From the NCBI GenBank assembly GCA_019310525.1, contig JAFDEE010000015.1, positions 1-48,737 on the forward strand: DNA of 48,737 nt. The letters run 5' to 3'. Under the pieces are notes generated by a model. The model saw only the letters and a program-made list of their open reading frames with translations. It was not told the DNA's origin and did not search any database. This document shows, piece by piece, positions 1-48,737 of this stretch; the stretch's first letter is position 1, and the number at the start of each line of letters is the position of its first letter. The translations under genes were made by a program, and so were the position numbers. Source of the DNA: Deltaproteobacteria bacterium. Its GTDB lineage: Bacteria > Desulfobacterota > DSM-4660 > Desulfatiglandales > HGW-15.

Positions 1-52
1 GTTTTTGGAGAATAGGATCCGGGTTAAAGGGTGGAAACGTGAAGAAGCCTTT

Positions 53-1324
53 TCACGGCCTGAATGCCCAGCGGGAGGAATCCCTGTAACGGCCCACGAC
101 GTATTCAAGCAGGGGCAGGAGTTTTTCGTGGTAGATATTGTCCCATGCGTAATTCCTTATGACCTTCCTGAACATCCGATGGGGTTTCAGCCCTCCGACA
201 AACTCCAGTATCTTCCGGGCTATATCTTCGGGGGGATCCTCCGGATCGAAAAGACACACATCCTCCCCCCCGATTTCCAGGAAAGGGGGGATGCTTGAGC
301 AGACGATGGGAAGTTTGATCATGCCTGATTCCAGGAGGGGAATGCCGAAACCCTCCTGGAGGCTCGGCAGTAAAAGGATGTCGGAGATGAGATAGAAGTC
401 GCGGATGGTGATACGGTCCGCGGACATCTTTTCCCCGCTTTTAAATACGTACTCCGCAATGATCAGGACGTCCTTTTCGACTCCCAGTTCCATGGCGAGG
501 TTTTTCAATTCACGGTAATATTTCAGGCTTTTCGGCTCGTGGGGATCGTGGGCGCCGGTGATCAGCAACCGGGCCTTGAGGCCCAGGTCGTGCAGGGCCC
601 GGGTTACCCGGATCGACAACTCCATGTTTTTTCGACGGTGGAGGCGGGAGGGCTGAACCATGATGAACTCCGCCTCGAAAAGGCGTTGTTCCTTGATGAT
701 TCGCACAGTGTTGGACTCCAACAGGAAAAAATCAAAGGGATCGATCCCGTTGGGGATGACATGTAGTTCCTTCATGGAGCCGTAAAGGTCAGCGAACATC
801 TCTCTGCGGCTCTCCGAGATGACCACGTAATGGATCCCGGCATAGGCCCGCTTCAGGATATTCCAGGGGAAGAGATCGAGATGCCCGGGATAGTCAGGGT
901 AAAAATAGGGGGAATCGTGATTCCAGCTGATAATGGGGATGAGACCCTCCCTGCCGATCCGGTGAAGGGCGGAGCTGAGGGGCAGGTTATAGGGCATGGT
1001 GAGTACGTTATGGGCGACCAGGACGTCGAATCCCTTCAGCGTACGGAGAAAATACTCGTATATTTTTTTTGTAAGGGTCTCCAGCCTTTCATCGTTCCCC
1101 TCGAAACCCGATTGATGGGCGCTTTGGACCTGGCGATTCCTGGATCCTAGTAAAGGGTTGATTTCGATTTCGATATTATCGGAGAAAATCCCCCCGTCTC
1201 CGGCGAATACCTTGACGTTGTGATAATAGCGCCCGAGAAGTGAGGCCTGTTGCCGGATGATTTCCTCGACACCCCCGACCACAGGGGGGCAGGAATAATG
1301 CAGGAGCGCCACGTTGTATTTCAT
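53..1324 (-). CDS. GT4-type glycosyltransferase (423 aa)
   Basis: Probable retaining glycosyltransferase of the GT-B fold, family GT4, transferring a sugar from a nucleotide-sugar donor in the cytoplasm. The N-terminus has the acceptor-domain start with a glycine-rich VVGGVEE loop. The C-terminal half carries the donor-site E-x7-E signature in LQEGFGIPLLE, and FIMVQPSRLHRRKN is the usual start of the second Rossmann domain. Length is normal for GT4. It overlaps the upstream glycosyltransferase by 4 bp (ATGA), and a GGGAG ribosome site precedes its ATG, so the two are translationally coupled and probably act in one pathway. The sugar and acceptor cannot be told from the sequence; a polysaccharide or a small glycoside (compatible solute) are both possible. 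Confidence 0.85.
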   Translation of the reverse strand: MKYNVALLHYSCPPVVGGVEEIIRQQASLLGRYYHNVKVFAGDGGIFSDNIEIEINPLLGSRNRQVQSAHQSGFEGNDERLETLTKKIYEYFLRTLKGFDVLVAHNVLTMPYNLPLSSALHRIGREGLIPIISWNHDSPYFYPDYPGHLDLFPWNILKRAYAGIHYVVISESRREMFADLYGSMKELHVIPNGIDPFDFFLLESNTVRIIKEQRLFEAEFIMVQPSRLHRRKNMELSIRVTRALHDLGLKARLLITGAHDPHEPKSLKYYRELKNLAMELGVEKDVLIIAEYVFKSGEKMSADRITIRDFYLISDILLLPSLQEGFGIPLLESGMIKLPIVCSSIPPFLEIGGEDVCLFDPEDPPEDIARKILEFVGGLKPHRMFRKVIRNYAWDNIYHEKLLPLLEYVVGRYRDSSRWAFRP

Positions 1325-2610
1325 CCCGGTCTCCCGTTTTGCATTTCAAGGACATCGATCAGATGGCGGAGATAGCGTTCGAGGATTTCATAGGAAAAAT
1401 AATGGGCCCCCAACCGGTAATTTTTCTTCACCATCTCTTCCCTTTTATCCGAATCTTCCAAGATCTCCCGTATCCTTTCGATCGTATGACCGGTCACGAA
1501 CCCCTCGATGGTTATGGTGTCAAACCCTTTAGGTTCGATGTCCGCGATGTAAGTGGAGTACCGGTTGACCACGATCGGTTTGCGGTAGTAAATGGTCTCC
1601 AGGAAGGCGTTCCCGAACCCTTCGTAACCTGACGGATAGCAGACCAGGTCGGCGCACTGGTATACGTCCCCTATGGTGTATCGTTTTCCTGAATGGTTGT
1701 TGTACTCCTCATCCGGCCCTACGAGGTGTTCGATGGATACCAGTTGAACCCCGAGGTTTCGAGCATACTCGCGGATGCGCTCATTGTAAACATCTCCCTC
1801 ATCCTCTTCGGAATGGGTGACCACGAGGACGGGACGGGTGAGGTCCATGAGGTTGACGATCTCCAGGCTCCGCTCGATCCATTTCCTGGGAACGACCCGG
1901 GTGGGTTGCAAAATAAAGGTTTCTCCTTCTTCCAGGCCGATCTTCCGCCGTATTTCCTCACAGGAGGACGGGGAGGGCGGGGGGGGTGGATTTGCGAAGT
2001 CGTAAACATTCGGGATCACGGTGTTCGAAATCCCCTTGCGGTAGCTTAGTTGCTGGCTCGCAATGGAGTTGATGACAACGTGTTGTATGGATGGAAGATT
2101 GGGAGGAAAGGCCCATGCCAGGTAATCACCAACGGCGTTGACCAGGAACCGCTCCCTTTCCCAGGCGAAGTCGTGGTGGTGGGCGATGGCGGGAAAGCCG
2201 GTCTCTGCGATGAATTCCACCAACGCAAGGCCCAGCGGGATATTCAGGGGGATAGCCAGGGCATTCTCTGGGATAAGCAAGTCTATTTCGAAGTCCCGGA
2301 CAAAGGCATGGATCTTGTCCTTGAGGTATTCTCGAAGCTGGTGGATTTTTTTGGTGGTCTCTTCCGACCTGACGTGCACCCCGTAGCAATTATCATGGAT
2401 TTCAAGGATGTCGGGGTGCAGGAAATGGGCCTCTTCCACGAGCATACACCTTTCAGGTGGACGATCGTTTTCACCTGAAAAGTAGAAGCACTGGAAACCG
2501 TTCCTCTCAAGCACGGCTCCCCACTTTTCGATCTCCAGGGAGACCCCGTCCGTTCCTGCGATCCTGGTGGAAATGAATCCAATCCTTTTGAAATGCTTGC
2601 CGCGGACCAA
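1321..2610 (-). CDS. GT4-type glycosyltransferase (429 aa), TTG start
   Basis: Second GT-B fold glycosyltransferase, first gene of a two-gene operon with the overlapping GT4 downstream. The donor-binding signature reads GYEGFGNAFLE near residue 330. The N-terminal domain holds an unusual HHHDFAWERERF stretch near residue 140, in the region where GT4 enzymes bind the acceptor. The chosen start is TTG at 2610, because a very strong ribosome-binding site lies immediately upstream and no better codon is in frame. The substrate is unknown. The pairing of two divergent GT4 genes with few other carbohydrate genes in view would fit a disaccharide or glucosylglycerate-type solute as well as exopolysaccharide; that is inference only. 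Confidence 0.82.
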   Translation of the reverse strand: MVRGKHFKRIGFISTRIAGTDGVSLEIEKWGAVLERNGFQCFYFSGENDRPPERCMLVEEAHFLHPDILEIHDNCYGVHVRSEETTKKIHQLREYLKDKIHAFVRDFEIDLLIPENALAIPLNIPLGLALVEFIAETGFPAIAHHHDFAWERERFLVNAVGDYLAWAFPPNLPSIQHVVINSIASQQLSYRKGISNTVIPNVYDFANPPPPPSPSSCEEIRRKIGLEEGETFILQPTRVVPRKWIERSLEIVNLMDLTRPVLVVTHSEEDEGDVYNERIREYARNLGVQLVSIEHLVGPDEEYNNHSGKRYTIGDVYQCADLVCYPSGYEGFGNAFLETIYYRKPIVVNRYSTYIADIEPKGFDTITIEGFVTGHTIERIREILEDSDKREEMVKKNYRLGAHYFSYEILERYLRHLIDVLEMQNGRPG

Positions 2611-2612
2611 AA

Positions 2613-2624
2613 GATCACCTCCTT
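2613..2624 (-). promoter_or_regulatory. Near-perfect Shine-Dalgarno sequence for the 2610 gene
   Basis: Read on the minus strand the site is AAGGAGGTGATC, complementary over 12 consecutive bases to the usual 3' end of bacterial 16S rRNA (GATCACCTCCTT). The GGAGG core is 7 nt from the TTG at 2610. So strong a site in front of a weak initiation codon decides the start of the glycosyltransferase. Confidence 0.8.
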
Positions 2625-2863
2625 CGTTTCATGGCTTCAAGGGGACGGACCCCGAGTAAGGGAGCTTCCCCCGGCCCTGGGGTGGTTTTCCACCGGATCA
2701 GGGTGTGAAAGGGACGGGCTTTCGATTCGGAAAGGCGGCACTCGCCGCTGTGCCAGACCCTTATCCGGCGTTTCATTATCAGTCACAGTGGTCCCTGTCA
2801 AATCCTTTAGTCCCTTAACGAATCCGGGTTCATCCATCCGCCCGGAAACCCATGAGATCGGCC

Positions 2864-3793
2864 TCACCCTTTTTTCCTGTCCGAGACAGGGTCTAAACAC
2901 ACATCATTGATCCCAGGTCCTTTTTCCGGAACAGCCCCCGGGTAGCGGGAAAAAGGGAAGCCAGTTTTCGACTCTTCGGTGCCGCGGACCATGATCTCGA
3001 ACTCGGAAAAAGGGATGCCAAGACCCATTCTGTCAGCTTCAAAACGCGCAATGAGCCTCGCCCCCAGACAATAGGGGGAAAAGTTGATCTTTCCGGTAAG
3101 ATAGGGCCTTGCGATCAGATCGGAGCAGCCAGCACGCAGCCCGGCGATGTCGGCCTGGGTCCTTCGCCCCGTGAGGAACTGGTAGCCCTGAATCACCCGG
3201 CAGAGTTCCACGGGTCTAAGGGACATGAAAACGATGTCGGGGAGGACCTCCACCTCGTCGAAATCGGGTGAGAAATAGAACACGCCCTGGACCGTCGGTG
3301 GCTGAATGGCCATCATCTCTGAGGTGGCCCGGCGGGCCGTCTCCCGCTTTCGGTATCTCCCGGAATCGTCCCTGCCGAAAAGGGCGTATTCCTCACGTTC
3401 GGCATCCTTGCAGGCATAGACCGTGCCGTTCGTGAACTCCGCAGGGGAAGGCGGTGTGAAATCTTCCTTCCTTCCGCTGTTCTCGCGCATGATCTCGGTG
3501 TATACTCTCGGCCCTTCAAGGGGTACGGACTGGTCCCGATCGACGAGGCCGAGGCTGATTGCGGCCGCGATACATCCGATATTTTCTTCTGTGAGATATA
3601 CGGCGTCTCCAAGGGTGGCGCACCTGGCGGCATGGCACGAGGTGACTGTTTCATTCAATGGGCTGAACTGAAGGAGATCACCGGGGATTGAGTCTTCCTT
3701 CCTGAAAAGGGTGATGCCGGCCATGGGGATCTCGAGATCAGGTACTTCCATGGCCTCTATGAGCCGCCGGGTCAATCGGTAAAATCGGGTCAT
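2864..3793 (-). CDS. DUF169 domain protein (309 aa)
   Basis: Member of the uncharacterised DUF169 family, which is frequent in anaerobic bacteria and archaea. Recognised from the start YRLTRRLIEAMEV followed by PMAGITLFRKED, the SCHAARCATLGDAVYLT segment that carries conserved cysteines, and the C-terminal SPYCLGARLIARFEADRMG and FSEFEIMVRGTEESKTGFPF segments. The start at 3793 is chosen because AGGAGGT lies 4-5 nt upstream of that ATG; the open frame extends 41 codons further but without a ribosome site or family similarity. It stands alone on the minus strand. Function unknown; the conserved Cys residues could bind metal, but that is only inferred. Confidence 0.75.
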   Translation of the reverse strand: MTRFYRLTRRLIEAMEVPDLEIPMAGITLFRKEDSIPGDLLQFSPLNETVTSCHAARCATLGDAVYLTEENIGCIAAAISLGLVDRDQSVPLEGPRVYTEIMRENSGRKEDFTPPSPAEFTNGTVYACKDAEREEYALFGRDDSGRYRKRETARRATSEMMAIQPPTVQGVFYFSPDFDEVEVLPDIVFMSLRPVELCRVIQGYQFLTGRRTQADIAGLRAGCSDLIARPYLTGKINFSPYCLGARLIARFEADRMGLGIPFSEFEIMVRGTEESKTGFPFSRYPGAVPEKGPGINDVCLDPVSDRKKG

Positions 3794-4110
3794 ATTACCT
3801 CCTGGGATCATTTGGTTGTGGAAATCCTCACACAAGTCCGCGAGGCGGCTCTTGCCCTTGTTGTCAACCGGGGGAAGACCGCAGGCGGTGTTTAATGGGA
3901 GTAGAGTCGGCATCAATGTTAAAGGGCCGACCCCTCCAGCTCCAGTGAATGAATCGGCAGGAACTTGGACAACCTTTAAGCCTGGATCCGGGGGATCGAG
4001 GGGGAAGAGTCGTGAGGCGGAACCTCGGAGCGCACGAAAATCTTAGGGATTGACAAAGTAACGGGAGCCTTGCAAGATGGTTTGGCCCCGGGTGGAGGTG
4101 TGTTATGTTT
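3794..4110. other. Intergenic region upstream of the DUF169 gene
   Basis: About 320 bp separate the DUF169 start from the inverted-repeat element. No coding region with a ribosome site or recognisable similarity was seen on either strand, and no convincing promoter could be chosen by eye. The open frame running through 3816-4046 has no family resemblance and no ribosome site. Confidence 0.4.
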
Positions 4111-4356
4111 TTAACCCAAATTATGCGTCAACAATGAAATTGATTTTTATTGCAATATGTTGAAGCATTCTGACAGCATCTAATGGGTGAAGGGGGAAGG
4201 GATGTTCCCTCCGCTACGTTCGCTACGCCGTCCATGGCTCCGCTCACTGCCGATTTTGGCTCTTCCACTCTCCTGCTCCAGAGCCAAAATAGGCCGCTTC
4301 CGGGAAAATCCCTTTCCCCTTCCTTGGGCGAGCGTTCACGCATAATTTGGGTTTAA
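4111..4356. mobile_element. MITE-like element or deleted insertion sequence with terminal inverted repeats
   Basis: A 16-bp perfect inverted repeat bounds this segment: AACCCAAATTATGCGT at 4113-4128 and its reverse complement at 4338-4353, both extending imperfectly outward to TTAA-like ends. Inside is a second perfect 11-bp inverted repeat at 4253-4263 and 4280-4290. On the minus strand a short open frame reads into the left terminus and ends KINFIVDA at a TAA (4121-4123) inside the inverted repeat, as the 3' end of a transposase gene often does. At about 245 bp it cannot encode a transposase, so it is best read as a non-autonomous derivative. The family is not identified. Confidence 0.6.
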
Positions 4357-4429
4357 TTCGGAGCTGAATTCAGAGGAGAGGCTTGAATTCATCGAAGCGC
4401 GAGACCTTCCAGATGCCTGGTTTCAGTGT

Positions 4430-5056
4430 GTGTACAGGTTGCTCGATACCGGACGGGAGTACCGGATCGACAGGGGGAGTTATCAGGGGCAGAAGCGCCT
4501 GGAGTTTGATTACGTGACCGTTCATATTAAGTTCCCGGGTGTAAGGCCCCTTCTGCCCGACATCCCACCCTCCCTGGGTATTCCAAATCCGGTGGCGGAG
4601 GGATACCTGGAGGAGTACTTGCCCTACCTCATGACCTCAGCCAAGCGGCCGGGCGAGGACTATACTTACGGACAGTACCTGGAGAAGCAGATCGAGGAAG
4701 TCATTCGTATGTACCGGGAGGACGGCCACGGCACTAACCAGGCCTATATGACCGTGGGGGAGCCGGACGCTCTTTTTCTGAAGGATCCTCCCTGCCTCCG
4801 GGGGATCGATACCCGGGTGATGGAGGGGAAACTTCATTTCTTCGTATACTTCCGATCCTGGGACCTTTGGAACGGCTTTCCCGCCAACCTGGGTGCCCTT
4901 CAGCTCCTCAAGGAGTACATGGCAGCGAGTATCGGTGTGGAGGACGGTGAGATCATCGCGGCGAGCAAAGGGCTTCATCTCTACGATTACGTATGGGAAC
5001 TGGCCAGGCTGAGGACCATGCGCGACAACCCTTCGGCCCTTTCCAGGGAGAAGTGA
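4430..5056 (+). CDS. Thymidylate synthase-like protein, 5' end possibly damaged
   Basis: Homologue of the thymidylate synthase/dCMP hydroxymethylase fold. The ThyA-type C-terminal half is recognisable: FVYFRSWDLWNGFPANLGAL, then ASIGVEDGEIIAASKGLHLYDYVWELA, matching the region of ThyA that holds the nucleotide-binding Arg-Ser-x-Asp and the H-x-Y motif. The active-site Cys region (PCLRGIDTRV) is not a standard ThyA PCH motif, so TMP synthesis is uncertain. The GTG at 4430 is the first usual start codon, but the frame is open back to 4346 and the translation just upstream (EFIEARDLPDAWFQC) looks like real protein. An AGAGGAGAGG ribosome-like site sits at 4372-4381 with no ATG/GTG/TTG in frame at the right distance. 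Stop is 1 bp from rlmN. Confidence 0.65.
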   Translation: MYRLLDTGREYRIDRGSYQGQKRLEFDYVTVHIKFPGVRPLLPDIPPSLGIPNPVAEGYLEEYLPYLMTSAKRPGEDYTYGQYLEKQIEEVIRMYREDGHGTNQAYMTVGEPDALFLKDPPCLRGIDTRVMEGKLHFFVYFRSWDLWNGFPANLGALQLLKEYMAASIGVEDGEIIAASKGLHLYDYVWELARLRTMRDNPSALSREK

Positions 5057-5057
5057 A

Positions 5058-6170
5058 ATGGAGGGCGTGGCAGTGGGCATTCCTGGAGAAGAGAAAGCGG
5101 GCCTTGAATCAGGGGGCGGGATGACCCTTGAGAAGGCGGATCTCAAGGGCATGGACTCCCGGGAGATGGAGACCTGGGTCCGGGAGTTGGGTCTGGAGAC
5201 CTATCGCGCGCGTCAGATCCGGCAGTGGCTTTTCCAGAAACAGGTCTCCTCTTTCAAGGAAATGACCAACCTCAGCAAGGCAGTAAGGGAACTCCTGGAG
5301 GAAAAGGCCCGTATCCACCATTTGGAGCAGGAGGAGGTTCAGGTCTCCCGGGACGGTACCAGAAAGTTTCTTTTCCGGCTGGAGGACGGACGGTTCATCG
5401 AATCCGTCCTGATCCCGGAACGGGACCATGCCACCCTGTGCATTTCCTCCCAGGTGGGGTGCGCCATGGGATGCCGCTTCTGCGTGACCGCAAAGCAGGG
5501 GTTCAAGCGGAATATGACCCCGGCGGAGATCGTGGACCAGGTGATTCAGGTGAGACGGACGATGGAGGATCCGGGGCGATTGCGCAATATCGTCCTTATG
5601 GGTATGGGAGAGCCACTCGCTAATTACCGGGCCGTGATCCGTGCCCTCGGAAACATCGTGGCGGAGGACGGGATGAATTTTTCCCATAGGAAGGTCACCC
5701 TTTCCACCTGTGGACTTGTTCCCCGCATGGCGGATCTGGGTCGGGATGCCGCCGTCAACCTGGCCGTTTCTCTCAACGCCGCGGACGAGGAGACCCGCAG
5801 CTACTTGATGCCCGTAAACCGCACCTACCCACTGAGTGATCTGATTCGGGCCTGCAGGGAATTCCCCCTGCCGAACCGGAGAATGATCACCTTTGAATAC
5901 ATTCTTATCCAGGGAGTGAATGATCGCGACCGGGACGCCCTTCGGCTCGTCCGGCTGCTCAATGGGATCCGGGCCAAGGTGAACCTGATTCCCCTCAATC
6001 CCCATCCCGCCCTGGACCTTCAGCCTTCCCCGATGGAAAGGATCCTCGGGTTCCAGAAGATCCTGATCGAGAACCATTTCACCGCCATCATCCGGAAGAG
6101 CAAGGGTCAGGACATTTCCGCGGCCTGCGGGCAACTGAGCGGTGCCCGTTCCAAGGGCTACGCGGCCTGA
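5058..6170 (+). CDS. rlmN: 23S rRNA/tRNA adenine-C2 methyltransferase RlmN
   Basis: Radical-SAM enzyme that methylates C2 of A2503 in 23S rRNA and A37 in some tRNAs. The radical-SAM cluster motif C-x3-C-x2-C is at residues 135, 139 and 142 (GCAMGCRFC). The GMGEPLANY and SLNAADEETR segments that contact SAM are present, as is the C-terminal AACGQL whose cysteine forms the methyl-enzyme intermediate. Length is normal. The ATG at 5058 lies one base after the previous stop; an internal ATG at 5121 with a GGGGGCGGG ribosome-like stretch just upstream would give a 349-residue protein and is an equally good start. Confidence 0.95.
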   Translation: MEGVAVGIPGEEKAGLESGGGMTLEKADLKGMDSREMETWVRELGLETYRARQIRQWLFQKQVSSFKEMTNLSKAVRELLEEKARIHHLEQEEVQVSRDGTRKFLFRLEDGRFIESVLIPERDHATLCISSQVGCAMGCRFCVTAKQGFKRNMTPAEIVDQVIQVRRTMEDPGRLRNIVLMGMGEPLANYRAVIRALGNIVAEDGMNFSHRKVTLSTCGLVPRMADLGRDAAVNLAVSLNAADEETRSYLMPVNRTYPLSDLIRACREFPLPNRRMITFEYILIQGVNDRDRDALRLVRLLNGIRAKVNLIPLNPHPALDLQPSPMERILGFQKILIENHFTAIIRKSKGQDISAACGQLSGARSKGYAA

Positions 6171-6322
6171 TGAAAAATGAACGGAAGCCGGAACGGGAAA
6201 GGATGGGAAATTTTTCACTTGCGATCCGATTTCAATATGTTATGTAAAATCCCTGTCAAAACGGGGGGAAGGGAGGACACCCGCCCGGGACATTTGGTCC
6301 CCGGTGCTTGGAGCGGTAAAAT

Positions 6323-6703
6323 ATGATCCGGTTGGATTTTGCAAAGGGGAACGGGCTTCTGCCCGCCATCGTCCAGGACCGGGCAACAGGAAAGGTCTTG
6401 ATGATGGCTTACATCAACGACGAGTCCTGGAGGAAGACCCTGGAGACAGGGGAGACCCATTTCTGGAGTCGGTCCCGGCAAGAGTTATGGCACAAGGGGG
6501 GCACATCCGGCCATGTCCAGAAGGTGCGGGAGATCTACGTGGACTGTGATGACGACACAGTCCTCTTTGTCGTCGATCAGGTGGGCGGAGCAGCTTGCCA
6601 TACAGGGTATGAGACCTGTTTTCACAAGAAGATCGGTCCCCGGGGAGAGGTCACCGTGGTGGGGAAAAAAATTTTTGATCCAGGGAAGGTTTACAAGGAA
6701 TGA
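6323..6703 (+). CDS. hisI: Phosphoribosyl-AMP cyclohydrolase HisI
   Basis: Third step of histidine synthesis, opening the purine ring of phosphoribosyl-AMP; cytoplasmic zinc enzyme. The 126-residue protein is the monofunctional cyclohydrolase without the HisE pyrophosphohydrolase domain. Conserved elements: [28 protein letters not shown] with the metal-binding acidic patch, and CHTGYETCF with the two cysteines that bind zinc. GGAG precedes the ATG. The stop overlaps the hisG start by 4 bp, so the two are coupled. hisE must be elsewhere. Confidence 0.96.
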
Positions 6704-7572
6704 AGAAACTCAAGTTCGGAATACCCAAAGGGAGCCTCCAGTCCGCGACCATCAGCCTCTTTGAGAAGTCGGGCTGGAAAATCAATGTCAATGGAAGGAG
6801 TTATTTTCCGGAGATCAACGATCATGCCCTGGATATCACCATATGCAGGGCCCAGGAGATGTCCCTCTACGTTGAAAACGGGACCCTGGACGCGGGTCTG
6901 ACCGGGAGGGACTGGATCGAAGAGAACCAGTCGGACGTCAAGGTGCTGGACAACCTGATCTATTCCAAGGTCAGCCAGCGGCCGGCACGGTGGGTTCTGG
7001 CGGTTCCCGCCGACTCTCCCATAGAGAAACTTGAGGACCTCCAGGGCAAGAAGATCTCAACAGAACTGGTCAATTTCACAAAGCGTTATTTCAAGGAGAG
7101 AAACATCGACGTCCGGGTCAGCTTTTCCTGGGGGGCCACGGAGGGTAAGGCGGTATCCGGATTGGCGGACGCCATCGTGGAAGTGACGGAGACGGGGAGC
7201 ACCATCAAGGCCCACGGCCTCAAGATCATCCATGAGCTGATGGAGTCCCACACCCAGATGATCGCAAACCGGGAGGCCTACCGGGTTCCCTGGAAGCGGG
7301 AGAAGATGGAGCAGATCATCCTTCTGCTCAAGGGGGCCTTAAGGGCGGAAAACATGGTGGGCGTCAAGATGAACGTTCCCAAGGATAAACTGGAGGACGT
7401 CATCAGGCTCCTTCCGAGCCTCAATTCGCCCACTGTTGCCAGCCTCTACAACATGCCCTGGTTTTCCGTGGAGGCAATCATCAATTCGGCCCTGGTCAGG
7501 GATCTGATCCCCCAGCTCCTCAAGGCGGGCGCGGAAGGAATTATCGAATATCCTCTCAACAAGGTGATATGA
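6700..7572 (+). CDS. hisG: ATP phosphoribosyltransferase HisG, long form
   Basis: First, feedback-regulated step of histidine synthesis: ATP plus PRPP to phosphoribosyl-ATP. At 290 residues it is the long, hexameric form with a C-terminal ACT-like regulatory domain (about residues 210-290), so no HisZ subunit is needed. [11 protein letters not shown] at the N-terminus, [13 protein letters not shown] near residue 65 and the PRPP-loop region [19 protein letters not shown] near 150 are as expected. ATGA overlap with hisI shows a two-gene operon. Confidence 0.96.
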
Positions 7573-7576
7573 GGCC

Positions 7577-8380
7577 ATGAAAGGATTCAGGACGATCTGG
7601 CCGGTGTGCCTGTTGCTGGCGGCGGTGCTCATAGGGTGTGCCCCCACAGGCAAAACCGTGCCGGGGAAACCCAAGGTCACGCCCAAAAGCCGGGCCGAGG
7701 CCAAGGAGAAACTTGGGCTGTCCATGATCGAGGAAGGAAATCTCCAGATGGGGCTCAAGGAGTTGCTGGAGGCCCGCGATCTGGACCCAGGGAACCCTGA
7801 TATCCACCTCGGCATCGGTATCGCCTACCGAAAGCTTGGAGAATATGCCAAGGCGGTAACCTATTTTCAGCGTGCCCTCGCCCTCAAGCCCGATTTCCCG
7901 GACGCCCATAATAACCTGGGGATGGTTTACGCCCTCATGGGGAGATGGGAGAAGGCCATCGACCTGTTCGAGAAGGCCATCAGTAATTACAAGTATGAAC
8001 GGAGACATACCGCCTTTGAAAACCTGGGGACGGTGTACTTTTACAGAGGGGATTACCGCCAGGCCGTGGTCAATTACCAAAAAGCCTTGAGACTGGAGCC
8101 CGATTACAGCCCTGCCTATGAAAAGATGGGCCTGGCCTACGAAAGGTTGAAGGAGTGGGATCATGCCCTTTTCGCCTACCGACAGGCCGTCAGATTGGAA
8201 CCCCGAAACCCCCTGCCTCATCTCTACCTCGGCAGGCTCTGTTTCCAACTCAAGCGATACGAGGACGCGGAAACGGCCCTACGAAGTGCCATCAGGAACG
8301 ACGTGACAGGAATAGTAGCCCAGGAAGCACGGAGGCTTTTAAGGGAGATCAAGAAGGCTCGGGAAGGGAAGGGGTCATAG
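7577..8380 (+). CDS. TPR-repeat lipoprotein (PilW/Tgl-like)
   Basis: Predicted lipoprotein: basic start, hydrophobic stretch and lipobox LIGC with the lipidated cysteine at residue 21. The mature part is built of about five to six tetratricopeptide repeats, with typical lines such as PDAHNNLGMVYALMGRWEKA and PAYEKMGLAYERLKEWDHA. Lipoproteins of this plan include the pilotins PilW/PilF/Tgl, which help assemble type IV pilus secretin, but no pilus gene is in view so that role is only suggested. It starts 4 bp after hisG, probably in the same transcript, with GAGG just upstream of the ATG. Confidence 0.8.
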   Translation: MKGFRTIWPVCLLLAAVLIGCAPTGKTVPGKPKVTPKSRAEAKEKLGLSMIEEGNLQMGLKELLEARDLDPGNPDIHLGIGIAYRKLGEYAKAVTYFQRALALKPDFPDAHNNLGMVYALMGRWEKAIDLFEKAISNYKYERRHTAFENLGTVYFYRGDYRQAVVNYQKALRLEPDYSPAYEKMGLAYERLKEWDHALFAYRQAVRLEPRNPLPHLYLGRLCFQLKRYEDAETALRSAIRNDVTGIVAQEARRLLREIKKAREGKGS

Positions 8381-8393
8381 GAATCCCTGGAGG

Positions 8394-9551
8394 ATGGACA
8401 TGAACATGGGCCGAATTGCGGAGAGGGCGGCGAAGATTCCTCCCTTCATTGTGATGGAGGTGCTGGAACGCGCCCACGAACTGGAAAGGGAAGGGAGGCG
8501 GATCATTCACCTGGAGATAGGCGAACCCGATTCCCCCACCCCTTCCTGTATTTGCGAAGCCGCAGCCAAGGCCATCCGGGAGGGCCGTACTCACTATACC
8601 CACAGCCTCGGGATCATTGAGCTGCGGGAAGGTATCTCACGGCACTACGAGGAAAAATACGGCGTTAAGGTCCATCCCGATCAGGTGGTGGTCACATCTG
8701 GAACTTCCCCGGCCCTCTTCATGATCTTTTCCGTTCTCCTGGAGTCCGAAGACGAGATCATCATTTCCAACCCCCATTATCCCTGCTACCCGAACTTCGC
8801 CCGGTTCATAGGGGCTAACCCGGTTTCCGTAAATGTCCACGAAGAAGAGGGCTTCCAGTACCGCCCGGAGGAAATCCGGAAAAAGCTCGGACCCAGGACC
8901 CGGGCCATCCTCGTCAATTCCCCCTCCAATCCCACCGGAAACCTGCTTTCAGCCGAGCGCATGGAAAAGATTGCAGACCTCGGTCCCTTCATCGTGTCGG
9001 ACGAGATTTATCACGGCCTGGTTTACGGAGAGCGCGAGCACTCCATCCTCGAATTCACGGACAGGGCCTTTGTTCTGAACGGCTTCTCCAAGACCTTCGC
9101 CATGACCGGGTGGCGGCTTGGGTACGTCATCGCCCCGGGAGAATTCGTGCGTCCTCTCCAGAAGATCCAGCAGAATTTCTTTATCTCCGCGGGGAGTGTA
9201 TCCCAATGGGCAGGTGTGGCGGCCCTGCGGGACGCCGGCCCGGACGTAGAGAAGATGAGAGCCCTGTATGATAAGCGCAGGCGGTATATGATCAAGAGAT
9301 TAAGGGAGCTTGGTTTCGGCCTGAAAGTGGAGCCCGCCGGCGCCTTTTACGTACTGGCAAATGCCAAACACCTGTCTGAGAACTCCTACGAGCTGGCCTT
9401 CGAGATCTTGGAAAGGGCCGGTGTGGGGGTGAGCCCGGGAATCGATTTCGGGCATAACGGAGAGGGATACCTCCGTTTCTCCTACGCCAATTCCTTGGAC
9501 AATATCAAGGAGGGCCTGGACCGCATCGAGGCCTACCTTGAATCCCGCTAG
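8394..9551 (+). CDS. PLP-dependent class I/II aminotransferase
   Basis: Fold-type I aminotransferase of the aspartate/aromatic amino-acid group. The PLP lysine is K233 in SKTFAMTGWR, preceded by VSDEIYHGLVYG with the aspartate and tyrosine that hold the cofactor, and NSPSNPTGN is the substrate-carboxylate region. R-F-S-Y-A near the C-terminus supplies the conserved arginine. Length (385 aa) is normal. Position after hisG could hint at histidinol-phosphate aminotransferase, but the sequence looks more like the general AspC/PatA type; substrate undecided. The stop TAG is followed directly by the engB ATG. Confidence 0.88.
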   Translation: MDMNMGRIAERAAKIPPFIVMEVLERAHELEREGRRIIHLEIGEPDSPTPSCICEAAAKAIREGRTHYTHSLGIIELREGISRHYEEKYGVKVHPDQVVVTSGTSPALFMIFSVLLESEDEIIISNPHYPCYPNFARFIGANPVSVNVHEEEGFQYRPEEIRKKLGPRTRAILVNSPSNPTGNLLSAERMEKIADLGPFIVSDEIYHGLVYGEREHSILEFTDRAFVLNGFSKTFAMTGWRLGYVIAPGEFVRPLQKIQQNFFISAGSVSQWAGVAALRDAGPDVEKMRALYDKRRRYMIKRLRELGFGLKVEPAGAFYVLANAKHLSENSYELAFEILERAGVGVSPGIDFGHNGEGYLRFSYANSLDNIKEGLDRIEAYLESR

Positions 9552-10154
9552 ATGAGGGTTGAATTTTTAAAGAGCGCCTTTCGTGAAGAACATTACCCTC
9601 CGCCGGACCGCCCGGAAGTGGCCTTCGCCGGGCGCTCCAATGTGGGGAAGTCTTCCCTTCTTAACGTTCTGGTCAATCGCAGGAAGTTGGCCCGTACCAG
9701 CTCCACGCCCGGGCGGACCCGGGCCCTTAATTTTTTCAACGTGGAAAACCGCCTCTACTTGGTGGACCTCCCCGGTTATGGGTATGCCCGGGTGCCCTTG
9801 AGGGTCAAGGCCTCATGGCGCGAGATGGTAGAGACCTATCTGAGAGGGAGGGAAAATCTGAGGGCCGTGGTTCTCATCCTGGATATCCGTAGGGATCCCG
9901 GACAGGAGGAGATCCAGCTCCTTCAATGGTTGGATCACTACAGGATTCCCTCTATCCTGGTGCTCACAAAGGCGGACAAGATCTCCCGGAACCAAGCGGC
10001 GGGGCGGGCGTCAAAGGTTGGATCGGCCTTGAAGGGGCTTATATCGTCCCATCCGGTTATCTTTTCCGCAAGGACGAAGGAGGGGAGGGGGGATCTGGGT
10101 GAGAGGATCAACCGGCTCACGAATCTCGACCTTTTTCGAGACCATAAGCTTTGA
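9552..10154 (+). CDS. engB: Ribosome-assembly GTPase EngB (YsxC/YihA)
   Basis: TRAFAC-class GTPase needed for assembly of the 50S subunit. G1 is GRSNVGKSSLLN near residue 28, G2/switch lies in SSTPGRTRALNFF, G3 is VDLPGYGYA and G4 is LTKADK. 200 residues is typical. It begins with no gap after the aminotransferase stop. Its last 38 bp overlap the 3' end of the convergent NtrX-like gene. Confidence 0.95.
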   Translation: MRVEFLKSAFREEHYPPPDRPEVAFAGRSNVGKSSLLNVLVNRRKLARTSSTPGRTRALNFFNVENRLYLVDLPGYGYARVPLRVKASWREMVETYLRGRENLRAVVLILDIRRDPGQEEIQLLQWLDHYRIPSILVLTKADKISRNQAAGRASKVGSALKGLISSHPVIFSARTKEGRGDLGERINRLTNLDLFRDHKL

Positions 10155-11487
10155 TCTTTCTGTGGAGATTGCTTCTTTCCACACCGATGGCCTCCGCGGT
10201 CTGGGAGATGTTTCCATTGAACTCCCTGAGTTTCTTTTCAAGGAAGGCCTTTTCGAAGCGCATCTTGGCCTCTTTGAAAGTAGCCGCATCCAGCCCCCGT
10301 TCAAACCCGTCTTCGCCCTCGGATTGCCGATTGAAGGGTGGAGGAATGTCCTTGGCCTGGATGACCCGATCCGGGGTCATGATCACGAGCCTTTCCACCA
10401 GGTTCCGGAGTTCCCTGACGTTTCCAGGCCAATGATATTTTTTGAGGATTTCGAGGGCCTCCCCGGAGAAGACTTTTCCCTTCAGGTTGGTATTCCTGGC
10501 GATCTCCGCCAGGAATTCCTCCACCAGTTGGGGGATGTCTTCAACCCTCTCCCTGAGGGGCGGCACCTTGATGGGGATTACGTTGAGGCGGAAGTAAAGG
10601 TCCTCCCGGAAATTTCCTTTCTCGATTTCCGCTTCGAGATCCTTGTTGGTCGCCGCGATCACCCGGACGTCCACGTGGATGGTTCTGGAACCTCCCACCC
10701 TTTCGAATTTCTGCTCCTGGAGGATCCGGAGGGTCTTGGACTGGGCCTTGAGGCTCATGTCCCCGATTTCATCCAGGAACAGGGTTCCCTCGTGGGCAAG
10801 GTCAAACTTGCCCTTTTTCATGGCACCCGCCCCCGTGAAGGCCCCCTTTTCATGGCCGAAGAGTTCGCTTTCGATCAGTTCTTCCGGGATGGCGGCACAG
10901 TTGACCTCCACCATGGGCTTCCGGCTGCGCTTGCTGAGCCTGTGGATGGTGTGGGCCACCAATTCTTTCCCCGTACCGTTTTCCCCCGAGATCAGGACCC
11001 ACGCATCCGTAGGAGCCACGATTTGGATCTGCTCCTTGAGTTTGCGGATAGCCTCGCTTTCCCCGGTGATCCGGTACCTGTTCTTGTCTCTTTCTTTGAG
11101 AAGGGAAATCTCCTCCTCCAGACGATAGTAGTCCAGAGCATTGTTGATTGACAGGAGGACCTTGTCCAGGGAGAGGGGCTTTTCGATGAAGTCGTAAGCC
11201 CCCAGCTTTGTGGCCTTGACCGCGGTTTCGATGTTGCCGTGACCGGACATCATGACCACCTGGAGATGGGGGTGCAGTTTCTTGATCCTGACCAGGGTCT
11301 GGATCCCGTCCATGTCCGGCATCCAGATATCCAGAAGGACCAGGTCCGGGAGGACTTCTTCGATCCTTTCCAGGGCCTCCTCTCCGCTCGAGGCCCGGAT
11401 CACATCGAAACCTTCGTCTACCAGGATGCCCTCGAGGGACTGGAGGATACTCTCTTCATCATCAACGATCAGGATGGTTCGCGCCAT
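10117..11487 (-). CDS. NtrX-like sigma-54-dependent response regulator
   Basis: Three-domain enhancer-binding activator. Receiver domain (residues 1-120) with D9-D10 and phosphorylated D53 in LLDIWMPDMDG; AAA+ domain with Walker A GENGTGKE at 168-175 and the sigma-54 contact loop GAFTGA at 215-220; Fis-type helix-turn-helix at the C-terminus (AEAIGVERSNLHRKIKAYGL). The segment MSGHGNIETAVKATKLGAYD is characteristic of NtrX. It follows lpxB by 22 bp on the same strand, so it may be transcribed with the lipid A genes. No histidine kinase (NtrY) is adjacent. Confidence 0.88.
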   Translation of the reverse strand: MARTILIVDDEESILQSLEGILVDEGFDVIRASSGEEALERIEEVLPDLVLLDIWMPDMDGIQTLVRIKKLHPHLQVVMMSGHGNIETAVKATKLGAYDFIEKPLSLDKVLLSINNALDYYRLEEEISLLKERDKNRYRITGESEAIRKLKEQIQIVAPTDAWVLISGENGTGKELVAHTIHRLSKRSRKPMVEVNCAAIPEELIESELFGHEKGAFTGAGAMKKGKFDLAHEGTLFLDEIGDMSLKAQSKTLRILQEQKFERVGGSRTIHVDVRVIAATNKDLEAEIEKGNFREDLYFRLNVIPIKVPPLRERVEDIPQLVEEFLAEIARNTNLKGKVFSGEALEILKKYHWPGNVRELRNLVERLVIMTPDRVIQAKDIPPPFNRQSEGEDGFERGLDAATFKEAKMRFEKAFLEKKLREFNGNISQTAEAIGVERSNLHRKIKAYGLEKGRDS

Positions 11488-11509
11488 AAGAGATACCCGC
11501 GATTGTCTT

Positions 11510-12697
11510 TCATCCCATCATTTCAAAGGCGATTTCAGCGGTTCTCCGGGAAGGAGAGCCTCTGCCGAGTTTCTGGCGGAGGGCCTGTAATTCTTTTATC
11601 ATATTTTTCCTGGCCTCGCCATGTTCGAGGAGGGGTAATGCTGCGCGGGCGAGGTTGTGGGGCGTGACTTCACCTTGGAGGAGTTCCGGGACAAAGGGGG
11701 CGTCGGCCACGAGGTTCACCAGACCCACGTGGGACACCCGGACCACCCGCTTGGCAAGCCGGAAACTCAAGGGGGAAACTCGGTAGACAATGATCATGGG
11801 AACCCCGAGAAGGCCTGCCTCCAGGGTGGCCGTCCCTGAGGCCACCAGGGCCAGATCGCTGGCCGCCAGCACACGATAGGCCTGGCCCCGGAGGAGACGG
11901 ATGTCCAGGGAAGCCGTCTGGGCCATGTCCCGGAGCCGGTCGAAGGAGACCGTTGAGGCCACGGGGAGAAGGCATTTCAGGCGGGGATAGAGGCCGGAGA
12001 GGATCCGGGCCGCCCCTGCCATGGGGGGAAAGAGGTTCATGACCTCTTCGCTCCTGCTTCCGGGCAGGAGCCCCAGCACAGGATCGGCCCCTTCCAGGCC
12101 CAACTCCCGTCGCACCGATTCCTTTTCCATTTTTTCCGGCACAGCGTCCAGGAGGGGATGCCCGACGTATTCCACCCGGACACCTCTTTTCCGGTAAAAG
12201 TCTTCCTCGAAGGGAAGAATCACCGCCATCCGATCCACCCTTCGGGCTATTTTTCGAACGCGGCCGCTTCTCCAGGCCCAGATCTGGGGGCTGATATAGT
12301 AAAGGACCGGGACCCCCACCCGCTTCGCCGTGCGGGCCAGGTTGATGTTGAAGTCCGGGTAATCTATGAGGATAAGGAGGTTGGGTTTGCGGCGCTTCAG
12401 AATAGACTTCAAGACCCTGGAGGCCTTGTAGATGAGCCGGGCCCGGCTGAAGACCTCCGTGATCCCCACGACGGCCATCTCAGAGGATGAAAAGAGAATT
12501 CGAACCCCTGCCCGGGCCATTTCCCTGCCGCCGATCCCCCAGAAACAGAGGCTGGGATCGGCGGAACTCATGGCCCGCACCAAGTTGGCCCCGTGAAGAT
12601 CCGCCGAGGCCTCCCCCGCTACGATCAAGACGAGTCTCGAATCCCCGGGCTCAGCCCAGGGCCTGGAAGTTTTTGGATCCTCTTTCGATCTGTTCAT
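11510..12697 (-). CDS. lpxB: Lipid-A-disaccharide synthase LpxB
   Basis: GT19 enzyme that joins UDP-2,3-diacylglucosamine and lipid X to make the lipid A disaccharide at the inner membrane face. VLIVAGEASADLHGANL is the diagnostic N-terminal motif, followed by FWGIGGREMARAG, IDYPDFNINLA, YYISPQIWAWRSGR and GHPLLD; the C-terminal half has LLPGSRSEEV. Start taken as ATG 12697, giving 395 aa, which fits the family; the frame is open 35 codons further into the preceding gene but without LpxB similarity. This start lies within the end of the Gfo/Idh gene (47-bp overlap), so translation is probably coupled. Confidence 0.95.
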   Translation of the reverse strand: MNRSKEDPKTSRPWAEPGDSRLVLIVAGEASADLHGANLVRAMSSADPSLCFWGIGGREMARAGVRILFSSSEMAVVGITEVFSRARLIYKASRVLKSILKRRKPNLLILIDYPDFNINLARTAKRVGVPVLYYISPQIWAWRSGRVRKIARRVDRMAVILPFEEDFYRKRGVRVEYVGHPLLDAVPEKMEKESVRRELGLEGADPVLGLLPGSRSEEVMNLFPPMAGAARILSGLYPRLKCLLPVASTVSFDRLRDMAQTASLDIRLLRGQAYRVLAASDLALVASGTATLEAGLLGVPMIIVYRVSPLSFRLAKRVVRVSHVGLVNLVADAPFVPELLQGEVTPHNLARAALPLLEHGEARKNMIKELQALRQKLGRGSPSRRTAEIAFEMMG

Positions 12698-13649
12698 TGA
12701 TGGCAAGCGCGGCGTCCAGGGCCCTGAGACCGTCTCTGCCGGAAACCACGGGGGGTGTCCCTCGGGCCACGGCATCCACAAAGGCACGGATCTGGTCGGC
12801 AAGGGGGTCGCTTTCGGGGTACCGCCATTTTTCCGTGGAGATCCGTGGAGGGCACGGGTCCTCCCCCACGGTGTTCCCGTCCAGCCGAGTCATGCTGAGT
12901 TCCCGCTTCAGGCAATCCACAGACAGATAGGTGTCGGGCTGAAAGATCCGTATCTTTCTCAATGCCTTGTTGGAAACCCTGCTGGCGGTAAGGTTGGCGG
13001 CAGTTCCGTTTTCAAAGATAATCCGTACATTGGCGATGTCAGTCTTTTCGGTCAAGACCGTCATCCCTACGGCATGGAGCTCCCTGATCTCGGAGCCCAC
13101 GGAGTGGAAGATGATGTCCAGGTCGTGGATCATGAGATCGAGGACCACGTCGACGTCGGTTCCCCTGCTCGTGAAAGGGCTCAGCCGGTGAGATTCGATG
13201 AAAACAGGCCGGTTGAGCAGGGTTTCCATCCTTCGGACGGCCGGGTTGAATCTCTCCACATGCCCCACCTGGAGGACAAGGCCTTTTTCCGAGGCCAAGG
13301 CGATAAGACGCCGCGCCTGGTCGGAAAGGCAGGTGATGGGTTTTTCCACGAGAAGGTGGACGCCCCGGGAAAGGATGTCCATTGAAAGAGCATAGTGGTC
13401 CTCCGTGGGCACGGCAAGACTCACGCAATCGACCATTTCCAGTAGATCATCGTGCCTTTCGAAGGTTCGGGTTCCGTAACGGCGTGCGATGCTCTCCGCC
13501 CGTTCCCGGTCGATGTCCATCACGCCCACCAGATCCACCTCGGGCATGGCTTCGTATTTCTGGACATGATACTGCCCCAGGTGACCCACACCGATCACGC
13601 CGGCCCGTATTTTTTGCTTGGAATTCAATGAATCGGTATCCTGTTTCAT
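12651..13649 (-). CDS. Gfo/Idh/MocA-family oxidoreductase in the lpx cluster
   Basis: NAD(P)-dependent sugar oxidoreductase of the glucose-fructose/inositol dehydrogenase family. GVIGVGHLGQYHVQKY near residue 17 is the dinucleotide-binding loop, and LVEKPI near residue 95 is the family's catalytic lysine-proline motif; the C-terminal beta-sheet domain follows. The gene lies between lpxI and lpxB and overlaps lpxB. In Acidithiobacillus and Leptospira a member of this family, GnnA, oxidises UDP-GlcNAc at C3 so that GnnB can aminate it for a diamino-sugar lipid A. No GnnB aminotransferase is next to it here, so this function is a hypothesis. Confidence 0.85.
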   Translation of the reverse strand: MKQDTDSLNSKQKIRAGVIGVGHLGQYHVQKYEAMPEVDLVGVMDIDRERAESIARRYGTRTFERHDDLLEMVDCVSLAVPTEDHYALSMDILSRGVHLLVEKPITCLSDQARRLIALASEKGLVLQVGHVERFNPAVRRMETLLNRPVFIESHRLSPFTSRGTDVDVVLDLMIHDLDIIFHSVGSEIRELHAVGMTVLTEKTDIANVRIIFENGTAANLTASRVSNKALRKIRIFQPDTYLSVDCLKRELSMTRLDGNTVGEDPCPPRISTEKWRYPESDPLADQIRAFVDAVARGTPPVVSGRDGLRALDAALAINEQIERGSKNFQALG

Positions 13650-13752
13650 GCTCGAGAAAGATTGCTTCTAAAAGCCCCCGGAAAGTAACCGGGGATAGGA
13701 TGAAATATCCGGCACAGGGAATACCCAGGCCCGGAGAGGAGATGGGGAGAAA

Positions 13753-14565
13753 TCACCGGGAGATGATTGAAATCCCATTCTCCTCCGCAAATGCCACGGC
13801 CTCCTGCTTGTCGAAGAGCAGGGTCTTTCCTGCCTCCACGGCGAGGACAGATGCCCGTACTTCCGCCATGGTTTTCAGGGTCTCCAATCCCACGCTGGGC
13901 ACGTCGAATCTCAGGTCCTGATTCGGCTTGCTGGCCTTTACCACCACCGCGCCTTCCCGTGCTATTCTTCCACCCCGGCGGATGGTTTCATTCGTTCCTT
14001 CCAGGGCCTCCAGGGCCAGGACGGTCCTGTCTTTCACCACAACACACTGGCCGATGTCCAGCCGTCCGAGTTCCTTGGCGATCCGCCATCCGAATTCGAC
14101 GTCTTCCTTTTCCTTCCTGGAGGGTTTCCTCCTGGTAAGGCAGCCCTGGGGGGCCAGGAGGTCAGGGAGACAAAAGGTGGAAGGGAGGACCTCGATTCCC
14201 TGGGAGGCGAGTTCATCCGCCACTGCCCGAAGGATGCCGTCATCGTGAAAGACGGCCAACCGGGACATGAGGGCCAGACCCTTCAGGTCTGGTCGGATGC
14301 CGCTGAACATCCGTCGCTTGGTGATGGTGCCGGCCATAAGAACCTTCCGGACCCCCTGCTTTTTCAACTCCTTGATCAGGCGGCCCAGTTGCCCCAGTTG
14401 AATCCAGGAGATGGCGTCCACCTTCTCTTCAAGGGCGGGATCGGTCTCATCAAGGTGCGCCACGGCAACGACCCGGTACCCTTGGGCCTTGGCGGCCTCT
14501 GCGATCATCCGGGGGAACTTGCCGCCCCCGGCAATGAGTCCGATGCTTTCTTTTCCTTCATCCAT
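13753..14565 (-). CDS. lpxI: UDP-2,3-diacylglucosamine pyrophosphatase LpxI
   Basis: Hydrolyses UDP-2,3-diacylglucosamine to lipid X and UMP, replacing LpxH in alpha- and deltaproteobacteria (formerly DUF1009). IGLIAGGGKFPRMIAEAAK at the N-terminus, VRKVLMAGTITKRRMF near residue 80 and the C-terminal LRFDVPSVGLETLKTM segment are diagnostic. 270 residues is normal. It is placed between lpxA and the Gfo/Idh gene, on the same strand; 83 bp separate it from lpxA. Confidence 0.94.
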   Translation of the reverse strand: MDEGKESIGLIAGGGKFPRMIAEAAKAQGYRVVAVAHLDETDPALEEKVDAISWIQLGQLGRLIKELKKQGVRKVLMAGTITKRRMFSGIRPDLKGLALMSRLAVFHDDGILRAVADELASQGIEVLPSTFCLPDLLAPQGCLTRRKPSRKEKEDVEFGWRIAKELGRLDIGQCVVVKDRTVLALEALEGTNETIRRGGRIAREGAVVVKASKPNQDLRFDVPSVGLETLKTMAEVRASVLAVEAGKTLLFDKQEAVAFAEENGISIISR

Positions 14566-14648
14566 ACGGCGATGTCAGGGGCCTCCTTGCCCCGTTGTCA
14601 GGGCGCCGGTTGGCATCATTGGCATAGTCGGGGTCCGGGAGGGACCAA

Positions 14649-15422
14649 CTACCTGAGTATGCCCCGTTTGGATCCGTTGAAGAAGGCCAGCAGGGTTTCG
14701 AGTTCAGGGAAGGGTTCGATTTCCCGTTTGACCTGGTTGATTCCCTCGCTGAACCGCCTGTTGTCCCGCCAGATGATCCTGTAAGCCTTTTTAAGTCCGT
14801 CAATGACCTCCTCAGGAAAGCCTTGGCGGGCCAGACCTCTTCGATTGATACCATAGAGCTTGGCCCTGGGACCGGCAGTCATCATGAAGGGCGGCACGTC
14901 CCGGTCCACGCCCGATTTGGCCCCCAGGAAGGCGTATTCCCCGATCCTGACGAACTGGTGAACCGCCACGAGTCCTCCCAGGATTGCATGATCCCCCACC
15001 GTGATGTGCCCCCCTAGGGTGGCCACATTGGACATGATTATACGGTTCCCAAGGACACAGTCATGGGCGATGTGGGCATAGGCCATGATGTAGTTTTGGT
15101 TCCCGATCACCGTTTCCCAGTTCTGCTTCGTGGTGGCCCTGTTGATGGTCGTGTATTCACGGATGATGTTATCGTTTCCGATGATCAGCCGGGTCGCCTC
15201 CCCCTTGTACCCTATGTCCTGGGGGGGAGACCCGATGGAGACAAAGGGGTAGATTCGGTTTCGTTCCCCTATGGTAGTGTGACCCTCAATGGAAACATGG
15301 GGACCGATCACCGTGTCCCGGCCGATGGTCACGTTGTCACCTATAATACTGTAAGGGCCGACTTCGACCCCTTCTGATAGTTCGGCCCGCGGACTGACCA
15401 CGGCCGAAGGGTGAATATTCAT
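14649..15422 (-). CDS. lpxA: UDP-N-acetylglucosamine acyltransferase LpxA
   Basis: First committed step of lipid A synthesis, acylating UDP-GlcNAc at C3 from hydroxyacyl-ACP. The first ~190 residues are left-handed beta-helix hexapeptide repeats, with catalytic H120 in AYAHIAHDC. VAVHQFVRIGEYAFLGAKSG and the C-terminal helical GINRRGLARQGFPEE segment are typical. AGGAG lies 9 nt before the ATG. If the neighbouring Gfo/Idh protein is a GnnA, this LpxA would form an amide instead of an ester; that cannot be read from the sequence. Confidence 0.96.
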   Translation of the reverse strand: MNIHPSAVVSPRAELSEGVEVGPYSIIGDNVTIGRDTVIGPHVSIEGHTTIGERNRIYPFVSIGSPPQDIGYKGEATRLIIGNDNIIREYTTINRATTKQNWETVIGNQNYIMAYAHIAHDCVLGNRIIMSNVATLGGHITVGDHAILGGLVAVHQFVRIGEYAFLGAKSGVDRDVPPFMMTAGPRAKLYGINRRGLARQGFPEEVIDGLKKAYRIIWRDNRRFSEGINQVKREIEPFPELETLLAFFNGSKRGILR

Positions 15423-15445
15423 GATGTTGATCTCCTGAAGGATAG

Positions 15446-15892
15446 TTATCCGATGGTGGCTACGAGTTGGGCCTCCGCGGCCAGTTTGCCGTCCACCAAG
15501 GCCTTACCGCTCATCTTCCAGACCCGGGATCCGGTCCTGAGGGCGATCAGCTCGAAAACGATCTGATCGCCCGGGACCACGGGCCTTCGGAATTTGACTT
15601 TGTCAAGGGACATGAAGTAGATGGCATCCCATCCGTCCATCTCAACAGTGTCCCGTACGGTGAGGCGGGCAAGTACTCCTCCTACCTGGGCCATGGCCTC
15701 GATGATAAGCACGCCGGGCATGATGGGTTTGCCGGGAAAATGTCCCTGGAAAAATGGTTCGTTGGCTGTGACGTTCTTGATCCCCACGACTCTCTTCCCC
15801 GGTTCCAATTCGGTGATCCGGTCCACCAGAAGAAAGGGGTAGCGGTGGGGCAGAATTTTCACGATGTCTTCATATTGCAATGGAAGTTCCAT
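15446..15892 (-). CDS. fabZ: 3-hydroxyacyl-ACP dehydratase FabZ
   Basis: Hot-dog-fold dehydratase of fatty acid elongation, which competes with LpxA and LpxD for hydroxyacyl-ACP. LPHRYPFLLVDRI is the N-terminal signature; the catalytic pair is H51 in GHFPGKPIMPG and E65 in VLIIEAMAQ. 148 residues is normal. The gene lies 23 bp upstream of lpxA with a GGAGAA ribosome site before its own start. A 278-bp gap containing a dispersed repeat separates it from lpxD. Confidence 0.96.
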   Translation of the reverse strand: MELPLQYEDIVKILPHRYPFLLVDRITELEPGKRVVGIKNVTANEPFFQGHFPGKPIMPGVLIIEAMAQVGGVLARLTVRDTVEMDGWDAIYFMSLDKVKFRRPVVPGDQIVFELIALRTGSRVWKMSGKALVDGKLAAEAQLVATIG

Positions 15893-15995
15893 CGGGTTCT
15901 CCGTCTCTTACCGAAATCTTTACAAAACACCAAACTTTGCCTAACTCCAGGGCCTGCCTGTGCGATGAATCGGTCTGCATTCTATGTGCAGGCAG

Positions 15996-16133
15996 GCGCA
16001 AACTGGTCAGACTCAAACCAAAGACCCGCCCGAAAGATGGGAGTAGTCGCCTCGCGCGGGCAAATTCCAGTCCTCGAAATACTGCAATGTATGGATGCCT
16101 GTCCCGCTTCCCATCCTGAGGGGGGCGGGATTG
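15996..16133 (+). repeat. Dispersed ~140-bp repeat, copy 1 (other copy near 37940-38083)
   Basis: This part of the fabZ-lpxD gap matches, in inverted orientation, the region between tRNA-Gln and tRNA-Glu. The shared core reads roughly CGCGCGG-CAAATTC-A-TCCTCGAAATA followed by CTGTAT-ATGCCTGT-CCGC, with further similarity on both sides (ACCCGCCC upstream). Identity is well over half by eye but not perfect, so the copies are old. No open frame or terminal repeats were identified. Confidence 0.65.
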
Positions 16134-16170
16134 TTCCCCCGGTTCGGGTTGTGAAGGGACCTTGATACAA

Positions 16171-17205
16171 TTATCCAGCTAAACGCCTTTCTAGGTCCTG
16201 GATCTTTTTTTCCATGGCCCTGACCCGCTCCTGGAGTTCAGGTAGGCGGGTAATCAGGCCCCTGGTTTTCAACCACAATTTGTGGGGCATGGTGGGAGTG
16301 CCCGTGACGATTTTCCCCTCTGGAACGGACTTGGCGACCCCGGATTGGGGCCCGATAACAGCCCGGTCGCCTATTTCAAGGTGATCACCGATTCCAACCT
16401 GGCCAGCTATGATCACCTGTCTGCCGATTCGGACACTGCCGGATACGCCCGTTTGGGCCACAATGATCGTATCTTCACCTATGACCACATTGTGGGCGAT
16501 ATGAACGAGATTGTCCGTCTTGACTCCCCGTTGGATCCAGGTTTTTCCCAGGGCCGCCCGGTCGATGGTGTTGTTGGCCCCGATTTCCACATCGTCATCG
16601 ATCTGCACGATGCCGAGTTGGGGAATTTTGACGTGGACGGATTCGTCACGCACGTAACCGAAACCATCACTGCCGATCACCGTCCCGGCATGGATGATCA
16701 CGTTTTTCCCGATCCTGCAATCGTTCAAAACCGATACATTGGGGTAAAGTAAACTCCTGTCTCCGATCCGGACGCGATCACCCACAAATACTCCGGGAAA
16801 AAGAACGGCCTCATCGCCGATTTCGCTCTCCTTCCCCACGTAAACCTGGGGGTAGATGCGGACGTCTTTCCCAATCCGGCAGCTTTTATGGACAAAGGCT
16901 TCCCTGCTGATGCCGGCCTGCCGTGAGAAAGGAGAAGGGGCGAAGAGTGCCGCCACCCTTGCAAAGGCCAGGACGGGATTGGGAACCAGGATTTGGGGAC
17001 CCTTGAATTGTTCGTTTTCCTGGTTTACCAGCAGGGCCCCGGCCGAGGTTTTTTCAAGGGCCGACCTGTACCTGGGATCGACGAAAAAGGCGATGTCTTT
17101 CCCGGTCGCCCGCTCAAGGGAATTTACGCCCTCAATGACGATACGCCCTTCACCGATAAGCCGCCCTCCAATGAGGGCGGCGATGTTTTCGAGTGTGTAA
17201 CCCAA
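16171..17205 (-). CDS. lpxD: UDP-3-O-acylglucosamine N-acyltransferase LpxD
   Basis: Adds the N-linked hydroxyacyl chain to UDP-3-O-acylglucosamine. An N-terminal uridine-binding domain (residues 1-100, with ATGKDIAFFVDPRYR) precedes the beta-helix of hexapeptide repeats; the catalytic histidine lies in LVHIAHNVVIG. A short C-terminal coiled region (LPELQERVRAMEKKIQDLER) follows. The initiation codon is TTG at 17205, supported by GGAGG 7 nt upstream. The distance of 83 bp from skp is compatible with one operon. Confidence 0.95.
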   Translation of the reverse strand: MGYTLENIAALIGGRLIGEGRIVIEGVNSLERATGKDIAFFVDPRYRSALEKTSAGALLVNQENEQFKGPQILVPNPVLAFARVAALFAPSPFSRQAGISREAFVHKSCRIGKDVRIYPQVYVGKESEIGDEAVLFPGVFVGDRVRIGDRSLLYPNVSVLNDCRIGKNVIIHAGTVIGSDGFGYVRDESVHVKIPQLGIVQIDDDVEIGANNTIDRAALGKTWIQRGVKTDNLVHIAHNVVIGEDTIIVAQTGVSGSVRIGRQVIIAGQVGIGDHLEIGDRAVIGPQSGVAKSVPEGKIVTGTPTMPHKLWLKTRGLITRLPELQERVRAMEKKIQDLERRLAG

Positions 17206-17288
17206 AACGTTTCCTCCAGGCCCCGGGACTACTCAATGGGACGGAAGATCCGGGAACTCAGTTTCTCGTCTTCTGCTTTGAGACACCT

Positions 17289-17810
17289 TCAGGGATTTTC
17301 CCTATCGTAGATCTTCACGACTTGGTCCGTTATGTCAAGGGCCTGGTCGAAATACATCAGTCCTGGAGTCCGCTTTTCGATGATCAGGGAGTATCCTCCG
17401 TTTTTCCCGATTCTTTTTACGATTTTTTCGAGGTTTCGCATGACCTTTTTTGTGGCCTCCCTATCCAGGACCTTCATCTCCATGGTGAAATCCTCATAAA
17501 GGTATTTCACGTAACGCCTCTTCTTGTCCAGTTCAAGCCTCTTGTCTTCCTGGGCGTCCAAGCTCAGCATGAGTTTCTGCTTCTCAAATTCCTGTTCAAG
17601 CTTCTTTAGGGCCTTTTGTTCCTGGTCCAGCTTGGCCTGCATTGCATTGTGCTTTTTTTGCATTGCCGAGCGTATCTTCTGGAAAGAAACGGATTTTCGC
17701 TTGAAGACGTCCATGTCAATGACGGCTATCTTGGTGCCGGCCGCCAAGGCGTTCGTTGAGAAGAACAAAAAAATGGCGAAAATCAAAATCCACCTGCCGC
17801 TGAGTTTCAT
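17289..17810 (-). CDS. skp: OmpH/Skp-family periplasmic chaperone
   Basis: Holdase chaperone that carries unfolded outer-membrane proteins through the periplasm to BamA. Signal peptide residues 1-23 ending in ALAA; then KIAVIDMDVF, the first strand of the Skp core, followed by a long charged coiled coil (about residues 45-135) and the closing YSLIIEK strand. Length of 173 aa is normal. AAAGGAGGG precedes the ATG. It is the gene directly after bamA, as in most proteobacteria. Confidence 0.9.
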   Translation of the reverse strand: MKLSGRWILIFAIFLFFSTNALAAGTKIAVIDMDVFKRKSVSFQKIRSAMQKKHNAMQAKLDQEQKALKKLEQEFEKQKLMLSLDAQEDKRLELDKKRRYVKYLYEDFTMEMKVLDREATKKVMRNLEKIVKRIGKNGGYSLIIEKRTPGLMYFDQALDITDQVVKIYDRENP

Positions 17811-17878
17811 ATGCCCTCCTTTTCATGCTGAATCTTTTTCAGAGCTTTTCCCGATCGGTGCTGATTGCGGGAAAATCA

Positions 17879-20659
17879 TCAGAAGAGCCCCCCGATCATG
17901 AACTCCAGGTTGCCCGTGGGCTCGTCCTTCTTAGGCCCGATGACCCATCCGTATTCGATGCGGATCGGCCCAACAGGCGAATACCAGCGGATCCCGGTCC
18001 CGAAGGATTTTTTTAGACCGCCGAAGGAGAATCCTTCCCCTGAACCGAAGACGTTTCCTGCATCCACAAAGACAAGTCCAACGACCCCCTGCTTCTTGGC
18101 CACGGGAAAGCGGTACTCAAAGTTGTAAACCATCATCTTCTCTCCCCCGATGCGATCCCCGGTGGCCGGGTCCTTGGGAGAGATGTTTTGATAATCGAAC
18201 CCCCTGACAGTGTTGATCCCCCCGATAAAGTACTTCTGGTAGATGGGAAGTATCCCCCCGGATCTGCTCTGAATATAGCCCCACCGCCCCCGGGCCATGA
18301 AAACGGTCTCCCAGGGGAGGGGGAAGTACCATTCGGTCTTGAATTCGTAACGGTTAAAGTAGACATCTCCTCCCAGGATCCCGCCGGCATACTCGAAGTA
18401 AAGGGAGTTTTTGGACCCGGATGTCGTGTTCCAGGGCCTGTCTGTAGAGTCCCGTATGATCCCAAGCCGAATGGAACTCGTGACATGGTTGCCCACCATC
18501 TCACGGATGGCAAGGGCGGCCGTGTCGGCTACGTCTGAAATATCCGCATTGTCGTAAGAGTACCTGACAAGCCCTGTCGTGTACTCGTCAAGCCCCAGAG
18601 GAAACTTGAATTGCAGTGCCCCACCGGTGCTGTCCTTGGTGTAGTCGCGGTACTCCCGTTTCCAGTTGAATGCATCTATACCCATGCTGAGGCGCCTGTC
18701 GAAGAGCCAGGGTTCCACGAACTTGATATCGAACTCGGTGGTTCGGGACCCCAGCCGGGCCGATCCCGACAGCTTCAGCCCTTTCCCAAAGAGGTTCCTC
18801 TCGGAAATATTGAATGAACCGACGGTCTTCTCAAAGGAACTGTATCCCGCCCCGAGACTGAAAGAGCCCGTGGCCCGTTCCTTTACATTGATGTCGACGA
18901 TCATCAGATCCTCGGCCGAACCCTTTTTGGGCTGGACTTCCACGTTTTCAAAATAACCCAGCCGGTTGATGTTGGCTGTGCTCTTTTTCAACCCTCTACC
19001 GCTGAAATAATCTCCTTCTATGAGCTCCAGTTCCCTTCGGATGACCTTGTCGCGGGTATAGGTGTTGCCCGTGATGTTGATTCTTTCTATACGGACCTTG
19101 GGGCCCTTTGAGACCTTGTAAGTGATGTCCACGAGGTGTTTTTCGTCGTTTTCCTTGGTATAGGGCACCACCTCAACGTAAGCGTATCCCTCGTCCGCAT
19201 AGATTTCTCTCAAGGACATTACGTCTCTTCGCACGGTCTCCCGCTTGAAATATTTCTCTTTGGTGATGTGAACCTGCTTCAGCAATTCCTCCTCGGGCTT
19301 GATCATGTCGCCTGTGACCGATACACGGTCGACCTTATACTGGGGACCCTCAATGACCTGAATAGTGATGGTAAGGCCGTCGCCTTTTTCCACGGTGATC
19401 TCCGGATCTCCCGTCTTGGCCTTAATGTATCCATGGTTGTGATAAAAGGCGGTGATTTTCTGGAGATCGAACTCCAACTTTTTCCTGTCAAGGAGACCCG
19501 ACTTGGTGAACCAGGAAAACCATCCCTTTTCACTCGTCTCCATTAGATCCTTCAGGTCGCCGTCATCAAAGGCCTTGTTGCCCACGAATTCGATGTGACG
19601 GATGAATACCTTTTCTCCCTCGTCGATTTCGTAAGTCAGGGCAACCTCGTTCTGGGGAAGGTCCTCAATCTTCTCCTTGATGCGAACATTATAATATCCT
19701 TTCTTGCGGTAGAACTCCCGGAGGCGGTTGATGCTCTGCTTGATGTCGCTGAGGTTCAGGATGGAATAGCGTTTGATGCCGATTTCCTGTTTTAGGACCT
19801 TGTCCTTGACTTTACGGTTACCCTTGAAGGAAATGCTCCCGATGGAGGGTTTTTCGCTCACCACGAAGATAACGATTTTTCCCTTGGGACCGTCTTTGGT
19901 TTCGATCTTGACGTCCTTGAAATATCCCATGGCGTAAATGGCCCGAAGGTCCTTGTCGAGCTGATCATAGTCCAGGGCCTCCCCCTTCTTGCTCTCAACC
20001 ACGGAGAGGATGGCCTCGCTTTCCACCCGGCGGTTTCCCGTAACTTCCAGGGAATCGATGGGTTCAAGTCCTGCGATCTGGGTATAGAGGCTCTTTGTGG
20101 CCTTATCCGCAGCGTCTGCCAGCTTCTCTACGTCATCTTCGACCACGAAGACCGTGAATGGGGCACGACGGCCGGTCACATCCACCGCCTTCAAGTCCAG
20201 GCTGATCTTTCTCCCGATCTGGGTGAGACTCCCCGAAACAACGAGTTCGGCCCCCAGGTCCCGGCCGATCCTTATGAGGTCCGCCTTCTTGAGGGTTTCA
20301 AGAAAGACCATAGGGTGTCTATTGATTTGGCCGGGGTCCACGAGTTCGTACCCCTTCTCCGCCAGCCGGGAAGACAACATTTCCTGGAGCCCCTTTTTGA
20401 GATGATCGAGAGGTTCGAGGGAATGGATCTTGAACGGAAGAACCGCAATCTTCTCCTTGGCCTTGGCCTGGATCGTGCCCGGAGCCAAAAAAATTAAGGT
20501 CAGCAGGAGGAGAAGAAGCACTACAGTTCTCACAGGCGGTTGAAAAACTGCTGCGCTTGCTACGTTTTTCAACCGCCTGTTAAAAAAGTGCCGGGCCCTG
20601 CCATTGCGATTTCCTGGGCCTGTGCCGTGATAACACACCGCATCATTGAATTCGACCAT
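17879..20659 (-). CDS. bamA: Outer-membrane protein assembly factor BamA with extra N-terminal domain
   Basis: Core of the BAM complex that inserts beta-barrel proteins. From the N-terminus: a hydrophobic signal segment (VVLLLLLLTLIFLAPG, residues 46-61); a ~130-residue domain resembling the TolB-N/CsgG/FlgO type (KIAVLPF, LVVSGSLTQIG); five POTRA domains starting near residue 201; and the 16-strand barrel, with VRGF in the loop-6 region near residue 835. E. coli BamA has 810 residues; the surplus is the extra domain. The ATG at 20659 has GGAG 7 nt upstream and overlaps lolD, but gives 42 residues before the signal segment, part of them encoded by a palindromic repeat. A GTG at 20533, directly before the signal segment, is the alternative (884 aa). 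Confidence 0.93.
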   Translation of the reverse strand: MVEFNDAVCYHGTGPGNRNGRARHFFNRRLKNVASAAVFQPPVRTVVLLLLLLTLIFLAPGTIQAKAKEKIAVLPFKIHSLEPLDHLKKGLQEMLSSRLAEKGYELVDPGQINRHPMVFLETLKKADLIRIGRDLGAELVVSGSLTQIGRKISLDLKAVDVTGRRAPFTVFVVEDDVEKLADAADKATKSLYTQIAGLEPIDSLEVTGNRRVESEAILSVVESKKGEALDYDQLDKDLRAIYAMGYFKDVKIETKDGPKGKIVIFVVSEKPSIGSISFKGNRKVKDKVLKQEIGIKRYSILNLSDIKQSINRLREFYRKKGYYNVRIKEKIEDLPQNEVALTYEIDEGEKVFIRHIEFVGNKAFDDGDLKDLMETSEKGWFSWFTKSGLLDRKKLEFDLQKITAFYHNHGYIKAKTGDPEITVEKGDGLTITIQVIEGPQYKVDRVSVTGDMIKPEEELLKQVHITKEKYFKRETVRRDVMSLREIYADEGYAYVEVVPYTKENDEKHLVDITYKVSKGPKVRIERINITGNTYTRDKVIRRELELIEGDYFSGRGLKKSTANINRLGYFENVEVQPKKGSAEDLMIVDINVKERATGSFSLGAGYSSFEKTVGSFNISERNLFGKGLKLSGSARLGSRTTEFDIKFVEPWLFDRRLSMGIDAFNWKREYRDYTKDSTGGALQFKFPLGLDEYTTGLVRYSYDNADISDVADTAALAIREMVGNHVTSSIRLGIIRDSTDRPWNTTSGSKNSLYFEYAGGILGGDVYFNRYEFKTEWYFPLPWETVFMARGRWGYIQSRSGGILPIYQKYFIGGINTVRGFDYQNISPKDPATGDRIGGEKMMVYNFEYRFPVAKKQGVVGLVFVDAGNVFGSGEGFSFGGLKKSFGTGIRWYSPVGPIRIEYGWVIGPKKDEPTGNLEFMIGGLF
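20532..20580. repeat. Palindromic repeat inside the 5' end of bamA
   Basis: Perfect 17-bp inverted repeat (20532-20548 and 20564-20580) around a 15-base loop, ACAGGCGGTTGAAAAAC and its complement. The same TIR type, with CTGTTGAAAA in place of CGGTTGAAAA, and the GCAAGCGCAG inner motif recur at 39367-39504, so the two belong to one family. It is in frame with bamA and encodes residues about 27-43 of the long form, or ends exactly where the GTG start of the short form lies. Confidence 0.75.
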
Positions 20660-21305
20660 CCGTCATCTCCATGTGTCGTGACAATTTCGCCGCAAACAGG
20701 GTGTTATGGGTGGCCACGATGAGGGCCAGGTTCTCATCCCTGTTCAGCTGAAGCAAGAGGTCAATGATTCCTTCTCCAGTTGCCTTGTCCAGGTTTCCCG
20801 TGGGTTCGTCCGCCAAAAGGATTTTCGGTCTCATAACCAGGGCCCGGGCAATGGCCACCCGTTGCTGTTCGCCGCCGGAAAGCTCACCCACACGGTGGCT
20901 CAGGCGGTGGCCCAGGCCCACCCTTTTTAGGATTCTCTCGGCCATTTCTCTGGCCTCTTTCCGGCTGATCCGGGCGATCATGGCCGGCATGGCGGTGTTT
21001 TCCAGGGCATTGAGTTCGGGCAGCAGATGATGGAACTGGAACACGAAACCGATGTCCCGGTTCCTTAAGCGGCAAAGCTCAACGTTGTCCAGTTCGCTTA
21101 CGTTTCGACCCCGAAACAGGATTTCCCCACGGGTCGGCGGTTCCAGCGTGCCCATGACGTTGAGCAGGGTGGATTTCCCCACGCCGGATGCCCCTGTGAT
21201 GGCCAGGCTTTCCCCCTCTCCGACCACCAGGTCAATGCCCTTAAGTACCTCGATCACGTTTCCATCGTGCCTGAAGGACTTAAAGATGTTTTTAAGCTCA
21301 AGCAA
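20643..21305 (-). CDS. lolD: Lipoprotein-releasing ABC transporter ATPase LolD
   Basis: ATPase of the LolCDE complex that extracts outer-membrane lipoproteins from the inner membrane. Walker [13 protein letters not shown] signature [15 protein letters not shown], Walker [13 protein letters not shown] and H-loop VATHN are intact. TTG at 21305 is chosen as start because GGGAGG lies 8 nt upstream and the resulting 220 residues match the family; the frame is open further upstream into lolC/E. It starts 34 bp after the permease and its stop overlaps the possible bamA ATG. Confidence 0.93.
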
Positions 21306-21339
21306 TAGGGTGTCCTCCCGGCGCTTTCTTCTTTCGGGC

Positions 21340-22566
21340 CTACTCGTAGCGCAGCGCCTCGGCCGGATTGAGCCGTGAGGCATGCCACGCAGGGTAGAGG
21401 GTGGCCAGGAATGAAATAATCAGCGCGGACAAGGTCACGAAAAGGACATCCCAGGTTTCCACTTTCACGGGAAGGGTGGAGATGTAATAGACGTCCGCCG
21501 GCAGGTGGATAAATTTATACTTGGCCAGGAGGCGGCAGAGCCCCAATCCTGCCAGCAATCCCACCACGGTTCCAACGATGCCCACCAAGAGTCCCTGAAA
21601 CACGAAGATGGTCATGATGCTCCGGGGGGAAGCTCCCATGGCCCTGAGGATCGCCACGTCACGGGTCTTTTCCATCACCACCATTACCAGTGTGCTGATG
21701 ATATTGAGGGCCCCCACCAGAACGATCATGATCAGGATCACGAACATGACGATCTTTTCCAGCTTGAGTGCGGAAACCAGGGCCTTGTTCATTTGTTTCC
21801 AGTCCTGGGTCCAGTAAGGATATCCGAGTTTCGCGGCGATGGAGGCCCCGATCCGATCCGCTCTCTCCACATCGACCACCTTGACCTCGATACCCGTGAC
21901 CCGGTTGTCCAGCCCAAGGAAATCCTGGGCCTCTCTCAGGGAAGTGTAGGCCATGGTGGCATCGTATTCATACATGCCTGAATCGAAGAGGGCGGTGACC
22001 ATGTATTTTCGGCTGTTTGGCACTCTCCCAAGGGGTGTCAATTTGCCCTGGGGGGCGAGCATGGTGACCGTATCCCCCGGACCGACACCCAATTGCTTGG
22101 CCAACTCTTTCCCCAGGATGATCCCCGGAAGTCCACCATGGACCATGTCCAGCGAGGAAAGGCTCCCTTCCCTGATCATGGAGCCGATGGCGATGACATC
22201 TCCCGCTGTTCGGGTATCCAGGCCCCTGAGCACAGCGCCTGAGGCGTATCCCATACTGTTTATCATAACCTGGCTGTAGATGAAAGGGGTCGTCGCCAAA
22301 ACCCCCTTGACCCCCGAGACCTTTTTCGAGACGGCTTGATAACCGCCGAAGGCACCGCCGTAACTGCGGACCAGGAGATGGGAATTCACCCCCAGGATCT
22401 TGGACATGAGATCGGCCGTGAATCCGTTCATGACCGAGAGGACCACGATCAAGGCCATCACCCCCACCATCACTCCGGCGATCGAGATCACCGTGATCAC
22501 CGATATGAAGGTCTGCCGGCGCTTGGCCTTCAGGTATCTGAGTCCCAAAAAGAATTCGAAAAGCAT
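21340..22566 (-). CDS. lolC: Lipoprotein-releasing permease LolC/LolE
   Basis: Inner-membrane permease of the Lol system, MacB/FtsX-like topology: one helix near residues 23-50 (VITVISIAGVMVGVMALIVV), a large periplasmic domain (about 55-270) that binds the lipoprotein or LolA, then three helices (near 275-300, 320-345 and 375-395). MLFEFFLGLRYLKAKRRQTF is the typical start. Only one permease gene is present, so a homodimer with LolD (LolF-like arrangement) is likely. AGGAT precedes the ATG. Confidence 0.92.
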   Translation of the reverse strand: MLFEFFLGLRYLKAKRRQTFISVITVISIAGVMVGVMALIVVLSVMNGFTADLMSKILGVNSHLLVRSYGGAFGGYQAVSKKVSGVKGVLATTPFIYSQVMINSMGYASGAVLRGLDTRTAGDVIAIGSMIREGSLSSLDMVHGGLPGIILGKELAKQLGVGPGDTVTMLAPQGKLTPLGRVPNSRKYMVTALFDSGMYEYDATMAYTSLREAQDFLGLDNRVTGIEVKVVDVERADRIGASIAAKLGYPYWTQDWKQMNKALVSALKLEKIVMFVILIMIVLVGALNIISTLVMVVMEKTRDVAILRAMGASPRSIMTIFVFQGLLVGIVGTVVGLLAGLGLCRLLAKYKFIHLPADVYYISTLPVKVETWDVLFVTLSALIISFLATLYPAWHASRLNPAEALRYE

Positions 22567-22670
22567 GTGATCCTAATTCTCGTGGTTCGATGGTTCAGGT
22601 TCCCGGAAAGGTGCGGCCCGCCGACCGGTCGTCGTCAGGCGGCGGATCCGGTTAGCGGTGCGGCGGACGA

Positions 22671-24149
22671 TCATTTGGACCTCATGTGGGGGAAGAAGAT
22701 GACGTCTCTGATGGAAGGAGAATCCGTGAGGAGCATGACGACCCGATCGATTCCTACGCCTTCTCCTGCGGTGGGAGGAAGCCCGTATTCCATGGCTGTG
22801 AGGTAGTCCTCATCCATGAACTGCGCCTCGTCGTCCCCCGCCTCCCGCATGGCGGCCTGGCGCTCGAATCTTTCCCTCTGGTCCACCGGATCGTTGAGCT
22901 CCGTGAAGGCGTTGGCGATTTCCTTGCCTGCGATGAAGAGTTCGAAGCGGTCCGTGATGTCCGGATTATCGTCGTTCCGCCGCGAAAGGGGCGATATTTC
23001 CGTGGGATATCCGTATATGAAGGTCGGCTGAACCAGTCTGGGCTCCACCACCTGGTCGAAGATCTTGGCCAGGACGTTGCCCAGGCTGTCGAGTTTCGAG
23101 ATCAGGATGTCCCTGGATTCGGCAAAGGCAAGGGCGGCGTCCATGTTGGTGAGGACTTCCTCGTCCACTCCGCCGATTTCCTTCAGGGCCTGGAACATGG
23201 GTATCCTGGGCCAGGGAGGAGAGAAATCAATGGTTTCGCCCTGGTACTGCACGGTGGTTTCCCCGAGAACTTCCTGAACCACCTGGAGGAACAATTCCTC
23301 GGTCAAACGCATGAGGTCTTCGTAAGTAGCATAGGCCATGTAGAATTCCAGCATCGTGAACTCGGGGTTGTGTTTTATCGAGATCCCTTCGTTCCGGAAA
23401 TTGCGGTTGATCTCGAAGACCCTCTCCAGGCCTCCCACCACCAGCCTCTTCAGGTAAAGTTCCGGTGCCACCCGCAGGTAAAGATTCATGCCCAAGGCGT
23501 TATGGTAAGTCTTGAAGGGCCGGGCCGTGGCCCCCCCGGCTATAGGATGCATCATGGGCGTTTCCACCTCCAGAAACCCCCTTTCGAGGAAGAATTTCCG
23601 GATGGCCTGGATGATTTTGCTGCGGGTGACGAACACCTCCTTGACCGAGTCGTTCACGATGAGGTCCAGGTACCGCTGCCGGTATCTGGTCTCCACGTCG
23701 GCCAGCCCGTGCCATTTTTCGGGAAGAGGCCTCATGGATTTCGAGAGGAGGCGGATCTTTTCCGCGAGGATGCTCAGTTCGCCGGTGCGGGTCCGAAAGG
23801 GCCTTCCCCTGATCCCGATGAAATCTCCGACGTCCATGAGCTTAAAAATCTTGTAGGCTTCTTCACCCACCTTGTCCTTCCGTATATAAGCCTGGAGGCG
23901 CCCCGTCCGGTCCTTGAAATGAATGAAGGCGGCTTTGCCGAAATTACGGATGGACATAATTCGTCCCGCCAGGGAGAAAGCTTCCTCCTGTTTCTCCAGG
24001 GTTTCAGCGTCTTTTTCCCCGAAACGGTCGATGAACTCCGACACGGTCAGGTCGCAGGTGTACCCTGCGGGGTAAAGATGCACACCCATAGCCTTCAGGG
24101 TGTCGGCCTTTTTCTTTCTGTCCTCGATTACTGAGCTTGTTTTTCCCAT
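22671..24149 (-). CDS. lysS: Lysyl-tRNA synthetase, class II
   Basis: Charges tRNA-Lys. N-terminal OB-fold anticodon-binding domain (residues 60-150, with [19 protein letters not shown]) and class II catalytic domain: motif 1 around [14 protein letters not shown], motif 2 in [20 protein letters not shown], motif 3 in [13 protein letters not shown] near the C-terminus. 492 residues is usual. It is the first gene of the minus-strand envelope cluster; 104 bp separate it from the Lol permease, so co-transcription is plausible. Confidence 0.96.
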
Positions 24150-24693
24150 GGGATGAATAACATGAACAATAAGTGAGGTCCGTGGCTTGAAATCGGACTT
24201 GTTTAATTATTTTTATAGGTTGAACGCTTGCTTGTAATCCAAACGCCTCCGATAGTCAAGGCAAAAGATCCCCGGAGAAAGTCCTTCAATTCCTTTGATC
24301 ACGAGGGGAATCAGTGTTATAAAAAATCTTGACGAAAGATCGCCCGGTTTCCCAATGGAGGTATCGCCGGCTGATTTCACGGTAAAGAAGAAACCTTTGA
24401 ACCTGAATCTTGCATAAACAATCTTGAATCCGTTAAAAAATTCATTGAAATTCCCTCTCTTAGGTTATAACCGGGCAAGGTGGAAGTTCAGCCCTATGGG
24501 TGAGAACAAAATGAAGAGTAATATTTCAAGATTGTTTACCCTTAGGGAGTGTCGATTTTACCGAATCTGCTTCGTTATCGAACGCTTGCGGTAGGCGATT
24601 ACAGCTGTGCAGTCTATATGCCTTGCATCTTCGGCAAACTCGACGCTTATAAGATTCAGGTTGAAAAAGGGTAGTTGAAAGGTCTCGAAAAAA
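24150..24693. other. Divergent intergenic region between lysS and an unrecognised gene
   Basis: About 540 bp, more AT-rich than its flanks. On the minus strand a TATAAA box at 24212-24217 with TTGGAT 19 bp upstream is a weak promoter candidate for lysS. On the plus side the repeat at 24609-24671 ends shortly before the next gene. No additional coding region was recognised. Confidence 0.45.
24609..24671 (+). repeat. Dispersed ~60-bp repeat, copy 1 (other copy 29490-29552)
   Basis: The core CTTGCATCTTCG-CAAAC, followed by GACGCTT-TAAGAT-CAGG, is shared with 29506-29545 in the same orientation, about 35 of 39 bases by eye, and flanking bases also agree (GCAGT at the left, AA-GGG at the right). 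This copy lies just upstream of the gene at 24694; the other lies just beyond the stop of uvrB. Confidence 0.7.
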
Positions 24694-25782
24694 ATGTCTC
24701 GTGTTAAAAGGAGGAACGTCGCCATCGAATCTAATAATCGCTCAGACCTGCCTGCCGTCCTGTTCCCCCATGTTTTCTTGCCGGAAGAGACCGTGGGGGC
24801 CATCCTTACCCTTTTTCGTCCCCTTACCCTTTTTCTTCCCTGGTACATGGACGAGCCGAAAGCGCTTGAAAAATACAGGGAGGCGGGGATTCTCCGAATC
24901 CTCCATCCTCCTGAAGAAATGAAACCCCGGGATGACTTCCACAGGCTGTTCGAGGCTTACAAAACCTGGTGCCGGGAAAACCCGGACAGGGGTTATACGG
25001 TGTTCCTGCAGGTCCAGCAGGGTCGGGACCGTTCCGAGGATACGATCTGGGGGATACGGGATATTCTTCGCCGGATGGGCGGGGAGGAAGGGCCTCAAGA
25101 GGCCGGTGACCCCGGCCTCCTATGGCACCTGTTGCTTCACATGGCCCGGGAAATGGAGGCCGAGAGCCTTGAAGCCGACCGGGTACTCAAGGAGCTCAAG
25201 GAAAGACGCTCCCCACTCCAGGATGTCCTGGAGCTTGAAGGTGAAGATGCGGCGAGTGTCTTTGATGACCTCCCGGAATTTCGAAGCGAGCCTTCCCTTG
25301 GGCCATCCCATTGGGCCAGGCTGATCGAGGCGTGGCTCGGCCTTTTCAGAGGGCAGCTCCAGGATCGAGAGGTCCTGGTAACTTTTGATCGCCGGGCATG
25401 GGATCACATCTTTGCTTTGATGGAGGAGGGAGCATCGAAGGAGATCGCCCTGCCGGAGGAGCCTGTATGTTTCAGGCTTCCCGCTTCCCCGCTGGGGGAG
25501 GAACCCGGGAATGCCCCTATCGCAGAGGAAGGCCCACTCCCGTCAATCCGTCGGAATCTGCGATCCTTGTTCATGGGACCGAAACTCACAACCCAGGAAA
25601 GGATGGAAGGTCTCAGGAGGCTGGCTGCAGAGATAGAAAGGGATCAATACGTTCCCTCTGCGCGGGGAGTCCTGGAGTGCCGGGTGGCGGCCATTAATCT
25701 CTTTGACAAAGAGTCCCCGGGCGGAGGGGCCTTGAGACCTCTTGATGGAAGGTTCATCGCTTTGGTGGAGAGGAAACAGTGA
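24694..25782 (+). CDS. Conserved-looking protein of unknown function (362 aa)
   Basis: I do not recognise the family. The N-terminus contains VLFPHVFLPEETVGAILTLF and LTLFLPWYMDEP, a hydrophobic but not signal-like stretch; the rest is acidic, helical and rich in Glu/Arg, with no cysteine cluster or membrane segment. Soluble cytoplasmic location is likely. The ATG at 24694 has only a weak ribosome site; a strong AGGAGG occurs at 24709-24714 inside the frame but is not followed by ATG, GTG or TTG at a usable distance, so the true start is uncertain. It converges on the molybdoenzyme gene with a 33-bp gap. Confidence 0.65.
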   Translation: MSRVKRRNVAIESNNRSDLPAVLFPHVFLPEETVGAILTLFRPLTLFLPWYMDEPKALEKYREAGILRILHPPEEMKPRDDFHRLFEAYKTWCRENPDRGYTVFLQVQQGRDRSEDTIWGIRDILRRMGGEEGPQEAGDPGLLWHLLLHMAREMEAESLEADRVLKELKERRSPLQDVLELEGEDAASVFDDLPEFRSEPSLGPSHWARLIEAWLGLFRGQLQDREVLVTFDRRAWDHIFALMEEGASKEIALPEEPVCFRLPASPLGEEPGNAPIAEEGPLPSIRRNLRSLFMGPKLTTQERMEGLRRLAAEIERDQYVPSARGVLECRVAAINLFDKESPGGGALRPLDGRFIALVERKQ

Positions 25783-25815
25783 ACGAATGGGGGAAGATCC
25801 ACCAAAGGCAGCCCT

Positions 25816-27897
25816 TCACGATTTTTTCTTGAGCCTGCAGCCGATTCCCTTCAGATTGGGGGTCCCAAGTTCCTTCCCGATCTTCCCCGCCGAAGTCAGC
25901 ATATTGTAGTTGGCGCTTTTCCAGTCAAAACCACCGCCGGTATCCTCCTCACCGAACCACCACCCGTAAGCTGCATTCACCACCCTGGGATGAATCCTGT
26001 CCGTCAGATGGGCGAACTGGGTGATGGCGCCCCATCGTGTCTCGATGATCACGGGATCCCCGTGGCGGATGCCTAAGGTTTCCGCCGTCCGCGGATGAAT
26101 TTCCACCTTGGGGCGGGGCCGTTTTCGCCGGAGCGGTTCGAGCCATCGGTAGGAGGAGTGGAGATAGTAACGGCTCTTGCAGCTTGTGAGCACCAGGGGA
26201 TACTCCGGGTCCTCCTCCTCGGGCAGGCCTGAGAACCGTGGAAGAGGGGAGACGCCGAGTTCCCCGGCCTTGGACAGGGCCAGTTCAACCTTGCCTGTCG
26301 GGGTCCGGAACCCGGTCTCCTCGTATTTCCTGAACCGCTCCGGTCCCTTCAAAACCCCCTTCTCCACGAATTCCCGGTAGCTCATGCCCGCGGGCTCCAG
26401 GACTTCCTCCAGCAGTTTCTCCCAGTCATCGTACCAGAATTCGGGGGGCGTCAGGGTCTTCCCCAGCTCATTGAGGATCTTGCAATCAGGCCAGCAGTCC
26501 TCAGGCGGGTCGACCACCTTGGGACGGGCAAACAGGAGACCGTGTCCGAGGCCGTAATGGCCGATGTCGTTGAATTCAAAGGTGGTGGCGGCTGGAAGGA
26601 CCACGTCGGCCAGGTTCGCCGTGGGGGTCATGACGATATCGGAAACCGCGAAGAAGTCCAGTTTCATCAAGGCCTCGTAAGTCATGGGGCTGTCGGCGAA
26701 GGCCAGGAGGGGGTTGGTGCACTGCATATAGGCCCCCTTGACCGGATAGGGCCTTCCTTCGATGACCGCTCGCCTGAAAAGGGTGGGAGGGACGGTTATA
26801 AGCCTGGGAAGGGTGCCCTGCCGGGCATGCAGCATCTCGGAGCGCTTATTAGGGAGTTGTTCGGAGTGGACGAATTTTCCAAGACGAAGGGTCTTGGGCT
26901 CATTGGCCTGGATGTTGCCCCCGGGCACGTCCAGGTTTCCGGAGATGGCCATGAGGCAGAGGAGTGCCCTTACGGAATCAAAGGTATGGATGTTTTGCTC
27001 GATGGCGTTTCCCCACTGGATCGCCGCGGGCCGGGCCCCGGCATAAAGCCGGGCGGCCTCCCGGATAGTGTCAGCCGGAACCCAGGTGACTTCGGCCATT
27101 CTTTCCGGTGGGTATTTCTCAATCTCTCGGGCCAGCTCATCGAAGCCGTGGGTCCATTTCGAGACGAATTCCCGGTCATGGATCCCTTCACGGATGATGA
27201 CGTGCAGGAAGGCCAGGGCCAGGGCCGCATCCGATCCCGGTCGCAATTGGAGGCAGAGCCGAGCCCTGGAGGCAAGCTCGGTCCTGCGGGGATCCACGAT
27301 GATCAGTTCGGCGCCCCCCCTGAGCCGCTCCAGGAGGAGTCTGCATACCTGACCTTCCTCATTGGTGCTGGTGATGTTGCTTCCCCAGAGGACCACCAGC
27401 TTGGTGGGACGGTGAAGATCGGCCACGGGGTAAAATCCGCAGGTGTAAATCCCTGAAAGCTCCCGGGGTAAGTGACAGAGGTCCGCCATCCCGAACATGT
27501 TCGGGGAGCCGAACAGGGTGGCCAAACGGTTCAGGACGAAGAGTTCCAGGCCTTTGGGCATGCCCTGGCCGAAGATAACGGACCGTGCCCCGTGTTCCTC
27601 CCTGATCCGAGAGAGGTTATTGGTTATTTCTTCGATGGCCTCAGGCCAGGAGATCTCCCGCCACTTGCCTTCACCCCTTCGGCCGGCCCTCTTCAAAGGA
27701 TGTTTGAGGCGGGCGGGGTGGTCCAGCCGTTTGGCCGCCGCAAGACCCTTGGAGCACACATAACCCTTGTTAAGAAATCCCTCAAGGTCTCCCTTGATCT
27801 TGACGATGGCGTTGTTTTTCACCCCGACCCGGAGAGCGCATCCCCCGTGGTCCATTCTGGAGCAATGGGTTTTAACCCAGCGAATGTCATCACTCAT
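25816..27897 (-). CDS. Molybdopterin oxidoreductase, DMSO-reductase family (693 aa)
   Basis: Mo/W-bisPGD enzyme. N-terminal Fe-S region THCSRMDHGGC followed by GYVCSKG; molybdopterin domain with VIFGQGMPKG, WGSNITSTNEEG and DPRRTELASRA; C-terminal dinucleotide-binding domain with PRPKVEIHPRTAETLGIRHG. The likely Mo ligand is the Cys in MADLCHLPRE. ATG 27897 is preferred since GGGGGGA lies just upstream; the frame is open 13 codons further. No Tat signal is seen, so a cytoplasmic enzyme. The Fe-S motif is C12-x3-D16-x3-C20-x27-C48, with Asp where DmsA-type enzymes have Cys. No partner Fe-S or membrane subunit is adjacent; the substrate is unknown. Confidence 0.9.
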   Translation of the reverse strand: MSDDIRWVKTHCSRMDHGGCALRVGVKNNAIVKIKGDLEGFLNKGYVCSKGLAAAKRLDHPARLKHPLKRAGRRGEGKWREISWPEAIEEITNNLSRIREEHGARSVIFGQGMPKGLELFVLNRLATLFGSPNMFGMADLCHLPRELSGIYTCGFYPVADLHRPTKLVVLWGSNITSTNEEGQVCRLLLERLRGGAELIIVDPRRTELASRARLCLQLRPGSDAALALAFLHVIIREGIHDREFVSKWTHGFDELAREIEKYPPERMAEVTWVPADTIREAARLYAGARPAAIQWGNAIEQNIHTFDSVRALLCLMAISGNLDVPGGNIQANEPKTLRLGKFVHSEQLPNKRSEMLHARQGTLPRLITVPPTLFRRAVIEGRPYPVKGAYMQCTNPLLAFADSPMTYEALMKLDFFAVSDIVMTPTANLADVVLPAATTFEFNDIGHYGLGHGLLFARPKVVDPPEDCWPDCKILNELGKTLTPPEFWYDDWEKLLEEVLEPAGMSYREFVEKGVLKGPERFRKYEETGFRTPTGKVELALSKAGELGVSPLPRFSGLPEEEDPEYPLVLTSCKSRYYLHSSYRWLEPLRRKRPRPKVEIHPRTAETLGIRHGDPVIIETRWGAITQFAHLTDRIHPRVVNAAYGWWFGEEDTGGGFDWKSANYNMLTSAGKIGKELGTPNLKGIGCRLKKKS

Positions 27898-28059
27898 TTC
27901 TTCCCCCCGCCGCGATTCCTTGCCGCGGCCGTTCATTTTTTGAAAGTCACCCCTGAAAGATCACTGCCTGGGGCATGCCCGAACCAGAAAGGCCGGATGG
28001 GATATCCCCGCCCGGCCTGAAGGAGACTGCAAAATTCCATTCTTTTCAACGAATTGCCC

Positions 28060-28731
28060 TTACTCTCCGGTGTTATTCCCCCCGCCGGGCATCCCGGGTA
28101 TCTGGGGCATTCCAGGCATTCCGCCAGGCATGCCTCCCGTCCCTCCCGGCATTCCGCCGCCCTGCATCATCCCGGGCATGGTCGGCATGTTGAATTTTTG
28201 GTACCCTGTGGGTAGTTCGAAGAGGCGTTTGGGGAGATTCCCGATCTGGATGTCTTTCAGCATCATGGAACCGTTAACATCTTGAATCTTGATCGGAAAG
28301 TCAATCTTCTTAGATATCCAGTAGTAGGTCTTTTTTCCCTCTGACAGAATCTCATATTTAGTGCATGAAAGGCCCGAGACGGTCTCCTTACCCACCTTCC
28401 TGGCCTTCCGGGCAATTGCAGGTGTCCAGCTCGCCATCCTTCCCTGGATCTGGATGGGACGCTCCATGTACATTTTTTCTTCCTCTATGAGGACCCACAT
28501 CACTCCTTTATCAGGTCGGAAGATCATCACGTTTCCTTCCAATACAAAACGCATCATGCGGTCCTTCACGTATATTTTGCCTTTTCCGGGCATGTCGGCC
28601 GGGTCCTTGGATTTCGAAATGAAATCGGCCGTAAAATCGCTCCCGGCCCAGGCCAAGACCGGCACGAAGCACGTACAGAGCAATGTGAACAGGACTATCT
28701 TGACCGTCTTGCAGGAAATCCTTTTTTCCAT
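28060..28731 (-). CDS. DUF4412-like periplasmic protein with a Gly-Met-Pro tail
   Basis: Signal peptide residues 1-29 (helix IVLFTLLCTCFVPVLAWAG). The central part, about residues 30-180, has short strands resembling LolA-fold/DUF4412 proteins: GKGKIYVKDRMMRFV, MIFRPDKGVMWVLIEEEKMYME, CTKYEILSEGKKTYYWISKK. The tail, from about residue 182, is a low-complexity run of Met-Pro-Gly repeats. Function unknown; the strands suggest binding of a hydrophobic ligand such as a lipid or lipoprotein. It stands alone between the molybdoenzyme gene and the divergent VanZ gene. Confidence 0.7.
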   Translation of the reverse strand: MEKRISCKTVKIVLFTLLCTCFVPVLAWAGSDFTADFISKSKDPADMPGKGKIYVKDRMMRFVLEGNVMIFRPDKGVMWVLIEEEKMYMERPIQIQGRMASWTPAIARKARKVGKETVSGLSCTKYEILSEGKKTYYWISKKIDFPIKIQDVNGSMMLKDIQIGNLPKRLFELPTGYQKFNMPTMPGMMQGGGMPGGTGGMPGGMPGMPQIPGMPGGGNNTGE

Positions 28732-28822
28732 TTTTAACCTCCAAGGCTCGCCCTTTTGTTTCAGGATTAACGACGAGCTACCGAAAATACATATCGGAAA
28801 GGCGCGGAAGATGTCAATGGAA

Positions 28823-28852
28823 TTGTCTTTTCGCCCGCTCCAGGGTTATATT
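28823..28852 (+). promoter_or_regulatory. Candidate sigma-70 promoter for the VanZ gene
   Basis: TTGTCT at 28823-28828 and TATATT at 28847-28852, spacer 18 bp, about 45 bp upstream of the GGAGG ribosome site. Positioned well but not confirmed. Confidence 0.4.
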
Positions 28853-28905
28853 CCCTGAAAAATCGATCGTCCCGACTTAAGGGTGATCTGAAAGGAGGCT
28901 TCATC

Positions 28906-29316
28906 CTGGAAAGGGGAAAAGACGCTGCAAGAAAGATTTTTTTCCTGCTGCCCTCCTTGCTCATGGCGGGGGGCATTTTCTATGTTTCCTCCCTTGAAAA
29001 GGTTGATCTTCCTTTGAGCGGGATCTCCTTCAATGACCTCCTTTTTCACGCCGCCGCCTATTTCCTGTTCGGGATCACCCTGATCATCGCCGCCTATCCC
29101 TGGTACCCGGAGGGCGGATTTCCCCGCAGAATCCATATTTTGCTCGTTGTCATCGGTATCCTCTATGGGGTTTCAGACGAGATCCACCAGGCCTTTGTCC
29201 CCAACAGGACCTGTGCTCTGAGCGACCTCGCCGCCGATTCCTTCGGGGTGCTCCTCTCCCAGTTTGCAGGGAAATGGGGATTAATGAAGTTCCGGGGAGG
29301 ACACTCGGGATCCTAG
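28906..29316 (+). CDS. VanZ-family membrane protein, probable CTG start
   Basis: Small integral membrane protein of the VanZ family. Three to four hydrophobic segments: FFLLPSLLMAGGIFYVSS, DLLFHAAAYFLFGITLIIAA, IHILLVVIGILYGV, followed by the signature SDEIHQAFVPNRTCALSDLAADSFG. No ATG, GTG or TTG precedes the first segment at a suitable site; GGAGG at 28894-28898 is 7 nt from a CTG at 28906, giving 136 residues with a basic N-terminus (ERGKDAARK). Using the TTG at 28957 would cut the first helix. The molecular role of VanZ proteins outside teicoplanin resistance is not established. Confidence 0.75.
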   Translation: MERGKDAARKIFFLLPSLLMAGGIFYVSSLEKVDLPLSGISFNDLLFHAAAYFLFGITLIIAAYPWYPEGGFPRRIHILLVVIGILYGVSDEIHQAFVPNRTCALSDLAADSFGVLLSQFAGKWGLMKFRGGHSGS

Positions 29317-29474
29317 GGAGGACCATGATTCGGATTGAGGTCTCCCGTGGCCGACGCCTCGTCGGGGCTGGCCTTTGCAGGGGCCCGGGGAATGGCGGAG
29401 AAAAAGAGCGCGAAAAACATTCCCGCCCCGAGAACGATCATTGGTATGGTGGTTTTTTGGCGGATCATGGGCAT
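29313..29474 (-). CDS. Possible 53-aa membrane protein
   Basis: Short frame MPMIRQKTTIPMIVLGAGMF continuing as FALFFSAIPRAPAKA and a polar acidic tail. The composition (basic start, one 18-20 residue hydrophobic helix, Ala-x-Ala near the end of it) is that of a signal peptide or single-pass membrane protein. It lies tail to tail with the VanZ gene (4-bp overlap) and downstream of uvrB. No clear ribosome site, so the call is tentative. Confidence 0.35.
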   Translation of the reverse strand: MPMIRQKTTIPMIVLGAGMFFALFFSAIPRAPAKASPDEASATGDLNPNHGPP

Positions 29475-29489
29475 GGTGGACTCGTAAAG

Positions 29490-29552
29490 GCAGTGTGGCC
29501 GATGTCTTGCATCTTCGACAAACCTTGACGCTTGTAAGATCCAGGTAAAGGG
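29490..29552 (+). repeat. Dispersed ~60-bp repeat, copy 2
   Basis: Counterpart of 24609-24671 in the same orientation; core 29506-29545. It lies between uvrB and the possible 53-aa frame. Confidence 0.7.
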
Positions 29553-29568
29553 GATTTGATCGACCCGA

Positions 29569-31572
29569 TCAGATGCCAGCCGCTTCCCTGGTTTCAAGCT
29601 CTCTTTCTTGCAGGGCCTTGATCTCGTCCCGGAGGCGTGCTGCTTCTTCGAACTCCAGGTTCCCGGCGGCCTCCAGCATCTTTTTCCGTAAATCTTCGAT
29701 CCTGGCCTGTATTTCTTCGGGGGTGACGGGGTAGGGTCCCTTTTCTTCTCCGATCCCGGGAACCGGAAAATAATCGGCCTCGTAAGGGGATCCGAGGATA
29801 TCTTCAATGGATTTTTCGATGGTCGCCGGGGTGATATTATTGGCCTTGTTGTAAGCAAGCTGGAGCCGGCGGCGGCGGTTGCTTTCCTCGATGGCCCGGG
29901 CCATGGAATCGGTTACCCGGTCGGCATAGAGGATCACCGTCCCATGAAGGTTCCTCGCCGCCCTGCCGGCGGTCTGGATCAGGGAACGTTCCGAGCGGAG
30001 GAAACCTTCCTTGTCCGCATCGAGCACCGCCACCAGCGAGACCTCCGGCAGGTCCAGTCCCTCCCTGAGAAGATTGATCCCCACCAGGACATCAAAGTCT
30101 CCCCTGCGCAGTTCCCTGACGATTTCCATCCGTTCGATCGTCTTGATGTCCGAGTGGAGGTACCGCACCTTCACACCCAGTTCAGTGTAATACTCGGTCA
30201 GGTCCTCCGCCATGTTTTTGGTGAGGGTAGTGACGAGCACCCGTTCGTTCACTTGAACCCGCTCCCGGATCCGGGCCAGGAGATCGTCCACCTGGTTGCG
30301 GGCGGGGCGCACGATGATTTCCGGGTCTATGAGGCCCGTTGGACGAATGATCTGCTCCGCAATGCGCTCCGCCCGTTCCAGTTCGTAAGGACCCGGTGTG
30401 GCGGAGACATAGATGGCCTGGGGAACCCTCTCTTCGAACTCCTCGAACTTGAGAGGGCGGTTGTCCAAAGCAGATGGGAGGCGGAAACCGTATTCCACGA
30501 GGGTCGTCTTCCGGGACCGGTCCCCGTTATACATGCCGTTGAGCTGAGGCACAGTGATGTGACTTTCGTCGATGATGACAAGGAAGTCCCTGGGAAAATA
30601 ATCAAGGAGGGTGGGAGGCGGCTCTCCCGGCGCGCGGCCGGTCAGGTGCCGGGAGTAATTCTCGATCCCGTGGCAGTAACCCATCTCCATCATCATCTCC
30701 AGGTCGAAGAGGGTCCGTTCCTCGATTCTTTGGGCCTCCAGCAACTTGTTCCGGGACCGGAAGTATTCGATCCTTTCCTTGAGTTCTGCCTTGATCCCGA
30801 CGATGGCCCTCTCACGGATTTCGACCGTGGTGACATAATGGGAGGCAGGGTAGATGGTGACCCGGTTCAACTCACCGATAACCTTCCCACTCAGAGGGTC
30901 GATCTCCTGGATGGCCTCCACAAGGTCCCCGAAGAAGTGGATCCGGACGGCGCGGTCCTCCTCGTGGGCCGGATAGATGTCAAGTACGTCTCCACGGACT
31001 CGGAAACTCCCCCGGGTGAAATCGTAGTCTCCCCGCTCGAAGTGGATCTCAACGAGCTTCCGGATGGCCTCTTCCCTGGCCAGGTTCATGTCTCGTTCAA
31101 CGTAAAGGAGCATGCCGTGATAGGCCTCGGGAGAGCCCAGCCCGTATATGCAGGAAACGCTCGCCACGATGATCACGTCGTCCCGGTCCAGGAGAGACCG
31201 GGTGGCGGAGTGGCGCATCTTGTCTATTTGCTCGTTGATATGGGCATCTTTTTGGATGTAAGTGTCGGACTGGGGAATGTAGGCTTCCGGCTGGTAGTAG
31301 TCGTAATAGCTTACGAAGTACTCGACCGCGTTGTGGGGGAAAAGCTTCTTGAACTCCCCGTAGAGTTGGGCCGCGAGGGTCTTGTTGGGCGCGATGATCA
31401 GGGTCGGCCGCTGCACCCTGGCGATCAGGTGGGCCATGGTGAAGGTCTTTCCGGACCCGGTGACTCCCAGGAGGACCTGGTGCCTGAGGCCTTTCATGAC
31501 CCCGTCCGCCAGTGACTCAATGGCCCTGGGCTGGTCGCCGCAAGGTTCCAGGTCAGTTTCAAGACGGAACAT
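29569..31572 (-). CDS. uvrB: Excinuclease ABC subunit B
   Basis: DNA-damage verification helicase of nucleotide excision repair, working with UvrA and UvrC. Walker A GVTGSGKT near residue 38, beta-hairpin region [15 protein letters not shown] near 90-105, DEAD-like DESH in [12 protein letters not shown], helicase motif [11 protein letters not shown], and the C-terminal UVR motif ([18 protein letters not shown]) that binds UvrC. 667 residues is usual. Confidence 0.97.
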
Positions 31573-31628
31573 CTCGCCTCACCATCTACCTCTTCAGAAA
31601 CCGGGTGCTCGAAAATCCCACCAGCCCC

Positions 31629-33089
31629 TTACAAATCGATACGCCAGGTGGTGCCTTTTGGCCCGTCCTCCAGGATGACACCCTTCTCCCGGAGCCTGTC
31701 GCGGATGGCGTCCGCTGCTGTCCAGTCCTTTCTGGCCCTCGCCCTGGCCCTCTCTTCGATCATCCGCTCGATTTCCACCGGGTCGATTTGTTTCGGCCCG
31801 CCGGAGAGGTCCTTGAAAAAGGCTTCCGGGTCCTCGTCGAGGATTCCCAGGATACTGCCGGCAAGGAGGAGATTGCGTCGGTCCCTCTCTAAATCGTCTC
31901 TCAAGGCGGGATCTGTGGAGAGGGAACCGGAGTCCAGGCGACGGTTGAGATCCCGGATCTTTTCGAAAATCAGCCCGATGGCGCCCGCCGTGTTCAGGTC
32001 ATCATCCATGACTGCGACGAATTGTTTTAGAAACCCTTCCTCTATTTCTTCCCCGGCAGGAATGATCCCTTGCACTCCCTTCGGTGGCTCGATGGGGCCG
32101 AGCATTTCATTCAGTCTCTGGAAGGTCCGGTAGATCCGGACCACCCCCGATTGGACGTGGTTCACAGCGCTTCGGGAAAAATCGAGGGGGCTCCTGTAGT
32201 GCTTGGACAGGAGAAAGAAGCGGAGGACCTCGGGGTGGTATTCCTTTAAGGCATCCCGGATAGTGAGGAAGTTGCCCAAGGACTTGGACATTTTTTCGGA
32301 TTCCACCGTCACGAAACCGTTGTGGACCCAGTAGCGGGCGAATTCGCCTCCGCAAGCTGCAATGGACTGGGCCCTCTCGTTTTCATGGTGGGGAAAGATC
32401 AAGTCCTTGCCTCCCCCGTGGATGTCGAAAGTCTTCCCGAGGAAATGGTGGCTCATGACCGAACATTCCATGTGCCAACCCGGTCTCCCGGGTCCCCAGG
32501 GACTTTCCCACTGGGGCTCACCGGGCTTCGCCCCTTTCCACAGCACGAAATCCATGGGGTGGTGCTTACGTTCATCCACTGCGACCCGACTTCCCGCCTG
32601 CATATCTTCCAGCCGCCTCCCGGAAAGGGCCCCGTATCCCCTGAAAGATTCCACGGAAAAGAAGACGTCCCGGCCCTCCACATAAGCATGGCCCTTTTGG
32701 ATAAGGGTGTTGATCATTTCGATCATGCCGTCAATATGCTCCGTGGCCCGGGGTTCCTTGTCCGCGGGGAGAACCTTGAGCCTTTCCATGTCCTCGTGAA
32801 AGGCGTCGATGTATTCCCGGGCAAGTTCCCGGGTGTCCTTCCCGAGTTGGTTGGCCCGGTCGATGATCTTGTCGTCCACGTCTGTGAAATTTCGGACATA
32901 GATGACTTGGAATCCCCTGGCCCGCAGGTACCTGGACAGAACATCGAATACGATGGCGGAACGGGCGTGCCCGATGTGGCAGAGATCATACACCGTGACC
33001 CCACACACGTACATGCCCACTTTCTTGTCCTGAAGGGGTATGAATTCCCGTTTCCTGCGGGTGGCGGAATCATAAAGGGTCAAGGCCAT
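31629..33089 (-). CDS. cysS: Cysteinyl-tRNA synthetase
   Basis: Class I synthetase for cysteine. The zinc-binding Cys and HIGH-type motif are in YVCGVTVYDLCHIGHARS; KMSKSLGN holds the second ATP signature; the DALR anticodon domain follows. ATG 33089 has AGGAGAAG upstream and gives 486 residues; 20 further codons are open upstream but do not resemble CysS. It lies 56 bp upstream of uvrB on the same strand. Confidence 0.96.
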   Translation of the reverse strand: MALTLYDSATRRKREFIPLQDKKVGMYVCGVTVYDLCHIGHARSAIVFDVLSRYLRARGFQVIYVRNFTDVDDKIIDRANQLGKDTRELAREYIDAFHEDMERLKVLPADKEPRATEHIDGMIEMINTLIQKGHAYVEGRDVFFSVESFRGYGALSGRRLEDMQAGSRVAVDERKHHPMDFVLWKGAKPGEPQWESPWGPGRPGWHMECSVMSHHFLGKTFDIHGGGKDLIFPHHENERAQSIAACGGEFARYWVHNGFVTVESEKMSKSLGNFLTIRDALKEYHPEVLRFFLLSKHYRSPLDFSRSAVNHVQSGVVRIYRTFQRLNEMLGPIEPPKGVQGIIPAGEEIEEGFLKQFVAVMDDDLNTAGAIGLIFEKIRDLNRRLDSGSLSTDPALRDDLERDRRNLLLAGSILGILDEDPEAFFKDLSGGPKQIDPVEIERMIEERARARARKDWTAADAIRDRLREKGVILEDGPKGTTWRIDL

Positions 33090-33242
33090 GGATTCTTCTC
33101 CTGGTAAGGTTTTGTCCTCTGTTGTTTTCCGGGAAACAATGGGAACCACGGAGGAACAGGACCGGGGGGTCGCCGTCTATTGAAGAGGGTCGACCCGGGT
33201 GATATTTTGGTCTCATTCGACCGGGAAAGGAGATGCCGTTCA

Positions 33243-33749
33243 TCAATTCCCCGGCCCCTGATCAGCCTTCGGCGATTCAGCTGTGAGGGTGACCATTGCG
33301 TAAGCCGCAATTCCTTCTCCACGGCCCGCGAAACCGAGACCTTCGGTAGTCGTGGCCTTGACATTGATCCGCTCGGCCGGAATGCGGAGAACCCGCGCGA
33401 GATTTTCCTCCATGGCGGGAATATAGGACATGAGCCTTGGCGCTTGGGCAACGATGGTGGTGTCCAAGTTGTTGATCCGGTATCGATCCGCCCCTACCCA
33501 TTCCATAACGCGGGCCAAGAGGTGCAGGCTGTCGGCCCCCTCGTAGGATGGGTCCTTGTCGGGAAAGTGACGTCCGATATCTCCCTTACCCAGGGCTCCC
33601 AAGATGGCGTCCATAACCGCATGGGTAAGCACATCGGCATCGGAGTGTCCATGGAGGCCACGGGTATGTGGAATCCGACAGCCTCCCAGGATGAGAGGCC
33701 TGCCTTCGACCAGACGATGAACGTCATACCCGAAGCCCACAAGGATCAA
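33243..33749 (-). CDS. ispF: 2-C-methyl-D-erythritol 2,4-cyclodiphosphate synthase IspF
   Basis: Fifth step of the MEP isoprenoid pathway, a trimeric zinc enzyme. GFGYDVHRL carries the first metal ligands, GHSDADVLTHAVMDA the loop with the catalytic His and Asp, and KATTTEGLGFAGRGEGIAAYA the C-terminal signature. The start is TTG at 33749, with AGGAG 6 nt upstream, giving 168 residues as expected; the longer open frame upstream has no IspF similarity. No ispD is adjacent. Confidence 0.94.
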   Translation of the reverse strand: MILVGFGYDVHRLVEGRPLILGGCRIPHTRGLHGHSDADVLTHAVMDAILGALGKGDIGRHFPDKDPSYEGADSLHLLARVMEWVGADRYRINNLDTTIVAQAPRLMSYIPAMEENLARVLRIPAERINVKATTTEGLGFAGRGEGIAAYAMVTLTAESPKADQGPGN

Positions 33750-33825
33750 GATCTTCTCCTTTTCTTCTTTTTTCTGAATCGCTTTTCCCGCCGGCCCGAG
33801 AAGAGACCGGTTCCCTATCGTACTC

Positions 33826-34044
33826 CTAATGACAGGAACTGCAGTTCGTGCTCGAGCAACCCGAGCATCCCGAGGATCCGCTCGAGGAAGAGAAGTTCCC
33901 GTCGCTCTTGAAACTGCAGGCGGACATGAGGCGGCGCACATCCCGCGCTTCACAGTCGGGACAGGTGACGTCGCTCTCGTCTCCGAACACAATGCATTCG
34001 AATTCCTTGTCGCATTTCATGCACTTGAATTCATAGATTGGCAT
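33826..34044 (-). CDS. FmdB-family zinc ribbon protein
   Basis: 72-residue putative regulatory protein. MPIYEFKCMKCDKEFE and VTCPDCEARDVRRL make a four-cysteine zinc ribbon in the first 45 residues. The tail is a Ser/Gly/Cys-rich run with five further cysteines (CSGCSSTNCSSC), a known feature of many anaerobe members. ATG 34044 has GGAGG 10 nt upstream. The function of the family is not established. Confidence 0.88.
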   Translation of the reverse strand: MPIYEFKCMKCDKEFECIVFGDESDVTCPDCEARDVRRLMSACSFKSDGNFSSSSGSSGCSGCSSTNCSSCH

Positions 34045-34121
34045 GTTTGAAATTCCTCCAGATAAGCCCCGTTCCCCCGGGTTACCCGTTGCTCTTGACG
34101 GATCTGCAGACAATTACCTTA

Positions 34122-35084
34122 CTATGGAGGGGGCGGGGCGGACTCCAAGCCCTCGATGACCGCAGCGGCCAGGAGGGGAAACATGATTTCATGATGGCCC
34201 ACCAGGGAGTAACCTTCTCCTCCTTCCAGGGTGGGCCGTTCGACCACGTTGGTCATGGGCCGGTAATGGCGTATGAAGTCCATGTTGACGGCCGTAAACT
34301 TCTTGACCTCGTGCCCGAGGTTCCTGACCAGGGACAGGGCCTTTAAAAAGACCTCAGGCAGGATGACGGCCGATCCCAGGTTGATATATACTCCCCCTTC
34401 GAGCCGGGAGACCAGGGTCGAAAACAACCGAAAGTCCAAATGGGACGTCTTGCCGATGTCGGCCCCATTCACGCTCGGGTGAAAGTGGATGATGTCGGTC
34501 CCGATGGCCACGTGGACCGTGACGGGGATGTCCCGCTCATAGGCGCCGGCCAGGAGACTGTGCCGGGCGTAAGGGAGTTTTTCCCTGAAAATCATGGCAC
34601 CCACGGCCTTCCCCAGGCCAACTCCCTTTTCGGCGCCTTCCCTTATGGCGCTGTTGATCCATCGCCCGGTCTCCTCTGCCATGCCGAATCGGCCCTCACC
34701 GAGATGAGCCGCCACGTCCTCGGAAGTGTGCCCGGCCATGGCGAGTTCAAAATCATGGATAACACCCGCCCCGTTCATGGCCACGCCTTTGATGATGCCC
34801 CGATCCATGAGGTCCAGGATCACAGGGTTGAGGCCCACCTTGATGGCATGGGCGCCCATGGCCAGGAGGACCATTTTCCCGGACCGGACGGCTTGAACGG
34901 TGTTCTCGACGATTCGGATGAAATCCGCGGCGGCCAGGATTCGGGGCAGGCGCTGGAGCCATTGGCCCAGGCTCCCCCCCGGCATCCAGGGTCTTGCCTG
35001 GTCCTCGGTGCGGACCTTGCTGGTCCTTTCCGCAAGGGGATAACAGGTGACGTCGCCAAGGTCTATGGGTTTCCACTTATCCAA
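34122..35084 (-). CDS. Deoxyhypusine-synthase-like protein
   Basis: About 320 residues resembling the deoxyhypusine synthase family (COG1899): MGAHAIKVGLNPVILDLMDR and VAMNGAGVIHDFELAMAG correspond to the NAD-site region in which an Asp follows GAxxxHD. The catalytic-lysine neighbourhood of eukaryotic enzymes is not recognisable, and bacteria lack eIF5A, so another spermidine- or NAD-dependent reaction is more likely. TTG 35084 has GAGGA 9 nt upstream; a second TTG two codons earlier is too close to that site. The gene lies between gmhA and the fmdB-like gene on one strand. Family assignment is tentative. Confidence 0.5.
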   Translation of the reverse strand: MDKWKPIDLGDVTCYPLAERTSKVRTEDQARPWMPGGSLGQWLQRLPRILAAADFIRIVENTVQAVRSGKMVLLAMGAHAIKVGLNPVILDLMDRGIIKGVAMNGAGVIHDFELAMAGHTSEDVAAHLGEGRFGMAEETGRWINSAIREGAEKGVGLGKAVGAMIFREKLPYARHSLLAGAYERDIPVTVHVAIGTDIIHFHPSVNGADIGKTSHLDFRLFSTLVSRLEGGVYINLGSAVILPEVFLKALSLVRNLGHEVKKFTAVNMDFIRHYRPMTNVVERPTLEGGEGYSLVGHHEIMFPLLAAAVIEGLESAPPPP

Positions 35085-35171
35085 CGACAAAATTCCTCAG
35101 ATGTTCGCCCGGTCAGTTCCGCCCATCGGGCTTCTTGTCACCGAGACCGGAAAATGGATTGATCCCTTGCC

Positions 35172-35759
35172 CTAAGCCTCTTGGATGCTTTGCTGGAACA
35201 GCAAATAGTCCACTAGTTGGCAGATCATGTGACCGGCAAATATATGGGTTTCCTGAATTCTGGGGGTCTCCTTGCTTTTGACCACAAGCGCCATGTCGGC
35301 CAGGCTCCCGAGTTTTCTGCCATCACCACCCGTAAGTGCCGCGGTGAAGATGCCCCGTTTCCTGGCGGTCTTGACAGCGGATAGAATATTGGGGGAATTC
35401 CCGCTTGTGCTCAGGGCCAGGAGTATGTCGCCTTCCATGCCGATCGCCTTGATCTGCTTGGAAAAAATCTCCTCGAAGGAGTAATCGTTCCCGATGCTCG
35501 TCAGGATCGAGGTATCCGTGCTGAGGGCTATGGCGGGGAGGGGAGGGCGTTCAAGGATAAAGCGGTTCACGAACTCGGCCGCGATGTGCTGGGCGTCGGC
35601 GGCACTTCCCCCATTGCCGCAGATCATGAGTTTGCGATCAGACGTGAAGGCATCGGCGATCTTCTCCGCGAGGCTTACAAGGCCCCGGGCGTTCGCCCTG
35701 GTGAATGCCTCCTTGGTTTGGACGCTGTCGGTGAGTGCCTTTTCAATGAGCTTTTCCAT
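35172..35759 (-). CDS. gmhA: Sedoheptulose-7-phosphate isomerase GmhA
   Basis: SIS-domain isomerase making D-glycero-D-manno-heptose 7-phosphate, the first step to the heptose of the LPS core. CGNGGSAADAQHIAAEFVNRF near residue 50 is the diagnostic motif; LSTSGNSPNIL and ETHIFAGHMICQLVD follow, the latter with the metal-binding histidine. ATG 35759 gives 195 residues, the normal length. No other heptose gene is adjacent. Confidence 0.94.
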   Translation of the reverse strand: MEKLIEKALTDSVQTKEAFTRANARGLVSLAEKIADAFTSDRKLMICGNGGSAADAQHIAAEFVNRFILERPPLPAIALSTDTSILTSIGNDYSFEEIFSKQIKAIGMEGDILLALSTSGNSPNILSAVKTARKRGIFTAALTGGDGRKLGSLADMALVVKSKETPRIQETHIFAGHMICQLVDYLLFQQSIQEA

Positions 35760-35934
35760 CACGCTTTTCGTGCCCCGGGAGCATTCAGTCCGCCCCTGGC
35801 CGGGAGTACCTCCCAAGTATCATTCAAAATAGGATCTGATGACCAGTATGTCAACAAACCTTCCGTCAGGCTCTTTCCCAGGGGTACCGTTTCTCCGTTT
35901 TCTCTTTTCCTGCGGCCCTTCCTGTACCGAAGGC

Positions 35935-37353
35935 TTACAGGGCGGCCAGGTTGCGGACGGCCTGGGCCACGACAGCGAGTTCCCCATCGTGGATGGTCCG
36001 GACATCCATGAGGACACGATTCCTTTCCACCCGGACGATGATAGGGGGATCATGGGCCCGCAACCGTTCCTCCATCTCGTGGGCCGGAAGTCTTCCGGGC
36101 ACGAGAGACAGCAACAAAGTGGGGAGAACAAAAAGGGGCAAGGCCCCTCCTCCCACCTTGGATTCCCCTCCAGCGGATTCAAGGGTAAAGTTCGGTGAAT
36201 CCAATCTCCCGATCATCCTCCTGAGCCTTCGCATCCTGCTCTTCAGGGTATCTTGGCCCAGGCAGATCATCTTCAGGGTGGGGATTTCCTCGATAGCCTT
36301 CTTTTCATCACGATAAAGCCTCAGGGTCTCTTCAAGGGCCATGAGGGTGAGCTTGTCGATTCGCACAGCCCGGTTCAGAGGATTCCTCTTGATGGCCTCC
36401 ACGAGGTCTCGTCTTCCAAGGATGATCCCGGCCTGGGGTCCCCCCAGGAGCTTGTCGCCGCTGAAAGTTACGAGATCCACCCCGGCGGACAGGACTTCCT
36501 GCACTGTCGGTTCCTTGAGGAGGCCGTAAGCAGAGAAATCGACCAGACAGCCGCTCCCCAGGTCCTCCATGACGGGGACCCCGTACTTGCGGGCCAGGCT
36601 GACCAGTCGATCGGTGGCCACCTGCTCGGTGAATCCCACAATCTGGAAGTTACTCTGGTGGACCTTCAGGAGGAGGGCGGTGTCCGGGCCGATGACCTCT
36701 TCGTAATCCCTGAGGTGGGTCTTGTTGGTGGTCCCCACTTCCACCATTCGGGCGCCGCTCTTTTTCATGACGTCGGGGATTCGGAAGGAACCTCCGATTT
36801 CCACGAGTTGACCCCGAGAAATGACAACTTCCCGACCCTTTGCCAGGGTCTCCAGGGCGATGAGCACGGCGGCCGCGTTGTTGTTGACCACCATGGCCCC
36901 CTCTGCCCCGGTGAGTTCACGGAGGATCCCTTCCACGTGAACATATCGACTGCCCCTCCTTCCGGCCTCCAGGTCGTATTCGAGATTACTGTAACCTCCG
37001 GCAATGGGCCTGAAACGATCAATGATCCTTCGGGCAAGGGGGGAACGGCCCAGATTGGTATGGATGATTACGCCGGTTGCGTTGACGACCGGTCTCAGAC
37101 TGGGGCGGAGGATCCTCTCGAAGTGCTCCTTGATCCTTTCAGAGACCCTTTGGAAGTTGAGGTCCGCCTGATCCAGCGGCCTTTTCCCATTTATAAGGAT
37201 CCGCTCTCGGATGTCGTCCAGGACCTGGTGAATAGCCTCAAGGATCAGAGCCCGCGGATATCGCTCCAATAGTAGGACGAAATCAGGGTCGTTCAGGATC
37301 CGGTCCACGGAGGGGATCCGCCTTAAGAGCGCGCCTTTATCTTGTGTTCCCAC
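35935..37353 (-). CDS. selA: L-seryl-tRNA(Sec) selenium transferase SelA
   Basis: PLP enzyme that converts Ser-tRNA(Sec) to Sec-tRNA(Sec). N-terminal tRNA-binding domain (residues 1-80, RRIPSVDRIL), then NATGVIIHTNLGRSPL, the EYDLEAGRRGSRY segment, and the PLP lysine in TFSGDKLLGGPQAG. 472 residues is normal. GTG start with GAGGA 8 nt upstream. Its presence means the organism should use selenocysteine; selB and selC are not in the window. Confidence 0.97.
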   Translation of the reverse strand: MGTQDKGALLRRIPSVDRILNDPDFVLLLERYPRALILEAIHQVLDDIRERILINGKRPLDQADLNFQRVSERIKEHFERILRPSLRPVVNATGVIIHTNLGRSPLARRIIDRFRPIAGGYSNLEYDLEAGRRGSRYVHVEGILRELTGAEGAMVVNNNAAAVLIALETLAKGREVVISRGQLVEIGGSFRIPDVMKKSGARMVEVGTTNKTHLRDYEEVIGPDTALLLKVHQSNFQIVGFTEQVATDRLVSLARKYGVPVMEDLGSGCLVDFSAYGLLKEPTVQEVLSAGVDLVTFSGDKLLGGPQAGIILGRRDLVEAIKRNPLNRAVRIDKLTLMALEETLRLYRDEKKAIEEIPTLKMICLGQDTLKSRMRRLRRMIGRLDSPNFTLESAGGESKVGGGALPLFVLPTLLLSLVPGRLPAHEMEERLRAHDPPIIVRVERNRVLMDVRTIHDGELAVVAQAVRNLAAL

Positions 37354-37419
37354 TTTTCAGTTCCTCGTTCATAAACGACCGGAAAACTTTTTATTGCAAA
37401 ACCGGGAAAATGTGGTAAG

Positions 37420-37425
37420 TATAAT
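37420..37425 (+). promoter_or_regulatory. -10 box for tRNA-His
   Basis: Perfect TATAAT ending 10 bp before the tRNA. The best -35 match (TTGCAA at 37394-37399) is 20 bp away, longer than ideal. Confidence 0.5.
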
Positions 37426-37435
37426 CACTCTCGAT

Positions 37436-37512
37436 GGTGGGTGTAGCTCAACTGGTAGAGCACTGGGTTGTGGCCCCAGCGGCCGTGGGTTCGAATCCCA
37501 TCACTCACCCCA
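37436..37512 (+). tRNA. tRNA-His (anticodon GTG)
   Basis: Complete cloverleaf: extra 5' G at 37436 facing discriminator C at 37509, 7-bp acceptor stem (37437-37443 with 37502-37508), anticodon GTG in loop TTGTGGC, TTCGAAT T-loop, encoded CCA. The G(-1):C73 pair is the identity element of tRNA-His. Confidence 0.97.
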
Positions 37513-37529
37513 TGAAAGCAACCTTGATG

Positions 37530-37561
37530 GAGGGAGCGTTCAAAGGCTCCCTCTTTTTTTA
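37530..37561 (+). terminator. Rho-independent terminator after tRNA-His
   Basis: 8-bp stem GAGGGAGC (37530-37537) with GCTCCCTC (37546-37553), then a run of T. Confidence 0.85.
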
Positions 37562-37692
37562 AAATTCCTTAGTATCATCCGGGCTTCGTTGCAGTCAATA
37601 GCCCGGAAAGTGTTTTCCGGGTCGATCTGGTTGCCGATCCTGTTTCGTTCCTTGATATTCAGAGACCCCAAGCACACCGTATCGTTTTCTCC

Positions 37693-37720
37693 TTGACTTT
37701 TTAGGGGAAATTGCTAAATT
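37693..37720 (+). promoter_or_regulatory. Promoter of tRNA-Gln
   Basis: TTGACT at 37693-37698 and TAAATT at 37715-37720, spacer 16 bp; a start near 37727 would precede the tRNA by about 16 bases. Confidence 0.55.
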
Positions 37721-37742
37721 CGTAAATCTTAAATATCGGTTT

Positions 37743-37816
37743 TGGGGGATCGTTCAGCGGCAGGACGACGGGTTCTGGCCCCGTTAACCAAGGTTCGAAT
37801 CCTTGTCCCCCAGCCA
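37743..37816 (+). tRNA. tRNA-Gln (anticodon CTG)
   Basis: Acceptor stem TGGGGGA with TCCCCCA, anticodon CTG in loop TTCTGGC flanked by the ACGGG/CCCGT stem, TTCGAAT T-loop, discriminator G, encoded CCA. Confidence 0.96.
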
Positions 37817-37939
37817 GAAAAATTCCGGGTTCAGTGAACACGGTAAAGATATAGAGAGATCTTTGAAAAACGTTCGATTTTGTTCAAGGTCAAGCCTCCG
37901 GCCCGTAAGGCCTACGCCCCGGAGGGGAAGACGAAGATT

Positions 37940-38083
37940 TCCGCCACCTCGTGAGGGATGCCACGCGGTACAGGCATTTATACAGTAAAATATTTCGAGG
38001 ATTGAATTTGTCCGCGCGTGGCGACGACTCCTCACCCTTTGGGCGGGTTTCCCGTTTGTGTTTGAAAGTCAGGCGTTTTGCAA
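37940..38083 (-). repeat. Dispersed ~140-bp repeat, copy 2
   Basis: Read on the minus strand it matches 15996-16133: ACCCGCCC, then GCGCGGACAAATTC, TCCTCGAAATA, CTGTATAAATGCCTGT and a GC-rich end. It occupies much of the gap between tRNA-Gln and tRNA-Glu. Confidence 0.65.
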
Positions 38084-38097
38084 AGGTCTCAGAAAAG

Positions 38098-38173
38098 GGT
38101 CCCATCGTCTAGCGGTCTAGGATACCGGCCTCTCACGCCGGAGACACGGGTTCGATTCCCGTTGGGACTACCA
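38098..38173 (+). tRNA. tRNA-Glu (anticodon CTC)
   Basis: Acceptor stem GGTCCCA with TGGGACT (one G-T pair), anticodon CTC in loop CTCTCAC between CCGGC and GCCGG, T-arm ACGGG-TTCGATT-CCCGT, discriminator A, encoded CCA. Its 3' half is duplicated 1067 bp downstream, marking it as the integration site of a small island. Confidence 0.96.
38127..38169 (+). repeat. att-like direct repeat, left copy (in tRNA-Glu)
   Basis: 43 bp from the anticodon stem to the acceptor stem of tRNA-Glu, identical to 39194-39236. After one mismatch (A/G) five more bases, CCAGG, also agree. Typical of a tRNA-targeting tyrosine integrase. Confidence 0.85.
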
Positions 38174-38185
38174 GGTAAAATCAAG

Positions 38186-38215
38186 GGGTTAGCTAATATC
38201 GGCTAATCCTTTTTT
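38186..38215 (+). terminator. Terminator after tRNA-Glu
   Basis: Stem GGGTTAGC (38186-38193) with GCTAATCC (38202-38209, one G-T pair), followed by six T. Confidence 0.75.
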
Positions 38216-38412
38216 GTCCCAGAGTGTGTATAGGGTGCGTTTTGGCGAAAAAATTTTTTGGGTTCACAGCTTATCCCTCATCTCACCAGCACCCGGCACC
38301 ATATCATCCAGGCCATCCACTTCACACTTATTGCGCCCCGGTATTCCGATGCCATTATTACACCGGCTAAGGTGTGTATTTCATCTACCCAATTCAAGCA
38401 TTGTTAAGTCCT

Positions 38413-38442
38413 TTGACTTTCTGTCCGAATATAAGCTATAGT
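38413..38442 (+). promoter_or_regulatory. Promoter of the island operon
   Basis: TTGACT at 38413-38418, TATAGT at 38437-38442, spacer 18 bp, followed by an AAAGGAGGG ribosome site and the ATG at 38472. The cassette therefore has its own expression signals. Confidence 0.65.
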
Positions 38443-38471
38443 TAGTAAGTTACGAAAGGAGGGAACTAGAA

Positions 38472-38672
38472 ATGAAACCTAAAACTGTCCGGGTCCTGAG
38501 GGGCATGGGCAGTATCTTGGACCTATCCCCCCGAACAGATCGCCGGGCGATAATTATCTCAAAAGACCCAGCGGCGTGCATGGCCAGCCATTGGAACAAT
38601 GTGGGGCGGCACATAAGGCACGCAATTGATACGTTCGCCCATGAGCAAAAAGAAAAAACGGGACGCCGTTAA
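38472..38672 (+). CDS. Small island protein of unknown function (66 aa)
   Basis: Basic 66-residue protein with no membrane segment. The C-terminal half, ASHWNNVGRHIRHAIDTFAH, looks like an amphipathic helix; short proteins with a similar ending often stand directly before DUF2335 genes, as far as I recall. AAAGGAGGG is 8 nt before the ATG. It overlaps the next gene by 32 bp in another frame, so both are probably made together. Confidence 0.7.
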   Translation: MKPKTVRVLRGMGSILDLSPRTDRRAIIISKDPAACMASHWNNVGRHIRHAIDTFAHEQKEKTGRR

Positions 38673-39066
38673 TACCCCTGTTCCAACCCCCAACACTCAA
38701 GGCGCACAGATAGCACAAATATCTGGAACTCGCTTTGCGGGTCCTATTCCCCCACCAGACCTATTAAAGGGATACGACGATATCATCCCTGGGGCTGCTG
38801 AACGCATTTTGAGAATGGCAGAAGAAGAGGCAGCCCATGCACACCGGATGAATCAGTTAACATTGGAACTTTCGGCTAAAGAGGTAAAGCGGGGACAGGT
38901 ATCTGGTTTTGGGGTTGCAATTGCGGCTTTTATTGTGGCTACTGTTGCCCTTTTTTTGGGCTTAGAAAAAGCCGCAATGACCATAGGCGGAACAACAATA
39001 GTGGGCCTGGTTACTGTCTTCGTTACCGGGCGAAAGTATGGAGCTGAGAAGCCTAAAAAAGAGTAA
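38641..39066 (+). CDS. DUF2335 family two-helix membrane protein
   Basis: 141 residues. Signature PPPDLLKGYDDIIPGAAERI followed by LRMAEEEAAHAHRMN, a charged helix, then two membrane helices, about residues 88-108 (GVAIAAFIVATVALFLGL) and 113-132 (MTIGGTTIVGLVTVFVTG), and a basic end. ATG 38641 starts MSKKKKRDAV without its own ribosome site and inside the upstream gene, so translational coupling is likely. Function of the family is unknown; occurrence on a mobile island would fit host or phage interaction, which is inference. Confidence 0.8.
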   Translation: MSKKKKRDAVNTPVPTPNTQGAQIAQISGTRFAGPIPPPDLLKGYDDIIPGAAERILRMAEEEAAHAHRMNQLTLELSAKEVKRGQVSGFGVAIAAFIVATVALFLGLEKAAMTIGGTTIVGLVTVFVTGRKYGAEKPKKE

Positions 39067-39193
39067 AGATTTTACCCTTGTCACAGTGCTAAAACAGGGT
39101 GCGTATGGGGTGCAAAATCGCCTTCTAAAACGCTCAATTTCGGCACAAGTTAATAAGCTAACTAGCTTAACTTATTGAACTAAATATTCGATA

Positions 39194-39236
39194 GGCCTCT
39201 CACGCCGGAGACACGGGTTCGATTCCCGTTGGGACT
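39194..39236 (+). repeat. att-like direct repeat, right copy (tRNA-Glu 3' fragment)
   Basis: Identical over 43 bp to 38127-38169; it lacks the 5' half of the tRNA and cannot make a functional tRNA. The strong hairpin directly after it was probably the original downstream flank of tRNA-Glu. Confidence 0.85.
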
Positions 39237-39252
39237 GCCAGGAAATAGATAA

Positions 39253-39286
39253 CCCCCTGATTTCCTTAATGGAGTCAGGGGGTTTT
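39253..39286 (+). terminator. Terminator hairpin after the right att copy
   Basis: Stem CCCCCTGA (39253-39260) with TCAGGGGG (39275-39282) then TTTT. Confidence 0.75.
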
Positions 39287-39366
39287 GCGTTCTTCTTCTC
39301 CGGTTTTTCTCGCTTTGTCGTCTACTGCCTCAATCAACGCTTGACCGGGTTCCCGACCACTTGCAG

Positions 39367-39504
39367 AGGCTGTTGAAAAACGTAACGAGCGCAGATGAGA
39401 CAAGGCAAAATGAGGCGAGAAAGCGGAGTTTACATCTAGTAAATGAGCATTTTGAGCCTCATTTTAACGCAGTACCAGCAAGCGCAGTAGGTTTTCAACA
39501 GCCT
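39367..39504. repeat. 138-bp palindromic MITE-like repeat after the AICAR transformylase gene
   Basis: Ends are the inverted repeat AGGCTGTTGAAAAAC (39367-39381) and GTTTTCAACAGCCT (39491-39504). A nested 10-bp inverted repeat AAAATGAGGC/GCCTCATTTT lies inside, so the whole could fold into a long hairpin. Shares termini and the GCAAGCGCAG motif with the short copy in bamA. It ends 1 bp before the stop of the neighbouring gene. Confidence 0.75.
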
Positions 39505-39505
39505 G

Positions 39506-40801
39506 CTAGTGCTTGAAGGCCCTCTGCCCGGTGAACACCATGGTCACCTGGGGGTCGGCCTCGTTGCAAGCTTGGATGGACTCGAAGTCCCGCATGGAAC
39601 CGCCGGGATGGACGATGGCCCGAATTCCCTCCTTGATGGCGACATCCACCCCGTCCCTGAACGGAAAGAAGGCGTCGGAGACCATAGTGGCCCCTATGAG
39701 GCCACCCTTCGCCTCCCTGGTTTCCTTGTCGATTTCGTCAAGAAGGGCCTTTTCCTTTTCACCTTCCTTGATTTTCAACTCCAGTTCCTTGTAAGGGAGA
39801 CCGTACCTTTTAAAGCAAAGGGCGTCCGCAAACTTGGTATAGGCCTTGAAGATGGCGATTTCGGCTACACCGACCCGGTCCTGTTCCCCTGTCCCTATAC
39901 CCACGGTCACGCCGTCCTTCACATAGATCACGGAATTGGAGGTGATTCCCTGCTCAACCTGCCATCCGAAGAGCATGTCCTGGTATTCAGCCTCTGTCGG
40001 TTTCCGTTCGATAGTATACCGTTTCCCCTTGTACTCGCAGGAGGCCAGGGTAAAGTCCTCCACGCTTCGAATGCGATTCAGGGGGGACTGCTGCACGATG
40101 ATCCCGCCGTCGATCAGGCTCTTGAAGTCCACAAACCGTTCTCCTGCATATTTCCCCAATCGGTCGATCCGGTTGATTCGCACGATTCTCAGGTTGGCCC
40201 GGCGGCCGAGGATCGGGAGAGTCCCTTCCTCGTAGTCCGGGGCGCCCACTACCTCGAGGTAATTTTCCGAGATCATTTCCGCGGTGGCCTTGTCCACGGG
40301 CCGGTTGAATACGGCGCACCCGCCAAAGGCGGCAATCCGGTCCGCCATGTTGGCCTTGTCGTAGGCCGTGGATAGGTTCTCCCCACAGGCCACGCCGCAG
40401 GGGTTGTTGTGCTTGACAATGACCGCAGTAGGCCTTTCCGTCAGGTATCTCAGGATATTGAGGGCGTTGTCCAGGTCGGTCAGATTGGTCTTTCCCGGGT
40501 GCTTTCCGCTCTGAATCAGGTCGTCGTCTCCGATGGAAGAGACCAGGCCCTTGCCCGGATCTATGAAGCGGCAGTCCCCCAGCACGAGGTTCCCGTTGAC
40601 CAGTTCGTAAAGGGCTGCTTCCTGCCCGGGGTTCTCCCCATAACGAAGTCCTTTCTCGATGAGTTCCCCGGTCTTCTCGTCACGGATTTTCCAGGTGCGC
40701 TTCCTGTAAACCAGGGTCTGTTCCCCGAAGGAAATGGTCATACTGGGTGGGAAGTGATCGTCCATTACCGTGCGGTACATCTCTTTCAGGTTATTGCTCA
40801 T
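39506..40801 (-). CDS. purH: AICAR transformylase domain protein (stand-alone PurH C-terminal part)
   Basis: Formyl transfer from 10-formyl-THF to AICAR, the ninth step of purine synthesis. The 431-residue protein covers only the AICARFT module: RYGENPGQEAALY near residue 53, catalytic Lys-His in VIVKHNNPCG near 135, and the C-terminal DAFFPFRDGVDVA and AIVHPGGSMRD. The N-terminal IMP cyclohydrolase domain (about 200 residues) of normal PurH is absent and there is no room for it upstream. GGAGGAT precedes the ATG. IMP cyclohydrolase must be encoded elsewhere. Confidence 0.9.
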   Translation of the reverse strand: MSNNLKEMYRTVMDDHFPPSMTISFGEQTLVYRKRTWKIRDEKTGELIEKGLRYGENPGQEAALYELVNGNLVLGDCRFIDPGKGLVSSIGDDDLIQSGKHPGKTNLTDLDNALNILRYLTERPTAVIVKHNNPCGVACGENLSTAYDKANMADRIAAFGGCAVFNRPVDKATAEMISENYLEVVGAPDYEEGTLPILGRRANLRIVRINRIDRLGKYAGERFVDFKSLIDGGIIVQQSPLNRIRSVEDFTLASCEYKGKRYTIERKPTEAEYQDMLFGWQVEQGITSNSVIYVKDGVTVGIGTGEQDRVGVAEIAIFKAYTKFADALCFKRYGLPYKELELKIKEGEKEKALLDEIDKETREAKGGLIGATMVSDAFFPFRDGVDVAIKEGIRAIVHPGGSMRDFESIQACNEADPQVTMVFTGQRAFKH

Positions 40802-40864
40802 TTTGATCCTCCGGTATTCGCAATTGGTTGGGTGATCCCCTGTGCCGGTTTTTCCATGGGACCC

Positions 40865-41635
40865 TCAAAGCTTGTGTTTTTCGATATATGCATAGGCGTT
40901 GTGGTTGTGAATGGACTCGTAGTTCTCCGATTCCACGGCAAACCAGGTGATATTGGGATCCTCGTTAAGTTTCAATGCGATATCCCGAACTATATCCTCG
41001 ACGAACTTGGGATTGTTGTAAGCCCGTTCCGTAACGTACTTCTCGTCCTCCCGTTTGAGGACCGAGTACACCTCGCTGCTGGCCGATTCTTCCACCATCT
41101 GGATCAGGTCTTCTATCCATACGAACTTCTTGAAACGCAGGTGAAGCCGGACTTTTCCCCTCTGGTTGTGGGCCCCGAAATCGCTGATTTCCTTGGAGCA
41201 GGGACACAGGGTGGAGATTGGGACCTGAATGATGATCACCATGTCGCTCCGTACGTTCAGAGACCCTTTAAAGGTACACTTGTATTCAAGGAGTCCCTGG
41301 CTCCCCGAGACCGGGGCCATCTTGTTAATGAAGTAAGGGAATGTGATTTCCATGTGGGCACTTTCGGCATTCAGCTTCTCTTTCATCTCCTCCAGGATCT
41401 CGGTAAAGTTCTGGAGGGAAATCCTGCGGCTGTGTCTGTTCAGGATCTCCACGAAGCGGCTCATATGAGTGCCCTTGTAATAACGGGGAAGGTTGACATA
41501 CATGTTGATCTTGGCCACGGTCTGTTGTTCGCCCATGTTCTTATCCAGGACCGTGATTGGATATCGTATCCCTTTGACCCCGACTTGATCGATATCTATG
41601 TTCCTGTGATCCTTATGATTTTGGACGTCTTCCAT
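40865..41635 (-). CDS. folE2: GTP cyclohydrolase FolE2 (type IB)
   Basis: Converts GTP to dihydroneopterin triphosphate, entry to folate and to queuosine synthesis; the type IB enzyme can use Mn or Fe and often replaces FolE when zinc is scarce. VPISTLCPCSKEIS carries the metal-binding cysteine, followed by GAHNQRGKVRLHL; the C-terminal SIHNHNAYA supplies histidines. ATG 41635 is chosen because GAGGA precedes it and 256 residues fits the family; the frame is open 21 codons further. The stop is 63 bp from the start of the AICAR transformylase gene. Confidence 0.94.
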   Translation of the reverse strand: MEDVQNHKDHRNIDIDQVGVKGIRYPITVLDKNMGEQQTVAKINMYVNLPRYYKGTHMSRFVEILNRHSRRISLQNFTEILEEMKEKLNAESAHMEITFPYFINKMAPVSGSQGLLEYKCTFKGSLNVRSDMVIIIQVPISTLCPCSKEISDFGAHNQRGKVRLHLRFKKFVWIEDLIQMVEESASSEVYSVLKREDEKYVTERAYNNPKFVEDIVRDIALKLNEDPNITWFAVESENYESIHNHNAYAYIEKHKL

Positions 41636-41777
41636 GGTTTCCTCGGAAAGGTTGATTTTTTGCGAGGCATTATGTGTCATCATCAAAATCAAAGTCAATG
41701 GAAAATCTCACCCCCTGAAAGTGTCAGGAAGCCTGTTGATCTTTCCCGTTTTTGAACGTGTCCGGCGCATTTCCGGC

Positions 41778-41806
41778 TTGATTTTGATGGATGAAAGAGA
41801 TATTTT
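41778..41806 (+). promoter_or_regulatory. Promoter of tRNA-Pro
   Basis: TTGATT at 41778-41783 and TATTTT at 41801-41806, spacer 17 bp; start predicted near 41813, about 11 bp before the tRNA. Confidence 0.55.
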
Positions 41807-41823
41807 TCCGGCATCCTCAAAAT

Positions 41824-41900
<77 letters not shown>

Positions 41901-41911
41901 GAAATCTTAAT

Positions 41912-41948
41912 AAAAAGGCCGATTGCAAGAAACCGGCCTTTTTGTTTT
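41912..41948. terminator. Bidirectional terminator between tRNA-Pro and the OGT-like gene
   Basis: 10-bp perfect stem AAAAAGGCCG (41912-41921) with CGGCCTTTTT (41934-41943). Both strands end the hairpin in T-rich sequence, so it can serve tRNA-Pro and the converging OGT-like gene. Confidence 0.85.
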
Positions 41949-42027
41949 GAGAGGATAATGTTTAGGGCTAACATTTTCTCTTATTCAAATGAAGGACCTT
42001 CCCGTCCATTTTTCGGCTCACCTCTCC

Positions 42028-44244
42028 TCAACCCATGCTCCGGGGGGCTTTCCCGGCGAAATAGCGGTCCCACATGGACAGGAACCTCTCTTCCAATTCC
42101 TTCGTGTAAGCCCTAGGATGTTTCCTTTGTTTCTCTCTAATGAGGAAGGAAATCCTGGACTTTGTATCTTCAAGCCTTGCGGGGTCCGCGAGGAGTCCCC
42201 TCGCGATGTCGAGATATTCCTTCTCCGATCGGGCAATGGTATCTTCCACCCCAATGGCCTTGAGTAGGCTGAAAGTCGTCCTCTGGGCATGGCGATCCCC
42301 TACCAGAGTAACCACGGGAACCCCCATGGAGAGGGCCTCGTAACTCGTGGTGGTTCCTGCGTACGGAAAGGGATCCAGGGCGATATCAGCCAGGCCGTAT
42401 CTGGCCCTGTGAAGCTCCTCGGAACCGGCTCTGCCCAGGAAAAAGACCCGCTTTTGGTTTTCTTGGGAGAAGTGGGCAAGAATGTTGGCTCTCAGATCCG
42501 TCCTTCCTACGTGAGGGCACGAGATAACCAGGAGGGCGTCCCTGGAGAGGGAGAGTAGTCGGTCCCAAAGGGAGAGGACTTCGGGGCGGAGCTTCTCAGC
42601 GCTGTTGAAGGAGACACACACGGGCCCGTCTTCGGGGAGCCCGAAGGATCGGCGTTCCAATGGAATATCGGCCGCCTCGATGGGACCCATGGGAAGGAAA
42701 CCCTGGGACATGAAAACGAGCCTTTCCCGGTAAAGGGAGGCCGAATAGGGGGATTCTGAATGGCGGTCGGTGATTCTGTAATCCATGGTGCGGAGCCCGG
42801 TGCCGTAAGGATACCCTAGGAAGGTTACCTGGATCGGTGCAGGACGAAGGGCGAAGACGTCCAGCCTGTTTCCCTGGGTGTGCCCGGCCAGGTCCACGAG
42901 GACATGGATCCCGTCACGCTGGATGAGTTCAGCGAACTGAAAGGTGTTCAGGGTATGGACTTCCCTGAAAAATGATGCCGCTCCGGCAATCTCTCTGGTC
43001 AGGTCATCTTTTCCCGGGGTGGTGGCGTAACAGTAAATGGAAAAGCGGTCCCTGTCATGGTGAGCGATGATGTGTCTGAAAAACCACCCGACGGAATGCC
43101 TCCGGAAATCAGGAGAGACGTAGCCTACCCGCAACTTGGACACCGAGAGGGATTTCCGGACCTTTGGCGGGGCGGAATGAGAAGAATGCTTGGCAAGTCT
43201 TTTCTCGACGAGGTCACCCCACTCGAGGTGTTTCCCGGAGAGGGTCTCTTCCTTCATGGGGAGGTGCTGGAAAAGAAAGAGGGAGCTGGAGAGAAGGGGT
43301 GCATCAGCCTCTGAAAACGAATAGTCCATAATTTTTGATGTCAGGGCATCGACTCGTCCCCAGTCGGCAATCTTCATCAACAACCGGGCGGCCCCCACCC
43401 ATGACTGGATGGACTCGGGGCAACGGGCCAAAGCCTGTTCCTGCACGTGGAGGGCGCTATCAAAGTCTCCTTCCCGCTCCAGTGCCAGCCCAAGATTGTA
43501 ATACCCGTCCGCCAAATGGGGGGCTTCATCGAGGGCTTTGCGGAAATGCAGGATTGCCTCCTTTTTTCTGCCCAGACTGAACAGGGCTATTCCGAGGTTC
43601 AGGCGGGCTTCCGGGAAATAGGGGGCAATTCGGAGTGTCGTCTCGAAGTGGGACGCAGCCAATTCCAGTTCCCCCTGATTGAGGAAGAGGAGCCCCAGGT
43701 TGTAGTGGGGGCGGGCTTGGTCCGGCTTGATGGACAAAGATCTTTCGTAGGCCTCCCTCGCTTCCCAGGAGCGTCCTTGACGGGAGTAAGCGGTCCCGAG
43801 GCTGTTCCAAGTTTCATGGTCAAATGGATTCTTGGCAAGGACCTTGCTGAAGGCCTCCACCCCTTCCGGGTAGCGTCCCAGTTCCAGGTAGAGTTGACCC
43901 AGGTTGTGCCAGGCCTCCAGAAAGTCAGGGGTGAGGTCCAGAAGTTTTTTAAAGAGGGCGAGGGCATCCGGGAGTCGGCCTTGAGCCTTCAATGTCGTGG
44001 CAAGGTTATTGAGTGTGCCGGGATGGTCGGGTTCGATGGTAAGTGCCCTTGTCAATGTTTCCGAGGCGTGGTTCAATTCGCCCCGGGCAAGATACAGGGC
44101 GCCCATGTTCCTGAGGGCATCGACATAAAAAGGGTCCCCCTCGGGCACCCTGGAGTAAGCGGACAGGGCCTCCTCCAGCCGACCCTGAAGATGGTGCTCC
44201 AGTCCCTTTTTGAACCACCCCTGCTTTTCTTTGGATTCCGTCAC
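42028..44244 (-). CDS. TPR plus O-GlcNAc-transferase-like (GT41) protein
   Basis: 738 residues. Residues 1-290: about eight tetratricopeptide repeats (for example AWHNLGQLYLELGRYPEGVE). Residues about 375-735: SPINDLY/OGT-type catalytic part with RVGYVSPDFRRHSVGWF, DLAGHTQGNRLDVFALRPAP, TFLGYPYGTGLRTMDYRITD, and the UDP-sugar site LDPFPYAGTTTSYEALSMGV then PVVTLVGDRHAQR. Bacterial members modify proteins such as flagellin or adhesins, or act on glycans; the target here is unknown. GTG start with AAGG upstream. No partner gene is adjacent. Confidence 0.92.
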   Translation of the reverse strand: MTESKEKQGWFKKGLEHHLQGRLEEALSAYSRVPEGDPFYVDALRNMGALYLARGELNHASETLTRALTIEPDHPGTLNNLATTLKAQGRLPDALALFKKLLDLTPDFLEAWHNLGQLYLELGRYPEGVEAFSKVLAKNPFDHETWNSLGTAYSRQGRSWEAREAYERSLSIKPDQARPHYNLGLLFLNQGELELAASHFETTLRIAPYFPEARLNLGIALFSLGRKKEAILHFRKALDEAPHLADGYYNLGLALEREGDFDSALHVQEQALARCPESIQSWVGAARLLMKIADWGRVDALTSKIMDYSFSEADAPLLSSSLFLFQHLPMKEETLSGKHLEWGDLVEKRLAKHSSHSAPPKVRKSLSVSKLRVGYVSPDFRRHSVGWFFRHIIAHHDRDRFSIYCYATTPGKDDLTREIAGAASFFREVHTLNTFQFAELIQRDGIHVLVDLAGHTQGNRLDVFALRPAPIQVTFLGYPYGTGLRTMDYRITDRHSESPYSASLYRERLVFMSQGFLPMGPIEAADIPLERRSFGLPEDGPVCVSFNSAEKLRPEVLSLWDRLLSLSRDALLVISCPHVGRTDLRANILAHFSQENQKRVFFLGRAGSEELHRARYGLADIALDPFPYAGTTTSYEALSMGVPVVTLVGDRHAQRTTFSLLKAIGVEDTIARSEKEYLDIARGLLADPARLEDTKSRISFLIREKQRKHPRAYTKELEERFLSMWDRYFAGKAPRSMG

Positions 44245-44363
44245 ACGAAGACCTTAAAAGAGAGAGCTACAAGATGCTCAAATGGCGAAACAGAATGCAA
44301 AGGACCTAGTGAAAGTCTCCCCAGGACCACGATCAATAGGCCGATTCTATAGCAAAACCATCA

Positions 44364-44483
44364 CTATTGAAACTCCCTACCTTCCATTACCGTTTCAACT
44401 ATATAGCAGTGCTCTTTTAGGGCCCGCTGAAGTTGGTCCACCAAGGAAGACTCATCATCGATTAGTAAAATTCTTATTGCAAT
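44364..44483 (-). pseudogene. Truncated response-regulator receiver domain
   Basis: Minus-strand frame reading IRILLIDDESSLVDQLQRAL and KEHCYIVETVMEGREF before a TAG at 44364-44366. This is the beginning of an OmpR/CheY-type receiver domain (beta-1, Asp-Asp pair, helix 1, beta-2); the phospho-acceptor and everything after it are missing. No start codon with ribosome site is present. It follows the DedA-PAP2 gene on the same strand, so it may be the remains of a linked two-component system. Confidence 0.6.
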
Positions 44484-44694
44484 CTTAGTATATTCGGTGA
44501 CATATTCGTTTAAGCTGCACTAGCTTTATGCTTCTTTGTATTAAAAAAACAAAATAGTTTTTAATTACACATTATAGGGGCATGTGAAACTTCATCGCTT
44601 GGATCACGCAATACAGCCGCACTCCGGCCGCCAGAAAAACAGGGCAAGCAGAACCGCCAGCCCGAATATAATATGGGGCTAAACACTTTCATTA

Positions 44695-46743
44695 TCAGTC
44701 TGCTTTTTGCCATACCAGCAGTACCTTGCCCCTCCAGTGCAACCAGCTATGCTCGCGGCTGCCTGGCAGGCAATCACTTGTCCTAAAAACTGATTTTAGG
44801 GCAAAGCGCCTTTTGAAGGTACGTGCCAACGCTTCCAAAGGACCGTTATACGTGTCTCTCGCCGCGATGATCAGTCCGGCCATGTGGCGGCGATTTTGGA
44901 CCTCTATCGTTCCCACGAAAAGGGGGGTGTCATTTCCCTGGATCCTCACATCTGTGGGCCAAAGCCGCAGCACCCAGCGTTGACGGTCGACTTGGCGAAC
45001 AAGACGCAAACTGTCAACTCGCCCATCGTGAAGACGCGGCAAGAGAGGAAATTGCTCAATCGGCGTTTCAGAGGAAAACATCCCCAGGAGGTTTTTCAGA
45101 TTCAACAACGGAGGGCGGCACCAGCCCATTGCTAAAAGATATTTAGCCATGTCTTCGGAAGTCTCTGCCCACTGGACGGTGAGGGGTTGTTCCCGCTCCC
45201 CTGCAAGATCAATCCGCCAGGCGGGGAGTTTCCGCCAGTCGACCGCTATCCATTTTTGCAGCGGCATCGATTTCACGACATGTTGGGGGGCGTAAAAGGC
45301 AAGATCCTTTTCGTGGCGTTGGGCCACATGCCAGGCCCCCGCAATAAAGATCACGAGCACGGTGACGAGCCCCAGTAATCGTCGAGGAACCACTTCAGCA
45401 GAACCCTTCAGGTAGACGATTCCGACCAGGGCCGTCCAGCTCGTGCCTATCAGAAAACCCCCCAGGACATCGGAAAGCCAATGGGCACCAAGGTACAGAC
45501 GCGAAATCGCGATGATAAAGGAGATCAGAAAGACGGAAACAAAAAATCCCCAGCGCAGAGTGATGGAAAGGCCCTTGGCAAGCAAAATGGCGAGAAAACC
45601 ATAGAGAATAACACTCATGGATGTGTGGCCGCTGGGGAATCCATATGCCGATGCACCATGATATAACGCCACCGGCCTTGGCAGATGGAGCATCCATTTC
45701 AGCAGTTGAACGCCCGATAAACCACCGAGTATGGTCAATACCCAATATCCCGCGGTGCGGTGACACCGTCTAAGAAGAAGCACGAGCAAAACCGCGCCGG
45801 CGATACAAAGGTTCAGTAGTGAATCCCCAAGTTCCGTGACCGCCACCAGGATGTGGTCCGCCCAGGGGGTTCGCAGGGATTGAAAAAAGTGATAAACGGC
45901 CTGATCCGCAATCACCAGCGGGTCTCCGACAAGAACGTCCTGCAGGACACCAAGAAATCCCCATCCTGCGGATAAGAGCACCAGGACGAGAAAGACCAGG
46001 AACAATTCCTCCCCCTTTTGACGTAAGAGGAAAAAAGAGAGGAATCGCTTTAAGGGAATAATCACCCCATGGGCAGGGGTATCAGTGGCAGTCCAATCCT
46101 CCAGGGAGGCAAGCCACAGAGGCCCCCGATGTCCGATCAGGAAAACCAGTTTGCGGCTAAGCCAGACGAAAACCCAAATGGCGGTGATGATAACGAAGAT
46201 GAGCACGGCCAGTCGTGTACTGACAGATTCGGCTAAAGCCAGTGAGGTCCCGAAAAAGACGCCCGGTAGAATATAAACGAAGGCCCAACCTATAGCCGAA
46301 AGCACATTGACGACGCCAAAGTGTAACGGACGCATTCCGAGTATACCGGCCACAACCGGGATGATCGGACGTACCGGACCGACAAAACGGCCGAACAAGA
46401 CGCTTTTTCCGCCGTGCCTGTGAAAAAAGATCTCCCCATTCTTTAACATGCCGGGATAGCGGGAAAACGGCCAGATCCGCTTCAATCTTTCGTGGTAGTA
46501 ATGTCCCAGCCAGTAGCTGATGCCGTCTCCGGCTATAGCCCCTGCAGCGGCCAGCATCAACACAGGTTTCAGCTCCAGGCTGCCCGTGGCCACGACAGCG
46601 CCGACGCCGAACATAATCACCGTGCCGGGAACAATCAGACCGACCAGCGCCAGGGATTCAGAAAGGGAAATCAGGAAAATCGCCCCGTAGGCCAGTGCGG
46701 AGTGATGGGTGATAAAGGCCAGCAATGCCTTTATGTAAAGCAT
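44695..46743 (-). CDS. DedA-PAP2-LssY fusion membrane protein
   Basis: 682 residues in three parts. Residues 1-200: DedA (VTT) transporter domain with GRFVGPVRPIIPVVAGILGM; members flip undecaprenyl phosphate or phospholipid. Residues about 245-450: PAP2 acid phosphatase with KWMLHLPRP, YGFPSGHTSMS and SRLYLGAHWLSD, all three catalytic motifs intact. Residues about 480-682: soluble LssY C-terminal domain (WIAVDWRKLPAW to VLLVWQKAD). The combination suggests dephosphorylation and recycling of a lipid carrier or modification of lipid A phosphates. It starts 5 bp after the upstream PAP2 gene, so the two form an operon. Confidence 0.92.
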   Translation of the reverse strand: MLYIKALLAFITHHSALAYGAIFLISLSESLALVGLIVPGTVIMFGVGAVVATGSLELKPVLMLAAAGAIAGDGISYWLGHYYHERLKRIWPFSRYPGMLKNGEIFFHRHGGKSVLFGRFVGPVRPIIPVVAGILGMRPLHFGVVNVLSAIGWAFVYILPGVFFGTSLALAESVSTRLAVLIFVIITAIWVFVWLSRKLVFLIGHRGPLWLASLEDWTATDTPAHGVIIPLKRFLSFFLLRQKGEELFLVFLVLVLLSAGWGFLGVLQDVLVGDPLVIADQAVYHFFQSLRTPWADHILVAVTELGDSLLNLCIAGAVLLVLLLRRCHRTAGYWVLTILGGLSGVQLLKWMLHLPRPVALYHGASAYGFPSGHTSMSVILYGFLAILLAKGLSITLRWGFFVSVFLISFIIAISRLYLGAHWLSDVLGGFLIGTSWTALVGIVYLKGSAEVVPRRLLGLVTVLVIFIAGAWHVAQRHEKDLAFYAPQHVVKSMPLQKWIAVDWRKLPAWRIDLAGEREQPLTVQWAETSEDMAKYLLAMGWCRPPLLNLKNLLGMFSSETPIEQFPLLPRLHDGRVDSLRLVRQVDRQRWVLRLWPTDVRIQGNDTPLFVGTIEVQNRRHMAGLIIAARDTYNGPLEALARTFKRRFALKSVFRTSDCLPGSREHSWLHWRGKVLLVWQKAD

Positions 46744-46748
46744 AAGGG

Positions 46749-47351
46749 TTAATGTCTCCTCGTGCCGCGGTGCCGCGGCCGAACTACATGGTCCATCAAT
46801 TGATCGCTGACCCGGATCAGTTTTATGTTTAAAGGGGCAAGGCGTTCCGCAAACCAGCGAATCAACCCGGTGCTAATCAGCCCGACAACCAGGCTGCCAG
46901 CCATGTCAAAAGGAAAATGGATGCCGCTGTCCACCCGTCCCCAGGCGGTTAGGCATGCAATGACCAAAACCGTAACGCCGCAATTGACCCAGCGTCGGCC
47001 CATGAGCAGATAAAAAGTCGCGGCAAACAGCAACGTCGCATGATCACTAGGAAAGGACGTCTCCGGGCCGTGGGGAAGAAGAGGTGTGCAAAGGCCGATC
47101 ATGTAAGGCCGGGGGTGAAAATAGAACAGGCCGACCAACTGGTTCATGATCAGGCCGACGACGGCGGCCTCAGTCGCTTCCAGGAGGGCGTTCTTTTTCT
47201 CCTTACTCACAAAGAACCACAGCGCAACAAACAGAGCAAGCATCAGATATGGCCCGGTCTCGGCAAAAAAAACGGCAAGCCCGTCCACGATCGGCCGATG
47301 CCCGGCCCCGGAATGCAGCCACTGAAAGATTTCTATATCCAATCCCGGCAC
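46749..47351 (-). CDS. PAP2-family phosphatase, BcrC-like
   Basis: 200-residue membrane phosphatase, probably undecaprenyl-diphosphatase. Motifs: FYFHPRPYMIG, SFPSDHATLLFAATFYL and GRVDSGIHFPFDM, in which the first motif lacks the lysine of the general PAP2 pattern, as in the BcrC/YbjG subfamily. Four to five hydrophobic helices. GTG start. It lies directly before the DedA-PAP2-LssY gene. Confidence 0.88.
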   Translation of the reverse strand: MPGLDIEIFQWLHSGAGHRPIVDGLAVFFAETGPYLMLALFVALWFFVSKEKKNALLEATEAAVVGLIMNQLVGLFYFHPRPYMIGLCTPLLPHGPETSFPSDHATLLFAATFYLLMGRRWVNCGVTVLVIACLTAWGRVDSGIHFPFDMAGSLVVGLISTGLIRWFAERLAPLNIKLIRVSDQLMDHVVRPRHRGTRRH

Positions 47352-48418
47352 TATCTCTTATGCCCCATTTCGTATGAGATGAACCGTCTTTTCGTCTGCG
47401 CCAGTAGAAGGTTATCAGGATACCGCATCCAGTTGGTGCCCATCCACAAATGTATTTTGGGCACTGGCGAGTTTCCAGTTCTTCGCACCCGTCGGGTGCT
47501 CAGTCCCACTGCACCGCAGCGGGTTCCCAGCTTCAGAGATACAAGATCAAGGAAACCGGGGACCCGCCCGAATGGCGGGGGGTCCAAGCAAAGCGCGGAC
47601 AAATCAAGGGATTGCGCGGAGACGTACTTTAGTTAGCGATCCATCACGTTTTACGTTTACCCGTTTTGCTAAAATAGGTTACATAGGGAAACAGGTAAAT
47701 CCCGGTTCCCATACATTTCCCCTGACGAGCGTTCAAGATGACATCCGGGTTTACCATGTTTCGGCTTCTAAAACCACGTCTGATATGAAGCGTGCCATAA
47801 CCTCCTTTTCTCCGGGTCCTGTATAGATTCTTCGAAAATAGCGTTTTCTCCAGGAGGGAAAATCTAAAGAAAATCTGTATCCTTTTTGGGCCTTTTTCTG
47901 AAAAGTTCGAAAGGTTCAACCATGCGACCTGTTGAAAATTCAATATTTCAAAGATTTCTGTATTCTCCGATTGAGCAGGATTTGAGGAAATCGGAATTAA
48001 GTGCGTACCCCAATTTCCAGGATTTTTGGATTAGGACCCGGTTATGTTAGCTCAACGGATGATCAAAGGGAGGACCGCTTTCCGGAAATCCGGTCTCTTC
48101 AACGCCGATGCCTTATATAAGGATGAACGTGCCGTTTTCCCCATCCCGATGCGTGAAGTCCCTTTTTCTCCACATTTTCCCAAACAGAGAATGGGCCCGC
48201 CTTCGGCTATGCCCTCACAAGCGGCTACGGCGTGGCAGGCCCCAGCTGTATATTAATCAGCGTGGGTTCGAGTTGTCCCGCCATAGTCCCACCGCCATAT
48301 CAAAGGACGATACCGTACCCTACGTCTCCGGCCGTGGTTCATCCCTTCCTTGGGCGGGAATGGATCATTGCCACGATTGCTTTTTCGCCGGATTTTACCG
48401 CCCTTAATATGGATGAGA
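47352..48418. other. 1.07-kb stretch without recognisable gene
   Basis: Several short open frames occur on both strands but none has a ribosome site, a recognisable motif or convincing composition. From about 47640 to 48050 it is markedly AT-rich. It separates the PAP2 operon from a transporter gene and may hold decayed genes. Confidence 0.4.
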
Positions 48419-48737
48419 TTAATCCCGGGCACGGCTAACAGTCAAACCAGCAAAAAGAAAAGTACAACTGCCAATGCTGACAAGAATTAAATAGCCTAGA
48501 AGTTTCGGCGTAGCACCGAACGCTGAAGTCCGGATTGCTTCTGCGGCATGGGTTAAAGGCAGCAGACAAAGTATCTTTTGGGCCCACGCCGGAAGGTGCT
48601 CGATGGGAAAGAACGTGCCCCCTAGGAACGCCATGGGCGTAATGACGAAGCTGTTGAGCATGGCCTGATCGGCATGGGATTTGACCAGCATGGCAAGACA
48701 TACTGCCAATGAGGCAAAAACAAAGCTGTTCAATAAG
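48419..48737 (-). CDS. ABC-2-type transporter permease, C-terminal part (cut by window end)
   Basis: The last ~105 residues of an integral membrane permease: helices AMLNSFVITPMAFLGGTFF and LLGYLILVSIGSCTFLFAGL around the conserved FPIEHLPAWAQKILCLLPLT and HAAEAIR. This is the typical end of ABC-2 exporters of drugs or polysaccharides (NodJ/DrrB type). The 5' part lies outside the window. Confidence 0.85.
   Translation of the reverse strand, partial: LLNSFVFASLAVCLAMLVKSHADQAMLNSFVITPMAFLGGTFFPIEHLPAWAQKILCLLPLTHAAEAIRTSAFGATPKLLGYLILVSIGSCTFLFAGLTVSRARD

Follow-up and report, generated by a model that had tools for sequence, protein, structure and literature searches.

A 1.07-kb island in tRNA-Glu, very probably the remnant of an internally deleted tyrosine-integrase element

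Organisation of the tRNA-Glu locus

The locus described here lies in a window of 48.7 kb (the whole stretch of DNA that was analysed, 48,737 nucleotides), and comprises a tRNA-Glu gene, a second copy of its 3' half and, between the two, a pair of overlapping open reading frames (ORFs). Its features are the following:

38098-38173, plus strand: tRNA-Glu(CTC), identified by ARAGORN and Rfam
38127-38169, plus strand: attL core of 43 bp, from the anticodon stem-loop through the acceptor stem
38183-38212, plus strand: terminator hairpin (AAGGGGTTAG...), read as element-derived; -14.6 kcal/mol, z -3.9
38222-38238, plus strand: attL-side arm-type site 48 bp past the tRNA end, matching GGGTGCGTATAGGGTGC at 15 of 17 positions
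38267-38380, minus strand: decayed tyrosine integrase C-terminus (IPGRNKCEVDGLDDMVPGAGEMRDKL, then a stop; compare HWMPGKKKAEVDALDD... in intact homologues)
38413-38442, plus strand: sigma-70-like promoter, TTGACT-18-TATAGT (one found versus 1.4 expected by chance)
38455-38463, plus strand: strong Shine-Dalgarno sequence of the 66-aa ORF
38472-38672, plus strand: 66-aa ORF, conserved DUF2335 partner (phrog_26284, E 4.7e-7)
38644-39066, plus strand: DUF2335 membrane protein of 140 aa (two hydrophobic segments; PF10097; phrog_3996)
39097-39113, plus strand: attR-side (distal) arm-type site, GGGTGCGTATGGGGTGC
39194-39236, plus strand: attR core, read as the host's original tRNA-Glu 3' half, now displaced
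39251-39284, plus strand: terminator, read as the original one of the host tRNA-Glu gene; -23.2 kcal/mol, z -5.2

The initial annotation had reported that the 3' half of tRNA-Glu is repeated exactly over 43 bp and that a second strong terminator follows the distal copy, and both observations are confirmed, with a start-to-start spacing of 1067 bp. The longest ungapped match between the copies extends over 50 of 52 bp (2 mismatches), and this pair is the only direct repeat of at least 25 bp in the window. In the distal copy the 5' half is missing and no tRNA gene is predicted, which leaves a regenerated tRNA-Glu followed in the same orientation by a cognate 3' fragment, the arrangement by which tRNA islands are recognised. 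When the DNA is excised from repeat start to repeat start, the joined flanks form an intact tRNA-Glu, complete with a CCA and a terminator of its own. The island is also low in GC (46.7% versus 55.5%).

The two copies differ at their 3' terminus, where the resident gene has A73 followed by CCA (ACCA) and the distal copy has G73 (GCCA), a difference that points to two sources for the repeat. As a guide to the origin of each copy the discriminator is weak evidence by itself, since both bases are present in the family: three members (G003, G011 and G013) have G, and A prevails among relatives with a AAGGGGTTAG-type hairpin 3' of the gene. Hairpins of this kind lie 3' of tRNA genes in many relatives and are also found in phage attP. 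In the simplest reading, the 5' part of the resident tRNA-Glu belongs to the host and its 3' half was supplied by the element, the distal 3' half being the host's original. Because the repeat starts in the anticodon stem, the crossover is placed in or near the anticodon loop, and the Islander catalogue (PMC4383910) counts crossover in the anticodon region among its main classes. The identity of the cores (43/43) suggests a recent event, yet the integrase tail and one arm are altered.

An old tandem duplication of tRNA-Glu, the second copy of which decayed, would also leave a 3' fragment in tandem. It was nevertheless rejected as extremely improbable, given that the distal 5' half is absent rather than decayed while the remaining 43 bp are identical, that the copies are separated by foreign ORFs and by arms of phage type, and that the joined flanks make a single intact gene with its own terminator.

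An empty site would have the tRNA 5' half joined directly to GGGACTGCCAGGAAATAGATAACCCCC. Among 20 relatives, none of them from the same genus, the sequence 3' of tRNA-Glu differs, and synteny of this gene with purH, folE2 and selA is not conserved in the stretches compared. Two genomes of the same family (G009 and G011) have a different integrase directly after tRNA-Glu, which identifies this gene as a repeated insertion site.

The surroundings of the island contain other repeats. One at 37856-38065, just upstream of tRNA-Glu, has three more copies in the same genome (contigs C4, C48 and C53), and another at 39360-39510, beside the island, is a MITE-like repeat of about 140 bp with 13-bp terminal inverted repeats (AGGCTGTTGAAAA) and 36 full or partial matches in the same genome.

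Arm-type sites and the integrase remnant

When both strands of the window were searched for sequences within 3 mismatches of GGGTGCGTATAGGGTGC, two sites were found, one at each end of the island. The exact 17-bp pattern GGGTGCGYATRGGGTGC was then searched in the genomes of the class and in a phylum-wide sample, with the reversed pattern as control. It adjoins tRNA sequence at 16 of its 18 exact occurrences in other genomes of the phylum: 13 of these lie 25-61 bp past the tRNA end, and in the other 3 a tRNA 3' fragment follows at about 75-100 bp. Within the class it is present in 6 of 84 other genomes, each time 49-61 bp past a tRNA (Met, Glu, Arg, Ala, Leu and Leu); the 12 occurrences outside the class comprise 7 at 25-49 bp past a tRNA, 3 of attR type and 2 with no tRNA sequence nearby. 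The reversed pattern has zero occurrences in the same genomes.

In IMG/VR, 2 of 20 arm-motif matches adjoin tRNA 3' ends (L099 and L093). The first of these is a circular phage (41-kb contig) in which an arm, the 3' half of tRNA-Met, a hairpin and a second arm are contiguous, constituting an unintegrated attP; the phage encodes its own tyrosine integrase about 21 kb from this site, and no DUF2335 gene was found in it. Alignment of both window ends with L099, and of the attL side with L093, gave scores of 89.5, 66.5 and 81.0, where shuffled sequences averaged 43.5, 27.1 and 32.3 (sd 4-6); the two L099 matches lie about 8-9 sd above the shuffles. Since both contigs were found through the arm motif, the arm part of these matches is there by construction, but this selection does not account for the agreement in tRNA core, hairpin and opposite arm. 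Viral contigs carrying the tRNA-Glu core with AAGGGGTTAG, or the core alone, were not found, and comparison of the element DNA with phage records gave no meaningful match. The arm-type sites at the two ends belong to a single integrase family.

The initial annotation described the island as lacking any integrase. This holds for the gene, as there is no integrase ORF between the repeats, but not for its remains. Two relatives (G065 and G037) have a complete tyrosine integrase on the minus strand after the arm (phrog_1 in both; PF00589 with 97 bits in G037), and in a third (G044) the end of an integrase follows the arm at the contig edge. The C-termini of the three resemble ...HWMPGKKKAEVDALDD..., and the minus strand of the window reads IPGRNKCEVDGLDDMVPGAGEMRDKL and a stop at the equivalent place; the DNA alignment with the relatives extends from the arm into the integrase gene. 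In a six-frame search with an integrase profile, 38267-38380 was the best match in the window, albeit weak when taken alone (E 0.17, whole window). A targeted test of the integrase tail gave a score of 47.5, compared with a shuffle maximum of 35.5 (0 of 1000 reaching it) and a maximum of 33.3 among other window segments (0 of 644), figures that are somewhat generous because the similarity was first noticed by eye and the test designed afterwards. The tail is short, with about 16 clearly alignable residues; its reading frame is interrupted, and the upstream part of the gene is missing.

Loss of the integrase by deletion is an ordinary fate of such elements. Among 13 arm-plus-tRNA sites, 6 lack an integrase C-terminal motif within the following 400 bp (simple motif search), so this loss may be common. 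Here, the putative deletion junction falls at about 38380-38470. Since the genome is a draft of 158 contigs, a full-length element might have been collapsed to 1.07 kb during assembly, although this is very improbable, as the junction does not lie at a collapse-prone repeat and the joined parts are coherent at both ends.

An intact relative is present in G037, where a phage-satellite-like element of about 14 kb occupies tRNA-Arg (L112 ~163-14275, G037:C71). Its order is arm, integrase, HTH/excisionase-like proteins, primase and terminase large subunit, with attR about 14 kb on; no capsid gene was recognised among its scanned proteins. Its length is near the size peak of 13.6 kb given for tRNA islands by Islander (PMC4383910). 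By this kinship, the parent of the window element was probably a phage or a phage satellite; an intact parent with the same cargo was not found in the searched genomes. The integrases beside tRNA-Glu in G009 and G011 (L035 and L036) were considered as the parent type and rejected, the adjoining sequence having no arm motif, and they probably represent another family at the same tRNA.

The two-gene cargo

The 66-aa ORF overlaps the DUF2335 gene by 29 bp. The 140-aa product of the latter matches PF10097 with 58.3 bits, above the curated Pfam cut-off of 25, and phrog_3996 with an E of 1.4e-35, a family annotated as moron membrane protein. The distribution of DUF2335 is patchy, with 1 of 85 genomes in the class and 16 of 395 in the phylum. 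At most of the other loci, an ORF of 60-110 aa overlaps the gene or directly precedes it, and these partner ORFs have in common the pattern LDL...A..SDWxxVGxDI..A. A VGxDL motif likewise appears in unannotated or hypothetical ORFs upstream of DUF2335 in the Klebsiella phage BUCT711 and in two plasmids from Enterobacter, including a phage-plasmid (L080 ~5591-5941, L081 ~6035-6536 and L082 ~4528-4941). DUF2335 and its small, often unannotated partner may thus be regarded as a widespread undescribed gene pair common to phages, plasmids and scattered bacterial genomes. None of 16 other bacterial DUF2335 loci examined has the arm motif, which indicates that the cargo travels in other vehicles too.

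As for function, the search of both proteins with PADLOC and NCBIfam returned weak partial matches only, the search of viral contigs returned no close relatives of the DUF2335 protein, and DUF2335 receives passing mentions only in the literature. Judged by its context, the cargo most likely provides a membrane-located phage accessory function, such as exclusion or defence, and the function of the pair is directly testable.

The presence of intact cargo between complete ends bears on the second choice offered by the initial annotation, which took the island for either a deletion product or a satellite-like cassette. As a satellite, the 1.07-kb unit would be a mobile minimal cassette that depends on the integrase of another element acting in trans, and the two genes would be cargo under selection. 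In favour of this, each end has kept its core and its arm, and the two intact ORFs have a promoter-like site and a Shine-Dalgarno sequence. It is quite unlikely, however, since the cassette was found once in 61 genomes, with no second copy, DUF2335 occurs in a single one of the 85 class genomes, the 16 other DUF2335 loci examined have no such arms, none of the PF00589 proteins of the same genome is an evident helper, and the tail of an integrase pseudogene is still present. A more specific version, in which the partner and DUF2335 form an antiphage module, that is, a minimal defence cassette between complete armed att sites that selection maintains and that is mobilised each time the cell is entered by a phage or satellite with an integrase of this family, is quite unlikely. 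Of the two choices, deletion is thus favoured over the satellite, mainly on the integrase C-terminal remnant beside attL.

Two of the PF00589 matches in the same genome are XerC/XerD-like, another is a truncated IntI-like protein, and the remaining one, of 428 aa, is encoded on a 3.1-kb contig; they were named by eye from sequence features. The truncated integron-integrase-like gene is located at L027 (G000:C31:4191-4460). As no integrase of the family (a potential helper) is evident in this 97%-complete assembly, present excision is unlikely, and the remnant is unlikely to be mobile today.

Proposed history and relation to known systems

The island is very probably what remains of a tyrosine-integrase element that entered tRNA-Glu and lost all but its two ends and two cargo genes through internal deletion. 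An integrated element of this type, as initially proposed, is supported by the reconstituted tRNA, the arms at both ends, the attP of the circular phage and the occurrence of the cargo in a single class genome. According to this scheme, a phage or phage-satellite element whose integrase family targets the tRNA anticodon loop would have integrated into tRNA-Glu. At strand exchange the tRNA would have acquired the 3' half and terminator of the element (ACCA), while those of the host (GCCA) were displaced to the distal end. Subsequently, an internal deletion would have removed nearly the whole element, including all but about the last 40 integrase codons beside attL, sparing both att sites with their arms and the two genes beside attR. 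The remnant would now be inherited passively, and could be excised only by a matching integrase acting in trans.

The remnant indicates how far such elements may shrink while both integration ends stay recognisable. It also provides a usable signature for integrase-less remnants that are missed by integrase-based finders, namely a tRNA end, an element terminator and GGGTGCGYATRGGGTGC about 25-61 bp further on.

Several known systems share features with the island. The DUF2335 genes of phages (BUCT711) and of phage-plasmids belong to the same family and are preceded by a partner ORF with VGxDL, although they are 40-50% identical over part of the protein and sit in full phage genomes or plasmids. 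The tRNA-Arg element of G037 shares the arm motif, its approximate distance from the tRNA and the integrase orientation, and its attR has a related arm, but it is full length, with integrase, excisionase-like HTH proteins, primase and terminase, and it has no DUF2335. An autonomous or trans-mobilised satellite would be expected as the same unit at several sites or in several genomes, and the present unit occurs once.

The tRNA islands of the Islander catalogue with an anticodon-centred attP likewise have a regenerated tRNA and a displaced 3' fragment, with crossover in the anticodon region (PMC4383910). The catalogue, however, requires an integrase gene, which it expects inside a putatively active island; the window remnant has none and would therefore be filtered out.

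The closest parallel is with CIMEs (PMC5704250), att-flanked decay products that strictly stem from an ICE or IME after loss of its transfer genes. As in these, both att sites are kept (the 43-bp cores, with arms at both ends), the integration genes are lost except for the integrase C-terminal remnant, and cargo is left in a tRNA gene. The differences are that the apparent parent is a phage or phage satellite and not an ICE or IME, that the island shows no accretion with a neighbouring element, and that it is very small (1.07 kb). No conjugation gene was seen in it and the family relatives examined are phage-like, so the label is restricted to 'CIME-like'. The closest known kind is a phage-derived equivalent of a CIME.
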